A program made the translations under genes and the position numbers. The notes under the pieces were generated by a model. That model worked only from the letters and a program-made list of their open reading frames with translations, had not been told where the DNA came from and ran no database searches. This document shows positions 1 through 64,000 of a DNA stretch of 64,000 nt, piece by piece. The stretch lies in assembly GCA_951812925.1 (NCBI GenBank), contig OX638370.1, positions 62,001-126,000 on the forward strand. The letters are read 5' to 3'. The number at the start of each line of letters is the position of its first letter. Position 1 is the first letter of the stretch. The stretch is from Calliopum simillimum. Its lineage: Eukaryota > Arthropoda > Insecta > Diptera > Lauxaniidae.

Positions 1-200
1 TGCAAACGCTTGAATTTTTTAACCTATTTGAGATAAGATGTTTTGTCAAATGCAATTCGAAATAAACATTGATATAGGTTGATTTTGGATTCGATTTTCG
101 AAAAGTCATAGAAATATGACGATTACAACAAAATGATTAAAATCCTGGAAAATTGTCTTATTTCGAGTTAGGTCGTTTTGTCAAAAGCCCTCAAATTTGT
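1..200. repeat. Dispersed repeat fragment related to 63119-63505
   Basis: Shares a segment with the right part of 63119-63505: a CATGACGATTA-like block, AAAATCCT, then CTTA-TTCGA-TTAGGT-GTTTTG-CAAAAG. The copy is cut by the window start. Confidence 0.5.
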
Positions 201-268
201 ATTTTACTTAAAAATTAAACTAAATTATAATTCTGTTAAAGGAAAATTTATTAATTTTTGTATAGGTA

Positions 269-796
269 GAGTAGAACGGGATAATGTCGTGCACTGGCTG
301 TTTTAGCCCAAGGAATTGAATGATTAACCAACTGTTCGTAAGGTAGGGACCTGCTGACCTACTGAGCTTATGCATATAATACTAGCAATTTTCACCAGTT
401 CGTCTCTACAGAATAACCTTTTTTTCAAAAAGTACGCTTTCGGGACGATAAAAGTGTATTTTCATCGGGTCAGAAAAATAATTTTCCTTGCGGGAAAATA
501 TACCAGGTAAGTGATTTCTGAAACGAAATATCCTGCCAAAGAAAAGAAGTATTTGATTTCCAAAAAAATGTTGGGCTTCACCGAGTTATCGAAGTTGACC
601 TTTAAAACGACCATTGGGGTAATGTCGTGCACATTCACTTATACAAACACAATTTCTCGCTACACAAATGTTGTTACACATCGATGTAACCAACAAAATT
701 ATCTTTCGATCGGATGCTTACTCGTCGCATTCGCTTGAGATGTACGGCTTTACGAGCATGTCAAAGTTGAGTTCACGACATTGCCCCGTTCTACTC
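269..796. mobile_element. TIR element with TA target duplication
   Basis: Terminal inverted repeats GAGTAGAACGGG (269-280) and CCCGTTCTACTC (785-796), with homology continuing into AATGTCGTG, flanked by TA on both sides. This suggests a non-autonomous Tc1/mariner-type MITE of 528 bp. The small ORF inside is not credible as a gene. Confidence 0.7.
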
Positions 797-951
797 TATA
801 TTCCACTTATTTTGCAAATTTTGAAACTATAACAAAATTAATTTTATTTTTTTATTTTTTACCTATTTACTGTAGGTCGTATTAATGAAACTTTACTTTG
901 CTAAATAAATTGAAAATTTTTTTAAAAATTCAAGTCTTAATAAATATTTCA

Positions 952-2235
952 TATATGAGGAATTCTCAAAAATTGTGGAATTCTACAGTTTTTGAGGCAC
1001 ATTCACCAAACTTGGTGGAGAGGTCACTTTTTATATAAGAATCAAAAATTGGAAGGGTGCTTGTCAAAAAAAAAAAAGTAAAAAAAGTTACGCATATAAA
1101 TATGAAGCAAAACACGTCAAGTGTACCAGCTGAAAATTTTTTTGTCTCCGATTTCGCTCAAATTTGGCAATATAGTAGTCCTGATATACAAAAACAATAT
1201 TCCGGGAGGATTTGGTCCTAGTACCATTAATTGTTAAAATACAGGGTGTTGAAGTTGGCGTTTTTAGTGATTTTCATGAAAAGGTGTTTTTTCAAAAATT
1301 TAGAGCTTACACCAAAGTTTGTAAAGTAACTTGTCCCATTCATTTTTCAATGTTCTTTTTATAAAAAAATATTATATGGTGAAAAAAATTTTTTTTCACC
1401 GAAATATTTTAAACTTAAAAATACTTTTGAATTTTTTTTAAAAAAAACCCCTCTTAAATTTTTTTTAAAAGTACTTCAAATTAAAGCATAATTTAAAAGC
1501 TTTAAAATGATGTGTGACTCAAGATGGTATTCGGTCGTTGGATGAGAGTTTTTGGCTTTTAAACGCCCACAGCAGGCAAAACTCTTTGTTTACTCAAGAG
1601 GAAGGCATCTTACGAAAAAAGCGTTTAAAAGCCAAAAACTCTCATCCAACGACCGAATACCATCTTGAGTCACACATCATTTTAAAGCTTTTAAATTATG
1701 CTTTAATTTGAAGTACTTTTAAAAAAAATTGAAGGGGGGTTTTTTTTAAAAAAAATTTAAAAGTATTTTTAAGTTTAAAATATTTCGGTGAAAAAAAATT
1801 TTTTTCACCATGTAATATTTTTTTATAAAAAGAACATTTAAAAATGAATGGGACAAGTTACTTTACAAACTTTGGTGTAAGCACTAAATTTTTGAAAAAA
1901 CGCCTTTTCATGAAAATCACTAAAAACGCCAACTTCAACACCCTGTATTTTAACAATTAATGGTACTAGGACCAAATCCTCCCGGAATATTGTTTTTGTA
2001 TATCAGGACTACTATATTGCCAAATTTGAGCGAAATCGGAGACAAAAAAATTTTCAGCTGGTACACTTGACGTGTTTTGCTTCATATTTATATGCGTAAC
2101 TTTTTTTACTTTTTTTTTTTTGACAAGCACCCTTCCAATTTTTGATTCTTATATAAAAAGTGACCTCTCCACCAAGTTTGGTGAATGTGCCTCAAAAACT
2201 GTAGAATTCCACAATTTTTGAGAATTCCTCATATA
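952..2235. repeat. 1.28-kb near-perfect palindrome (foldback)
   Basis: Arms 952-1566 and 1621-2235 (615 bp each) are near-perfect reverse complements round a 54-bp loop. Outer ends are TATATGAGGAATTC and its complement. No transposase is present; it could extrude as a cruciform or make a long hairpin RNA. Confidence 0.9.
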
Positions 2236-2241
2236 GCAATG

Positions 2242-2528
2242 CCGGCCTGTTCCGTTATCCGTGTAATTTTTATTACTTTTAATTTCGAAGACTTGTTCAT
2301 AACTTTTCTATTCAACGACTGTTGAAGAAGTTTAACTTTTCACAGTAGAAACGTAAACTTTTTCGCTGTTATGAATTATAATGTTTTTTATTAAATTTAT
2401 TAACTTTAATTGAGTCAACGGCTGCTGCAATGCACTCGAAATTATAACTGCTTGCAATTTTGTCCGTCAAAATAATGTATTAGACAAGATGCCCAACTGT
2501 GGGGTTTCCTCTGATTTGAGGGCTTTCG
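2242..2528. mobile_element. CCGGCCTGTTCC-family element, partial copy
   Basis: Shares most of its length with 40463-40760, starting CCGGCCTGTTCCG and running to CCTCTGATTTGAGGG. It lacks the right terminal repeat seen in the 40-kb copy and abuts the palindrome on its left. Confidence 0.7.
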
Positions 2529-2663
2529 GCAGCGTATCAGTCTATACTATATCCAACACATAGTTTGCTAGCCAAATTTCGCGCGCAATTTTTAATAAAA
2601 ATGTTTAATTTTTTTAAATAATAAGTAGCTGCTGCGCTTGTAATTTCTAAAAATTTCAAATTT

Positions 2664-2725
2664 TTTTGTTGTAGCTGTTGTTGTAGTAAAGTTGTTGTTG
2701 TTGTTGTCTGTTCTGGCATTGTTGT
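2664..2725. repeat. GTT/CAA trinucleotide-rich tract
   Basis: Interrupted (GTT)n run, for example GTTGTTGTTGTTGTTGTC. The poly-Asn, poly-Gln and poly-Thr ORFs on the minus strand here are translations of the tract. Confidence 0.8.
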
Positions 2726-3400
2726 TGTTTAAAGTTCCTAATTTCAAGAAAATTGATTTGGTCCATTTTTGTTTTTTTCTATAAAAATTTATTAATGATG
2801 CAATTTCAGATATACTTATGTTGCATATCAAATGAAAGGAAATGAATTGGGCTTTCTAATTTAGTTATTAAAATTATGGGTCAATAACACATTTTTTGGG
2901 AAAAATAACGGTTGTTTGGGATATTGAAGAAATTACAGTTGAAGAAGATAAATTATTGTAGTACCTAAGATGGAAATTCAAATCGAGAAAGAGTTTCGTG
3001 AATTCATTCCTAAATCTAAGAAAAGCAAAAAATGCGCGAGAAAAACATATCACCAACGAAAAGAATCAGACATTTATTTAAGATCAATGTGGCAACAATT
3101 TTACTTCTAAGCATCATTTCTTGATTCATTTACGGCGTCATACAGGCGATAAAAGATTCGAGTAAGTAGTAGTATTTATAAGTAATACTTTTGAAAAAGG
3201 ATTGAATATTTTTTACTATTTTGTTTTAAAATTATCGTTTAGTAGTAATTTATTATTAGTTGAGTTCCAATGGCAGCGGATCTGATCCGGATCAGATTCA
3301 CTTTCAAGCAAAGAATCAAATTGAGAACAAGCTCAGACTTGGTTCCATTTGTTGGATCTAAAAACGGGATTTAGTGATACATTTACGATTAACAACTGAC

Positions 3401-3966
3401 GGCGCTAGGAAATAACGCCCAAAAACAAAATCGAAATAACGCCCAAATTATTTTCATATAAATTTGGGCTATAATCATTTTGGAAATAACGCCCAAAACT
3501 TTGGGCTTTATTTCATTTTTTTTTTGGAGTTTGTTCGTTTTATTATTTAAAAATGAAACAATGCCCAAAAAAAAATCGAAATAACGCCCAAAAAATAAAA
3601 TGACGTATAACGCACAAATTATTTTCATATAAATTTGGTCGATAATCGTTTTGGAAATATATGAAAATACGTATGAAAATTATTTTGGCGTTATTTAATT
3701 TTTTGTTTTGGGCGTTATTTCGTTTTTTTTTTTTATTTTAAACGAAATAACGCCATAAAAACGAAATAAAGCCCAAAATTTTGGGCGTTATTTCCAAAAT
3801 AATTACCTCCCAAATTTATATAAAATAATTTGGGCGTTATTTCGTTTTGTTTTTGGGTGTTATTTTTTTTTTTTTTTTTGGGCGATGATTCGCTTTTGTT
3901 TTGGGCTTTATAACGTCATTTTATTTTTTGGGCGTAATTTTTTTTTTGGCCTTATTTCATTGCGCC
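3401..3966. mobile_element. FB-like foldback of GGGCGTTATTTCG modules, older copy
   Basis: Many copies of a 13-bp module GGGCGTTATTTCG in one orientation on the right and its complement on the left form a foldback. It is the same family as 25093-25766 but more diverged, and no target duplication is recognisable. Confidence 0.75.
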
Positions 3967-4274
3967 AAAATCACTCTTCAAATTTCAGTTTTGCTTTGTA
4001 CGCTATTGCGATGTTACGATGTTTTACCGTGCGTATCCCACAGATCCTCTTTTGGGTATTGGCTTCAGGAACAGAAAGGTGTAGGTCCTTCGATATCGCT
4101 AACCATATCAGCCGTTAAATTTCTGTCTTACTAGTAACAATTTCAAATGTAATCACATGACTGACGTCACAGGAAACACTCGAAATTCTATCTATCATTC
4201 TTGCAGAGATGTTAAAAATACTTTTTTAAAAATAAAGTTCTTAGTTTATCAAATACGAAAAAAGTATCAAAGAG

Positions 4275-4560
4275 ATATTCAGGCCTATCACTGAATCCAT
4301 CGTAGATACGAATTTCGTGAAATCTACGAAAGTGCTATCATTGAATTCGAATTGCTACGACGTGAATTCAAAATTCGTCGATTGGGATCACTTACTCCAT
4401 CCGAAACTCAACCGAAGACATATCCTAATTTTATTAAAGAAGTACTTATAACTCCACGAATTACCAAGTTACGTTCGTAATTTCTTGAAATCAATAATAG
4501 AATTTTCGTAGATCGCACGAAATTCGTATTTACGATGGATTCAATGATAGGCCTGAATAT
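4275..4560. mobile_element. Foldback MITE, 286 bp
   Basis: Ends ATATTCAGGCCTATCA and TGATAGGCCTGAATAT are exact complements. Imperfect inverted homology continues inward (ATCGTAGATACGAATTTCGTG against CACGAAATTCGTATTTACGAT, similar but not identical). Confidence 0.75.
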
Positions 4561-5110
4561 TTTATTTTTTATTTTACAAAGAGCCCTATTCTGACGAAAA
4601 TCAGCTCTACGTCTCTATCTAGTCGGTTTTTAGAAATGTAATTTTATGCAAAAAACAAAAGTTGAAAACTTAAAAATCCCATACACAAAAATTTAATTTC
4701 AAAAAACTTAAAAAGCGTTTTTTACTCAAAACATCACAAATGTATATGTCCAGTTGTTGTGTTAAGCACACACATAGATGACAACCAATAGCAATAACAG
4801 TCATTTTAAATAATTTTTATTTATTTAATTTACATCTTAATTTTTCTGTTTTTATTGTGCACTTTTTGTAATACTAAGAACATTTTACAGATTTTAATTG
4901 AAATTGTGTTTTATTTTCGATTACATATATGTATTAGGTATAAAAGGGCTACATAAAATAATATGTGTTAAAGACTTTTATCTAAGTTAGTAACATGTCC
5001 TTTCCCATACCCACTAAAAGTCGACTAAATCTTCATTCTGTGTTCAAAAACAAGTGATATATTTAATTTAAACGACAATCGAGTCAAAAAGCGCTGATTT
5101 GATGAAAAAA

Positions 5111-5867
5111 CAACGACGTAAATTTTTTATCAAGATACACAGTTCGCTACTGTAGAATTTGGTAAAATTGATGAAATGTTGCTGAAAGAGGACAAACGAT
5201 ATGTCGAAATGCGTTTGTTTTTCGAATTCTGCGTCTGTTTAATATAAAGTTTTCAGGAAATCGAGCAGCGTTGGCATAGCAGCATTTTATTCCGCTTTCA
5301 GCAGCTTTATTTGTGTCTAACCAAATTGCACAGACCAGCGAGTAAGTCAAACGATTAGAATTTGAATACCTTATTCAAATACATCGTTGGAAAATATTCA
5401 AAGTTGTATCGCACTTATAGTAAAATGTGTAATTCTCTTATTTAAGTTTACTTTATAATTTTCCCAATTAGATTCGTATCTTTCGATTTATAATCCATTA
5501 AAGTAAAATCTTCCATACTCTATGTAAAAGACTTAACTCTATCTGTATGAAATAAAAGCATTTATGTTTAATGTACGATATCAACGATGTATATGAATAA
5601 GATATTCAAATTCTATTCGTTTGACTTACTCGATGGTCTGTGCAATTTGGTTAGACACAAATAAAGCTGCTGAAAGCGGAATAAAATGCTGCTATGCCAA
5701 CGCTGCTCGATTTCCTGAAAATTTTATATTAAACAGACGCAGAATTCGAAAAACAAACGCATTTTGACATATCGTTTGTCCTCTTTCAGCAACATTTCAT
5801 CAATTTTACCAAATTCCATAGACCACAGTAACGAACTGTGTATCTTGATAAAAAATATACGTCGTTG
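5111..5867. repeat. Long inverted repeat, ~285-bp arms
   Basis: Arms 5111-5390 and 5580-5867 are close reverse complements, starting CAACGACGTA and ending TACGTCGTTG, round a ~190-bp loop. No protein signature was recognised in the arms. Confidence 0.85.
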
Positions 5868-6047
5868 ACGATATCTTGAAAAGAATCCGTTAAAATAATT
5901 TTTTTCTGAGTGTAATATAGCTTGAAACTTTATTTACTTCTCACTTCTGATTAATTTTTAGAGAATGGGTAGAAGATTTAGTCAAATACCTTTAGATGAG
6001 TACAGCAACATAGCAAACATACAAAATATATATGAAGTATTCCTTTC

Positions 6048-6481
6048 CACGGCGAGCCTTAACCAAAATAAAGTTTTATTGCAACCACGCGAAATTCGGC
6101 GTATGCGGGATTATTCTATATAAAAACACTAATTAATAACCGTAAATAAAAGTTTCGTACCTGATCGTCTGAAGAAGATATTGCATTTTTAATTATTTTT
6201 TTTTTCTTTGAGTGCATTAATTTTCATATTGTTTTAAGTTTGAAGGAAAAGATAAAAACTGTGTACGCAGAAAATTGTCTGCATGTCTTTAGATTTTAAA
6301 ACTGCAAACCAAAAAATCCTAGCCATTCAGAAGATATTGAATTTTTTACTAATCTGTAACCTTTTTTTAAAAAATCGGTTTTTTTCGTATTTAAGAAAAA
6401 CACAAATAAAAACCAGAAACACTATAGTCATTTCAGATGTGAATTTTGATGCTCAATCCGAATCCGGTCCTAAAATTCCTA

Positions 6482-6514
<33 letters not shown>

Positions 6515-7540
6515 AATTCTCTCCTAGTACAACAAGATATAAATCTTATAATTATAGACTAGGTCACGACATTGAGTTAGCAGTAAGTTTGTAGATCACT
6601 ATATCAAAATTAATAAAAATTAATAACTAATAAAATAAGATAAATACATAAAATTTAAATAAAAAACGTTAAGAACAGTAAAAACAATAAATGTTACAAT
6701 CAAAGGTTCTATAAATTATACCAAGAAATGGTTTACAACGTTATACAGTACTTAAAGATATAGCAAATTTTTAAATAAAAGTGTCTTAGGAATATTATTG
6801 CAAATCGGATAATGAAATAGAAAGTTGTTTTTTAAATTGCACAGGGTGATTGTTAGATCTTAAATTTGTGTGAAGTGCGTTCCAAAGTCGTATTGTATGT
6901 ATGAAAAATTGCCTTTCAGAGGTTGCGCAAGAATGACGAATCTGTATTAGTGTTTTTGCGCGATTTGATCTTGCAAAAGTTATATTACGTCTGGGTTTAA
7001 AGATATCCTTGCATGCAAGTTTAAAGAACATAATTTTTTTCTATTTTTGAAGTTATATAACAAGACAAGGTAATTTTAAGCTGAAAATCTGGTATGACAA
7101 CTAATAGCCCTAGTTTTTTTCTTCAAAACACAATTAGACCAATATCTGGAATGACTATTAGTGTTTCTGGTTTTTGTTTGTGCTTTTCTTAAATAAAAAA
7201 TACCGATTTTTTTTAAAAAAAGCTTCAAAAATAGTTTAAAATTCAATATCTCCTGAATGGAATCAGCTAAGATTTTTTGGTTTGCAGTTTTTAAATTTAA
7301 AAACATGCATAAAATTTTCTGCTTACTCAGTTTTTTTATCTTTTTCTTCAAACTTAAAACAATATGAAAATAAATGCACTCAAAGAAAAAAATTTGTAAA
7401 AATGCAATATCTTCTTCAGACGATCAGGTACGAAACTTTTATTTACAGTTATTAATTAGTGTTTTTATATAGAATAATCCTGCATACGCCGAATTTTACG
7501 TGGTTGCAATAAAACTTTATTTTGATTAAGGCGCGCCGTG
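6048..7540. mobile_element. Inverted-repeat element with a retroelement fragment inside
   Basis: Outer arms about 6048-6450 and 7135-7540 are reverse complements (CACGGCGAGCCTTAA against the complement of TTAAGGCGCGCCGTG). The middle holds an (ATT)n tract (6480-6513) and a non-LTR retrotransposon fragment. Confidence 0.75.
6795..7031 (-). pseudogene. Non-LTR retrotransposon ORF2 C-terminal fragment
   Basis: The 78-residue reading frame contains QFFIHTIRLWNALHTNLR and FKKQL, a pattern typical of the extreme C-terminus of jockey/CR1-like reverse transcriptase polyproteins. No catalytic region is present. It is enclosed by the inverted-repeat element 6048-7540. Confidence 0.6.
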
Positions 7541-9399
7541 TTTCAGTTACAAATGGTGTACTCAGGTTTATATTAGAGCGTTTGTACTTTTAATCAATTT
7601 ACAGCTACATAAAAACAACTTTATGGTGGACCTTATGTTGTAGCATACAATTTGAATGATTTTATTTACTTTCGACGAATAAATATTTTCGTAGTTTATT
7701 GCCACATAAGGACTCCCAATTCACGTCTTTCGATGTAATTACCACAAAAACGTTTTAATACAAACCTTAACACAACATTTAATTGAGGAAGTTTTTTGTT
7801 TCAAACATCCAGTCCCATATATATTTAAATCTCTGAACGTGCACAAATAATTTGTGTACTTTTTAATTTGATAAGATTTTATTCATAAAATTAGTGGTCG
7901 AAGCATTTTTTTTTTTTTTGTATATAAACAAGTAACAATCTCTTTAAAAATAATAATAAATCGTTTGTTATTCACAAATTAAATTTTCTTGGTGTACAAA
8001 AATATAAATAAAATATGTAAGTAAAATGTATGTTAAAAAAATGTATAAAATTTACAAATATATATATAGATAATTGTTAGAAATTCAAGACTTAATTGCT
8101 TTAAATGTTAGAATAAACACTTTACACATAATTTGTTAAATTTAATATATAATTAATATTTGTTTTATGATAATCAAATTAAGTTTGTATTTAAAAATTA
8201 ATTCATTTTAGATTTACATGCGACTACCCAGCTTAGATGATATACCATTTTATTAAATCTAATTATTTTGCAACTTTTATTGTTGAAAAATTCGTTTGTA
8301 AGTTTCCATATAAAATTAAATAAATGCATTTTTCATTTGTGTTTGTTAAATATCTAACTATTAGGTTTTCTTTTTGTCGTTTTTCGATTTATTTTTATTT
8401 TTGGTCTCTTAATTTAATATAGTAACAAAATAGTGAATTGGTAATTTTTTTCCATTATTGTTTTCTTTAATATTTGTGTCGATTTACCAATAAGAAAATT
8501 AACATTATTGCATTCGATGCGGAACACCTTTCCATTTTAGGCTTACGAGTATATTTAAATTAAAATGTCTCTTTTGCTAATCTGTCGACAGTTAGATAAT
8601 CTTGAACTACGATCATTATTCGAGCAAGGCGAGTGTTAGTTACAGTCGTTAAAATTCGATCAATCGAAGTGGCAAGAAAATTGACGATGTACAGCACTCG
8701 TGAAAGTTATACAGGCAAGATCATATGTCGAATTTTATGAAATTAACTACTTCAATACTAATACTTACATTATAAGCGGACTTCATACAGTTTTAAATAT
8801 TCCGTTTGGATTTATCATTCAATGTAATTTTTGCAAACAAAAAGTATGCTTTAGAAATTTACATTGAAAGAGCCCATCTTAGCACGAATAACTTTATTTT
8901 TTGAAAATAAACAAATCATATAAATGAAATGAATTAAAAACCCAAATTTTTCAATGCAGATATAAATCGAAATCGCTTTAATTTAATATTTTTCACTTTT
9001 TATATAACTTCTTTACTTGCAATTTGAACTGCATACAACTGCATTCGTATGTATGTATATAACTCAAATAGCAGTTATGAGCGCTTTTAAATAAGCAGTA
9101 ATTTCATAAAAATTTACACAATGCATACACTATATATATATAAAAAAAATAGATAAGGAAACCAACAGGATAAAAGAATAATTTTTTTTTTCCAATAGAT
9201 GCTAAAGAATAAATAAAATGCGAATTGACAATTTATTCTGTACCAAAATCCAAAGATAAGAATTGGACTTGATGCATTCGTCATTTTGGCGGATTTGCGC
9301 CTTGCGCTCACGCCTTAAATGTTCTGGGTAGCTTGCAGTTGCAGTAAAAAGATTAAGGTTAGGAGGCTAATGAACTGATCTTCGCTTCATTGACTTGAT
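7541..9399. other. AT-rich non-coding segment, probable slit 3' UTR/downstream
   Basis: No coding sequence or long inverted repeat is visible, in contrast to the repeat-dense DNA on its left. The relative freedom from insertions fits selected 3' UTR sequence, but this is inference. Only AT-rich microsatellite stretches stand out. Confidence 0.4.
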
Positions 9400-9405
9400 T
9401 TTATT
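9400..9405 (-). terminator. Candidate polyadenylation signal AATAAA
   Basis: AATAAA on the minus strand about 245 bp beyond the UAG of the extension; another lies at 9232-9237. The surrounding 7.5-9.6 kb is AT-rich and contains many such hexamers, so the true slit 3' end cannot be chosen from sequence. Confidence 0.25.
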
Positions 9406-9647
9406 TCGCTATGTGACTCCTTAGAAAATAGTTTAGTATATATGAATAGTAGCGTTTAGTATGTAGTGATTATATCATTAAAGTAGGGAATATAATACCA
9501 TAGTAGTACGTTAATGTTAGCGTTTTGTTTGGGGGATTTAAATATTTTTAGTTTGTTAACTTTTCTGCTATAATAAACGAATTGAGATAACCTGGGGTAT
9601 TCAATTGCGATGAGAGTTTCGATCTACAATCAAATACCCGTGTTGTA

Positions 9648-11729
9648 CTACCAGTGCATCAAGCGAATTTGATCTAGAATACGCTGCTTAAAGAACGTGC
9701 TCAACATTCCAAAAACTGTTGATATGGCCATCAACATCATCATGATCTGCATGATGCAATGTATACCCGACAAGTCTTCCTCATTTTGTTTGTGCCGATG
9801 ACGCTGGCGATGATGACGACGATTCTCATGATCACGTAATCGTTGTAAACGTTCAAACTCCTCATCGAAGTGGGGAATAATTGCCAAATTCACTACCTCG
9901 GTCTTGGAAAGGACCTCCTCATTTGCAATAGTGTTTGTGTTACTTGTGGCATCAACTTCATTAGTTCCTTCAGTCTCTTGATGAATTTCTTTATGGCGTG
10001 AACGTTCATCTAACATTGTATTGTCTCGACTAAAATCAAAGTCGAAATTCCGACCTCGAGTAGAAGTTGGATAATCGGCTAGATTTACTTTTGTTAGAAA
10101 GTGTAGTGTCGAGTCAGAATTATCGTTGCTACTAATCAGTTGGCGTGGTGTGAACTCAGTTGTCGTGGTCGACATGTCCTTAACACGAAATTGCTTAAAT
10201 TGATTCTTCTTAATACCCAGTACCTCAGATAGTGGCCGATTGATCATGGGCAGTATGGAGTCTGGCGTCCTCAATAAAAACGAACTAGTTGTGTGCGGTT
10301 GGGGTGTGACATTTGGGGTATCGCTTCGTTGTTCGTCGATGACTTGCTTATTGTCTGAATTGTTTTCTTCTTTGTTTATTTTCATTTCGTTATTTTCTGA
10401 CCCTTCTTCACTATCCGCCGCTTCGCTATCGTAATTTTCACGTGATTCATTGTCCTCATATTTGTTTGAGTTACCTATGTTATGCGCGCCTGTTAAAAGG
10501 TTCGTTGAACTATTGTTGCTTTTGAAATTGTGTGTCAGATTGCGTATTGGTTCATATTTTGTATTCTCGGAGTCCCCGCGATAAAGCAGTGCAACCTTGC
10601 CATCAGGTGTTAAAACGGGTGTTATTTTAGGATGAGAAGACGCTAAACGACGACTGCTTTCTGGATCTGGAGAGAGAGCATCAAAATCAGTGAATCCAGT
10701 CGATTTTTTTTCAGTTTCCGGTTTGTTTTTACTATCGTTTTCGGTTGGATTTTGTTGATAAACAATACCTACTTTACCCAAAGGAGTTGATATTATTTTG
10801 ATTGCATCGTTATTGTTCTTTCGGAAATAACGGCTGCCAGACTTACTACGTTTCGAGTTAAAGAAATCATCCTTGATCCTTCCATTTTCATCTCTCGCAT
10901 CTTCTTCAGCGTCGTCGTCATCATCTTCATCATCATTAGCAAAGTTGCCGCTGCCTTCTCGCAAGTCAACTTCGTGACCCTTACCGCTTTCTGGCCACAA
11001 GTTCTCCTCGTTGTTTTGATACAGTTTATGGTTATCAATGAAAAATTTGTTTGGATTTTCATCAAAATGATTTCTAGACTCTAAGAAACTACGACGTTCT
11101 GATTTGGTAACACTACTTTCCTGCTCCCTAGGATATTTCTGTACAGTTGACATTTCTTTTGGTCGTTCTACAGTGATTGCAATTCGTTCATCGTCCTCAT
11201 CATAGCCCATATCTTCCTCTTCCTCATCACCAATAGATTTTTTAACTGTAATGTCTGGTTCGGAGGCTTTGTCCTCTTCGCTACTAGGGTATGAGCTATC
11301 CATATGTTCGTCGTCCTCATAGTCATCATAAAAATCGGTACTTGGATTCAATAGCATACGCTCCTCATTTTCCCCATAGCCATCTGTAGCATACTCATCA
11401 TCATATGCACCATCACCATGAAGAGGGCTTGGGTGAGTTTGATTCTGTTGGTCATTGTCATTGTCTTCATTTCTACCTCGCTGTGTTCTGCTTTTAGCGC
11501 TTGTATCACTATTTTCGTTTTCGTTAAAACTTTTCTTCCCATCTTCTATATTGGAGGTTGACTTAAAGCTAAGGCTTACATTTAAATTGTTACTTGTTAA
11601 ACTAATGTTACTGCTATTTACTTCATAATTATTCGTATAATTACTTTTTAATAATTGTGTATTATTACTATTTTGTTCTAAGGTTATATCTAAGCTGCTA
11701 TTAAGCAATTGGGTAGTCGCATCTTTCAG
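9648..11729 (-). CDS. In-frame 693-codon extension of slit (probable readthrough region)
   Basis: Directly after the slit UGA the same frame runs open for 693 codons to UAG at 9648. The first in-frame ATG is at 11357-11355, about 125 codons in, so the ORF lacks a start of its own. Seen in order: a Ser/Asn/Thr-rich stretch with six N-glycosylation sequons in its first ~50 residues; Asp/Glu-rich low-complexity sequence; two diverged motifs TPLGKVGIVYQ and TPDGKVALLYR 59 residues apart; a conserved-looking block PLSEVLGIKKNQFKQF; a His/Arg-rich stretch; a hydrophobic segment IMQIMMMLMAISTVFGML (about 9690-9764); and a 13-residue tail. I do not recognise a domain family. Inference: readthrough would add a stalk and membrane anchor to Slit. 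Alternatives are splicing round the UGA or a separate mRNA using the internal ATG. That it codes is near certain from length; how it is reached is less certain. Confidence 0.82.
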   Translation of the reverse strand: MKDATTQLLNSSLDITLEQNSNNTQLLKSNYTNNYEVNSSNISLTSNNLNVSLSFKSTSNIEDGKKSFNENENSDTSAKSRTQRGRNEDNDNDQQNQTHPSPLHGDGAYDDEYATDGYGENEERMLLNPSTDFYDDYEDDEHMDSSYPSSEEDKASEPDITVKKSIGDEEEEDMGYDEDDERIAITVERPKEMSTVQKYPREQESSVTKSERRSFLESRNHFDENPNKFFIDNHKLYQNNEENLWPESGKGHEVDLREGSGNFANDDEDDDDDAEEDARDENGRIKDDFFNSKRSKSGSRYFRKNNNDAIKIISTPLGKVGIVYQQNPTENDSKNKPETEKKSTGFTDFDALSPDPESSRRLASSHPKITPVLTPDGKVALLYRGDSENTKYEPIRNLTHNFKSNNSSTNLLTGAHNIGNSNKYEDNESRENYDSEAADSEEGSENNEMKINKEENNSDNKQVIDEQRSDTPNVTPQPHTTSSFLLRTPDSILPMINRPLSEVLGIKKNQFKQFRVKDMSTTTTEFTPRQLISSNDNSDSTLHFLTKVNLADYPTSTRGRNFDFDFSRDNTMLDERSRHKEIHQETEGTNEVDATSNTNTIANEEVLSKTEVVNLAIIPHFDEEFERLQRLRDHENRRHHRQRHRHKQNEEDLSGIHCIMQIMMMLMAISTVFGMLSTFFKQRILDQIRLMHW

Positions 11730-11732
11730 TCA
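11695..11732 (-). promoter_or_regulatory. Leaky stop context UGA-CUG with small downstream hairpin
   Basis: The slit terminator is UGA followed by CUG (close to UGA-CUA, the best-known leaky context). About 20 nt downstream TTGCT, loop TAAT, AGCAG (11708-11695) can form a 5-bp hairpin with one G-U pair. UGA-C is an established readthrough-prone context; the hairpin is short and may be incidental. Confidence 0.5.
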
Positions 11733-11816
11733 GTAGCATTTTTTTGTACATCCGCATTTACGCACTATATCGAGGTTTTTAATATATTTGCGATTATTAT
11801 TGCACACCATTCGGAC
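11730..11816 (-). CDS. sli: slit exon 21: end of cystine knot and UGA stop
   Basis: Encodes [18 protein letters not shown] then [10 protein letters not shown] and UGA (11730-11732). It starts after GGAATAG. The base after the stop is C and the same frame remains open to 9650; see the extension entry. Confidence 0.96.
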
Positions 11817-14800
11817 CTATTCCAAATATAAAACATAAATAAGTGGTGAGTTTTTTACATATATTTTCCAAGCTCACCTTTCTGCGCCTCACAATTTTAG
11901 CGGCACAGCACTGACTACCACAACCACCAACGCATTTAGCATACTTTAAGGGTTGTCGAGAACGACAATCGTTTTCTGTATAGTATTCTCGGACCTGTTC
12001 TTTACGACAAGTTGAAGTGACTAAAAAAGAATAAGAATTTAGCTAAAACGGTTCTTTTCTGTGTAGAAAGGCAAGAAAAGGGATACAGTTGTTTTGAAGA
12101 AAGGAAGCCGGTTAATGATTTATATGCGGATATATCGTGCCCTAACTGCCAAAAAGACTTAGCCGATACGATTTCAGATTTGTTTTTTAATAGAAATCGA
12201 TAACTCGCGTTCATACGTATCTTCTTTTTGGCGGTTAAGGCTCGATATGTAAGTTGTAAGTATTTATGAATGAATGAAATATAAATATTAGTACCAGTGA
12301 TTGCTGGGGGCTCGGTTGTGCCCTCACCTTGATCACAGTAACGTCCCTTGTATCCATGCTTACATTTGCATTGATATCCGTCCCGAGAATTCTGATTGGG
12401 TATGCACCGACTTCCACGTCGGCATTTATTATTTTCGCATGGATCAACCTTAAAATGAATTAGTACGAATATATTAAAATTTTAATATACACAGCGACCT
12501 TTTTTAAAATACCTCTTTTATATGTGGCGTCTCGTCCATAAAGTCCTCCTCGTCATCTTCGGTATTTTCGCCTTCCAATAACGCACAACCTGGCGTTATT
12601 TTTTGTTGTCTTGCTGCATTACCGAAATCAACAAGCTTATGGTTAATCCATACTTCTTTCATGCAACCTTTGAAACTTGTTAGGTTTCGTATTTGCCAGT
12701 TTTTATAAGCTTGATGGCCTGGCTCTGATGGCAGTCCTCCCAAAAACATTGGTGTGGTAAGCTTTAAATAGTCATTCGACCCGTCATTAATTATTGATCT
12801 TGCAAGGCCACGATCAACACGTAATGTAAAATTTTTCTTAATCGCAAGCAGCTCTACACAATGGTACTTCCCATCTGCTACCATTTCAAAGCTGTACATT
12901 GTCGAAACCGGATAGTTTCCAACGTCATAGCTTACGCGTATGCGACCATTAAAAAGTTCCACTGCCAAATGGGCATTTTCACCGTCATACATCAGTATAC
13001 CGTTTTGTTCAGAGCTACTAAAAACAATAGTAACATTGGCATCCGGTTTCGTACGCAGCGGTTCCATCTCTACAAATGAATTATTGTGTACGAAGCTAAT
13101 GCTTGTCAAGTACTCGCACCACTTTCCAGTGTAGCCGGGATGGCACTTGCATACATAGTCCGAACCAGAAGGATTTGGCTGAAAGCAAACGCCATGCTTG
13201 CATTCATGGTTTTGACATGGCGATGTTTGCGGATACATCATGGACACCATATTGTGTCCCTCGCAATATTTGCCAGTAAAATCATCTGGACATTTACAAA
13301 CATAATCGTTTATTCCATCTATGCAGGTTCCACCATTTTTACAAATATGATTGAGGCAGTCATCGATATTGTCTGTACAGTTAACTCCATGGAAGCCAGG
13401 AGTACACTCACATGTGTAATGGGTGAAATGGTCATGGCATTTAGCTCCATTAAAACATGGGTTAAACTCATCACTGCAAAAGTTTATTTTCATATCACAG
13501 AATTCACCTGTATATAAATAAATTAATATTAATTACTATATTTTATAAGAGTATTCAGGCCTGTTCCGTAATCCGCGTGGTTTCAATTACTTTTCAGTGA
13601 AAAGTTTTCACTTAGGAGGCTTTTTCATGAAAATGGTGAGTCTTACGATAAAAGGTATTAGAATCTTTTTTGTGGAGAGTTACAGGTTCTATAAATAATA
13701 TTCATTTGTATTAACGAAAAAGTAACTTATTCGGAAATATTTGATATGCCGTATTTTTTGACTTTTTGCGGTTTTTTAATAATATTTCCTAAACGGTTCC
13801 TTTTTCGTTAATTCCAATCGATGTTATTTGTAGAACCCGTAATTCCCAACAAAAAAGTTCCTTATACTTTTTTTTTATACTCACCATTTTCATGAAAAAG
13901 CCTTATAAATGAAAAGTAATTGAAAACACAGAGATTACGGAACAGGTCTGATTATATAAGTACTATTGACTTACCCGTAAACCCTGGCTGACATAAACAG
14001 GTATAAGTTTCTACACCGTCTATGCATGTTGCATTGTTCTGACATTTTATTTCACCCAAACAGTCATCGATGTTTGTCTCGCAGCGGGCTCCGGTGTATC
14101 CAGGAGCACACTGACAACTAAATCTCCCTTCTTCAAGTACAGTGCAGGTAGCATTGTTGCGGCATGGATTTCCATAGCATGCATCAATCATAAATTCACA
14201 ATGACGTCCATGATACCCTGGCTGACAAAGACATTGATAGTCTCGCTGAGGCAGTGGTATGCACTGTGCTTTGTTTTGGCATGGTACCGTGTAGCACACA
14301 TCACACTTGGAAAGTATAGTATTGCTTATTTTTTCTTTGCAAAGGAAGTGATGTGAAGGAGTTGATAAAATTAATTTATCTTTCATAAATTCTGGCTCAG
14401 CACAACGTGCGATTCCTGGTTCAACATAGTCGAGCTTAATCCAATCAGAAAACCATTTAAGAGAACAATCACAATAGAGAGGATTGCTACCAAGTGCACT
14501 TAGAGAATTGGAGAAAATGGTTTGACAGTTTGAAGTTTTACATATAAAATTTCATTAATAAGCTACTTACATATGCGTTATGGATTTGAGATCGTCAAAC
14601 AAACCTTCTGGAAGCATTGAAATCTGGTTTCCGTACAGTGACAAAACACGTAAGTTATGTAAGCCCGACATAGCAAACCGCTGAATGCATTGTAAATTGT
14701 TGTAAGATATTATGCTGTAATCAGAAAATAAAATATTTTCCATGTTTGTATTGGAATGTGCAATTAACCAAAAAACAAAGATTTCAGATAGAGGTGTGGA

Positions 14801-17800
14801 TTTTTTAAAGCATACAACTGCATAAATCTTGTTGGTGTTGTTCCCAACAAAAGTCACGCAACTGAATACTTGTGATAATGTTATGTACCTACTACATCTT
14901 AATTTAAAAAATTAGTTATGTATTTTGCAAAAAATTCGCGACAACAAAGGTCCTACTACATACTATTATTTTGATCAGCCAATTTTAACGAACCTGTGCA
15001 AATTTGTTCTTTCTTATCTTGACCGACTTTAAATCTTGCTTATTATTTTTTTTAATATCTAACATTCATGTTAAAAACAAATTATTTCAAATATGTTCAT
15101 CAAAAATAAAAATTCGTTTTCACTTTTATAGTAAGCACTACTATTATTTTGAGCACAGCTGTACATATGTTGGACATTCCACCTTTCTTGATCAAATTTC
15201 GCATAATTTTATGTTGGGCTTGCACGACTTATTTTTGGAATTTGTGAGAAAATTGGATGAATTGCATCGCAATCAGTATACAGAATAACTAGCTTTAAAT
15301 GCGTTAAAATATTACACCCGCGAGAATGGAATCGCCCTCAACTCGAAATAAATATTTTTTGATAATTGATACTTACAGAGTAGAGAGTTTAGTTAAGTTG
15401 GCGAAAGTGTAGTTCGATAAAATTGTTATTTGATTGTTACTTAGATCCCTGCAAAAAATTAAATCAAATGTAAAAGTTCATGATTTTTATCTCGATTTCA
15501 TACGAACAATCTAGTTAAAGCTTTCAGATGTCGAATGCGATCCATATGAATCATTGATATTTCATTAGATTCTAAGTAAAGTTCAGACGTCTCACTGGGT
15601 ATGCCTCGTGGAATTTCTGTTAACTTGTTTCGAGAGCAGCGAACTACGGTTCCAGTGCATGTACATGCCGGCGGACAGTATCCATCACCTAAGCAACCTT
15701 CATTGTTGTCATTGGTACATTTGAATTCGTTGTGTGGCAAATCTTTGATTTGTACGTCTCGTACCTTAGGAGGTAAGACACAGCGTGCATTACCCCCCAC
15801 AATACCTTTTTTACGTAACCAATCTGAGAACCATGCTAAATGACAGTTACAGTTGAATGGGTTGGATGCCAAATTCCTTAAAAGACATATTCAAGTTTTC
15901 ACTCTGCTTGGGAAATGTAAAAAATAAGGTAAACAGTTGAATAACTTTTAACAAAAATAAACGTAGTCCAACATTTCCGAAAAATAATTTATTTCAAGAA
16001 TTTTTAGAACAAAACTAGTGGCTATCAATTCAACTAAACTTATAAAATCTATCAAAAAGTTTAGCTAGAACCATCGATAAGAAATTAATGCGTAAAGTTC
16101 CTTCAGTTCTTATAGAATCTCAAAAACTTTAAAAAGTGTCACAATGGTTGTTTTTGTTAAAAGTTCTTCAGTTGTATTGTACTTACAATGAGGTCAGAGA
16201 CGATAGAAAATCAAATGAACCAGGCATAACGCAAGATATTTGATTGTCATACAATGATCTGTAAAAATATATAACACAAAATCTCAGTAATTTCTCTATC
16301 AAATTCATATTTATACTATTATTGTCCAATTATGTTGATATTTTGTTCGACCTTATGATTTTGAAATTTTTAAATAAATTTTTTCAGGCTAGAGGTCAAT
16401 TTTTATTTATTCCAAACAGGAAACAATTTTTTTTTTTTTTTTTGAAAGAATAAGTTTAGTAAGTAAAGTTTTTGAACAAGAGTTTTAAATTCCAGAAAGA
16501 AAAATTTCTGAAAAAAATTATATTCTACTTAAGCTAATAAAACTCACAGCGAATTTAGGTTGTGAAGCCCCAAAAACATTTTATTCGATACTTCCTTAAT
16601 TTTGTTTTCTGCCAAATGGAGCTCTTTTATTCGTGAGGCTCCCTCAAAAGCATTTGGTTCAATACCAAGTATATGGTTTCGGCGCAAATCTAATTTAATT
16701 AAATGAGGAAGACGGCCAAAAAGTCCATCAGATTTAATGCGTCCCAACTCATTGTCATTCAGCAATCTAAGAATTAACAAAAACTTTAATTATTTCACGG
16801 ATTTTAACAAATTTGCACTGACTTACAGTTCAGTTGTGTACAATGGTATGTCCCGTGGAATTTCCTTTAGGCCACGTCCCGAGCAATCAACGGTTGTTCC
16901 ATCACAATAACACATTGCCGGGCACTCAGTATCCATTCGACATTCGTTCGACAGTTTAATACGCATTTCATCCCAAGAACCTTAATTAAAGTGATTTTTT
17001 TAAATAATAAACTATTTGAAGTATTTATGCAATTAACTTACATTTGAATTTTTCTTCTCGTAAAGATTCAATCCGGCGCCGATGCATACGCTTTGGTGAC
17101 TCGCAACGTGCACCACTGGTTTCTATTGGATTTTTGTGAAGATAGTCGGCCAACCAGCGAAGATTACAGTCGCATATAAATGGATTTTTCGCAAGGTGCC
17201 TAGAAATAGAAATATACAAATACGTATTCTCTAGTAATAAGTTCACCAGGTATCTAAAATACAGTGATTTATCTCTAAACTGGTTGACTTTATTTCGGGA
17301 GAACAATTTCTCATATTAATATGTTTAATGAGAGGTTTTCACTATTCCTATAAAAATGTACTTGCAATAATTGATCATATTATAAAATACCTTTTGCATT
17401 ATTATAAAACAGACTTATGAATGACAAGCTTTGGTACACTTGACCCTAATGGATTATAGTACCGCACTTTCGTATGCAACGAACAAAATTGCATTTTGGT
17501 TGCACTGAGTAGACGACCTCAACAACTTTCAATTACCCAATTCTGTCCAGTTTGTATTGGACGAATTTCTCATAAGAGCACCTGAAAGATCCCGCATCTT
17601 GAAAAACTTAGGAAACACTCATAAACATACTATGAGCGCCATAAGTGAGTCAACACCTACAAAAAATTTTAACTCTTTCAAATTAAAAAAAAAGGTGTTA
17701 AGATTTTGTTTTTGTTTTGTTACATTTTTGTTAAGGACACATCAAGTAGAGTTTTTTTACTTCAATAAAAAATTTAAATTCGTTTCTATTTCTTTTTTAT

Positions 17801-20800
17801 GCAGAAAAAAAGTAAAACATTTTTTTAAGTGTTGACTCACTTATGACGCCCATAGTATATCGATTATTTTTCAAAAATTATTACCAATAATAAAATTTTT
17901 GAACTTTAATACATCCGTATTAATCACTTTATCATTACAAAATGACTGACACTGCATTTGTTAAAGTCGGTTCAGTAGTTTCGGCGCTATGCCTTGCTAA
18001 AGCACGCTATAGAAAATTTTAAAGTTCTCATGGAATCAGTGATCCAATGAAAGTTTTAAGGAATGTTTATCTTTGGGGTAGTATTTCCCAATTGTTTATC
18101 AAAATCATTAAAAATGTTTATGAGTTTCATTTGCAAGAGTGAGCGCTTTTTGAATTCCGCTCACTATTCGTCCAGCATGTGATATGGTATGGGAGATATG
18201 ACCTGATAAAATTTAAAACTCAGAGCGGTGCAACGAATATTAACAAGGTGAAAAGAGAAAATGATAGTATTAAAGCAATCGAAATTTGAATGTCTCTCAA
18301 ATGCTAAAATAAAACAAACAATTCTACACCCTTCCACGTAAAAGACAAACCATACTGCACTGACTGACTGCAGCTTCAACAGCAGCACCTCAGGTTTTTT
18401 CACAATAATTTTGTTCGCAATACTCACAGTGTTTGGATGCTTTTCATAGCGTCAAATGTTCCATTAGCCAATGTCTGTATGTTGTTGTCATAAAGGGAAA
18501 GCAAGCTTAAGCTGTGCAAATCTCTGAACGTATCTTTGCGTATACACGATATCTCGTTGGCGTTCAACAGAAGTAGCTGCAGCGACGTTAGCCCTTTAAA
18601 TACACCAGAGGGTAGGTCCTTTATTTTGTTGCCATAAAGCACGCTGCAATGAAACAAAAACAATTAAGGCAAACAAACTTCTTACTCGGTTGGCTGTATT
18701 CAGTGCTGGTAAGTCGTAAGTAAGTAAATGCAAAACCATGAGGACATGGTACTTACATGCATATGTACATAAGTGTAAGGATTTACCTCTAGATGTTCAT
18801 TTTTGTTCTTTCAACACCCTACAAACAATTACAAGTATAAGTACGTATAAACTGCCACAGAGTGCCTACATCAAGTGGTGCTGGAGGAGGTGCCCCATTT
18901 GTGACACACTTAAGTTACTCGTAAAAGCAATGATTGGCACGAATGTTGCCAAGAGCTAACACACATAATTTGCAAAATCAAAGCGATGACACCCAATGAC
19001 ATTTTATAGCTATAGTTTTGGTGGGTCAAACGTCAGTGTTCTCACACAAAGGAGCAACACATTCATTCTACTTTTATTACTTACAGTGTTGTAAGCGCCT
19101 TTAGTCCACTAAGTGCATCATGAGCTATACGAGAAATGTTGTTATTCGACAAATCAATTCGACGAAGACGTCTAAAATTTGCGAATGCTTTTGGGGGCAA
19201 TTCCGTTATATAGTTTTGCTCTAGTCGCCTGTAGAAATTAAAAACAAAAGATATATTCAATTGCAACAAAAAAAAAAGCAAATTTCGGACTTACAGCTCT
19301 GTGGTGTCATCAGGTAATGAGACAGGAACACTTGTTAAACTTTTTTCCCGGCAATCAACGATGCCATCAGCACAACGACACGGGTGAGGGCAGCTATTTT
19401 CCATTCCACACTCCATTGGGGCATGTTCTGTCAGCCCTGTGAAAAATATATGAAACATTTTTTAAAAAAACAAATGTCATTACAATAAACAACACCGGCC
19501 AGACCATCTTTCTATAAGTATTTTGGTGCGCTGCATCCATATCTCAGGTCGGAATTGGTTAGTTCCAGGAAAAGGTGAAATACCAATTTTTTAATGGCAT
19601 CGTAAAACCATAATCCTTATCAAACTATTCCTTCAAATATTTCCGATTGGTCTCTAACTTTCCGAGATATCACCCTTTAAAGTATTTGTAGTTTAAAACC
19701 GATTTAATACATATGTTATATTGATATTTGCTTTAAAGGTAGAATTCAGTTTTCTTTCAAAAAATCTCACACATATGCACTTTTTCGTAAGATGCCTTGT
19801 TTTTCTCTACTACTAAAAAGAGTGCCCACATATTTTTTATAATTTTCTCAGAGGCGGAAAAGTTGCTTAAATCTTCTCTTCTTATACGAGCTAAAATTGA
19901 ATATTTGTTTCTATATATATATATCGATACGTCCAACGTTAAAGTTGGTAACTCGAAAATCGTAGTTTTGAGTAATGAGCATTTTTGTGTTTTAACTTTT
20001 TTGTTTTTTTGTATGAAAACCTATATAAAATATATTTAGGTTGTGCCGTCATATTGAGAAAACTCGTTGAAGGGCGTGGCACCGCTCACATATATATAAA
20101 ACGGTATAAAAAGAAAATTAATAAAGCAAACATTCTCAAATTAACTGTGAGGAGCCTAATTGCTATATAGCATCACTTATATGAAAATGGACGAAATATC
20201 GCCGTTGCGCGTGGATCCCCCCATACAAGCAAAATACGTTAAATGCTATTTCTTGTAAATGTTACAAGATATTTTAATGAAATTTGGTATGAAGGTACTG
20301 CTTGTCAATGCCTTTTAATAAGCGAAAAGTGGGCTGTATCGAAGAAGTACCACGCCCCCTTTTTAACCATTGAAAATTTTAATTCAATATTACTCGAAAA
20401 CGACTCCAACAATTTAAATGATAAGTTAGGAGGTGCTACCACTGTAAACAAGGATTAATATTTGATATAACGTTATATTGGGAAAATTCGTTGAAGGGTG
20501 TGGCACCGCCCACAAAAAATATAATACGCTATAAAAAGAAAACAACTAAAGCAATCTTTCTGAATTTAACTGAAGGGAGTCTACTTGCTATTAGGCACCT
20601 ATGACCTGAAAGTGGGCAATATATCGCCGGTGTGCGTGGAACCTCCCCTTCCATGTAAAACAAATTAAATGCTATTTCTCACAAATGGTACAACATATTT
20701 TGATGAAATTTGGTATGCGGATCTGGATTATGAGTGTCTAAAGCATAGCGAAAAGTGGACTTTGTTCAATATGTAATTGCAACGCCCACTTTTTACCAAA

Positions 20801-23800
20801 ATAAAAATTTTTGTTAATAACTTAGGCACAAAAAAAACAATGGAATGAACTTTTTATATTTTATATGCAGTCTTATGTACTTTTTGACGCTGAATACGTC
20901 TTCATCAGCAGAACTGTCATTGTAACTGCAGCATTTTGAAATATCCTTATTTGAAGTTGAAGAAAACGCTATGTTCAGTCTTACTGGGTATCTACAAGAA
21001 AAAGTGAAATCCTATTTTATTAATGGCGTTGAATAACCGCACTCTTCCTTATCAAAATATCCTTGCCGACTTTTTCAACAGGTCTCTTACTTTCCGAGGT
21101 ATGATCCCATTTATTTATTTTAAGGCATACTATTTCACCAAAAAAATTTGGATTTCTTGATATTTTTCTATACCATTCGATACTTTCCGAATTTTTTCTT
21201 ATTATTGTTTCCATCGGCTAATTTATCATTTTGAAAGCATGAAAATTGGAAGTGAAAAGGTACGAATTTCATAACAAAAAATAGCTATGAATAAAAATAT
21301 TGACTAAAATAATAATATCAGATTGTTGACCGAGCAGGGAGGGATCGGTCTCCAGGTACTTTTTATTTATTTAAAAAATTATTTCATTCCTTTGTCTAGT
21401 TGCGTTTAAATTCTTAGGTGGCTCACTTAAGAAATTTTTGGCCACATAATATTTTACCTAAAGAGGACACCTCCATCACCGGAAAATTTAATTTTAAGGG
21501 AACACAGTGCCAATTGTTGATATGATTAAAATGCTGATGGTAGAGCTGCACTCACTCAGTTTTAGCTATGGTAATTTCTTTCAATTAAAAATGTATATAA
21601 GACTAATAGGAATCAATTCAATAGAGTGCCGTCTAATCGATGCGGTTAAGTTTCCACTCTAACTAAAATGTAAATTTTTGCAACAGTTTCAAATGCAATT
21701 ACGTACGCAGATGCCAAAATGGGGTGGAACACAATTACAAATTTCAAGCTTTTATGGCACAGTTTTGTGTGTCATAAATTTAATTATCCAACATAAATGT
21801 GCTTTTAACTGATGCTGCTAAGGTGGAATAAGGAAGGAAGTGTTCAATGTGCACACAATGTAAGTTGTCTTACTCTTATTTCCTCTGTAAACCAATGATT
21901 TTAAAAGGTAGCAGCCCTACAAACGAACTAGTGGACCTAGACCAACATTCATTCCGCCCGAAATTCATTACTACATATGGTTACAGAACGAGAACAAAAG
22001 AAAAGTATTTCTAGATTTTTTGCGAATTTTTGTTGCATTACCTCAGCTAATGCTTGCATTACAGCCTTCTTGTTCGAATCAACCAAATTTTTAACGAGAA
22101 CTGTGATTTACTATTCCACGAGTTTGAGTGAAATTTGGTTAGATTTGGTTCAGTAAAGCATTTTGGCGGATATGGCTTTATCAAGGAGGTGACGCTGATC
22201 AAGAATATATATACTTTTCCATACCTGCCACGCGTCTTTCTCCGCATTTCAAACGGAAGAGCAAAGTGAATATAGGGCTGGGATGTTATTCTTTAACCTT
22301 AATTGGTATGAGTGTAGTGAACATGACCAAATACTGCTCATCAATAATATTTTTTTTTATTTAAACTTATCGCTAATGATACTACACCGTTGGTTCATTT
22401 AGTTTTTCGGCTTTATTGTAATTGCAACTGACCGAACACGTTTTTGATGAAAACTTTTTCGCGTACTTGCTGGTTTATTTCAAATTTAATGTGATCTTAC
22501 CTGAACATTTAAATTCCTGATCGTGCAGGTCTGCCACGTTTTGGCCCTTTAGCTGTGAAGGTGACTGGCAGCGTGTGTATGGAGCCAGCCGAGGTGCACT
22601 GCGTAAGAAACGCGACAACCAGGATAGATGACAGTCACAAGAGAATGGATTGTCGGACAGACGGAGTGCTCGTAAACGTCCTAAACCGCTGAAGGCATTG
22701 TGTGGCAAAGTTGTTAAATTGTTATTGTTGAGCGTGCTGAAAGAAGCAAACACAAAGCATAAAAGCAAATGGTCTTATTCAAAGATTCAGCACTTCTTGT
22801 TGCTTTTGTTTTTGAATTGTGAATTCATTTCAACAAATGCATTATTAATGAGAAATTAGAGTGCAATAGATCAGATGTATTTGTCTCACAGATGAGGTTG
22901 TAGAAATACGAGTAGAATGTGCACTTACAGTATCTCTAGCTCAATGAGTCCTTTGAATGAAAGCTCGTCCATACACGTTATTTGATTATTGTCCATTTGT
23001 AAGCTTCGCAATGATTGAGCGCCCTTAAAAACTCGACGACCAATCGTTGAAATGACATTGTGCGATATGTCCCTGGAGAAAAACAAAGGTTTATGGAGAG
23101 ATATACGCAATATGTTTTAAAACTATTTCATTTAAAATTCAATTTGACTTTTGTAAAAAATTATACTATACATATATACACCCAAAGAAACGTTGGAATT
23201 TCGACCCACAAGAGAATTGATAGCGAAAACATGGGATATCAAAACGATTTTATATCGTCATAAACGGTTTCAGCACCCCAAAGTACATGGAGGTAGGGAG
23301 ATATGGTGCATGCTATCTTTTTTGAGCGCCTGTTTTATTTATCATTTTTTTATCTACGTATGTGTGTTCTACGAATGAGACTTTAACAGAGCTGTTAAAT
23401 GTTTACACATTAGGTTTGTTTGGCAGGATTTCCAGTAACAAATTTTGGGAGAGTAAAAAACTGTTTGTTCGCAAAGAGAAAAATATCCAAATCACCAAAC
23501 GAAATCCAGTTAAAACTATCCAGTAAAAAAAAAGTAAATACGTATGGGCAAATCCGAAAAAAGGTCAACCAAGAGAAAAATTTAATCTTTAATCATGTTG
23601 CATTCCAAATTTCATAAAAATCGATCCAGTGGTTGACCTGCAATAGCGTATTTTTACCGTAAGATGCGGTGCCAAGAAAAAATTTTACTTATGTGTGCAC
23701 TGCACTCCTTTACAACCTTTTCCACAAATAAATCAATCGAATATAATGTGTTTAAGTTAGTTGAAAAGAGGCTGCATTAATTTTCGTTAGTCTATGCATA

Positions 23801-26800
23801 TATATAAAATAAAAATTGTAACGTTCGCAACGTAACGTGCGCAACACACAAAAGTTACATTTTTGTACGAACGAAGGACTCTTTGATTCCCTCAAAAGCA
23901 GTTTCCATAAGCTCAAACATTATTCTTTCTTTGGAGGATTTGGCTTTTTTTGTTTATACTGGAAAATTCGTTAAAAATTTTGAAAATGTACATTGATCTC
24001 CACAACGACTTCTGTTTTTTGTAACGTGCAAACAGCACTTTATGCACGATTATATTGTTACTGATAAAAGCCAGGAAATGTTTTTAAATGCCTTTTGAAA
24101 GTACTCTCAAATGGTAACATACCACTGCAGGTAAATTAAAAATTTAACATTCAGAGCGCCTTCAGGATTAAAAAATATGCGTACGAATGTAACGTTCGCA
24201 ACGCAGGATTAGCCCATATGTGACCTGGTCTATGAAAAGGGTGCTTACGTGTCAAAAAAAATGTTTTTTAATTTTTTGCCGATTTTCTAAATTAACCCTT
24301 AAAAGTTGTTTTTCAGCTATTTTCACGAAATTTTTTTTTTCGCACGTAAGCCCCTTTTCATAGACCAGGTCACATATATGATTTTGACAAAAAAAAAATG
24401 TTTTCAAATACATGAAATTTTTGCTAGTTAAATTTTATCCAGTAAAATCTTGCAACAAACTGACATTTTACTCTCACACTTTCTCTTTCGTTACTGGATT
24501 TTTAGGTTCACCAAACGCGTTTCGGTAACAATTTGTACAAATTTGTACTGTCTTATGCCATACAGACCTATCTACATTAAAACTCACTAAATAGTTTTCA
24601 TCTGACATACTTTGTACATACATGATCCTCCACAAGAAAAGGCCGATATCTTCACAAATTCAAAAACTCGGTTTTTTTGCATTTCCTATAAATAAATATT
24701 ATTTTGAATAAAATAGCACATCTGAGTTATAGACGGAGAGCTGAGCACATAAATTTGGGAAACTAAGGACTGTCCCAGAACTTTGTTTTTCATTAATTAA
24801 AAAATGTCCAATGAATTTTTTTTTTTTATTTATTTTTTACAGGGTTTGATCTGCTGACTATAAAATAGCTATAGCAACGAAAATTTGCTGAACTGTGCTG
24901 AGTCAGTTATTGCGTTTTACATTTTGGGCTTACTGCTTGCTATGCTTTTTTTCAAAAAAGTTTCTTTAGTTTTCTGATTAATCAAATGACGTGACAATGA
25001 TATTTCTATGTCTCACCATTGAGTAGAAATATTACTTTTTCCGTTGCAATCTCAACCGGTCCAAGGTACACCATGCAAGTGTACCTTAGACTGGCGTTAG
25101 GAAATAACGCCCAAGGAAATAACGCCCAAAAAAAAAAAAAGAAATAACGCCCAAATTATTTTCATATAAATTTGGGCGATAATCATTTTGGAAATAACGC
25201 CCAAAAATTTGGGCTTTATTTCGTTTTTTTTTTGGGCGTTATTTCCTTTTTTTTTAAAAAAAACGAAATAACGCCCAAAAAAAATGAAATAACGCCCAAA
25301 AAATAAAATGACGTAATAACGCCCAAAATAAAAAACGAAATAACGCCCAAAAATATGAAATAACGCCCAAAATCATAAACGAAATAACGCCCAAATTATT
25401 TTCATATAAATTTGGGCGATAATCATTTTGGAAATAACGCCCAAAATTTATTTGTATGAAAATAATTTGGGCGTTATTTCGTTTTTCGTTTTTGGGCGTT
25501 ATTTCATTTTTTAAAAATAAAACGAAATAACGCCCAAAAAAACGAAATAAAGCCCAAATTTTTGGGCGTTATTTCCAAAATGATTATCGCCCAAATTTAT
25601 ATGAAAATAATTTGGGCGTTATTTCGTTTTTGTTTTTGGGCGTTATTTCATATTTTTTGGGCGTTATTTCGTTTTTTATTTTGGGCGTTATTACGTCATT
25701 TTATTTTTGGGCGTTATTTCGTTTTTTTTTTGGGCGTTATTTCCTTGGGCGTTATTTCCTAACGCCCCTTAGACTTTTAAAAATAAAAAAGAATAAATTG
25801 TTTTTAGGTAATAAATTATGAAAGAACCATTTATTATGTAATCAAAAGTAACATTTTCTCAATAAAAAAAAAAATTAATCATATGCAAAAATTATAACAC
25901 AAAAAGTGCAGTTAGTAAAAAACAAGTTATTTTCAAAAAAGGGTTGCAAATAAATACATTAATCACGTAAATAATAATAATAATATTCGTCGAAAAAGGC
26001 TCGCTGGTCAATAAGCATAGGTCCAAGGTACACACAGACAGCATGTTTTAAAAACTGTCAACACCCATAACATACACTAATGAAAATACATCTAAAACAC
26101 ACTAAAAGCTTAAAACAATAACTAAACTTCCTTCCTGATGTTGTAAAACTGAAATATTTCAAGTAAGTTTCTCACAAAACGTTTCGTAGTTTACTCCAAA
26201 AACAAATTTTTACACACAAAAAAACACTTTTTACGTCGCTTTTTATACACGCATACAGCTTGACGGTCTGAATTCTACTAATATGAGTCACCGGTATGAG
26301 TGGAAAATTCCATAAAAGAACATTATCGTACATGTGCAACTGTTGAGTGGCGACCGACACTCGGACCGAGGTACACTCGGACCAAGGTACACACATCTCC
26401 CCTATGTATGTATGTATTCTCCTTTAACTCCTAGGAGGAGCATAGGGCCAATATGAAATCTCTCCATTTGTCACGATCCCTTGCGATGACTTTGATCTCT
26501 TGCCACGATTTTCCCGATTCTTGGATTTCCTTTTCCAACGACCTTTTCCAGTTGGTTTTGGGTCTACCACGTCCTCTACTGCCTTGTGGATTCCACTCAA
26601 GGGCCTGGCGACAAACTTCGCTGTGTGGTTTCCGGAGAGTGTGACCAATCCATCCCCATTTGCGCAGCTTGATCTCGTTTGCTATAGCCTTCTGTTTGCA
26701 TTTTTGATGTAGCTCGGCATTTGATATAGTGCGAGGCCACCAAACCTTTAATATACGCCTTAAGCATTTGTTGACGAATACTTGCAGCTTGTTTGTTAGT

Positions 26801-29800
26801 TGTTCAGTAACAAGCCATGTTTCGCACCCATATAACAAAACCGATTTCACATTCGAATCAAAAATGCGCACTCTCGTTTTGGTGGATATAACGGATGAAG
26901 ACCATATTTTGTTCAGTTGAGCAAACGCGCCTTTTGCTTTTGCTATTCTTGAGTTGATATCCTCTTTTGCTCCACCATCCATGGAGATAATGCTGCCTAG
27001 ATACGTGAAGCTATCGACGTTTCCGATGTCATCACTGCCAGCTTTAAACGTCATGTCATTGCTTGCGTTTAGCTTCATGCTTTTAGTCTTGGATACGTTG
27101 ATTTTTAGGCCGGCCTTTTGTGATTCCAAGACAAGGTCTTCAATTTTGCTTTGCATATCTGAATGTTTGGACGATAAGAGGCAGATGTCGTCAGCGTAGT
27201 CGAGATCTTCCAGATGTTCGGTAAAGTTCCATTGAATACCCCTTTTGGCCTTATTAAGAGCTTTATCTAGGATATCATCAAGAACGATAAGGAAGAGTGA
27301 TGGTGATAGTAAACACCCCTGCCGTACGCCTGAATTAGTGGTGAATGTCGGTGACAACAACCCGTTGTGTAACACACTGCATTTAAAGCCTTCATATTGT
27401 GCACGTACTAAGTTTATGGCCTTTGCGGCAATACCTCTTCGTTGCAGTGACGCCCAGATGTTTTCTCGGGAGACACTGTCAAAGGCAGTGCTATAGTCAA
27501 CGAAGACAAGTTGAAGTGCAGCACGCCACTCGCATGATTGTTCGACAATTATTCTGAGCGTGTTGATTTGATCCACGCATGATCTGTTTCGCCGGAATCC
27601 TGCTTGCTGCTTTCGAATGGCTGAATCAAGTTTTTCGCTTACCCTGCTCAGAAGCACTTTCGTCAGTACTTTTGATGGAACTGAGAGCAAGGTGATGCCT
27701 CTATAGTTTCGGCACTCGCTTAGGTCACCTTTTTTCGGTAATTTGACTAACATGCCATGTAGCCAATCTTCTGGCAAACGCTCTTCACTCCAGATTTTGT
27801 TGAGCAGAGGATGGAGAATTTTAGCTGATGTTACGGGGCATGCCTTTAGCAGTTCAGCTGTTATTTGATCTATACCGGCGGCCTTGTTGTTTTTCATGCT
27901 TTGGATAGCTTTCACAATTTCATCAATTGTAGGCGGCGGTGTTTGTATTCCCCTATGGTTTATGCTAATTTTACAAAATAAAACCAGGTGGCAACCTGAA
28001 TGTTTTTGTTTCCTTTTGCTATTGCTTCGTTCTCTTTCGAAAAGCATAGCGGCAGCGAAGCAAACATTTTGAAATTATCGACTTCAACTGTAGCAGCAAG
28101 CGATCGGATTTCGTAAAAGAGCTTCGGCTCTGCTACTGCTTATGAATTGAAAAAACAGCACAGCACAGCAGACAGTTCAATTTTAAATTTGTGCTTCGAC
28201 TGTAGAGCTGTGCTGTGTAATTTTTCTATAGTCGCAGCACAGCAAATCAATAGGCTAAAAAATAGCTCAGCAAAATCAAACCCTGATTTTTTAGTTTTTT
28301 ATTTGTATAAATTTTGTATTGTAAAGAATAGAAATAACCCTAAAACTATAAACAAATATTTATTTTCTGTAAAATATTTCACTTTTTTCCTTAGGCCTTT
28401 TGTTAAGACTTCGTCGACAGTACCGTACGCCCTTCTCCACTTAGTTATTTTTATAATCTTGTAATTTTTTTGCAATAGGTGTTTTTACTCTTTCGAATAA
28501 AAAAAATTTCAGAAGAGCCCAATATCTCTCAAAAAGTCGAAGCTCTGAGCAGTTAAGTAAATTCGCCCGTTTTTAACAAAGTGTTCATTTTTGCTCTTGT
28601 ACTACTTTACCGCGGCTTTAGAGTGATGAGAACTGGCTATATTGGCTCAGAACATGACAGTATCTACCTTCGTGTCCACGAATGAATGGCATTTTATGGC
28701 ATTCATTCGTTAAAACAATTTCGAATTTATTGTGCCATGTGTTGCAAAAACTGCTTCGCAGACCGCACGTGCATATCGGCTTTCAAACCATAAACTGCTT
28801 GGGAATTTTTGTGATTTTCTTTTCTCTAATTTTGCACCTGTAGCTGTTTGAAATCTGCCTGAACGTGTGCTTCATTGTCTATTATGTAACAGTCAAATTT
28901 AGTCAGGAAGCCTTCATATAACTTTCGATCTCGCTTTGAAGCCAAATACAGTTTTTCATCGTAACTTTTTGAACTTTGTAGGTCTTCAGCTTACTTTTCT
29001 TCTTTACTTTTTGTATAGAAGATTCCGAGGTACCTGCTCTTACAGCAGTATCTCGTATTGAAGTGTCGGAATTCCACTTAAAGAGTTAAATTGTTTTTTT
29101 TTTAACTCCTTTACAAAATTAATCCTAAATTACATATAACAAGCCATACACTAAGTAAGACCGTTATAACTTAAAAATTCAGCATGCAGTTAAAGTAAAC
29201 AAGTTAATATGTTCTGTGATTAATTCCTACAATACATACACTTAAACACATACATAGACGTATTCATTTATTGCTACAACAAAGCTTTCAAAGAAATAAT
29301 CTTGTTGCAGAAACCACTAAAAGCAAATTAAATATAATTCTTGTACATTACTACTTACAATCGCAAAAGACTAGCTGAACTTGTCACAAAGTTTTCAGGG
29401 ATTGCCTTAAGTCGATTGTTGTTAAGACGTCTTTGGAGCAGCAATTGTAAAAACGTGCAAATTTTCCAAAATTAAAAATAAAATTAAAGAAAAGAATGTT
29501 TAAAAAAATGTATTAAAATAGGTCTACACAAAATTATTATTTTAAATTCGACCGGGAGCTGGAGGTACTGAGGGGTGTAAAATTTGAGTGGATAACTTCC
29601 TCACGATGCTACGGAATGAAATGAAATACATTTTGAATTCAAATAAATTATTTTTCAGAATTTGTTTCCATACTATTTTAGGATAATATATCTATTGAAC
29701 AGTTCTGGATTTTGTCTTCCGACCTTCAACCATTTTTCGACCTCATTTCAAAAAGATTGAAGATCAAATTCAAATTTGAAAAAATTTTTTCTTAATCAGC

Positions 29801-32800
29801 TATTTTTTTAGCTTACAACAACTTGCTTTAAGTTTTTTCCTATCGTGCTCAAAAATATATATTTTGTGATTTTGAGACTCAAGACGACGTTTTTTGCTGA
29901 ACACTTTGTTTCTTTTAGTTTATAACTAAAACTTTTGTGAAGATAGGAAAACAAAAGCCCCAATGGAGATATATCCATGAGAAAAATACATTTTCTTTGA
30001 AAAAGCAATTTTGAACCCAAATTTACATAGTACTAGAAAATCTGAGCTGGAGCCAAACTAGCAAAACCGAGATAGAGTTTTACTAGCAACATCATGTACT
30101 TCGAGCAACAGCATTCAATGACCACAAAAATGTTGCACAGCGTTTATGCTTAAGGCGTATACTAAAGACTTGGTGGCCTCGCACTATATCAAATGCCGAG
30201 CTACATCAAAAATGCAATCAGTGGGCTATAGCAAACGAGGTCAAGCTACGCAAATGGGGATGGATTGGTCACACTCTCCGGAAACCACACAGCGAAGTTT
30301 GTCGCCAGGCTCTTGAGTGGAATCCACAAGGCAGAAGAGCACGTGGTAGACCCAAAACCAACTGGAAAAGGTCGCTGGAAAAGGAAATCCAAGAATCGGG
30401 AAAGTCTTGGCAAGAGATTAAAGTCATCGCAAGGGATTGCAACGAATGGAGATGTTTCATATTGGCCCTATGCTCTTCCTAGGAGTTAAAGGAGAATACA
30501 TACATACATGTTTAAGATTGGACAATGAAGAATGCAAATTTATTACTCGCCGAAAATTTGATTTTTATCGATATTATTTTTACGCCACATTTCAAAACAA
30601 AAATTAAGACTCGTCTAGAATTTTTGGTTGAACTATTTTTATATTGGAATCCTTTTCTCGAGAAAATAAACTAAATCTATTTTTCGACTAGGTAGAATGG
30701 ATACTTTAGGGTCTCAGAGACAAAAATCATTTACCAAATCTCAACCCTCATTTTTTCATCCGTAAGTACTTCCAGCGCCGATTCTAAATGCTGCAAAAAA
30801 AAAAAAAAACTACTAGTTATACTAAGCAGCCCAATAAAAGTCTTAAAAACTTTAAAAAAAATCTAGAATCCATGCAAGAATTTCCATTAAAAAGGGTTTA
30901 TCAATGTTCAAAATGTACTCACAATCTTTCAAGAGATACCAGATCCTGAAAAGCGCCTTTTTCTATGGTATGGATTTGGTTATCAGTCAACTGCCTGTAA
31001 ATATAAAACAAGTTCGTGTATATACATTAGACTGCTTCATATTTATTCTCTTGTCTTCTTTTTGCTTTCAAACAGGTTTAATAAATAGTAGAAAGGACAG
31101 AAAATAATAACTCTGGTGCAAGGTGAGCGCATCGAAATCTATAAAACAAACTATTTTTTAAAATCCCCTAAAACTTTCCAGGCAAAACTACCAATTAAAT
31201 TATGATCCCTTTTAAATTTTTGTCTGCACGTTTAATTTTTGCAATAAGTCTCACCACTCTTTTTGCACGACAGCCAAAAAACTAACGAATTCATCTTCAA
31301 ATTATTATACATTTTTTTATAAGACATTTCATGCTATTTCCAATGGTATTAGCCTCATCCGCCTCTTTTACAAGATATACACAAAACTGTTTAGAAAAGT
31401 AATATTTTACCATACAAGTAATACTAAAATAAAAGGAAGAGAATGCGCCACCAGTAAATATACACTCCTATTCCCAATTATTGTTTCTATTTCGTTTCTG
31501 AGGCGTTTTAGTTTTTATCGTTTCTTAATTTTGAGTCTGGAAATATTTTGAAACAACAAGGAGTGTTTATCATAATCGATAAAATCTCCTCGTCATTTCT
31601 ATATATTGAAATATATTGGAACGACAAGGGGTGGTTATCGCGGGGTCAGGAAAACGATGATAAGTGTGATTGCTCCTATTTCCTAACCCCTCTATAAACA
31701 CTCCTCATTAATCCAATATACTTCCAGACTCCAAGTTTAGAAACAGGACGACGAAAAAAACTAAAATGCCTTAGAAACAAAATAGAAACGACAATCGGCA
31801 ATATGGGGAATTAATATTTTGTGCTCTGCTCGCACCAGAGTTACTATTTTCTACCCTTGCAACTATTAAACCTGTTTGAAAGCAAAAAGAAAACAAACAA
31901 CTAAAAATGAAGCAGTCTAATGTACATACATAAATACATATATATGTATATTCAAGCAAGAAAAGAGGAGAATATACTCGTATCTCTTGTGTTATATTTT
32001 GTTTCACAAGAAACTTCTTACACATGACTAATATTCTTATTCGTATGTAATAAAAACTTATATATGTAATTTGAAATTTTCAAGTAATACTTACAATATT
32101 CGTAATTTCGTGAGTCTTTGAAAGTCCGTTTCAAATACCACAGTAATGTTGTTCCCTTGAAGATCCCTGAAAAATATTAAGTTTAGATAAGTATTGGAGT
32201 GAAGTCGTAAATATGCGTGAATAACTACATAAAATAACAACACATTTCTTTAAGATTGGAATAAAAAAAACTTCAGAAGGATTCGCCAAAAAAGCGACGA
32301 AACCTCGAGACAAAATTGACTAAAGACATTATTATTTCGTAGTGCAAAAAAAAAAAAAAAAAACACACATGAGAAAATCCAAAAAAATCTTTAAGTATAC
32401 GTTAAAAAAAATACCCGTGTCTCGTGGTTTTTCTCCAGCAGGTCACATTTTTTTTTAAATCGATTTTTGAAGTTTTTTTATCCACTGTATATGAAAAATA
32501 CAAAAATACCGCATTCTTGTGTTAAATCGTTGAATTTAACTATATGATCCTTACATCTGAGGTGTATCATGTGTTCAGCAAACTTATGCAGAATATTGTG
32601 GGGAATATTTTTGTACACAATTTTAACTCTGTACAACCCTCACATGTGGGTCATTTTTGCCCTTTTCTTAAAAAGGTACAAAAATGACACCTAACGATTT
32701 ATTAAACGTAAATTTTACGTGTTTAGAAACTAGTAGTGAAATTTTATAGCAAATATTTCTGTGGTACATACTGGCTCAATATTCCCCTGTTTTAGGTTTC

Positions 32801-35800
32801 ATTTTTGTACCTTTTTAAGAAAAGGGCAAAAATTACCCACAACAGGATTGAAATTTTATTTAAAAATATTCCCCGCAATATCTTGCATAAGTTTGCTAAA
32901 CACATGATACACCTCAGATGTAAGGATCATATAGTTAAATTCATCGATTTTTGTTTTTTCAGGTACAGTGGATAAAAAAACTTAAAAAATCGATTAAAAA
33001 AAATGTGATGTGCTGGGGAAAAACCACGAGTATTTTTTTTAACGTCTACTTTAAGAATTTTTTGGATTTTCTCATGAGTTTTACAAAAAGTTTGAAATTG
33101 TCGAACAGTGTAATTGGTCAAAAACGCTCTTAGGAAAAAAATCATTTAAACATATTTTCGATTTTCTTGTTTGATACATAAATTAATTTTCACTTTGACA
33201 AAAAAGTTCCAACGTGAATCAATCAGGTACGATATAATTTCGACGGTATTCCGTATATATCGTTGATTTGTTTGAATACGAGCGGACCCGAAAAGTGGAT
33301 GTCTTAGGGTCAGATAAAATTTTATCAGGCCCATCCCTATTGCATTGCAGTGGTGTTAAGCAGAACATTGCACTATCGGGAATCATCTGCCTGCGAGCGT
33401 TATTCTTGATAGCTGAGAAATCGGAGGATCAACGAAGAATTTTCACCGGCACTTCTCATCTTATCATCCTTGTAAACCATATTATATGAATCATAAAAGT
33501 GAAAAAATTTAAAACTTTGAAACTAAAAAAAAAGTGAAAATACATAATGGGGGTTATCGTGAATCATGATTCCCGGGAATTTTCTTAAACTGCAATAGAA
33601 AATGAACGGCAGTCTGAGAAAACTCACCGGGAATCATGATTCACGATAACCCCCAATATCTTCGAATCTCTAAAGCCCAAATTTCCAGGTGTAATTTTTG
33701 AGAACTTCTTTTTATGAATTTTTACCCATTGTAGTTTTTGAAGGGTCAAAATAAATTGACTTTTATGAAATGCTATTTTTTATTCGTTTGCATCGGAATA
33801 TATCAAAATAGCATACTGGCAAAAAGTACAAACATTATGCTTTCAAAAAACATTTGCTTGAGTTTTTATATGTATATAAAAGAATTATGGTGATTTTTTG
33901 AAAATTTGTGCCTGAAAATCGAAAAATCGAAAAAAAATACATATAAGGAGTTAAATCGAAAAAATCTTAACATATGAAAAATTCAATAATTTTTAAACGG
34001 TTGATCTTAGAGTTTTGATTTTTTTCTTCATTAAATTGATAATATTTTACAAATTACAGAAAAATATAACTCTTATAGTTCTAACCACTATTTATGAACT
34101 CGTGAACCTTTTTTGGTAAGCCTTCCATTAGAGATTTGACAGTTGTTTCAGACACCTTTTTGGAACAGTTTGTCCATCTTCTTTTAAAATTTTCGATATT
34201 TTGGGACACCTTTTTTGTGCTCTTTAAGTTTCTTTTCACAAGAGCCCAATATCTTTCCACTGGTCTTAGCTCCGGACAATTTGGAGGATTGGCCTCTCTT
34301 GGTACAAAAACTATGTTATTACTTTTGTACCACTCCAGAGCTTTCTTGCCGTAGTGACATGATGCCAAATCGGGTCAAAAATATGTGGACACATTGTGCT
34401 CTCATATAAAAGGAAATAGTCTTTTTTTTTAAACATTCTTTGATGTATATTTCGGTATTTATAGAGCCCACTGTAACAAATGACTTGCTTCTTTTGCCGC
34501 AACTGCATATAGCTTGCCATACCAGGAATTTTTTCGGTAATTTTGTCTGCTTTTGGATTCCTAATTGTTCTTCGACATTTCCTCGAGCATCAGCAACATA
34601 AAAATTTTGACCCGGAAGCTGCGTAAAATCTGCCAGTACATATGTTTCGTCGTCCATTATACAACATGAATTTTTTTGTATAAAATTCGATTTTAATTTC
34701 CGAGCCCTACTTTTGGGGTCTAAATTTTTTGCAGCATTCCTGTCTGGAACTTTTTGGACTTTGTATGTTTTCAAACCTGCATTGGCTTTAACTTTTCGCA
34801 CCAAATAGTCAGAGCACTGGGCTAACCGGGCAGCTTTTCTAGCAGATGTGTTTGGAGATCTTTTCAATATGCTTTCAATTTTCTTGGCTTTCCCAATATC
34901 ATGTGGTCCTTGTTTTCTTCCTGAACCAGGTTTCCTATCGATGATCAAAATCTCCTGAAACTGTTTAATAACATTAGAAACAATTTGACGGCGGACCTTC
35001 AATTCTTTGGCCAATTTTTTGTAGGGCCAATTTGGATTTTTTTGAAAATTTTTAATAATAATAAAACCCTCGAAAAGCACGTAAGCCTCAAAAACTTTAG
35101 AGGCAAATGCGATGCGTAAACAGCTTCGAAAAATTGCGAGAGCTGTTGTTGTCAAATAAATGTATTGAAAAAATATTTTATTAAATTTGAATTGAATATT
35201 TTCCAAATTATATGACTCTGTTGCGGTGTTTACACATTTTAAGAAATGTGTGTTTCTGAAATCAAGCTCGTAAGCTTTCGAGTTTTTCATTATAAACGAG
35301 GTTAAAGGAATCCCCTTAATATAATAAGGAAAGTACAATATACGTATTGTTACGAAATTTCCTGTCTCTTATGACGATAATTTCAGTCTCTTACAGTTTT
35401 CTGAGTTCGATCACTGGATTGTGTAGCAATCAAAAAAACACACTTTATTTAGTTATAAAATGGTTTATTTAAATTACAAACGTTTATTTTTACATGGTAT
35501 ACTTATTTATTTACTTTCAAAATCTAATATTACAATTAGCACTTTATTTACTTTCACTGGCACTGTGTGTACAACCTTTTCGCTTTATTGCTTAGAATCA
35601 ACTGTTTTCAGCTCTCATGAACAGCTACTTTTATACCCATATGAACGTTCTAGAATTCCATTAGCGAAACATCTGGCAACATCTCGTTGATTGCCTTTAT
35701 TGGCATCTCGAACTGTCAAGTACTTTCGTGACATCACTTGCCATCACTGTTTTTTTATTGACATTTCGAACTGTCAAGTATTTTCGTGCAGTTTCTTTTC

Positions 35801-38800
35801 ATTTGTTCTTATTTTTCGTCACAGTATATTTCCATTTTTAAAATAAGTATATACTCCGTTTAGTGCTAAATTTGCAAATATTTTTTTATTTTTTTTCAAT
35901 TTATTGCATTTCTTAAGCACAACTTCAAAAGGAACGACACATATATTTTACATGATTAATAAGGTCCGTTCAATTTTTAATAAATCTCATTTATTGAAAT
36001 TGATTAGAAATTGTGGTTACGAATTTTTTAATATCATACTTTGTTCGAAATTTTTTTTAAGAGTCATTAAGAGGCCACTAAAGGTCAATTTATGCAAAAC
36101 CTCGGCTTGATGCAGTATTTATTTTATTACGATCTCGAAAATGCTGGCAATGAGTCGTACGATACATCAAACTTTTCGTCTATAATAAAATATATAAGTG
36201 AATGTATCCGGGTATGAGACGGGTTTGTTTTTGAGCCATAACTTTTTACTGGTCAAACCGATTCTAGTGTTTTATATATCGTTCAGAAGGTAAGAAATGC
36301 ACACAAATTTTTTCTGAAGGACGTAGAAGGTTCTTCATCACATTCAAAAGTTATGGCCAATTTTCTAAGTACTTTTTTTTAGCAATTTAAATTTTGTATC
36401 CGGGTTTGAAACACCTAGAAAAATACAATGAAAATCAAAAAATATGAAATAAAAACCCTATAACTGTGTATTAGCACAAACTTTTATTCATTTTTCGTAA
36501 CATTAATATTGATATTTGATAGTTGCACTAGATTTTGGTTCGAAAGAAAAAATTTCCATATCGTTACAAATTTTGTATCCGGGTATGAGACACCTTTAAA
36601 AATGCAATTTAAATTAGGAAATACGAAATAAAAACACCATAACTGTACGTAAACACATGTATCATTACATAGGCTGACTTCCTAAACTAAAGTTGCAATG
36701 CAACCATGTTTTCACATGCGCAACATTTACACGGCAACACTGTTACAAATGTTGCTTTGTCAAACTTTGACGTTGCATTTTTCAGTAATAAAGGAACACA
36801 AAAATTGCTCGAGGTGGTTGTTGTGTTGTTAAAATGAATAATTTTGAAAACATGCTTAAAAACATGCTTAAAATATTATAAAACTAACATAATTGTTAAT
36901 TAAATTCACTACTTACTTTATTTCATCCATATTGCTTCGCGCCAAATTTTGAGCAACAATATTAAAATTGATGCGCTAGTTGCGCAGCTGTTGTGTAGTA
37001 AAAAGAGTTTCCGTTCAAAAAGGAACATATGACATTGTCAAAAATGTTGCCACTTTATTTAGGAACCGAATGCATTGCAGTGTTGCAATGCAACCTTAGT
37101 TTAGGAAGTCAACCATACATGTCAATATTTGACAGTTGCACACGATTTGGGTTCGAAAAAGAAGTGTCTCATACCCGGATACATGGTGTGTCTCATACCC
37201 GAATACATGACACTTTTTAAGAATAGCTTAAAAGTAATGTTTTAACCATTTATATTCGCACAAACCCAAATTGTATCACAAAGTAGATATAAAACACTAA
37301 ACGCTAACACATGACACTTCCCATTTCCAGTTGATTAAATCCAAAATATAACACTTTGAAACAGATCATAAAAAACTTTTTACAGTCGAGTGGCGACCTG
37401 AGGTGTATAACTTTAATAAGCAATAGATCTTTTCACTTTGGTGTTGGCTTAAAAACTTGGTCATAGTAAGAGGATAGTTCGACAGTAGGCAGATTGGCAA
37501 TATTAATTTTGCATCATAGAAAAAATCGACTGTCTCATACCTGGAGGTGTATCATACCCGGATACATTCCCCTAATAAAAAAAAAATTGGAATCTTAGAT
37601 CAATTGCATACGGTTTTTCTAGCTAAAATACCCGCAAAAAAAGAATTTTCGAAATTTTACCCAACGTTAAAACTATATTTTCGTTAAAATTTGTTGTTCC
37701 AAGGTCATTATGAAATTACGCGAAAAACAATTTTTTGGAATATTTTACCCCATTATATCCTGCTCTTATGGGTCTTGTTGAACCGCTTTAAAAAAAATGG
37801 TTATATTGGGTTAAAATGTTCCAAGAGAATATTGTACAAAAACTTCATTAGGGGTCACCAAAGACGAGAAATGCTTAAAACTTCAGAATAATATGTAAAA
37901 AAGTACAAAATATACAATAGATATGAAAAACAACAAATTTTTTTCTGCTACTAATCTCTTTCATTTTATTACATTTTTTACGCATTATTCTTAAGTTTTA
38001 AGCATTTCTTGCCTTTGGTGACCCCTAATGAAATTTTCCATAGAAAATTTTTGTAGAACACTTTAACACATTATAACCCATGTCTTTTGAAAGGGAGTCA
38101 AAAACCAAAAAACCCCGTAAGAACAGGATATAATGGGTTAAGATATTGTAGAAAGTTGTTCTTTTTTGGAAACTCCATAGTTGTTTAGCCAAAAAAAAAA
38201 AAAAAATAAGTAAAAAACCAAATAATTAATATGGTAAGGGTTGGAAGGCAAAATAATAACTAGTAAGGGTGTTACCTTTGGCCTGGCCAAACATTAAATA
38301 CCCTACACAGCAGTATTTTGAAAATTTTGCTTATATGGGAGGTGCCACGCCTTCTTGTTCGTATTCACTTTTTTCTCCGAGTTTGAATCTATAGTTCATA
38401 GTATTTGAGTGAAATTTGGTTGGATTATCTCAAAAAATGTTTTCAGCATAGCGTTTTGAACCTTTTGCTTACATTGGAGGTGCCACGCCCTTTGGTCCGA
38501 TTTTATCCAGATTTTGCTTAAAGCTTTCATTTATAATTCTTAATGTCTGAGTAAAATTTAGTGCGACTGTCTCAAAAAACGCTTTCAGCGTTTTGAAGCT
38601 TTTGATTATATGAGAGGTGCCACGCCCCCTTGTTCAAATTCGCCTAGTTTTTTTTTTTCAGATTTGCGCTAACAATTCGTTGTATTTATATGTATTTTGG
38701 TGCGTTATCGTGAAAACCTTAAATATATAACTAAATAAAATAACTTAAATACAAAAATAAACTAATGTAAGACCATAAGCAGTATAGATTTAAATTGAGC

Positions 38801-39302
38801 TTTATTCAAGCAAAAATCAATAGAAATATCCTTGTATAACCTATTGAGCAATAAAAGAGTTCTATTAATGGGCTCATTAATGGCATAGTTCGACCTGTGA
38901 CACTTGATATAAAAATAATCCGAGGATCGTAAACTCCTTGAAGGAATATTAAAGCCAATCAGCTGAAGGATCTCTGAACAATCAATAAAACCATTGATTA
39001 CATCATAAATAAACATGATACTATGGACAAGACGCCGATTTTCAAGACTCTCAAGATGTATAAGCATACAACGAGCATTGTATGACGGTAAAGGCTCATT
39101 AAAATCCAGTGAATGTAGTGCGAACTTAACAAATTTTCGTTGAACACGCTCAAGGCGAGTAATATGTACCCCATAGTAAGGATTCCAAATAAAAGAACCA
39201 TATTCTAAATTGGATCTTACAAATGAGGTATAAAGAAGTTTTCTTGTATAGGGATCAACAAAAGCAGCGCTGTTCCGTTTAATAAAAGCTAAAAGACTCA
39301 AA

Positions 39303-39337
<35 letters not shown>

Positions 39338-42300
39338 AAAAAATACTCCAAAAGTTGCATTTTGAATATATTTTTTGTATGAGCAGTAGGAGTGTCCGTT
39401 GACCGATCTCGCTCATTTTCAATCCCTCAAACTTACTATGATTACGGACGCAGAGTACCAAATTTCATTGAATTAACTTTGACGACGGAGGCTGTGCACC
39501 AAATTTTATTGAATTATCTTGCTTAGTTTTCCCAAAAAATGTATTTCCACACACAGCCAGTCACCCAGCCAGCCAGACAGACGGACATGGCTATATCGAC
39601 TCAGGAGGTGACGCTGATCAAGAATATATATACTTTTCTATAACTGCCACGCCTCCTTCTCTGCGTTACAAACGGAACGACAAAGTGAATATACCCTGGG
39701 TGTAGGGTATAAAAAGGTGACGGGTGCGAAATCGTTAACAAATGAAAAAAATATCAACAATTATTTATTGGCTTCATTTGGTAACACGAAATTATTAAGT
39801 CCACTTACATTTAATTTTTTTTTTAAATCATTATACTATTTTCACAGTATTTTGAACTTTTGATGGAAAACGGTAACGCGCGCGACTGAGATTATTTATT
39901 TTTCAAAAACTTCCCAAAACTTTATTTGAAAAGCTAGAAGTACAAAACTGCTACTCGACGTAGACAAAAGTCGGACTTTTAGCTGATAATGGTTTTTGTT
40001 GTCAAATAGGCATATAACAGTGTTACTCAAGTGTCATAAAAACGACTGCTTATGTATGTATGTATGTATGTATTCTCCTTTAACTCCTAGGAGGAGCATA
40101 GGGCCAATATGAAATCTCTCCATTTGTCACGATCCCTTGCGATGACTTTGATCTCTTGCCACGATTTTCCGACGACGACTGCTTATAGTGGGACAGAAAA
40201 CTGCAAAAGACACCAGATTCAAAGTGATTTTTTTTCTCATAAATTAAAACAAAATTTCATTGAATCTTTCTTTGGTGTAGCAGATGCATGTTTTTTTATA
40301 TTTTAAGCGTTAAAATTTAATAAAAATGTTGTTCTATTTTTGAGTTGCGAAGGGTATGATCTCGTGGAATTACCAATATGTAATTGTTTGACTATCACTT
40401 GTATGCTGGGTTTAAGTTCGACCTTACCTACTGCTATTATATATAAAATATACATACATATACCGGCCTGTTCCGCAATCCGTGTAATTTCAATTACTTT
40501 TAATTTCGAAGACTTGTTGATTACTTTTTATTTTCGATGTGGATGTGAAGCCTATTCAACGACTGTTCAAGACGTTTAACTTTTCACAGTAGAAACAAGA
40601 CTTATGAATCAAAATGCTTTTTATTAAATTTATTAACTTTAATTGAGTTTCACGTTAACAACGGCTGCTGCAATGCACTTGAAATTATAACTGCTCGCAA
40701 TTTTGTCTGTCAAAATAATGCATTAGACGAGATGCCCAATTATGGGGTTGCCTCTGATTTGAGGGAATTTCAGAAAGTTTTTTTTCATGCTCAGTGCATT
40801 TTATTGGGTTAATTATATGTTAATTATTTGATCGATAAAACAGCTTTAAAAAAGCAAAATTAATTGAAAAGTCGTAGCATAATGCCGGCTTTTCAAAAAG
40901 TTTTGCATTCCACTTTATATCCACTTTCACGTGAAAGTGGAATTGGGAACAGGGCGGATAATATTATATATATATTTATAATGAAACGCCACCCAAGAAC
41001 AAAAAAACAAATAAACAAACGCAACAGCTGTAGAAGAAACAAACATTTGTATCGACATGAGAGAAAAATATTTAAATTTATTATTTTTTTTTTTTTTTTG
41101 AACCGGTCTTTTATGTTAACGAATCTAAACGAAATGCGGTTAAAACAATCGTTCTTACACTGTTTGTGCATTGAACCTTTTTAGTACCAAAACAAAAACT
41201 AAAAAAAAAAATCAGCTGACTCGCGACTCAAACACATGGAAACATAAACAGGTAAATGAGTGAAATTTTAATAAGATACATACAAAAATATAAAAACATA
41301 AATTTATCTGATTGTAAGATAAAGGTTGAACAAGTCCCGCCGAGTTTTGATGAGAAATCGTTGAATGTTCGCTATTAAAAAACCTGTCTAAATATACAAT
41401 TCGGAGGGTACCATGAAGGCAAAATGTTAACAGACTACAGTCGGACTAATTCGACTTTTACGGTGCGATTATTTCATATCTTACATGATTGCATTCCATC
41501 AAATAGCTGGCTGAGAGTCAAACATTTCTCAAGTTGGCCACCTAAGGATTTAAACGTAAAAACGTAAAAAAGACTTTCAAGAAAAATTATTTTTTTTGTA
41601 TTAACTAGTAAAGATATTGGAAAAACCAAAGGATAAAGAAAATAAGTTCCGAAAAATTCCAAAAAAACTCAAACGTATTCCTTAGATCAAGGGTGTCAGC
41701 GTTTTCAAATCACTGAGCCAAACGCATGCAGCGCAGTCAGCGTTGCTTTTACAACAACTTTAAATTCGAGTAACAACAAACAAAAAAACAATTTTTTGTT
41801 GTTTTTTCATGCCTCGTTTACAACAACAATAATACTTCAACAATTTTCAAAATTTCTAAGGACTAGGACACACACAAAAATTAGGGGAAATCATGCGTTG
41901 ATACGCAATGCCCTTGCGTCGTTGCGAAAGTGCAATTGCTAAAGTTTGATATTAGTAAAATAACAAAAACATTGCCGAAAATTTCGCACTACTTTTGCAA
42001 TTTCTCAAGATGGAAATATGTATTCACATTGATCGTTTAGTGCGTAAAAGACTTGCATTTTCGCAACTGCGCATCAACGCATTAATACCCATGTTGTTTG
42101 TTGTTTTTGTTTTTGATGCGACGTAGTCTTTGTTGTTGTTTTATGTTGGATCAAGTTCGATTTTGTGTGTACGCAAAAAAAGCAACAAAAACGCGAAATT
42201 TTGACGAGCGTGAAAAAAAAAAACAAAAAAAAATTATTTCTGTGAATGTTGTACAGAAATATTGATGTTGTTGGGATTGTTGTACAGAAATATTGATGTT

Positions 42301-45300
42301 GTTGGGTCGAGCCAAAATTGGCTCACTTTTCTTCTACGCTGATGATGATGATGATTCTAAACATTTTATGCCTTATGCACATTTTTTATAAGATGCCTTG
42401 TTTTTCTCTACTACTGAAAAAAGAATTGCATGGCATCACTATAACTTTTGAACCAATATCGATTCTGAGATGTAGTTCCAAGATATGTGGAGAGTGGCGA
42501 AGAAGTTGCTTAAATTTGTATTTGTTTGAAATAGGGATTTTCAATAATAAACGAAAAATTTTGAACCAAAAAAAAAAATACTATTTTATATCCCGGTCTA
42601 TGTTAAATATTTCAGAAAAAAAAATATTCAAAATATTTACTAGATGCTACAAAAAATAATTTTTCTTGAAAGCTTTTTTTACATTTGTATATCCTACAAA
42701 TAGGGTATATACACTTCCGTTTGTAATGCTGGGAAGGAGGCGTGGCAGATATAGAAAAGTATATATATTTTCGATCAGCGTCACCTCCTGAGCCGTTATA
42801 GCCATGTCTGTCTATCTGGCTGGCTGGCTGTGTGTCGAAACACATTTTTTGGGAAAACTGAGCAAGATAATTCAATGAAATTTGGTACACTACCTCCGTT
42901 GTCAAAGTTAGCTCGTGGGATTGAAAATGAGTGAAATTGGTCAATGGACACGCCTATATTCAAAATGCAACTTTAAGAGTATTTTTCACGACAATGCCAC
43001 CAAAAAACACATAAATACTACGAATTGTAAGCACAAGCTCTGAGCAAAAACTGGGCGAATTTGGACAAGAGAGCGTGGCACCCCCCATATAAGTAAAAGC
43101 TTCAGAACGCTATACTGAAAGCGTTTTTTGAGATAATCGCACTAAATTTTACTCAGACACTAAAAACTATAAATGCAAGCTCTCAACAAAAACTGGGTGA
43201 AATCGGACAAGAGTGCGTGGCCCCTCCCATATAAGCAAAATGTTTAATGTTGTGTAGGGTATTTAATGTTTGGCCAGGCCAAATGTTACACCTTCACTAG
43301 TTCCGTTTAAATTCTTAGGTGGCTCACTTGAGAAATTTTTGGCCTAAGTTGTTATACACCTATCACCAACAAAATTTCGAGAATATATTCAATGGAGGCT
43401 ATTTTATTCAAAACAATATAATTTTTAATGTCACGTTTTAAGTGCGTACTTTCCTACAAACTCAATTACTAGCAATAATACGCAACTAAAACATCTTCAC
43501 TTCAAATTTCATAAGAGTCAAATGCAGGTACTGTAAGCAATTTTAGCTTTCGCACTATACTAAGGACGTAGCGAGGATTTTCCTCCGGGGGGTAATGTGA
43601 AAATCAACGATTTCCCCCCAAACTTTTTTTTATACATATTCTTCTAGATATTTTCCATATTTAAAGAAAGTGAAATGTGTTTTTTCTTACTCGTTTAGGA
43701 TTTTTTTAAAGAAACCCGTTGTTTTTCAAAGAAAAATTCTATATCTCTGCCAACTATCTTTATGGAAGGTGCTACATGGATGTTTATTGTATCTACCACT
43801 CACCCTGCAAACTTGGGAAACTTACTCAAAGGTTCCATTCCGTAAGACGCACTCTTTCTTTTTAATATTGGAATGTACCTGCTAAAACGCTTTGAGATAA
43901 ATAACATCCTATTGTGCCACACCCTCCAAAAAGATTATTCGCCATATCTCCACTACGATTTAACGTAGATAGATAAAATTAGGTACGTATCTGAAAGGCA
44001 TTAGAATGCCCCCATACAACGTTGTTCGCCATATTTTTGAAACAATTGTATGTATCTTCTCTTCTTATATGAGCTAAAATTGTATGTACATATGTTTGTT
44101 TGTTTGTATGTTTATTTATCTGTGGCCTTACTTTTTCTCGTAAGCGGCTAAAGCGATTTTAATGAAACTTCAGATAATGTTAGATATTAGCATGGAATGA
44201 ATGGCTTCTGCAGATACTCATGAGGAGGCGTGTCACCGCCCTAAATTTTAAATTTAATCAGGTCATTTCTCACAAACCATACAAGGTATTTTAAAATCTA
44301 GTATCAATACCTTATAACAAACGAAAAGTGGGCGGCATCGAAGATTTGCCACTCCTACTTTTTTTAACCTTCAAAAATTTTGATTCAATATTGCTCCAAA
44401 ATGACTCCAACAATTTCGCTGAAAATTTAACAAATATTACCCCTAAAAATAAGGATTAATATATGCTATTATACAGGCAAAATTCGTAGAAAGGCGTAAC
44501 ACCGCCCACAAAAATATAATACGCTATAAAAAGAACACTAATAAAGCAATCTTTATGAAATTAACTGTGGGGCAGTGCAACGCCCTTTAAAAAGTTCGTC
44601 TAGTACCATTTATCATATTTATTAGTAGTAATTCGTCCTAAGCTTTCATCAGAATCATTGCAGCCGTTTTTCTTTAATTTTGTTTTAGAGTATAAAATTT
44701 TATGGGAGGTGCCACGCCCTTTTACGAGTTTTCCCAATATAACGATATAAAAGATATTTATCGTTGTTCCTAGAGATAGCCCCTCCTAAATTTTCATAAA
44801 AATTTTCCGAGTAATATTGAATTAAAATTTTCAATGGTTCAAAAGTGTGTGTGGCTCTTATTACAAGGCATTAAATTAAATTTAAAATTTAGGGCGGTGC
44901 CATACCTTCCAATGAGTAACTATTTCAAGTTGAATTGCAGTATTATTAAGAATTAGGAAATACCTTGTTTCAAATCGATTTTGGCCCATATTTATAAGGA
45001 AATGATGTGGGCTTTATTTCGTTTTTATATGGACCGTATTTCATTTCTCATTGGGATATTTCCTTTTTTGGCCGTTTTTCGCTGTTTTTTTGGTGTTATT
45101 TCATGTTTCTAAAATTAAGTAAAGCCTACATTGTGGGCGTCATTTCAAAATTATTCTTGTAAGACTTTCAGAGTGTTCGTTCACTAGTCCAGAATTAAGT
45201 CCGAAAACCTTTCGTATACGTACGTTTTATTCGTAAACGAAAGTTTTTCATACTAAAAGTTTAATACTGGACTAGTAAACGAACACTCATTTTATTCTGA

Positions 45301-45657
45301 AATAAACTAACATTTTGAAAATAAAACAAGTGTCATTTAAGAATATTTTACTTACAGTCTTTCAACATCCGCAGATATTTTTCTGGGAACTTGTGTCAAT
45401 CCACGATGCGAACAATCGACTGTTAATCCATTACATGTGCAAACACGCGGGCAACGCGATTCACTGATCACGCCCACACTACCACCAGGAATGTGAATGC
45501 CAACCGAACCACCGCCATAAGGCTCAGCCTCGACATTAAAAAACAATACAGAGTTCAAAAAGAACCATAAGCAAAGGAGACGCGATTTGGGAGGAACAGC
45601 ATTCGCAATCCACCCTATACCCCTCTTACACCGCGTTAGGGTCTTGAACTGTATCAT
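11730..45657 (-). CDS. sli: slit: secreted Robo ligand (21 coding exons, complete)
   Basis: Slit is a secreted repellent that binds Robo receptors through its second LRR domain and steers axons, muscle and tracheal cells. Spliced exons (minus strand, in order): 45356-45657, 32095-32166, 30923-30994, 29359-29430, 22929-23072, 22501-22736, 19295-19436, 19085-19228, 18428-18643, 17042-17199, 16827-16980, 16548-16766, 16187-16258, 15508-15876, 15377-15448, 14571-14714, 13975-14498, 12513-13507, 12295-12448, 11878-12020, 11730-11816. They sum to 4491 nt, 1496 residues plus UGA, close to the Drosophila length. All introns are GT-AG and all phases agree. Domains: signal peptide about 1-44; LRR domains D1-D4 about 69-920; EGF1-6 to about 1170; laminin G about 1175-1345; EGF7 about 1370-1408; cystine knot about 1421-1496. 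The start ATG has an in-frame TAA four codons upstream. Exon assignment was by hand without transcript data. Confidence 0.97.
11878..12020 (-). CDS. sli: slit exon 20: first part of C-terminal cystine knot
   Basis: Encodes [18 protein letters not shown], then a basic stretch, [19 protein letters not shown]. This is the core of the CTCK dimer module. Acceptor TTTTTTAG, donor GTGAGC, phase 0 exit. Confidence 0.96.
12295..12448 (-). CDS. sli: slit exon 19: EGF7
   Basis: Encodes [15 protein letters not shown] to [19 protein letters not shown], the single EGF between laminin G and the knot. The donor GTACTA is non-consensus after +2 but needed for phase with exon 20. The exon had no usable single-frame ATG ORF and was found by homology and phase. 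Confidence 0.92.
12513..13507 (-). CDS. sli: slit exon 18: EGF4-6 and laminin-G domain
   Basis: The largest coding exon of the canonical protein. It encodes EGF4 ([15 protein letters not shown]), EGF5 ([16 protein letters not shown]) and a linker [15 protein letters not shown] in the region where Slit proteins are cleaved. EGF6 and a laminin-G module follow, running from [13 protein letters not shown] to [18 protein letters not shown], and an acidic tail [16 protein letters not shown] closes the exon. The donor GTATTT is weak; intron retention would add VF and a stop. Confidence 0.96.
13557..13950. mobile_element. Foldback MITE occupying slit intron 17
   Basis: Ends AGGCCTGTTCCGTAATC and GATTACGGAACAGGTCT are complementary, and GGCTTTTTCATGAAAATGGTGA recurs inverted. 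It fills most of the 467-bp intron (13508-13974) and shares its terminus with the elements at 2242 and 40463. Confidence 0.8.
13975..14498 (-). CDS. sli: slit exon 17: D4 LRRCT and EGF1-3
   Basis: Encodes the D4 cap ([20 protein letters not shown] to FLCKE), then three EGF modules. EGF1 starts [18 protein letters not shown]2 [15 protein letters not shown] and EGF3 [16 protein letters not shown]. The donor GGTAAGT splits the Gly codon ending EGF3. Confidence 0.96.
14571..14714 (-). CDS. sli: slit exon 16: two LRRs of D4
   Basis: A 144-nt exon encoding [14 protein letters not shown] and [14 protein letters not shown] repeats. The acceptor is TTACAG; it exits after AT of an Ile codon at GTAAGT. 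Confidence 0.94.
15377..15448 (-). CDS. sli: slit exon 15: one LRR of D4
   Basis: A 72-nt exon encoding [19 protein letters not shown] and the end of the repeat; NYT is a potential N-glycosylation site. Acceptor TTTTTTGCAG, donor GTAAGT. The upstream intron is 59 bp. Confidence 0.94.
15508..15876 (-). CDS. sli: slit exon 14: D3 LRRCT, D4 LRRNT and first D4 LRR
   Basis: Encodes the D3 cap ([20 protein letters not shown] ... NEFKC), then the D4 cap [14 protein letters not shown] and repeat [16 protein letters not shown]. The only donor that keeps frame with exon 15 is GTTCGT, which is weak at +3 and +4. A nearby GTATGA donor four bases later would break the frame. Confidence 0.93.
16187..16258 (-). 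CDS. sli: slit exon 13: one LRR of D3
   Basis: A 72-nt exon encoding [18 protein letters not shown] and the rest of one repeat. Acceptor TTTTTACAG, donor GTAAGT, Leu phase at both ends. Confidence 0.94.
16548..16766 (-). CDS. sli: slit exon 12: three LRRs of D3
   Basis: A 219-nt exon, one codon more than three 72-nt units, encoding [32 protein letters not shown] and [16 protein letters not shown]. Acceptor TTCTTAG, donor GTGAGT. Confidence 0.95.
16827..16980 (-). CDS. sli: slit exon 11: LRRNT of D3
   Basis: Encodes [20 protein letters not shown] followed by [16 protein letters not shown] and [12 protein letters not shown]. The intron upstream is only 61 bp (16981-17041). Acceptor TTAATTAAG, donor GTAAGT. 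Confidence 0.94.
17042..17199 (-). CDS. sli: slit exon 10: LRRCT cap of D2
   Basis: Encodes [20 protein letters not shown] through [17 protein letters not shown], the C-terminal cap of D2 with its very basic stretch. Acceptor TTTCTAG, donor GTAAGT inside the last Cys codon. Confidence 0.95.
17630..17855. mobile_element. TIR MITE with TA duplication in slit intron 9
   Basis: TIRs CTATGAGCGCCATAAGTGAG and the near-complement at the right end (CTCACTTATGACGCCCATAG), flanked by TA, give a 226-bp Tc1/mariner-type MITE. An ORF crossing it is a by-product. Confidence 0.8.
18428..18643 (-). CDS. sli: slit exon 9: three LRRs of D2
   Basis: A 216-nt exon (three 72-nt units) encoding [28 protein letters not shown] and [14 protein letters not shown] repeats. 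Acceptor TTCATTGCAG, donor GTGAGT. Confidence 0.95.
19085..19228 (-). CDS. sli: slit exon 8: two LRRs of D2
   Basis: A 144-nt exon with repeats [14 protein letters not shown] and [17 protein letters not shown]2 is the domain whose concave face contacts Robo Ig1. Acceptor TTTCTACAG, donor GTAAGT; both junctions have the Leu codon phase. Confidence 0.95.
19295..19436 (-). CDS. sli: slit exon 7: LRRNT of D2
   Basis: Encodes [16 protein letters not shown], the cysteine cap [14 protein letters not shown] and the lead-in SLPDDTTEL of domain D2, the Robo-binding domain in the Slit family. Acceptor TTTTTCACAG, donor GTAAGT. Confidence 0.95.
19437..22500. other. slit intron 6 (3.1 kb), repeat-filled
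   Basis: Contains a dispersed repeat (about 19790-20830) related to 44030-44940 and 42387-42500, a TTCTTAGGTGGCTCACTT block (about 21408) shared with 43311, and a short piece of the GGTGCCACGCC family at about 22160-22285. No coding sequence is supported. Confidence 0.6.
19790..20830. repeat. Dispersed repeat related to 44030-44940
   Basis: Shares blocks such as CTTCTCTTCTTATACGAGCT, ATATAATACGCTATAAAAAG and GGCGTGGCACCGC with the 44-kb copy. There are two internal near-repeats (about 20040-20230 and 20470-20650). Non-coding. Confidence 0.6.
22501..22736 (-). CDS. sli: slit exon 6: last LRR and LRRCT cap of D1
   Basis: Encodes the last D1 repeat ([16 protein letters not shown]) and the cysteine cap beginning [16 protein letters not shown] and ending DQEFKC. 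The exit phase changes to 1, marking the D1/D2 boundary. Donor GTAAGA. Confidence 0.95.
22929..23072 (-). CDS. sli: slit exon 5: two LRRs of D1
   Basis: A 144-nt exon, twice the 72-nt unit, encoding [16 protein letters not shown] and [16 protein letters not shown] repeats. Acceptor TTCTCCAG, donor GTAAGT. It follows a 6.3-kb intron (23073-29358) that carries the hAT/FB/RTE nest. Confidence 0.95.
24215..24380. mobile_element. Short foldback MITE
   Basis: The first ~37 bp, beginning CATATGTGACCTGGTC and ending GTGCTTACGTG, recur as reverse complement at the right end. Length is 166 bp, in slit intron 4. Confidence 0.75.
25093..25766. mobile_element. FB-like foldback with 9-bp target duplication
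   Basis: A palindromic 674-bp element built from repeated GGGCGTTATTTCG modules. Ends are GGCGTTAGG and CCTAACGCC. It is flanked by the 9-bp direct repeat CCTTAGACT (25084-25092 and 25767-25775). Long inverted arms of short tandem modules plus 9-bp duplications recall Drosophila FB elements. It lies inside the hAT ends. Confidence 0.85.
26403..27955 (-). mobile_element. RTE-clade-like non-LTR retrotransposon, 5'-truncated
   Basis: The coding strand ends ...AGGAGTTAAAGGAGAATACATACATACAT, so the 3' end is a short (ACAT)n tail at 26403-26417, typical of RTE-like elements. The 5' break is near 27955. The part corresponding to endonuclease is absent. Related 3' ends occur at 30143-30510, 40054-40174 and 60411-60479. 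Confidence 0.85.
26431..27955 (-). pseudogene. Reverse transcriptase, 5'-truncated but otherwise open
   Basis: The open frame (to 28047 including non-element sequence) encodes an RT domain beginning at [20 protein letters not shown]. It carries [18 protein letters not shown], the A-box [25 protein letters not shown], catalytic [10 protein letters not shown] and the thumb-type [10 protein letters not shown]-terminal region ([25 protein letters not shown]) ends LALCSS. Both YADD aspartates are present and no stop interrupts the frame, indicating a fairly recent insertion. Without the AP endonuclease it cannot be autonomous. Its role is target-primed copying of its own RNA. Confidence 0.9.
28294..29358. 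other. Rest of slit intron 4, no features
   Basis: AT-rich intronic DNA between the hAT right duplication and exon 4. No coding sequence or clear repeat was recognised. Confidence 0.5.
29359..29430 (-). CDS. sli: slit exon 4: one LRR of D1
   Basis: A 72-nt exon encoding [15 protein letters not shown] and the rest of one repeat. The donor is GTAAGT; the acceptor CCAAAG has a poor pyrimidine tract. The phase matches exons 3 and 5. Confidence 0.92.
30143..30510 (+). mobile_element. RTE 3'-end fragment
   Basis: Matches the last ~115 codons and 3' UTR of the 26-kb RTE in opposite orientation ([16 protein letters not shown] recognisable), with frame disruptions upstream and a (ACAT)n tail. Lies in slit intron 3. 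Confidence 0.85.
30923..30994 (-). CDS. sli: slit exon 3: one LRR of D1
   Basis: A 72-nt single-LRR exon ([16 protein letters not shown]...) with acceptor TTTACAG and donor GTGAGT. Both junctions interrupt a Leu codon after base 2, as in exons 2 and 4, so it can be joined or skipped without a frame change. Confidence 0.93.
31016..31930. repeat. Nested inverted repeats in slit intron 2
   Basis: Outer arms about 31016-31130 and 31815-31930 share the TTAGACTGCTTCAT and TTTGCTTTCAAACAGGTTTA blocks inverted. Inside, 31470-31580 and 31690-31806 form a second inverted pair (TTTCTATTTCGTTTCTGAGG against its near-complement). Confidence 0.7.
32095..32166 (-). CDS. sli: slit exon 2: one LRR of D1
   Basis: This 72-nt exon encodes exactly one leucine-rich repeat ([16 protein letters not shown]...). 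It begins after TTTTTCAG with the third base of a Leu codon and ends after the second base of another, before GTAAGT. It is separated from exon 1 by a 13.2-kb intron filled with mobile elements. Confidence 0.93.
32371..33078. repeat. Inverted repeat ~708 bp at start of slit intron 1
   Basis: Left sequence beginning GAGAAAATCC and containing GATCCTTACATCTGAGGTGT recurs inverted at the right, ending GGATTTTCTCATGAG. A related fragment lies at 57660-57740. Confidence 0.75.
33549..33654. mobile_element. 106-bp MITE with GGGGGTTATCGTGAATCA ends
   Basis: Perfect terminal inverted repeats starting GGGGGTTATCGTGAATCATG. The same family occurs at 60087-60499, where it is split by an RTE derivative, and its terminus matches sequence at 48694-48711. 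Confidence 0.9.
34081..35090 (-). pseudogene. Tc1/mariner transposase, DD37E type, broken
   Basis: A DDE transposase in slit intron 1. Seen from the N-terminus: a helix-turn-helix ([20 protein letters not shown]), GSGRKQG linker, second HTH ([17 protein letters not shown]), first catalytic Asp in [10 protein letters not shown], second in [16 protein letters not shown] (codon 34369-34371), and acidic third residue in [11 protein letters not shown]. Counting gives 37 residues between the second Asp and the Glu of VER, the spacing of ITmD37E elements described from mosquitoes. The frame is broken by an indel in a poly-A run near 34425 and by two TGA codons between it and the second Asp, one where a Trp is expected. 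Start and TIRs were not located. Confidence 0.85.
36200..37569. mobile_element. TIR element with repeated ATGTATCCGGGTATGAGAC module
   Basis: ATGTATCCGGGTATGAGAC occurs at the left end and, as variants, near 36397 and 36573. Its complement occurs near 37160 and 37185 and at the right end. The arrangement is palindromic overall. Another MITE is nested inside. No transposase ORF. Confidence 0.75.
36672..37113. mobile_element. Nested TIR MITE
   Basis: Ends GGCTGACTTCCTAAACTAA and TTAGTTTAGGAAGTCAACC are near-perfect complements, and homology continues into TTGCAATGCAAC. Inserted in the 36200-37569 element. Confidence 0.8.
37737..38150. repeat. Inverted repeat
   Basis: The CCATTATATCCTG and CATTAGGGGTCACCAAAG blocks of the left arm recur inverted as CTTTGGTGACCCCTAATG and CAGGATATAATGG on the right. 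Confidence 0.75.
38259..39715 (+). mobile_element. GGTGCCACGCC-family dispersed element, interrupted
   Basis: Begins ACTAGTAAGGGTGT, followed by TTGGCCTGGCCAAACATTAA. It has tandem ~150-bp modules containing GGGAGGTGCCACGCC, then a CAGCCAGCCAGACAGACGG block and AGGAGGTGACGCTGATCAAG, and ends CCTGGGTGTAGGGTATAAAA. A non-LTR fragment (38717-39340) splits it. Other copies: 42687-43301, 53779-54656, 55793-56160, 56369-57145, 58744-59185. Confidence 0.8.
38717..39340 (-). pseudogene. Non-LTR retrotransposon RT C-terminal fragment, 5'-truncated
   Basis: A 179-residue open frame (38762-39301) carries [20 protein letters not shown] and [14 protein letters not shown]. This region follows the RT domain in jockey/CR1-like elements. 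The catalytic motif is absent. An (AAAT)n tract sits at its 5' side (39301-39338). Insertion into the dispersed element is shown by host sequence resuming at about 39341. Confidence 0.8.
40054..40174 (-). mobile_element. 121-bp RTE 3'-end insertion with 12-bp TSD
   Basis: The RTE 3' terminus with (ATAC)n tail, flanked by ACGACTGCTTAT on both sides (40042-40053 and 40175-40186). A severely 5'-truncated retrotransposition event. Confidence 0.9.
40463..40957. mobile_element. CCGGCCTGTTCC-family TIR element, complete-looking
   Basis: Starts CCGGCCTGTTCC and ends GGAACAGGGCGG (imperfect TIRs). Contains a perfect 22-bp palindrome centred at 40930/40931 (core CCACTTTCACGTGAAAGTGG). The partial copy at 2242-2528 matches its left part. 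Confidence 0.7.
42247..42306. repeat. Tandem duplication, ~31-bp unit x2
   Basis: TGTTGTACAGAAATATTGAT followed by GTTGTTGGG is repeated twice almost exactly. Confidence 0.85.
42687..43301 (-). mobile_element. GGTGCCACGCC-family dispersed element
   Basis: Minus-strand copy from the TAGGGTATA end to the GGCCAGGCCAAATGTTACAC end, with two internal modules. No protein coding. Confidence 0.8.
44030..44940. repeat. Dispersed repeat related to 19790-20830
   Basis: Shares CTTCTCTTCTTATATGAGCT, ATAATACGCTATAAAAAG and GGTGCCACGCCCTTT blocks, partly inverted about 44600. Lies in slit intron 1. Confidence 0.6.
45172..45287. mobile_element. 116-bp MITE next to slit exon 1 donor
   Basis: Ends AGTGTTCGTTCACTAGTCCAG and CTGGACTAGTAAACGAACACT are complementary with one mismatch. 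It sits 68 bp from the exon 1 splice donor. Confidence 0.85.
45356..45657 (-). CDS. sli: slit coding exon 1: signal peptide and first LRRNT
   Basis: Starts at the first ATG after an in-frame TAA (45667-45669). It carries a basic N-terminus, a hydrophobic core ([14 protein letters not shown], residues 27-40), an AEPYGGG junction and the four-cysteine LRRNT of domain D1 ([14 protein letters not shown]). It ends after the second base of a Leu codon at a consensus donor GTAAGT. The N-terminal extension before the hydrophobic core is long for a signal peptide, so an internal start is conceivable, but no better ATG is present. Confidence 0.95.
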
Positions 45658-46684
45658 TGTTTCGCATTAAAACGGCGTTTTCAATACGCTTCAGCGTTGA
45701 AAAGCAAATCACAAAAGCAGTACCGTGCGGCGCACCAAGCAGCATACACACCACTTTTCCACTTTGTCAATAGCAGCTACAAACAATGAAAAATAAATAT
45801 CGTCAATTATCTACCAGAACACACTTCACTTTGGAGTAAAAATATGCCCGCAATTAAATCACATGCAGACGCAGCACAAGTACGTTCGACTGCAGCACCG
45901 TAAAGTTGCACTTTATTTTCGTAGATTAAACTTAATTTTTTATATTTTCTAGTGTAGTACCGTGGAAAACTCTTTTTTTTATTTCACCGTGTTACAGAGC
46001 AATAAAACTGCGCCGGACACGACTATGACGTAGTAGTCAGTTATATGAAGTTTCATGCTCTTCACTGCACTTGAAGGGATTTTTTGTTGCCTGTCGTCGT
46101 TTTTGGAATAGCAGAGATGACAGCTGCACTATTTCCGACATTAATGAAAGGCGCACGAACACCAAGAGCAAATAACCCGAACTGAACACTGTGAATACGC
46201 CGCCGAAACGCAACCAACGCACTTACGCACTTATTGCTCACTACCACGAGTGCTACGAGCTACTATGAGTAAAGCAACTCTAAGGGCTGTTAGGTAGCTC
46301 GTTGCTCAAAATCGTGAGTGAAGTAGTGAGTCACGGATGATGGTGAGAACCCGTGTATGTGAAACGGGTAGAGTAGGTAGCTGGCAGATAAGTGGATCTC
46401 TGTTGTATCTTTCAATTGTTTGCTTGTGTTCTGGATCGTTGCAAACGTTGTATATTCAGAAAGCATCTGCAAATAGAAAGAAATAGAAAAGTTAGTTAGC
46501 ACATGAGCTATAACAATAGATGCACATGTATGCGAACAACAATAAATAATTATGTTAAAAAAATTAATCTGTAAAGTCTGCTTATTTTATTGACATTTAT
46601 GAGTTACAATTTATCCTACCGAGGGTGGTCTGACAATATGTAAATATACAAGTCTTCTTAGGCTACTTCATTTAGTACTATGTA
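45658..46684 (-). promoter_or_regulatory. slit 5' flank/5' UTR region
   Basis: Upstream of the slit ATG. GC is higher than in neighbouring DNA at 45700-46350. A TATAAAAA box lies on the minus strand at 45937-45944, but no convincing initiator sits at the expected distance, so the transcription start is undetermined; non-coding 5' exons may lie further right. Confidence 0.3.
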
Positions 46685-47949
46685 TGGTAACTTAATATTT
46701 ACCATATATTATTTTAAATTATATTTTTAATAGAAGGAGTTTTCATAAAATTTTCATCTTCTTTTATTGAATATCAAATTTGAATGAATCTAATTTTCAA
46801 TTTTTGAAAATATAACAAAATGAAATTAAATATAAACATAAGTTTTAAAGTTAACAAAATCAAAGTTCTTAAAGTATAAAAACATTCAATTAAATGTGAG
46901 AACATTATATTTAATGGACCCCACATTTACTCCCCCTCCAGTATTGAATAGGAATTATTTAAATTAAACCTAACGAATAAATTATTAATTCAAATTGAAA
47001 GTAACTTTCTTATTAAGTTTCAATGTGCTTTGTATTGTGTTGTCGTTGTTTATGTGTGCAGGTTTTAAGTTGTCTATTGAAATGATTTGTGTGGAATTGC
47101 CTTTTTGTATTTTAAAAGTATGTTTGTTTTTGGATATAACTTTATATGGTCCTTCAAATGGTGCTTGCATTCCAGAGGTTCGGTTAAGTTTGATGAAAAC
47201 ATATTCACAAGAATGTAAATCTTTTGGTATAAATGATTTACATGATGAGTGATGCACAACTTTTGAGCGAACTTGTGAAAAATAATTCTTGAGTTTTTGT
47301 AAACAATCAATTGGTGAAGATGCTTTGTAGTTAGAAACAATTAATTCTCCAGGAATACGAATTGGTTGTCCATACACCAGTTCAGCTGAGGAAGTTTTCA
47401 AATCTTCTTTTACAGTGCTTCGCAAACCAAGTAAAACTAATGGTAAAACTTCAGTCCAGTTAGGTGAATTGCCTGAAGAAATTAGTGAAGTCTTAAGTTG
47501 ACGATGAAAACGTTCAACCATGCCATTTGACTGAGGATGATATGGAGACGTGTGAATTTTGTGTATACCAAGAATTTTTGTAAGTTCATTAAAAATTTTT
47601 GAAGTAAATTGACTTCCTTGGTCAACAGTAATTTTTAATGGAATACCAAATCGTGATATATAATTTTGAATAAATGTGTTTACTATTGTGTTGGTTGATA
47701 TATCTTTAATAGGGTAAGCTTCAGGCCATATATTATTTTAAATTATATTTTTAATAGAAGGAGTTTTCATAAAATTTTCATCTTCTTTTATTGAATATCA
47801 AATTTGAATGAATCTAATTTTCAATTTTTGAAAATATAACAAAATGAAATTAAATATAAACATAAGTTTTAAAGTTAACAAAATCAAAGTTCTTAAAGTA
47901 TAAAAACATTCAATTAAATGTGAGAACATTATATTTAATGGACCCCACA
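46685..47949 (-). mobile_element. Internally deleted Ty3/gypsy-like LTR retrotransposon
   Basis: Direct repeats 46685-46925 and 47726-47949 are LTRs. They begin TGTGGGGTCC on the minus strand and appear identical over 224 bp. A purine-rich tract (GGAGGGGGAG) adjoins the 3' LTR. Between them only the integrase core and C-terminus remain. Flanks share CTATGTA (46678-46684 and 47950-47956). The 5' LTR lacks its last 17 bp and is fused directly into the integrase coding sequence at a CCA microhomology. Confidence 0.9.
46985..47725 (-). pseudogene. Integrase core and C-terminus of LTR element (truncated)
   Basis: The frame is open from the LTR junction (WPEAYPIKDIST) through FGIPLKITVDQGSQFTS (second catalytic Asp), YHPQSNGMVERFHRQLK (catalytic Glu) to a chromodomain-less C-terminus ending VTFNLN. 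The zinc-binding N-terminus and first Asp are lost with gag, protease, RT and RNase H. It cannot act alone. The family is Ty3/gypsy-like by HPQSNGMVERFHRQLK and the LVYG motif. Confidence 0.88.
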
Positions 47950-47956
47950 CTATGTA

Positions 47957-48689
47957 CATGCTACTTCCCATACGCCTGCATCAATTTGCAAATCCAATAC
48001 GCGGTTACTCGACCAGACTGATGACAGACATTCTACGGTTGCGTTGAACAAATCTCTTTCTACTTATGAATTAAGTAAATTAGTTTGATTGACATTTTTG
48101 TAAGAGTTGAAAAACCTTCACAATTTTTTAAATATTTTTAACGATAAATGCAATTACAATTAAATACATGTATACAAGGGTTATTAATCATATAAGATTT
48201 AAAATTATCTTTTATCTAGGAATAAACCTACAAAAAGCAATACACATTAGTATATATTTACTTTTAGAGGTGGCAAATAATTTTTTGGATCAAGCAATAG
48301 GGTAAAGGCGGGAGATGTGGCACCAGTGGGTGATATGGCACCCCTATCATTTTCAATACTTGCAGCTTTCATAGCATTTAAATATGGACACAGTTCAATT
48401 CAACTGCGCGAGAGACTTCGTGGTATGTTCTTCGTTTAGCTGTATATGCAATAATAGCTTCTGTGTGGGATTTTTAAAAAAATTTTGGAAATGTAAACGA
48501 CTCACATTTGTTTTGCATATACTTTGAGAAGCAGCAGAACGGTAAGTATTTGATACAGCTTTATGGTGGATATATCAAAACAAACAGAATTGAATGTGAT
48601 TTCGTTTTCGGATGAAAAAATTTCTCGTCAAACCTACAGAAATATTGGGGATAAATTATTTTTTCTTTGTATAAAAGCCAATATTTCCT
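47957..48689. other. No recognised gene
   Basis: Non-coding as far as can be seen. A GATGTGGCACC/GATATGGCACC pair occurs at about 48316-48345. I looked here for the missing N-terminal part of the Fanzor fragment and found no RuvC-I-like motif. Confidence 0.4.
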
Positions 48690-49082
48690 TTGAATAATGG
48701 GGGTTATCGTGCAAATGGATCGACTCTAATTTGTATCGGTTCAAGTGAAATCTCATCAGGGTCACCAATGCGCAGCTATATACGGACACCACATCGGAAA
48801 TTTGTACGGGCATTGCGAGAACATAAAAATGTCGACGTTATGTTAGTTAATGAATATAGAACTACTAAGCTATGTGCAAATTGTTATTTTGAAAATAAAA
48901 CATCACTATCACCACACAGGTATCAATTTTGTCCAAATTGCAATACTTGTTGGAATCGTGATGTTAATGCTGGTGCTAATATATTGTACTTGGGCCAATG
49001 TATTATTGCCGGTATCAAAAAAAATTTAAATTTTTGTAAAAGTACTACTATTTCTGGTATAGCGAAAAATGTATGTACTTGA
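48690..49082 (+). pseudogene. Fanzor (TnpB/OrfB-like nuclease) C-terminal fragment
   Basis: The open frame encodes the C-terminal third of a TnpB-superfamily protein. Seen: VMLVNEYRTTKLCANC with the RuvC-II Glu (residue 55 of the frame), a zinc ribbon C62-x2-C65 ... C81-x2-C84, and the RuvC-III motif WNRDVNAGANIL with Asp 91. In TnpB and Fanzor these parts form half of the RNA-guided DNA-cleaving centre. The RuvC-I Asp, bridge helix and N-terminal wedge are absent and there is no plausible ATG start. It is therefore a remnant, though uninterrupted over 130 codons. The upstream edge coincides with 18 bp shared with a MITE terminus. Fanzors usually travel as passengers of DNA transposons. Confidence 0.85.
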
Positions 49083-52000
49083 CCGATTTTATTGTAATAA
49101 ATAAAAATGGTTTAACTCTGGAAAATTCAGATAACACAATCGTGTAGTCTGAGTCTGAAAGGGTTATGTATGTAGTGTTTAAGGTTTTTAATTTCGCAAA
49201 TAAAAAATTTAGTATTCATACAAATTGAGTATGAAACAAAATAGTTTCCCGACTGAAAAACATCTTCAGAAATTAATTTAATTAAATTAAATTAACGCTA
49301 TAGAACTACTCTGATCCTTATTCTCTGGTATAGTATAATTGAAAAAAGTCAACCTTGTGAGTTTATTTTGAGCGAACTTGGAACTCAAAAGTTTTTGGGA
49401 AACACAAGTGCTATCACCTCTTCGATTGAAATGCTTTCGTAGATTTCTGCTGTTTAGTATTGGAATTGGAATCCGCAATGCAGTAGAAAACATGGCAGAT
49501 CAAAATTCATCTGAATAATGCTGTTGGAAAAGAATATTTCAGAATTAGGGAAACCTTGTAAAGAAATCAAAGGAGTCGCAAAAAGATCGAATTCAATTTA
49601 GATGATCAGTAATTTCGCTATAAATGAATGATACTTAAACTGCAGGATACTGACGCAATATAGCGTACCTACTCGTAATTATGTATGTATGTAATTTAAA
49701 TACACATGTACTTTCATTCAAACTTGAAGTATGTATCTACATTAGTTTAAGGCACTAAATAATGAAAAGTCTGTAGAAGAAAGTCTTACTAAATCCACAA
49801 GTAACTATTTGAGGCGCACATATGTACATATGCGGACAATCACCATAATTGAGTATACAGCAGCCTAAGATTAACACGGCTGGTGCATGAAAACATAATT
49901 TATATTTTATTACAGTCCTCCATCAACTCAATTAGAAAATTTTTGGTGAGTGATTGAAACAAATTGAGCACCAAAAAGACGCTTTGATTTAATTTTATTC
50001 AGCAATAACTTGTAGCATAAGATCAAATTTGAGCGAGCAAACGTTATTTACAAAGCACTGATTCGTAGGTATATTAATTTTTAGTAAGAATATATCTATG
50101 ACGTTAACCATTAAATTTGGGAAAAATTAATTGTCGGCTGATGAGTTCTTATGAAGAAAAAAAACACTTTTTTGATCAAAATCGATTTTATTTTCTAATA
50201 TTTCGATACCTTCGTTGTAGAACGATTTACACTTGGCCTCAAAAACGGCGTTTTTTTTCGGCGATCACTTTCTCATTTGATCCACTTTGAAAGTAACTTT
50301 CACATGCTAAAATTTTCATGTAAACTTGAAAACATACCATATTTTGATCTTTTAAAACTATTTTGTGGACTTTTTATGTTTTCCGGAACAACTGCAGAAT
50401 TTCGGTGAACAAATCGTTTAGCATTATTATTGCTTGTATGACCGCATTTAAAATCAGCATGACATTCAATAATGAATGGTCGATTTTCCTAGTGCAGAGT
50501 CCGGATCACATTTATCAAGCCAAGCTTTTGTTTCAACAGTGTTTTTTCCCATCAAAAAGCAATTTTTTTTTATTGTTTTGAAAATAACAAAAGTTGTTTC
50601 ACTGAAACCACTATATTTTTCGAAACAGACATCAGATTATCATCAAATTTTTACAGCTACCTTTTGAAAGTTAGTACTTATTTGTGTCGCCATCTGTGCG
50701 TCAGATCCGGGACTTGACAATAGATAGTTTGTTCAAGCCAGACATTTTAAATTCAAAATCCTCGACAACTTTGTAGCTTTAAAATTGTTCGAATTATTGT
50801 TGGATTCAATCAAAACTTCTTAACTGTTCTGAATAAATCGAAAATTGTTTATATTCATTTGTGAGGAAAGAAAATTTCCTCTGTTTTCATTCGGAATAAA
50901 AACAGTAACATTTCATAAAGCAGAGAACAAGAAACAACAGGTAGAATTCTTTACGCACATCTGTGTTAAGGGTGTTTAATATGAGAAATGAAAAAGTTGA
51001 AATTAATCCGCCTCCAAGAATTCACCATTAAAGTATACAGCAGGTAAACATTTGCTTGTGTTTTTATACAAGTATAAGTAAAAAAATATGACTATGTATA
51101 TACATATGTATATGTATGTAGTTTGGACTTATGTGATTAAGCGAAATATTAAATTTTTGTATTATGTTTCTTAGATATAATAAAAGACTTACATTTTTTA
51201 GTTTTACGCAATTAACTAAAACTATGTAAAAACATATGTTTATGTTCTTAACTCGAACATTTCAAGTGAATTTCTTTTATTATGCCAGACGGATGTAAGC
51301 AAATCAATATCTTTGTGCACTATGCAATCTTTTTTTTTAGGGATGAATTTATAGTATACAAAAAACTGAGTTTATTTTTGAAAACTTCCACAGCAGTTGA
51401 TTTATAATCGGTATACGACAATAGCATATGGCCTATAGTCCACAATTACAAATCATACGAATTGATGTACATAAGTACAAAAGGTCTCAAATAAATTTAA
51501 TAAATTAAACTGGAGTTTCGATCGATGGGCCCGATTAACGCTGTTTGGAAATTTGTTATTGAATACGTAAATAAATGCGTTAAATATGGTTGCATTGGCG
51601 CCACGACCTCTTGTTCGAATTCAACTAGTTATAGTTTGGAGCTTCCATAAATAATTCCCTGTGTCGATTTTGGTTACACATTCAAACCGCAGAAAATTCC
51701 GCATTTAGTACTATTCCAAAAACTGAATGAACGCCCTATAAATCAGATTGTGTAAATAAACAGCTGAGTCACAATTTCAAATTGTTTTTGAACCTTACTG
51801 ATTTCTTTATATTTATGCGTTTTATACTTTTAACGTTTGTATTATTACTTTCATCAAAATCAAATCAAATGTGCATCAAAAATCGACAAAAAATCAGCTA
51901 AGTATTCGCACTTAGGAAATTTCCTTACATTTTTAACACTATTAATCCATGCAGAAACTGCGAAAATAATTCTCCATACAAAGTTGTGTCACTGACAAAA

Positions 52001-53778
52001 AAAAGTAATTTTGAAAAGGTAATGCAACAAGTAATGTTCACTTGAATAGTGGGCGGTGGAACGCCCATCAAAAAATAAAATGCTTCATATTTTCAAAACT
52101 CTTCGACATAAATGGGGGAGATTTAAAAACATAACATAGTAAACGATTAAATAATATTTGAAACATCGGAAAGCGAGCACAAACGAGAATGAACCAGGAG
52201 GTTGACGAAACTCATTTTAACATGCATATCACTATAGCTCAAAAGGCACACTATTTTGGGCAAAAATAATATATGTACTATAGCTTAAGTCTAATGGAAA
52301 TATGTGGAGATATTTTGGAGGAAAGCTAGAATTTGCGAAAAAAAATTCGTTTTCTACAGTGCCAAATAATACATTCAAAAGTTATTGCAGATTTAAGATG
52401 ATATCACGGAATCCACAGTCGTGTCTTTAACACGTTATATGGGATTTCAAGATGTCATCTTAAATTGGCTATAACTTTTTAAGGAAGCATCGTATGGCAT
52501 CTTTTCAGAGCTCATTTTAAAGAAAAAGAATAGAACTACGTGATAAATTTGGTAAAAAAAATAATAAATAAATAATTTTATGCATATTGCATCCAACCTC
52601 AAAAATAGCCAAAATAGCCATTTTTCATGAGTTTGACCTCAAATATTTCCAAATCCTGACCTCGAGTTCAGATTCTACGTATGATGTTACTTCAGATTAT
52701 TAATTTTTAACCCGGTAGTAGTTACAAGAGATAATATTTTTTCCAGAATTGTTCTCGTAGACTAGAATCAACATAAAAACTACATTTGTAATTGATCACC
52801 ATGATAATAGGGACGTTGTTCATTTTCGCCAGAAAAATGTGCTTTTTGATGAATAGTGCATAACACAGGAACACAGTAGTAAAAATTTTAGTTTAATTTT
52901 AGAACCTAAAAGCATTTACATATGTATATGCATAGAACAATGCCAAAAAAAAACTATTAATTTTAAATCACTTTGGAATTACTTAATTCAAAACTTTTCT
53001 GGAATAAATTTCAAATTTTTTAGAAAAAAATCAGAATTTAATATTAAAAAAGGGACTCAAAAGTATCAAAAGTAATCTATAATTTTTTAGTGTGTATGTA
53101 GGTAAACTCGTAAATATTCACAATGTGCATCCATTTTCTCACACTTGCGAGTAAAACGCAGACAAAATTTTGGATAAGATATGTTGCAACGGATGTGCCA
53201 TCATTACGTTATACTACTTAACATCAGCATTCCATAAGTTCTGCCTGTCGCTATTTGTATCAACATTTCACGAAAGAAAAAGAAGAAAAATAAGACATAA
53301 TTTGAATTAAATCATAATTCTTTTTTACACCGATTTCTTCAAAGAAAATAATTTATTGCACGCCCTTTCCTTCGAACGTGCTTAACGATTTTTCAATCAA
53401 CAGTTAGACGGCTTCGTAATAAAAAATAGCTCTATTTAAATTAAAAATTTTTAATTCCAATATTAGCGAATATCGAATGTGAGGAGTGTGTGGATGAGTT
53501 CATAATAACAGACTCTGGGGTCGTACGCGGCGTTTGTGCATTTGTGTACATCATCATAAATCAGTATTTTTTAGAATTTATTTTTTCACTGCGTCGAAAT
53601 GAATTGTTGTGGAATTTATGTAGTTCCATGTGAAGTCATGTAGACACGCCTTGTTGAGTTGGGTTGACCTAAACCGCAAAAAACATTGAAATAGAGCGGG
53701 CACGTGTGAAAAACACAACATGTTAATTCAGGGCCGTACAAAGAGTTTTTGGGGCCAAGCCTACAGTTGAAAATAAAA
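49083..53778. other. Long stretch without recognised genes
   Basis: AT-rich DNA with a few short inverted segments (for example 52390-52490, TTTAAGATGATATCA against TGTCATCTTAAA). The small ORFs show no family signature. Confidence 0.5.
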
Positions 53779-54656
53779 ACTAGTAAGGGTGTAACTTTTG
53801 CTTATATGGGAGGTGCCACGCTTTCTTGTCCGAGTTCAACCAGTTTTTGTTCAGTGCTTGCATTTATAGTTTTTAGTGTCTGAGTGAAATTTGGTTGGAC
53901 TATCTCAAAAAACGTTTTCAGTATAGCGTTTTGAAGTTTTTGCTTATATAGGAGATGCCACGCCCTCTTGTCCAAGTTCGTCTAGTTTTAGCTTAGAGCG
54001 TGCATTTATAGTCTTTAGTATTTGAGTGAAATTTGGTTGGATTATCTCAAAAAACTCTTTCAGTATAGCATTTCGAAACTTTTGCTTATATGGGAGGTGC
54101 CACGCCCCCTTGTCCGATTTCACCCAAGTTTTGCTGAGAGCTTTATAATTCTTAGTGTTTGAGTCAAATTTGGTTGGAAAATCTCAAAAAACGCTTTCTG
54201 TATACCGTTTTAAAGCTTTTGCTTATATGGGAGGTGCCACGCCCTCTTGTCAAAAAATTTACTCAGTTTTTCCTCAGAGCTTGTGCTTAAAATTCGTAGT
54301 ACTTATGTGTATTGTGGTTGCATTGTCGCGAAAAATACTCCTAAAATTGGGTTTTGAACTTATTTTTTGTATGTGCGGAAGGCGTGTCCGTTGACCGATT
54401 TTGCTCATTTTCAATCCCCCGAGCTATCTTTGACGACGAAGACTTTGTACCAAATTTCATTGAATTATCTTGCTCAGTTTTCGCAAAAAGTGTATTTCAA
54501 CACACAGCCAGCCAGCCAGACAGACGGACATTGCTATATCGACTCAGGAGGTGACGCTGATCATGAATATATATACTTTTCTATATCTGCCACGCTTCTT
54601 TCTCTGCGTTACAAACGGAAGGACAAAGATATTCACTACACCCAGGGTATAAAAAA
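53779..54656 (+). mobile_element. GGTGCCACGCC-family element, longest module array
   Basis: Plus-strand copy from ACTAGTAAGGGTGTAAC to GGTATAAAAA with about four tandem modules of ~140-150 bp, each with TTTTGCTTATATGGGAGGTG or a variant. Confidence 0.8.
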
Positions 54657-55792
54657 TTATTTTGTTAAGCAAAAGAAGAAAGGTCCTCATATCATGCTTC
54701 CGGAGCAGCAAACAGCGTTGAAATGAGAAGCCTCTTCAAAAGAATGAGGTCTGGGTTAATTTGCGCCTCACGAAACGGCCTTGTGCTGATTTAAGTAGTC
54801 AATGTATCATAGATGTTCTTGCAAAGATGTTAAAAATGATTTTTGTTTATCAAATGACCAAAATAATTTTATCGTTCAGGGTGCAAAAAAAATGTATTAT
54901 TAGGCTAAATCAGGCTAAATCTCTCACAGCATTAATGAGTTATTGTGAAAAACATTTCCTACTTAATAGTTAGACTGATGAGCGTAAACATAGAAACGGC
55001 AATTCAATGAAAAAACCATCTATGTACAAACATCGGACAACACAGGCAATACCAAATACGTAATTTATAAAAAAAATACTTAGAATATTATTAAATAAAA
55101 AAAAAAAAATTTACTATATATCAGGATTTTAAGAAATGCTTGTCTCAAAGTTTTAAATTGCAGGCCTTATAAACAGTTCTGATTTACATAAAAACTCAGG
55201 CCCCAATATTTTCTTAATTTCTAAAGCATTTTCAAAGTTTTTTTGAGTTTACAATTACATTCTAAAAGATACAAAATTTGAGACCTTTGGTCAATTTGTT
55301 TGTTCGATTAAGACTCATATTGTGCGAACCAATTAATTGGAATTGAACTGATGCAGAGCAGTGAATTCGATAGTGAGTTACTACGGCATCCACTTGACCT
55401 CATTCAGAAAAGTAAATAAATAATGAATTTTGTAAGTTATTTAAAATTGCTTAAATAGAACACTAGTAGAATTGAATCAGTCGTTTCAGAAACCACTTAA
55501 GTCACATTTTTTCAAACATAGTTTTTTTTGCTTCAAACGCTTCCTTAAACAAATGTGCGTATTCTGGGTAAATACCACGAAAGTCGACACATTTCTTCCT
55601 GCCTAAATAATACCAAGTAAGGAGTTCATAGAAAATGGAATAAATCCGTAAAGGGGCGAAAGTAATGTTATAATATGAACTGGCTGACACTTTGTTAGAA
55701 GTTAGTAATATTGGGCTTTGATTTCACGAAAAGTTTACTTCACATTGTAGAATTGATAGCATTAAATTGTTTTGTTTAAATTATTAAAAAAT

Positions 55793-56160
55793 TCTTGATC
55801 AGCGTCACCTCCTGAGTCGATATAGCCATTGCCGTTTGTCTGGCTGGCTGGCTGGGTGTGCGTGGTAATACATTTTTTGAGAAAACCGACCAAGAAAATT
55901 CAATGAAATTTGGCACACTGCCTCCGTCGTAAAAGTTAGTTCGAGGGATTGAAAATGAGCGAAATCGGTCAACGGACACGCCTACCACCCATACAAAAAA
56001 TATATTCGAAATGCAACTTAAGGAGTATTTTTCACGACAATGCAACCAAAACACACATAAATACTAGGAATGGTTACGAATACTTGGCGACTTTGGACAA
56101 GAGGGCGTGGCACCTCCCATATAAGCAAAAGCTTCAAAACGATATACTGAAAACGTTTTG
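55793..56160 (-). mobile_element. GGTGCCACGCC-family element, partial
   Basis: Retains the GATCAGCGTCACCTCCTGAG end through one module; lacks the GGTATAAAAA and GGCCAGGCC termini. Confidence 0.75.
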
Positions 56161-56368
56161 GGTTTTGCAAGTAATAAAATTAAACAACATTAACGTTTAA
56201 AAATTCCATTATTACCTAAAATTAACTACTTAGTACACCTTAACACAGTGGCGAAAAGCCACCATCCTGGGCGTCAAAACGGCTACATGAAGGTTATTTT
56301 TATGGTCAAACAAAGTTGGTTACTACGACACGGCACATTTGATTTTAACATCAAGCCGTGCTTTTACC

Positions 56369-57145
56369 TTTTTATACCCTACACCCAGGGTATATTCACT
56401 TTGTCCTTCCGTTTGTAACGCAGAGAAGAAGGCGTGGCAGATATAGAAAAGTATATATATTCTTGATCAGCGTCACCTCCTGAGTCGATATAGCCATGTC
56501 CGTCTGTCTGGCTGGCTGGCTGGGTGGCTGGCTGGCTGGCTGGGTGCTGTGTGTGGAAATACACTTTTTGGGAAAACTAAGCAAGATAGTTCAATGAAAT
56601 TTTGTGCACAGTCTTCGTTGTCAAAGATAGCTCGGGGGATTGAAAATGAGCGAAATCGGTCAACGGACACGCCTACCGCCCATACAAAAAATATATTCAA
56701 AATGCAACTTTTTGAGTTTTTTTTACGACAATGCAACCAAAATACATAGAAATACTACGAATTGTAAGCGCAAGCTCTGAACAAAAACCAGGAGAATTCG
56801 GACAAGAGGGCGTGGCACCTCCCATATAAGCGAAAACTTCAAAACGCTATACTGAAAGCGTTTTTTGAGATAATCAAACTTAATTTTACTCAAATGCTAA
56901 AACTATAAGTTTAAACTGTGAAAAAAAAACTGGGTGAATTTGGACAAGAGGGCGTGGCACCTCCCATAGAAGCAAAAGGTTCAAAACGCTATACTGAAAA
57001 CATTTTTTGAGATAATCCAACCAAATTTCACTCAAATGAATTTGGACAAGAGGGCGTGGCACCTCGTATATAAGCAAAACTTTCAAAATACTGCTGTGTA
57101 GGGTATTTAATGTTTGGCCAGGCCAAAGGTTACACCCTTACTAGT
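56369..57145 (-). mobile_element. GGTGCCACGCC-family element, full-length
   Basis: Minus-strand copy from TTTTTATACCCTACACCCAG to ACCCTTACTAGT with three modules. It contains an expanded CTGG/GGCT tract at about 56508-56550. The Pro/Ala/Ser/Gln-rich ORFs here are translations of that tract. Confidence 0.8.
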
Positions 57146-57216
57146 TTTAATTGGATCCTTAATTTCAGAGTAAGTATGGATAACTCTCAATTAATGATTT
57201 ATCGTTTCAAAATTTT

Positions 57217-57425
57217 AACACGTTGAATCTCGCAAACTACACAAGATATTATGATGAAATTTAGTAGGTAAGGACGAAACATTAGTACCATGAACGGTAA
57301 AAAGCGAAAGTAAACAAACAAGTTCCACTTCCAAGTTTTAACGACTAAGCCATTATGAAGTCAAATTTCATTATAATATTTTGTATAGTTTGCGAAATAT
57401 AACGTGTTAAAATTTCATCATCATT
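57217..57425. repeat. Inverted repeat
   Basis: TTTTAACACGTTGAATCTCG and its near-complement (CGAAATATAACGTGTTAAAA) bound a ~209-bp imperfect foldback with TATTATGATGAAATTT inside. Confidence 0.65.
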
Positions 57426-58743
57426 TCAATCATTAATCCTTTGTATAGTTTTGCGAGATACCCTTAATTTAATGTCTAATAACTCGTAAAGTAAGGATAA
57501 AATTGAAAAAAAAAAACATAAACACGGCTTGATCAGAAAGATTATGGCTATCCAAATCCATTGACAAAAAAACTTTTAAATATTTACGTCTCAAAACAGC
57601 ATATTTTTGCACTTTGAAGCAAAGATAACTCAGGTTCCTGAGCTCCTGGAGAAAAGCGATGAGACAAGCATATTTTTTTTTAACGTCTATTTTCAGAATA
57701 GATTGGATTTTTTTATATGTGCAAAGTCGTGTCGGAGGGTGTTTTTGAAAATATTTTAATATTGAAAAAAAATAATTTTTATTTATTTTATGATATCAAA
57801 ATCGTATTTATCAAGAATTTTATTATTTTTTTTTTTTTTTGGTCACGGCAACATTTTTCCCATCATTATAACATAAAAAATCAAAGATAGAAGAAAATAA
57901 GAAATGCATTACTTAGTAGTAGCAGAAATAATATTTCTATCAGAATCTCTAATGTAATGAGGAATATAACATTTTGCAGTAATTTATTTATTTAATTTAC
58001 AATATCTGCTCACAACATTAAGATAAATGAATATTTTAATAATTTAATTTAGTGTTTTACATTTTAATAAACTCAAATGAGTAAGGATCAGTTTCGTTTC
58101 TAACGAGTGATTTCGTTACTTTTACTTTATAATTTTGCTGACAAACTTAAGAAGAAACGCATTTTCATGTTTATTTAACTTCCGCTCATTTACGGACGCT
58201 TTCCTCTTTATTAAAAATACACAATCACATACGTAATTGTACGCCTAAATCATAATCCCTTTTGTATTCGCACGTCTACCGGACATACGTATGTAGATTT
58301 CATATTGTTAAATACAAATAAAAGAAACAGTCAATTTTAAAATCCCCGAGACGCGATGGAAATCACAATTTGTGATGCAACAAAAGAATTTGAAAACATC
58401 ACTGGAACCTAAACTCTCAATAAAATCAATGAAATGATTATTTTAAAAATAAAAATTAATTTTTTACTTGGTTGCATGCAGAAATGCGGATCTGCGAATA
58501 TCAGCCTAAAATAAATGAATAAATAAGAACCAAGTATTTTGGCTCTATGTTCATAATGAAAAATCTCGGTGAATCAATATAAAATAACAAGAAATTGCCC
58601 AGAATTTCATTTTCATACATTTATTTGATGGGATCATGGGACCCGCCATATATTTTGTCCCGAAAATGGATTCCGCTGAAATCAGCGTTTTGTACAATAT
58701 GAAGTAAGCATGTTTGCTTGCCGTGACGAAATTTTTCCAATTA
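57426..58743. other. No recognised gene
   Basis: AT-rich non-coding DNA with homopolymer runs. A fragment at 57660-57740 resembles part of the inverted repeat at 32371-33078. Confidence 0.45.
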
Positions 58744-59185
58744 CACCCAGGGTATATTCACTATGACCTTTCGCTAATAACGCAGAGAAGGAGGCGTGGC
58801 AGGTACAATATGTAAAAGCATATATATTCTTGATCAGAATCACCTCCTGCGTCGATTAAGCCATGTCCGCCTGTCTGCCTGAGGAAACAATTTTCACGGG
58901 AAAACTAAGCAAGATAGTTCGCTGCAATTTTTTTTGCTGGCTTTGTCTTAAAAGTTAGTTTGTGGGATTGAAAATGAGCGAAATCGGTCAGCGGGCACGC
59001 CAAGCGCCCATCCAACAAAAGTATTCAAAACCCAATAAGAGGTAATCCAACCAAATTTCACTCAGATATTAAAGAAATCAGCATCTATGAATCAGAAACT
59101 AGGTTGATTCAGACTAGAGGGCGTGGCACCTCCGATACACTAAAGTTTTCAAAATGCTGTAGTACAAGCGTTATTTGAGGCAATG
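58744..59185 (-). mobile_element. GGTGCCACGCC-family element, diverged
   Basis: Starts ACCCAGGGTATATTCACTAT and keeps the GATCAGAATCACCTCCTGCG block and one module; more diverged than the other copies. Confidence 0.7.
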
Positions 59186-60086
59186 CAACAAAGTTTCGCA
59201 AAAAAACTAGAGTAGTTAGTGCAAGCTGATCTCAAATCAAAATTTTGGTATGACGAATACACTACCGAATTAAAGGAAATTCAAGAAGGATTCCAAAAAA
59301 AAATTATAAAAAGGTATGTTAATAGGACGTTTTCATACTAAAATGGCTGCCAAAGTCAAAAAGTAAGAAAATATGAATTTTAAAGGTCCAGAAATTTGCG
59401 AATTCGTTTTAAGTCCTATAAGCCAAATACACTTTTAGAAAGCTCATACAATTAGCTTAAAGTTTCCCATAAAAACTTTTGTCTTAAACGTTAGGGTGAC
59501 TCAAAAAATTTTTTTTGGAAGACATTTCAGAAAATTATATTTTTTCCCTCTAGCTCCTCCTTTTTTTTAGTCTAGAGTTTTAAAAATAAAATTTTGTTAT
59601 TCCTTTAGTGAATTTTTAAAAATTTAGGGTTGGTTCTTTGCGGAACCCTCAGGCAACTGGAGTTCGAAATTCATATTGCAAATATCACTCATACGTCATG
59701 TGGTGCTATTTGAATTATAACTAAAATACGTAGATTTTAGTTTAGAAAGACATTATAGGTCTTGCACTAATTCAAGTTTGCCGGGATAACGTTATGTATT
59801 TACCATAATATATCATGGAAGAGTAGCCGCGATGCAACAACTCGAAGTGTTTATTCTACGCAATGATTGTTGGATAAATTTTTGAGTTTGCCTGAAAAAT
59901 GCTGTTTCTGTAAGATTTACCAAAACTAAATGCTATTGCTGATACATTTATGCTCATTCCTCCTCATTTTCATGTAGTTTTAATTAATAATTCTCTAGAA
60001 AAGTTTTGATTTCCGGGTGCCTGCTTAATGTCACCTATGCGCGAAGTCGTAGAATAAAAGTTGACCAGAATCACAAGTTTTATACT
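59186..60086. other. No recognised gene
   Basis: AT-rich sequence without coding signatures or clear repeats. Confidence 0.4.
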
Positions 60087-60499
60087 GGGGGTTATCGTGA
60101 ATCAATATTCCCCGGGGAATTTTACTCCGACTGCCGTGCATTCTAGATTGAAGTATCAGAAAAATTCCCCGGGAGTATTGATTCACCCCTGCGGGTAAGG
60201 GGTCAGAATATGCCCGAGGTAAGCATGCCTGTCGTAAGAGGCGACTAAAAGCGGGTGACCAGCCAGGGTGTGGAAGGGCGAGGTGCAAGAAACATGCATA
60301 GTTAGGAATGATTCTCCTATAACTGGAACCAATGTGGTTCGTCGAAATTTTAAAATCCTTTCGATGAAAACTCGAACACGCATCGGCTCTTGGAATGTCC
60401 GAACTCTTAATTGACAAATGGAGAGATTTCATATTGGCCCTATGCTCCTCCTAGGAGTTAAAGGAGAATACATACATACATTGATTCACGATAACCCCC
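60087..60499. mobile_element. GGGGGTTATCGTGAATCA MITE split by an RTE derivative
   Basis: Ends GGGGGTTATCGTGAATCA and TGATTCACGATAACCCCC are perfect complements, as in the intact copy at 33549. The right arm contains an insertion at 60187-60479. Confidence 0.9.
60187..60479 (+). mobile_element. RTE internal-deletion derivative (293 bp)
   Basis: Combines the RTE 5' UTR, the ORF start at ATG 60364 (the endonuclease N-terminus RIGSWNVRTL), and the ORF end plus 3' terminus with (ACAT)n tail. The join is at about 60411, so the ORF is deleted almost completely and hits TGA at once. It is flanked by a 10-bp duplication ATTGATTCAC (60177-60186 and 60480-60489). Confidence 0.9.
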
Positions 60500-62712
60500 A
60501 TCATATAAAACATTTTTATCAACTCAATTATAAAATTAGGCTTTTAAGGGTTAACTTAACTACTTACATATTATCTAATTCAAATTAACCTAAGACTGCC
60601 TAAACATACATATTCAAATGGACTTACATATGTATCTCAAATACATACACGCATATACATGCATATATTCCTTCCGAGCATTATTTATTTATTATTTGTT
60701 AAATATAAAATTAAATTATGTACTAGGTACCTGCGTATGTATATATGTGAGTGCATCGAGTTGTTATATTTTTGTTGTTGTTGTTGTTGGACTTTTATTG
60801 TTGTTATGTTTATTTGTCGTTTTTGTTTGCTTGTAAGTACTTGTAGACATTTGATTGAATGAACTAATAAATTCCATTCATTTAAGGCATATTATCGTGT
60901 GTCTGGGAAACAACTTCTTCAATGGTAAAGCCAAAACGGAATGAACTTTAAAAACGTGAACCAAAAAAACGGGACAACAACAATATAATGCCGCACTTTG
61001 TTTATTTATCTGCCCCTTCGCTGAGATTGTGAAAATGCACTCTAGAAAACAATGTTACAAACCAGTCGTAGTTACACTTATAAAACCTATAACTCACAAT
61101 AAATTCTGAAGTGCGAACGAGATATGAAACCAAAAAAAAAAAACAAACTAACAATGAAACTAAATACATACATACATAGGTAGATACGAAGGAATAAAAA
61201 GAAATGTGTAATTAAAACCTGCAAGTAATAAATAAATGAAAAATAGGAAGAACGAACAAGTCCAAATTATACGCATATCTATGACAAGCCTAGTAAATTT
61301 TTCACTTGCGCTGCATGGACAACGGCCAAAGGGTCCTTTCATCTACAGACGATGATGCTATGTACGTATGTAAGTACACAATATTTTCTACGTGCATATA
61401 TACATTCATGTATATGTATGTATTGTATATAACTTGCATATTATGCTTTTTCAACTATTCACGAGCGGTTTTCAAATACTCACCTTAAGCAACTTGACGC
61501 CATATTGCGATAAATTTAATTAAAAGTTGGTATCCTTTCAGCACCATTTGAAAATTCACAAAGTTAAATCTTTTTTATGTTTGATTGAACCATTGAATTA
61601 TTTTATCTCAAAATCTCATTCAATTATACACACTAAACTTTGCTTTTCTTCGATCTTTTGCATTTAATTTTCACGATGTAAAACAATAAATATTTTCTTC
61701 ATTTATCGCATCTTTTTTGTACATATTTTACTCATATACACAAAACTTTAGTTATTAAATTTAAGTGAAAAACTTAGATGCGTATCTTTAATTAAACTTC
61801 ACTTTTTTATGGACACTTTATTTCTGCTTTCAAAAACAAAGAGAAGAAATATTTCCCTTCGAAACAAATAAACACGTATCCATCCGTTTTATGTGCTCTC
61901 AACCAAGTCTGGAAATCAACTAACAAATGCGTTCGGAATTTCTTGGCTGTGCTGAGGAGCTTATGCGATGAAGTGTGTCTACCATATATTTTGGACTACA
62001 AACGAGTTTTCCGTGTGCTACGAAGAAATATTACATTTTTTATTGTATTCTTTCAGTTCTTCAATTACTGTTTATTCGAGAGAGCAGGCTATGGACAAAG
62101 AGAACAATTTTGGAGTTTTTTTTTTACAAAATGTTTATATACTCGTAATATACTACATGCGCGTTATGTTATTTTCGAAGGAAACTAAATATTACACTTT
62201 TTATTCTTTAATATTTAAAATATTTTACCAACAAGTTTTTACAAAATTGCAAATATTTTATCATGCTTTAATAAAATTCACTGGAAGAGTCACTCCTCTT
62301 AGTATTGTTGCACTAGATGACTAATTTTTACACCAAAAATAAAATTCAGGTAAAATTTAACTGCAAACCTTTCTGTTGAGTGTTTGACTGTCATTCCTTA
62401 ACAAGTTTTATGTACGTATCACTACCACTAACTCTACTCTTTTAAGTGTTAAAAAAGTTTCGTTAAGTTACACTTAAATATTTTATTATTAAAAATATAA
62501 CTTTTCCTCAAATCGGAATGAGAACAAAGGTATATTAAAGTTTGACAAATCTCCATCACAATGCTTGTTACAAGATTTCCACACCAAATTGATATTTTTA
62601 CAATTCAATTAAACTTTTTCCAAATCAAAATAAACTTTTTCCATATCAAAAAACATAAAAAAACGATACATCTCTGCACCTACAGCAGTTATTTTTATGA
62701 AACTTTGTACAC
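60500..62712. other. No recognised gene; microsatellites
   Basis: Contains (TTG)n at about 60769-60789 and TATG/CATA-rich stretches. A 118-codon ORF at 61968-62324 has no family signature and skewed AT-driven composition. Confidence 0.45.
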
Positions 62713-62957
62713 ATCGTCACCTGAAATGCAAAAGGCCGTAGCATAATTTTTAAATTTTTCAAAGGTGTTGCAAAAAACGTCTTAAAATTCCAAATATTTT
62801 AGATTTTAAAGCCAGTTTTGGCTAGTATTGCTTAATACCAATTTTATTTTAGACAAATCTTGCCAAAACTGGCTTTAAAATCTTTTTTTTTTTTTTTGCA
62901 ACGCTTTTGAAAAAATTCAAAATGATGCTACGTTTTTTTGCATTTCAGATGACGACA
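62713..62957. mobile_element. Foldback MITE, ~245 bp
   Basis: CATCGTCACCTGAAATGCAA at the left and its near-complement at the right (TTGCATTTCAGATGACGACAT region); AAAGCCAGTTTTGGC also recurs inverted. Confidence 0.8.
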
Positions 62958-63118
62958 TATAGATTTATATTGTGTTTACATGTACACATTTATCAAATCT
63001 CATTCTTGGGCGTTAAATATTTTCAGAGATATGATGAAGTGATTTTTGTGGAGGCGTGGTACCGTAATTTTTCTTAGTACACATTATTTCTCTTAGTGCT
63101 TTTTACATATGTTACATA

Positions 63119-63505
63119 TCTGTGGACTTTTGACAAAACAACCTAACTCGAAATTGGCAACTTTTCAGGAGAGCCTAAAAACTGATTAACTACTTTTCAA
63201 TAATGTGGCTCAATTTCGTTGAGGCAGCGTTGAATCTCCTCGTTCCATACATTTTTACTAATCTTAAAGTGTCAGCTGTCAAATTATTTTTTTCTTTTGG
63301 TTCGTAACACTTCACCGCACGAATGGCGCTAAGTTCAAATCTTGCGTGAACTATGAGACACCCTTATATCTCTGGAACAAGAAATCATAGAGACATGACG
63401 ATTATGCATACAATACCAATAGAACCGTATTTAAATTTTATTTTTAGGACTAAAATCCTAAAGAACTGTCTTAATTCGACTTAGGTTGTTTTGACAAAAG
63501 TCCAC
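63119..63505. repeat. Inverted-repeat element
   Basis: TGTGGACTTTTGACAAAACA followed by ACCTAACTCGA at the left recurs inverted as GACTTAGGTTGTTTTGACAAAAGTCCACA at the right (one break). Related to 1-200. Confidence 0.75.
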
Positions 63506-64000
63506 AGATATATACCAAATCTCAACCATGTACGTATTTTCAGAGATTAAGGATTTAAATTTTTGGCTTACGGTTTACTTTTCTGTGGAAATACCCATAT
63601 ATTATTTTAAGCGTATTTTTTCTTTGTGCAAAGAAAGTGTCGTTGGAAAATTATCAATTTGGTGTGGAAAAGGTTTAACTTGGAGTGAAAATCCTTTATT
63701 GTCAATGGTCAAATACAATAGTATTGTACTATTACCACGGTTTGAACTTGGAACAAAACGGAACGGAAATATTTTTTTTTTTTTTCAAGAATAAAACATA
63801 TTTGTAGATATAACCCCAAGGGGAAAAGAAGAGCTTCAAAGGGCTTACTGAAGTGCCTCTTTTTCAGCCATAAGCGTTTATTTTTAATGCAGCGCTAAGC
63901 GTGCTCTCAATTAAAAAACAACAATAAAAATGACCGCACTAGGATTCGAACCGGGGCTCTATGTAATAGATGAAAATATATTACGACACTGCAATTACAA
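63506..64000. other. Window edge, no recognised gene
   Basis: An 88-codon ORF (63528-63794) shows no signature. A minus-strand GGTTCGAATCC at about 63943-63953 resembles a tRNA T-loop but the stem does not pair. Confidence 0.4.

What the first reader, a model, noticed from the sequence alone, without database searches (positions are those of the whole stretch)
9648..11732. Slit has a 693-codon in-frame ORF after its UGA: candidate readthrough to a membrane-anchored Slit
Seen: the stop frame (11730-11732) and the long ORF are in the same phase. The ORF begins at the very next codon, has no ATG for about 125 codons, and runs to UAG at 9648. None of the AG sites just after the UGA gives the phase needed to splice directly from exon 20 or exon 18 and skip the stop. 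The ORF starts with six N-glycosylation sequons and ends in a hydrophobic segment plus short tail, as expected of an extracellular stalk and anchor. Established: UGA-C readthrough with conserved C-terminal extensions is common in Drosophila. Inference: a few percent of Slit would be tethered, changing the range of a diffusible repellent. The extension is nearly half the length of Slit itself, exceptional for readthrough. Whether it is already annotated in Drosophila was not checked.
Basis: partly seen in the sequence, partly recalled or inferred. Interest (0 to 1): 0.93.

Follow-up and report, generated by a model that had tools for sequence, protein, structure and literature searches.

The report
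Slit readthrough adds a membrane anchor
In flies the gene for the secreted axon-guidance protein Slit carries, straight after its stop codon, a long conserved coding stretch ending in a likely membrane-spanning segment, so leaky termination probably makes a membrane-anchored Slit; its production has not been measured here.

Summary
Slit's UGA (11732-11730, minus strand, next base C) is followed in frame by 693 open codons ending in UAG. Relatives occur in Drosophila, tephritids, Glossina, Sarcophaga, Megaselia, sandflies, mosquitoes and Chironomus. Nine database proteins run from the Slit C-terminus through W at the stop position into the extension. With the window and one partial mosquito model, 11 of 11 read L-x-D-A-[TA]-T right after the stop. 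In one relative no methionine precedes the membrane segment, so an internal AUG cannot make the protein there. Seven public gene models bypass the UGA, no two by the same join. The extension is mostly disordered, with a confident C-terminal helix holding a hydrophobic stretch.

Best explanation: UGA readthrough yields a long Slit anchored by its C-terminus. Readthrough is likely; relatives' DNA was not seen, and topology, amount and function are untested. Splicing round the stop is the main rival. Whether FlyBase already annotates it could not be checked. The kind is known in flies; a natural membrane-tethered Slit was not found in the papers searched.

The parts
45325..45636 (-). Slit first coding exon (approximate ends), signal-peptide-like start
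   Evidence: tblastn with D. busckii Sli P0101
12513..13514 (-). Slit EGF/laminin-G exon (approximate ends)
   Evidence: 88% identity to P0101 residues 1054-1390
11878..12020 (-). Slit penultimate coding exon, start of the C-terminal cystine-knot region; donor AAG|GTGAGC, phase 0
11733..11816 (-). Slit last exon, coding part (VRMVCNNN...CGCTKKCY)
11730..11732 (-). Slit UGA stop codon, next base C (UGA-CUG)
9651..11729 (-). 693-codon in-frame extension
11712..11729 (-). LKDATT, the six codons after the UGA; L-x-D-A-[TA]-T in 11 of 11 sequences that reach it
10758..10811 (-). conserved core 1 NDAIKIISTPLGKVGIVY (residues 307-324); strands 310-314 and 320-324 predicted with low confidence (block pLDDT 47)
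10575..10628 (-). conserved core 2 KITPVLTPDGKVALLYRG (residues 368-385); predicted beta-hairpin 369-383 (block pLDDT 79)
10533..10541 (-). N-glycosylation sequon NLT at residue 397; sequon in 23 of 29 aligned proteins at this column
10212..10238 (-). conserved motif RPLSEVLGI (residues 498-506)
9789..9821 (-). Arg/His-rich stretch before the membrane segment, RRHHRQRHRHK (residues 637-647)
9690..9761 (-). hydrophobic segment HCIMQIMMMLMAISTVFGMLSTFF (residues 657-680), likely transmembrane helix; holds the only Cys of the extension
   Evidence: KD19 = 2.02; helix 653-692, block pLDDT 83-87 over residues 661-693
9651..9689 (-). 13-residue C-terminal tail KQRILDQIRLMHW
9648..9650 (-). UAG stop of the extension
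9400..9405 (-). AATAAA, possible poly(A) signal after the extension

Best explanation
The UGA of slit is a leaky, conserved readthrough stop. Most ribosomes stop there and make secreted Slit. A fraction decodes UGA (context UGA-CUG) and adds 693 residues: a long, mostly disordered acidic stalk with two small conserved cores, a recurring glycosylation sequon, an Arg/His-rich stretch and a C-terminal hydrophobic helix with a 13-residue tail. Because Slit enters the ER by its own signal peptide, this helix would halt transfer and leave Slit displayed on the surface as a type I membrane protein. Proteolytic cleavage of Slit would still free Slit-N and leave Slit-C in the membrane. Shown: the frame, the conservation, that conservation starts directly after the stop, and that no AUG start is available in one relative. 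Inferred: decoding of the UGA, membrane insertion, topology, and any effect on signalling range.
For: In-frame 693-codon ORF with negligible chance probability. Homologues across Diptera: 99 proteins and 122 with a profile. Nine database proteins continue from the Slit C-terminus with W at the stop position into the extension; with the window and P0074, L, D, A and T at positions 1, 3, 4 and 6 after the stop are 11 of 11, and similarity between lineages fades from position 8. W is best read as TGA translated with code 4 (inference). Eight of the nine begin at the Met just behind the intron, so they probably come from unspliced, genomic DNA. In a close relative of P0007 (79% identity, P0012 of Sarcophaga bullata) the gene model jumps over this same spot. 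Seven gene models skip the stop and no two share a join (P0012, P0101-P0106). P0048 has no Met before residue 408 of 441, at the start of the hydrophobic segment, and P0046 none before 241 of 444. Hydrophobic maximum near the C-terminus in 124 of 125 proteins examined, each with KD19 >= 1.65. Confident helix 653-692. Sequon at residue 397 in 23 of 29 aligned proteins while the middle residue varies.
Against: No ribosome profiling, peptide or cDNA was seen. The DNA of the relatives was not available, so TGA at their stop position is inferred and synonymous-substitution tests could not be run. A cryptic donor and in-frame acceptors exist in the window, and the skipping gene models share their upstream side in pairs (after ..VR in P0012 and P0105, after ..VRK in P0101 and P0103, after RRRK, the natural donor, in P0102 and P0106). 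A start at a non-AUG codon is not excluded. No RNA stem-loop follows the UGA (z -0.54 and +1.09). The flank before the helix carries +4 over 30 residues against +2 for the tail, so the positive-inside rule does not clearly favour a cytosolic tail. The N-terminal sequons are no more than composition predicts, and 24 of 111 relatives lack the sequon near 397. Dunn et al. list eight readthrough extensions with predicted transmembrane domains, and slit is not among them (PMC3840789, passages seen). ATTAAA at 11652 and AATAAA at 10380 could end the mRNA before the whole ORF.
Confidence: 0.76

Rival explanations
1. Alternative splicing removes the UGA: a donor in or before the last exon joins to an acceptor inside the extension, so the long protein is a splice isoform lacking the end of Slit's cystine knot.
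For: In the window a cryptic donor at 11761 (GTAAAT, phase 1) fits acceptors at 11689 and 11677, and the natural donor fits 11561. Seven public gene models use introns here, and some share their upstream side.
Against: No two of the seven models share the whole join; the three within one genus (Anopheles, P0104-P0106) all differ. The most conserved part of the first 60 residues is the six codons touching the stop (11 of 11); introns like these would remove most or all of it.
Confidence: 0.14
2. The extension is a separate protein (own transcript or internal initiation on the slit mRNA), a cytosolic tail-anchored protein.
For: C-terminal membrane segment with a short tail; basic stretch before it; a Met-containing acidic motif recurs in many relatives (MQLNP, MQAD, MMQND, MMMGDD). 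Databases list it as a separate gene in several species (P0010, P0015, P0020, P0021).
Against: P0048 has no Met before the membrane segment and P0046 none before residue 241 of 444. Conserved coding sequence lies between the stop and the first Met: LxDA[TA]T in 11 of 11, and SSLD-like residues in several higher flies. The sequon at 397 recurs in 23 of 29, as expected for a lumenal protein.
Confidence: 0.05
3. The UGA is changed or specially decoded rather than merely leaky: A-to-I editing to UGG, or selenocysteine insertion.
For: W at this position in nine database proteins would also fit UGG.
Against: Eight of the nine look like unspliced genomic sequence (they begin just behind the intron), where editing would not show. 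W also stands at the second stop in eight relatives, pointing to TGA read by code 4. None of the four sub-threshold Rfam matches at 8000-12100 is a SECIS family.
Confidence: 0.03
4. A variant of the best explanation, whose odds overlap with it: readthrough occurs but the hydrophobic helix does not anchor Slit at the surface; it is a targeting, retention or degradation signal for readthrough products.
For: Hydrophobic C-terminal tails can destabilise readthrough products (recalled, not from a call). Topology signals are ambiguous.
Against: H657, C658, M660, Q661, F673 and G674 are invariant over 29 aligned relatives. A degradation signal needs hydrophobicity, not invariant residues behind an extension of about 440 to 720 residues (lengths) with conserved cores.
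Confidence: 0.12

Closest known systems
Conserved stop-codon readthrough in Drosophila (328 genes annotated in FlyBase as of 2015; PMC4528330, section 23 read)
   Same: UGA, in-frame ORF conserved as protein, long extension mostly disordered with islands of conservation, no SECIS match
   Different: The extension is long (693 aa; most are 8-300), adds a likely membrane anchor to a secreted cue, and its first residues are conserved across several dipteran lineages
caps 240-aa readthrough extension (PMC4528330)
   Same: Leucine-rich protein with a long readthrough extension of patchy conservation
   Different: Caps is already a transmembrane protein; here the likely anchor itself lies in the extension
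Readthrough extensions with predicted transmembrane domains (eight genes, Table 2 of PMC3840789, passages seen)
   Same: Readthrough adds a predicted transmembrane segment
   Different: Slit is not in that list
Engineered membrane-tethered slit alleles slit-CD8 and slit-GPI (PMC7648596, passages seen)
   Same: Slit held at the membrane by a C-terminal anchor, with Slit-N released by cleavage
   Different: Those anchors are artificial; the one here would be natural and made from the same mRNA

Membership tests
Conserved stop-codon readthrough gene | In-frame ORF directly after the annotated stop, far longer than chance | tested here: met
   693 codons, chance 5e-22 to 7e-24
Conserved stop-codon readthrough gene | Leaky context: UGA followed by C | tested here: met
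   TGA CTG at 11732-11727
Conserved stop-codon readthrough gene | Extension conserved as protein, starting at the stop | tested here: met
   11 of 11 sequences L-x-D-A-[TA]-T; 99 and 122 relatives
Conserved stop-codon readthrough gene | Stop codon itself conserved | tested here: inconclusive
   W in nine proteins and skipped in seven gene models; relatives' DNA not available
Conserved stop-codon readthrough gene | No splice route round the stop | tested here: inconclusive
   Cryptic donor and acceptors in phase exist; no cDNA
Conserved stop-codon readthrough gene | No independent AUG start for the extension | tested here: met
   First Met at residue 408 of 441 in P0048 and 241 of 444 in P0046; in the window at codon 125, so there a start would lose the first 124 residues. 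Non-AUG starts not tested
Conserved stop-codon readthrough gene | Translation past the stop observed | not testable with these tools
   Needs ribosome profiling or peptides
Type I membrane protein | Hydrophobic helix long enough to span the membrane | tested here: met
   KD19 2.02; helix 653-692; no dedicated transmembrane predictor was run
Type I membrane protein | Upstream signal peptide in the same polypeptide | tested here: inconclusive
   Signal-like start in the first coding exon by tblastn and reading; no signal-peptide predictor was run
Type I membrane protein | Lumenal N-side, cytosolic C-side | tested here: inconclusive
   Recurring sequon at 397 for; flank charges +4/30 aa before, +2 after neutral to against
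Selenoprotein | SECIS element downstream | tested here: not met
   No SECIS family in the Rfam scan of 8000-12100; that Rfam holds SECIS models is recalled
Any named Pfam domain family | Match to a curated model | tested here: not met
   0 Pfam families for the window protein; four families matched by one member each, best E 0.0069, among 23 proteins

The most novel reading that the evidence does not exclude
Diptera in general carry two Slits from one mRNA: the secreted cue and a membrane-anchored one made by UGA readthrough. The ratio is set by tissue-dependent termination, giving a built-in short-range or cleavage-reservoir form of Slit. The conserved six-codon LxDA[TA]T element at the stop would serve both as peptide and as readthrough signal, and some lineages would use a second readthrough to swap the tail.
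Probability: 0.45. Interest if true: 0.87.

Novelty: new member of a known kind. Interest (0 to 1): 0.72.

Why it matters
How Slit acts over distance, and whether full-length or cleaved Slit signals, has been probed with artificial CD8 and GPI tethers (PMC7648596, passages). If flies make a tethered Slit themselves, the short-range function can be tested by changing one codon. C-terminal tags and anchors placed at the slit locus may have removed this isoform unnoticed (inference; PMC7648596 reports that a C-terminal Myc tag may disrupt Slit-FL function). It would also be a case of readthrough switching a secreted signal to a membrane protein, with a conserved extension family for which Pfam gave no entry.

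Tried and rejected
Bacterial and viral contig collections were scanned with the family profile for stray fly DNA: 45 and 41 pattern matches, none a relative. So no nucleotide sequence of a relative could be had, and codon-substitution tests were dropped. An RNA stem-loop after the UGA was sought and not found. A solved structure was sought by sequence (0 hits) and by profile (2 hits at E 0.14 and 0.71, both in the first 115 of 549 profile positions). Selenocysteine: no SECIS.

Literature: whole-word search for stop codon readthrough with sli (1 irrelevant paper); readthrough with C-terminal extension in Drosophila (37 papers, 30 listed); slit with readthrough (21 listed, none on Slit readthrough judging by titles and abstract starts); gene identifiers (1 paper, an RNAi screen, not opened); membrane-tethered Slit; further sets. 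In the main texts of PMC3840789, PMC13170385, PMC4528330, PMC4999894, PMC8417969 and PMC5100048 the word 'slit' occurs 0 times. Word-start 'sli' occurs 1, 2, 2, 3, 4 and 1 times; the matches displayed were words such as slight, slippage, slicing; of the three in PMC4999894 only one was displayed. FlyBase's own list of readthrough genes (File S5 of PMC4528330) and Jungreis et al. 2011 (not held) could not be read; from memory only, slit may already be annotated there. In one search no D. melanogaster long-form record appeared among 6 hits; such records carry X at the stop (PMC4528330) and may be absent from, or clustered away in, that database.

A fold search of the model was not run: only 51 of 693 residues reached pLDDT 70.

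Rows dropped before counts: one search left out 7 of 132 proteins from the hydrophobicity count (P0100, P0012, P0030, P0053, P0099, P0103, P0132). Of the 125 left, 110 have the maximum starting 30-39 residues from the C-terminus, 4 at 40-49, 10 at 50-59, and one (P0101) has it at its N-terminus. The 87 of 111 sequon count covers the 111 of 131 proteins that hold the KYEP-like motif, with a sequon starting within four residues after it. The counts are of related species and are not independent.

Full report
WHAT IS THERE. The minus strand of the window carries the slit gene. tblastn with the Drosophila busckii Sli protein finds its exons from about 45636 down to 11733. The last exon runs 11816-11733 for Slit itself and ends [11 protein letters not shown]; the base after TGA is C. 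The frame then stays open for 693 codons, 11729-9651, to TAG at 9650-9648. Under the base composition of the stretch, 693 open codons have a chance of about 5e-22, and 500 mononucleotide shuffles never exceeded 143. One match at E <= 0.001 lies in the 690-Mb genome of the window.

IT IS CODING AND CONSERVED. A search with the 693 residues gave 99 proteins. A profile of 23 members gave 122, of which 120 were listed. Both searches scored only the candidates sharing most words, so these are lower bounds. Each hit shown with a species name is dipteran: Glossina, Sarcophaga, Anastrepha, Rhagoletis, Bactrocera, several Drosophila, Megaselia, Sergentomyia, Phlebotomus, Anopheles, Wyeomyia, Chironomus. 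Most hits are unnamed, so absence outside Diptera is not shown. In 29 aligned members the invariant columns cluster in two similar cores (...IKIISTPLGKVGIVY and ITPVLTPDGKVALLYRG), KYEP, PLSEVLG, and the C-terminal segment with invariant H657, C658, M660, Q661, F673 and G674. No Pfam family fits the window's protein; among 23 relatives four families match one member each, best E 0.0069.

CONSERVATION STARTS AT THE STOP. Nine database proteins (P0001, P0004, P0007, P0045, P0046, P0048, P0110, P0113, P0130) run from the Slit C-terminus through W at the stop position into the extension; P0130 has two extra residues before the final Y. A tenth, an NCBI partial model of Anopheles funestus (P0074), begins LQDATTH. 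With the window these are 11 sequences. Position 1 is L in 11 of 11, position 3 D in 11, position 4 A in 11, position 5 T or A, position 6 T in 11; from position 8 on, lineages differ. The window and P0074 match at 5 of the first 10 residues. For Drosophila melanogaster-Anopheles gambiae readthrough pairs the published mean is 3.9 of 10, against 5.4 for control C-termini (PMC5100048, passage seen); the species compared here are not the same.

WHY W MEANS TGA. Eight of the nine proteins begin at the methionine just behind the position of the last intron, as if that intron had not been removed: they are most likely genomic DNA. The same database reads W at the second stop in eight relatives (P0040, P0042, P0043, P0049, P0056, P0107, P0110, P0113; the last two are also among the nine), as a code-4 translation would. 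Sarcophaga bullata's gene model (P0012), 79% identical to P0007, jumps over this spot. This is inference; the DNA was not seen.

RIVALS TESTED. (1) Own AUG: in the window the first in-frame ATG is codon 125, but in P0048 no Met precedes residue 408 of 441, at the start of the hydrophobic segment, and in P0046 none precedes 241 of 444. Internal AUG initiation cannot make the conserved cores of P0048; a non-AUG start is not excluded. (2) Splicing: the natural donor (phase 0) meets its first phase-0 AG at 11561, codon 57. A cryptic donor at 11761 could join to 11689 or 11677, so phase alone does not exclude splicing. Public gene models of seven species skip the UGA (P0012, P0101-P0106). Their upstream sides coincide in pairs (..VR in P0012 and P0105..VRK in P0101 and P0103, RRRK in P0102 and P0106), but no two share the whole join, and three Anopheles differ from each other, which looks like gene-finders inventing introns. 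Introns of this kind remove most or all of the hexapeptide touching the stop. (3) Selenocysteine: no SECIS. (4) Editing: would not show in genomic contigs, and was not otherwise tested. No stem-loop follows the stop; by the passages seen, only a minority of the 113 ancient readthrough pairs of PMC5100048 has a predicted structure.

WHAT THE EXTENSION LOOKS LIKE. AlphaFold2 on the 29-row alignment gives mean pLDDT 43. The confident elements are a helix 653-692 (block pLDDT 83-87 over 661-693) and a beta-hairpin 369-383 (block 79). A similar hairpin at 310-324 is predicted with low confidence (block 47), as are two short helices; the rest has no predicted secondary structure. The helix holds a stretch with mean hydropathy 2.02 over 19 residues; the next best place in the extension reaches 0.72. 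Of 125 relatives examined, 124 have their maximum within 60 residues of the C-terminus, each at least 1.65; the exception, P0101, has its maximum at its N-terminus. The only Cys of the window's extension is C658 at the start of this segment. A sequon stands at residue 397 in 23 of 29 aligned members, with a varying middle residue, and within four residues of KYEPx in 87 of 111 relatives. That speaks for passage through the ER lumen, but it was not tested against a null model, and 24 of 111 lack it, among them named mosquito proteins (P0063, P0074, P0078, P0089). The charge pattern round the helix is ambiguous.

HOW IT PROBABLY WORKS. Slit enters the ER by its own signal peptide. When a ribosome reads the UGA, the stalk follows and the C-terminal helix stops transfer, giving a surface-bound Slit with a 13-residue tail inside. 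In Drosophila, Slit is cleaved, and full-length and N-terminal forms differ in action (PMC7648596, start of abstract and passages; PMC5087687, introduction read). Engineered tethered alleles change axon guidance (PMC7648596). A natural tether would set a pool of Slit that acts on contact or is released as Slit-N. The readthrough step is likely, the membrane step plausible, the signalling role a guess.

KNOWN OR NEW. Readthrough with conserved extensions is a known fly mechanism: FlyBase listed 328 genes in 2015, extensions from 4 to more than 1000 aa, 22 double cases (PMC4528330). Ribosome profiling listed eight extensions with transmembrane segments, slit not among them (PMC3840789, Table 2 passage). 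I found no paper on Slit readthrough in the searches named in Tried and rejected. The full gene lists were not readable, and from memory slit may already be in FlyBase's list. Databases already hold the stretch as fused 'Protein slit' or 'sli' models and as unnamed genes, and Megaselia's as 'SLIT2.2 family protein', but without a readthrough interpretation in what I saw. I therefore rate it a new member of a known kind, with an unusual consequence.

Noticed in passing
P0040, P0042, P0043, P0049, P0056, P0107, P0110, P0113 (C-termini): In these relatives the extension's own stop position is also read as W and followed by a short tail; six share EMVGVRYWVG[FL]SRRGGV[IV]L, two share LVVPF. P0044 has Q at that spot with a similar tail, and P0076 and P0081 carry a similar tail without it: possible second readthrough. 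The window shows nothing like it in frame after its UAG.
   Followed up: partly
window residues 307-324 and 368-385 of the extension (10811-10758, 10628-10575): The two conserved cores look like copies of each other (TP-x-GKV then a hydrophobic run ending in Y), both drawn as beta-hairpins, the first with low confidence; no Pfam family matches.
   Followed up: partly
alignment A1, around window residue 125: A Met-containing acidic motif (MQLNP, MQAD, MMQND, MMMGDD) recurs in many members of the extension family but P0046 and P0048 have no Met there; a meaning other than initiation is open.
   Followed up: partly
window 11652 (ATTAAA) and 10380 (AATAAA), minus strand: Poly(A)-like signals inside the extension could shorten the slit mRNA and so control how much long Slit can be made.
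   Followed up: no
window 26431-28074, 34319-35368, 38762-39412, 46985-47737: Long ORFs in or near slit introns that look, from recalled motifs, like a LINE reverse transcriptase, a mariner-like transposase, a fragment of another element and a retroelement integrase.
   Followed up: no
PMC7648596 (passage): The authors found that a C-terminal Myc tag may disrupt full-length Slit function without blocking secretion or cleavage; loss of a readthrough form in such alleles would be one possible reason.
   Followed up: no
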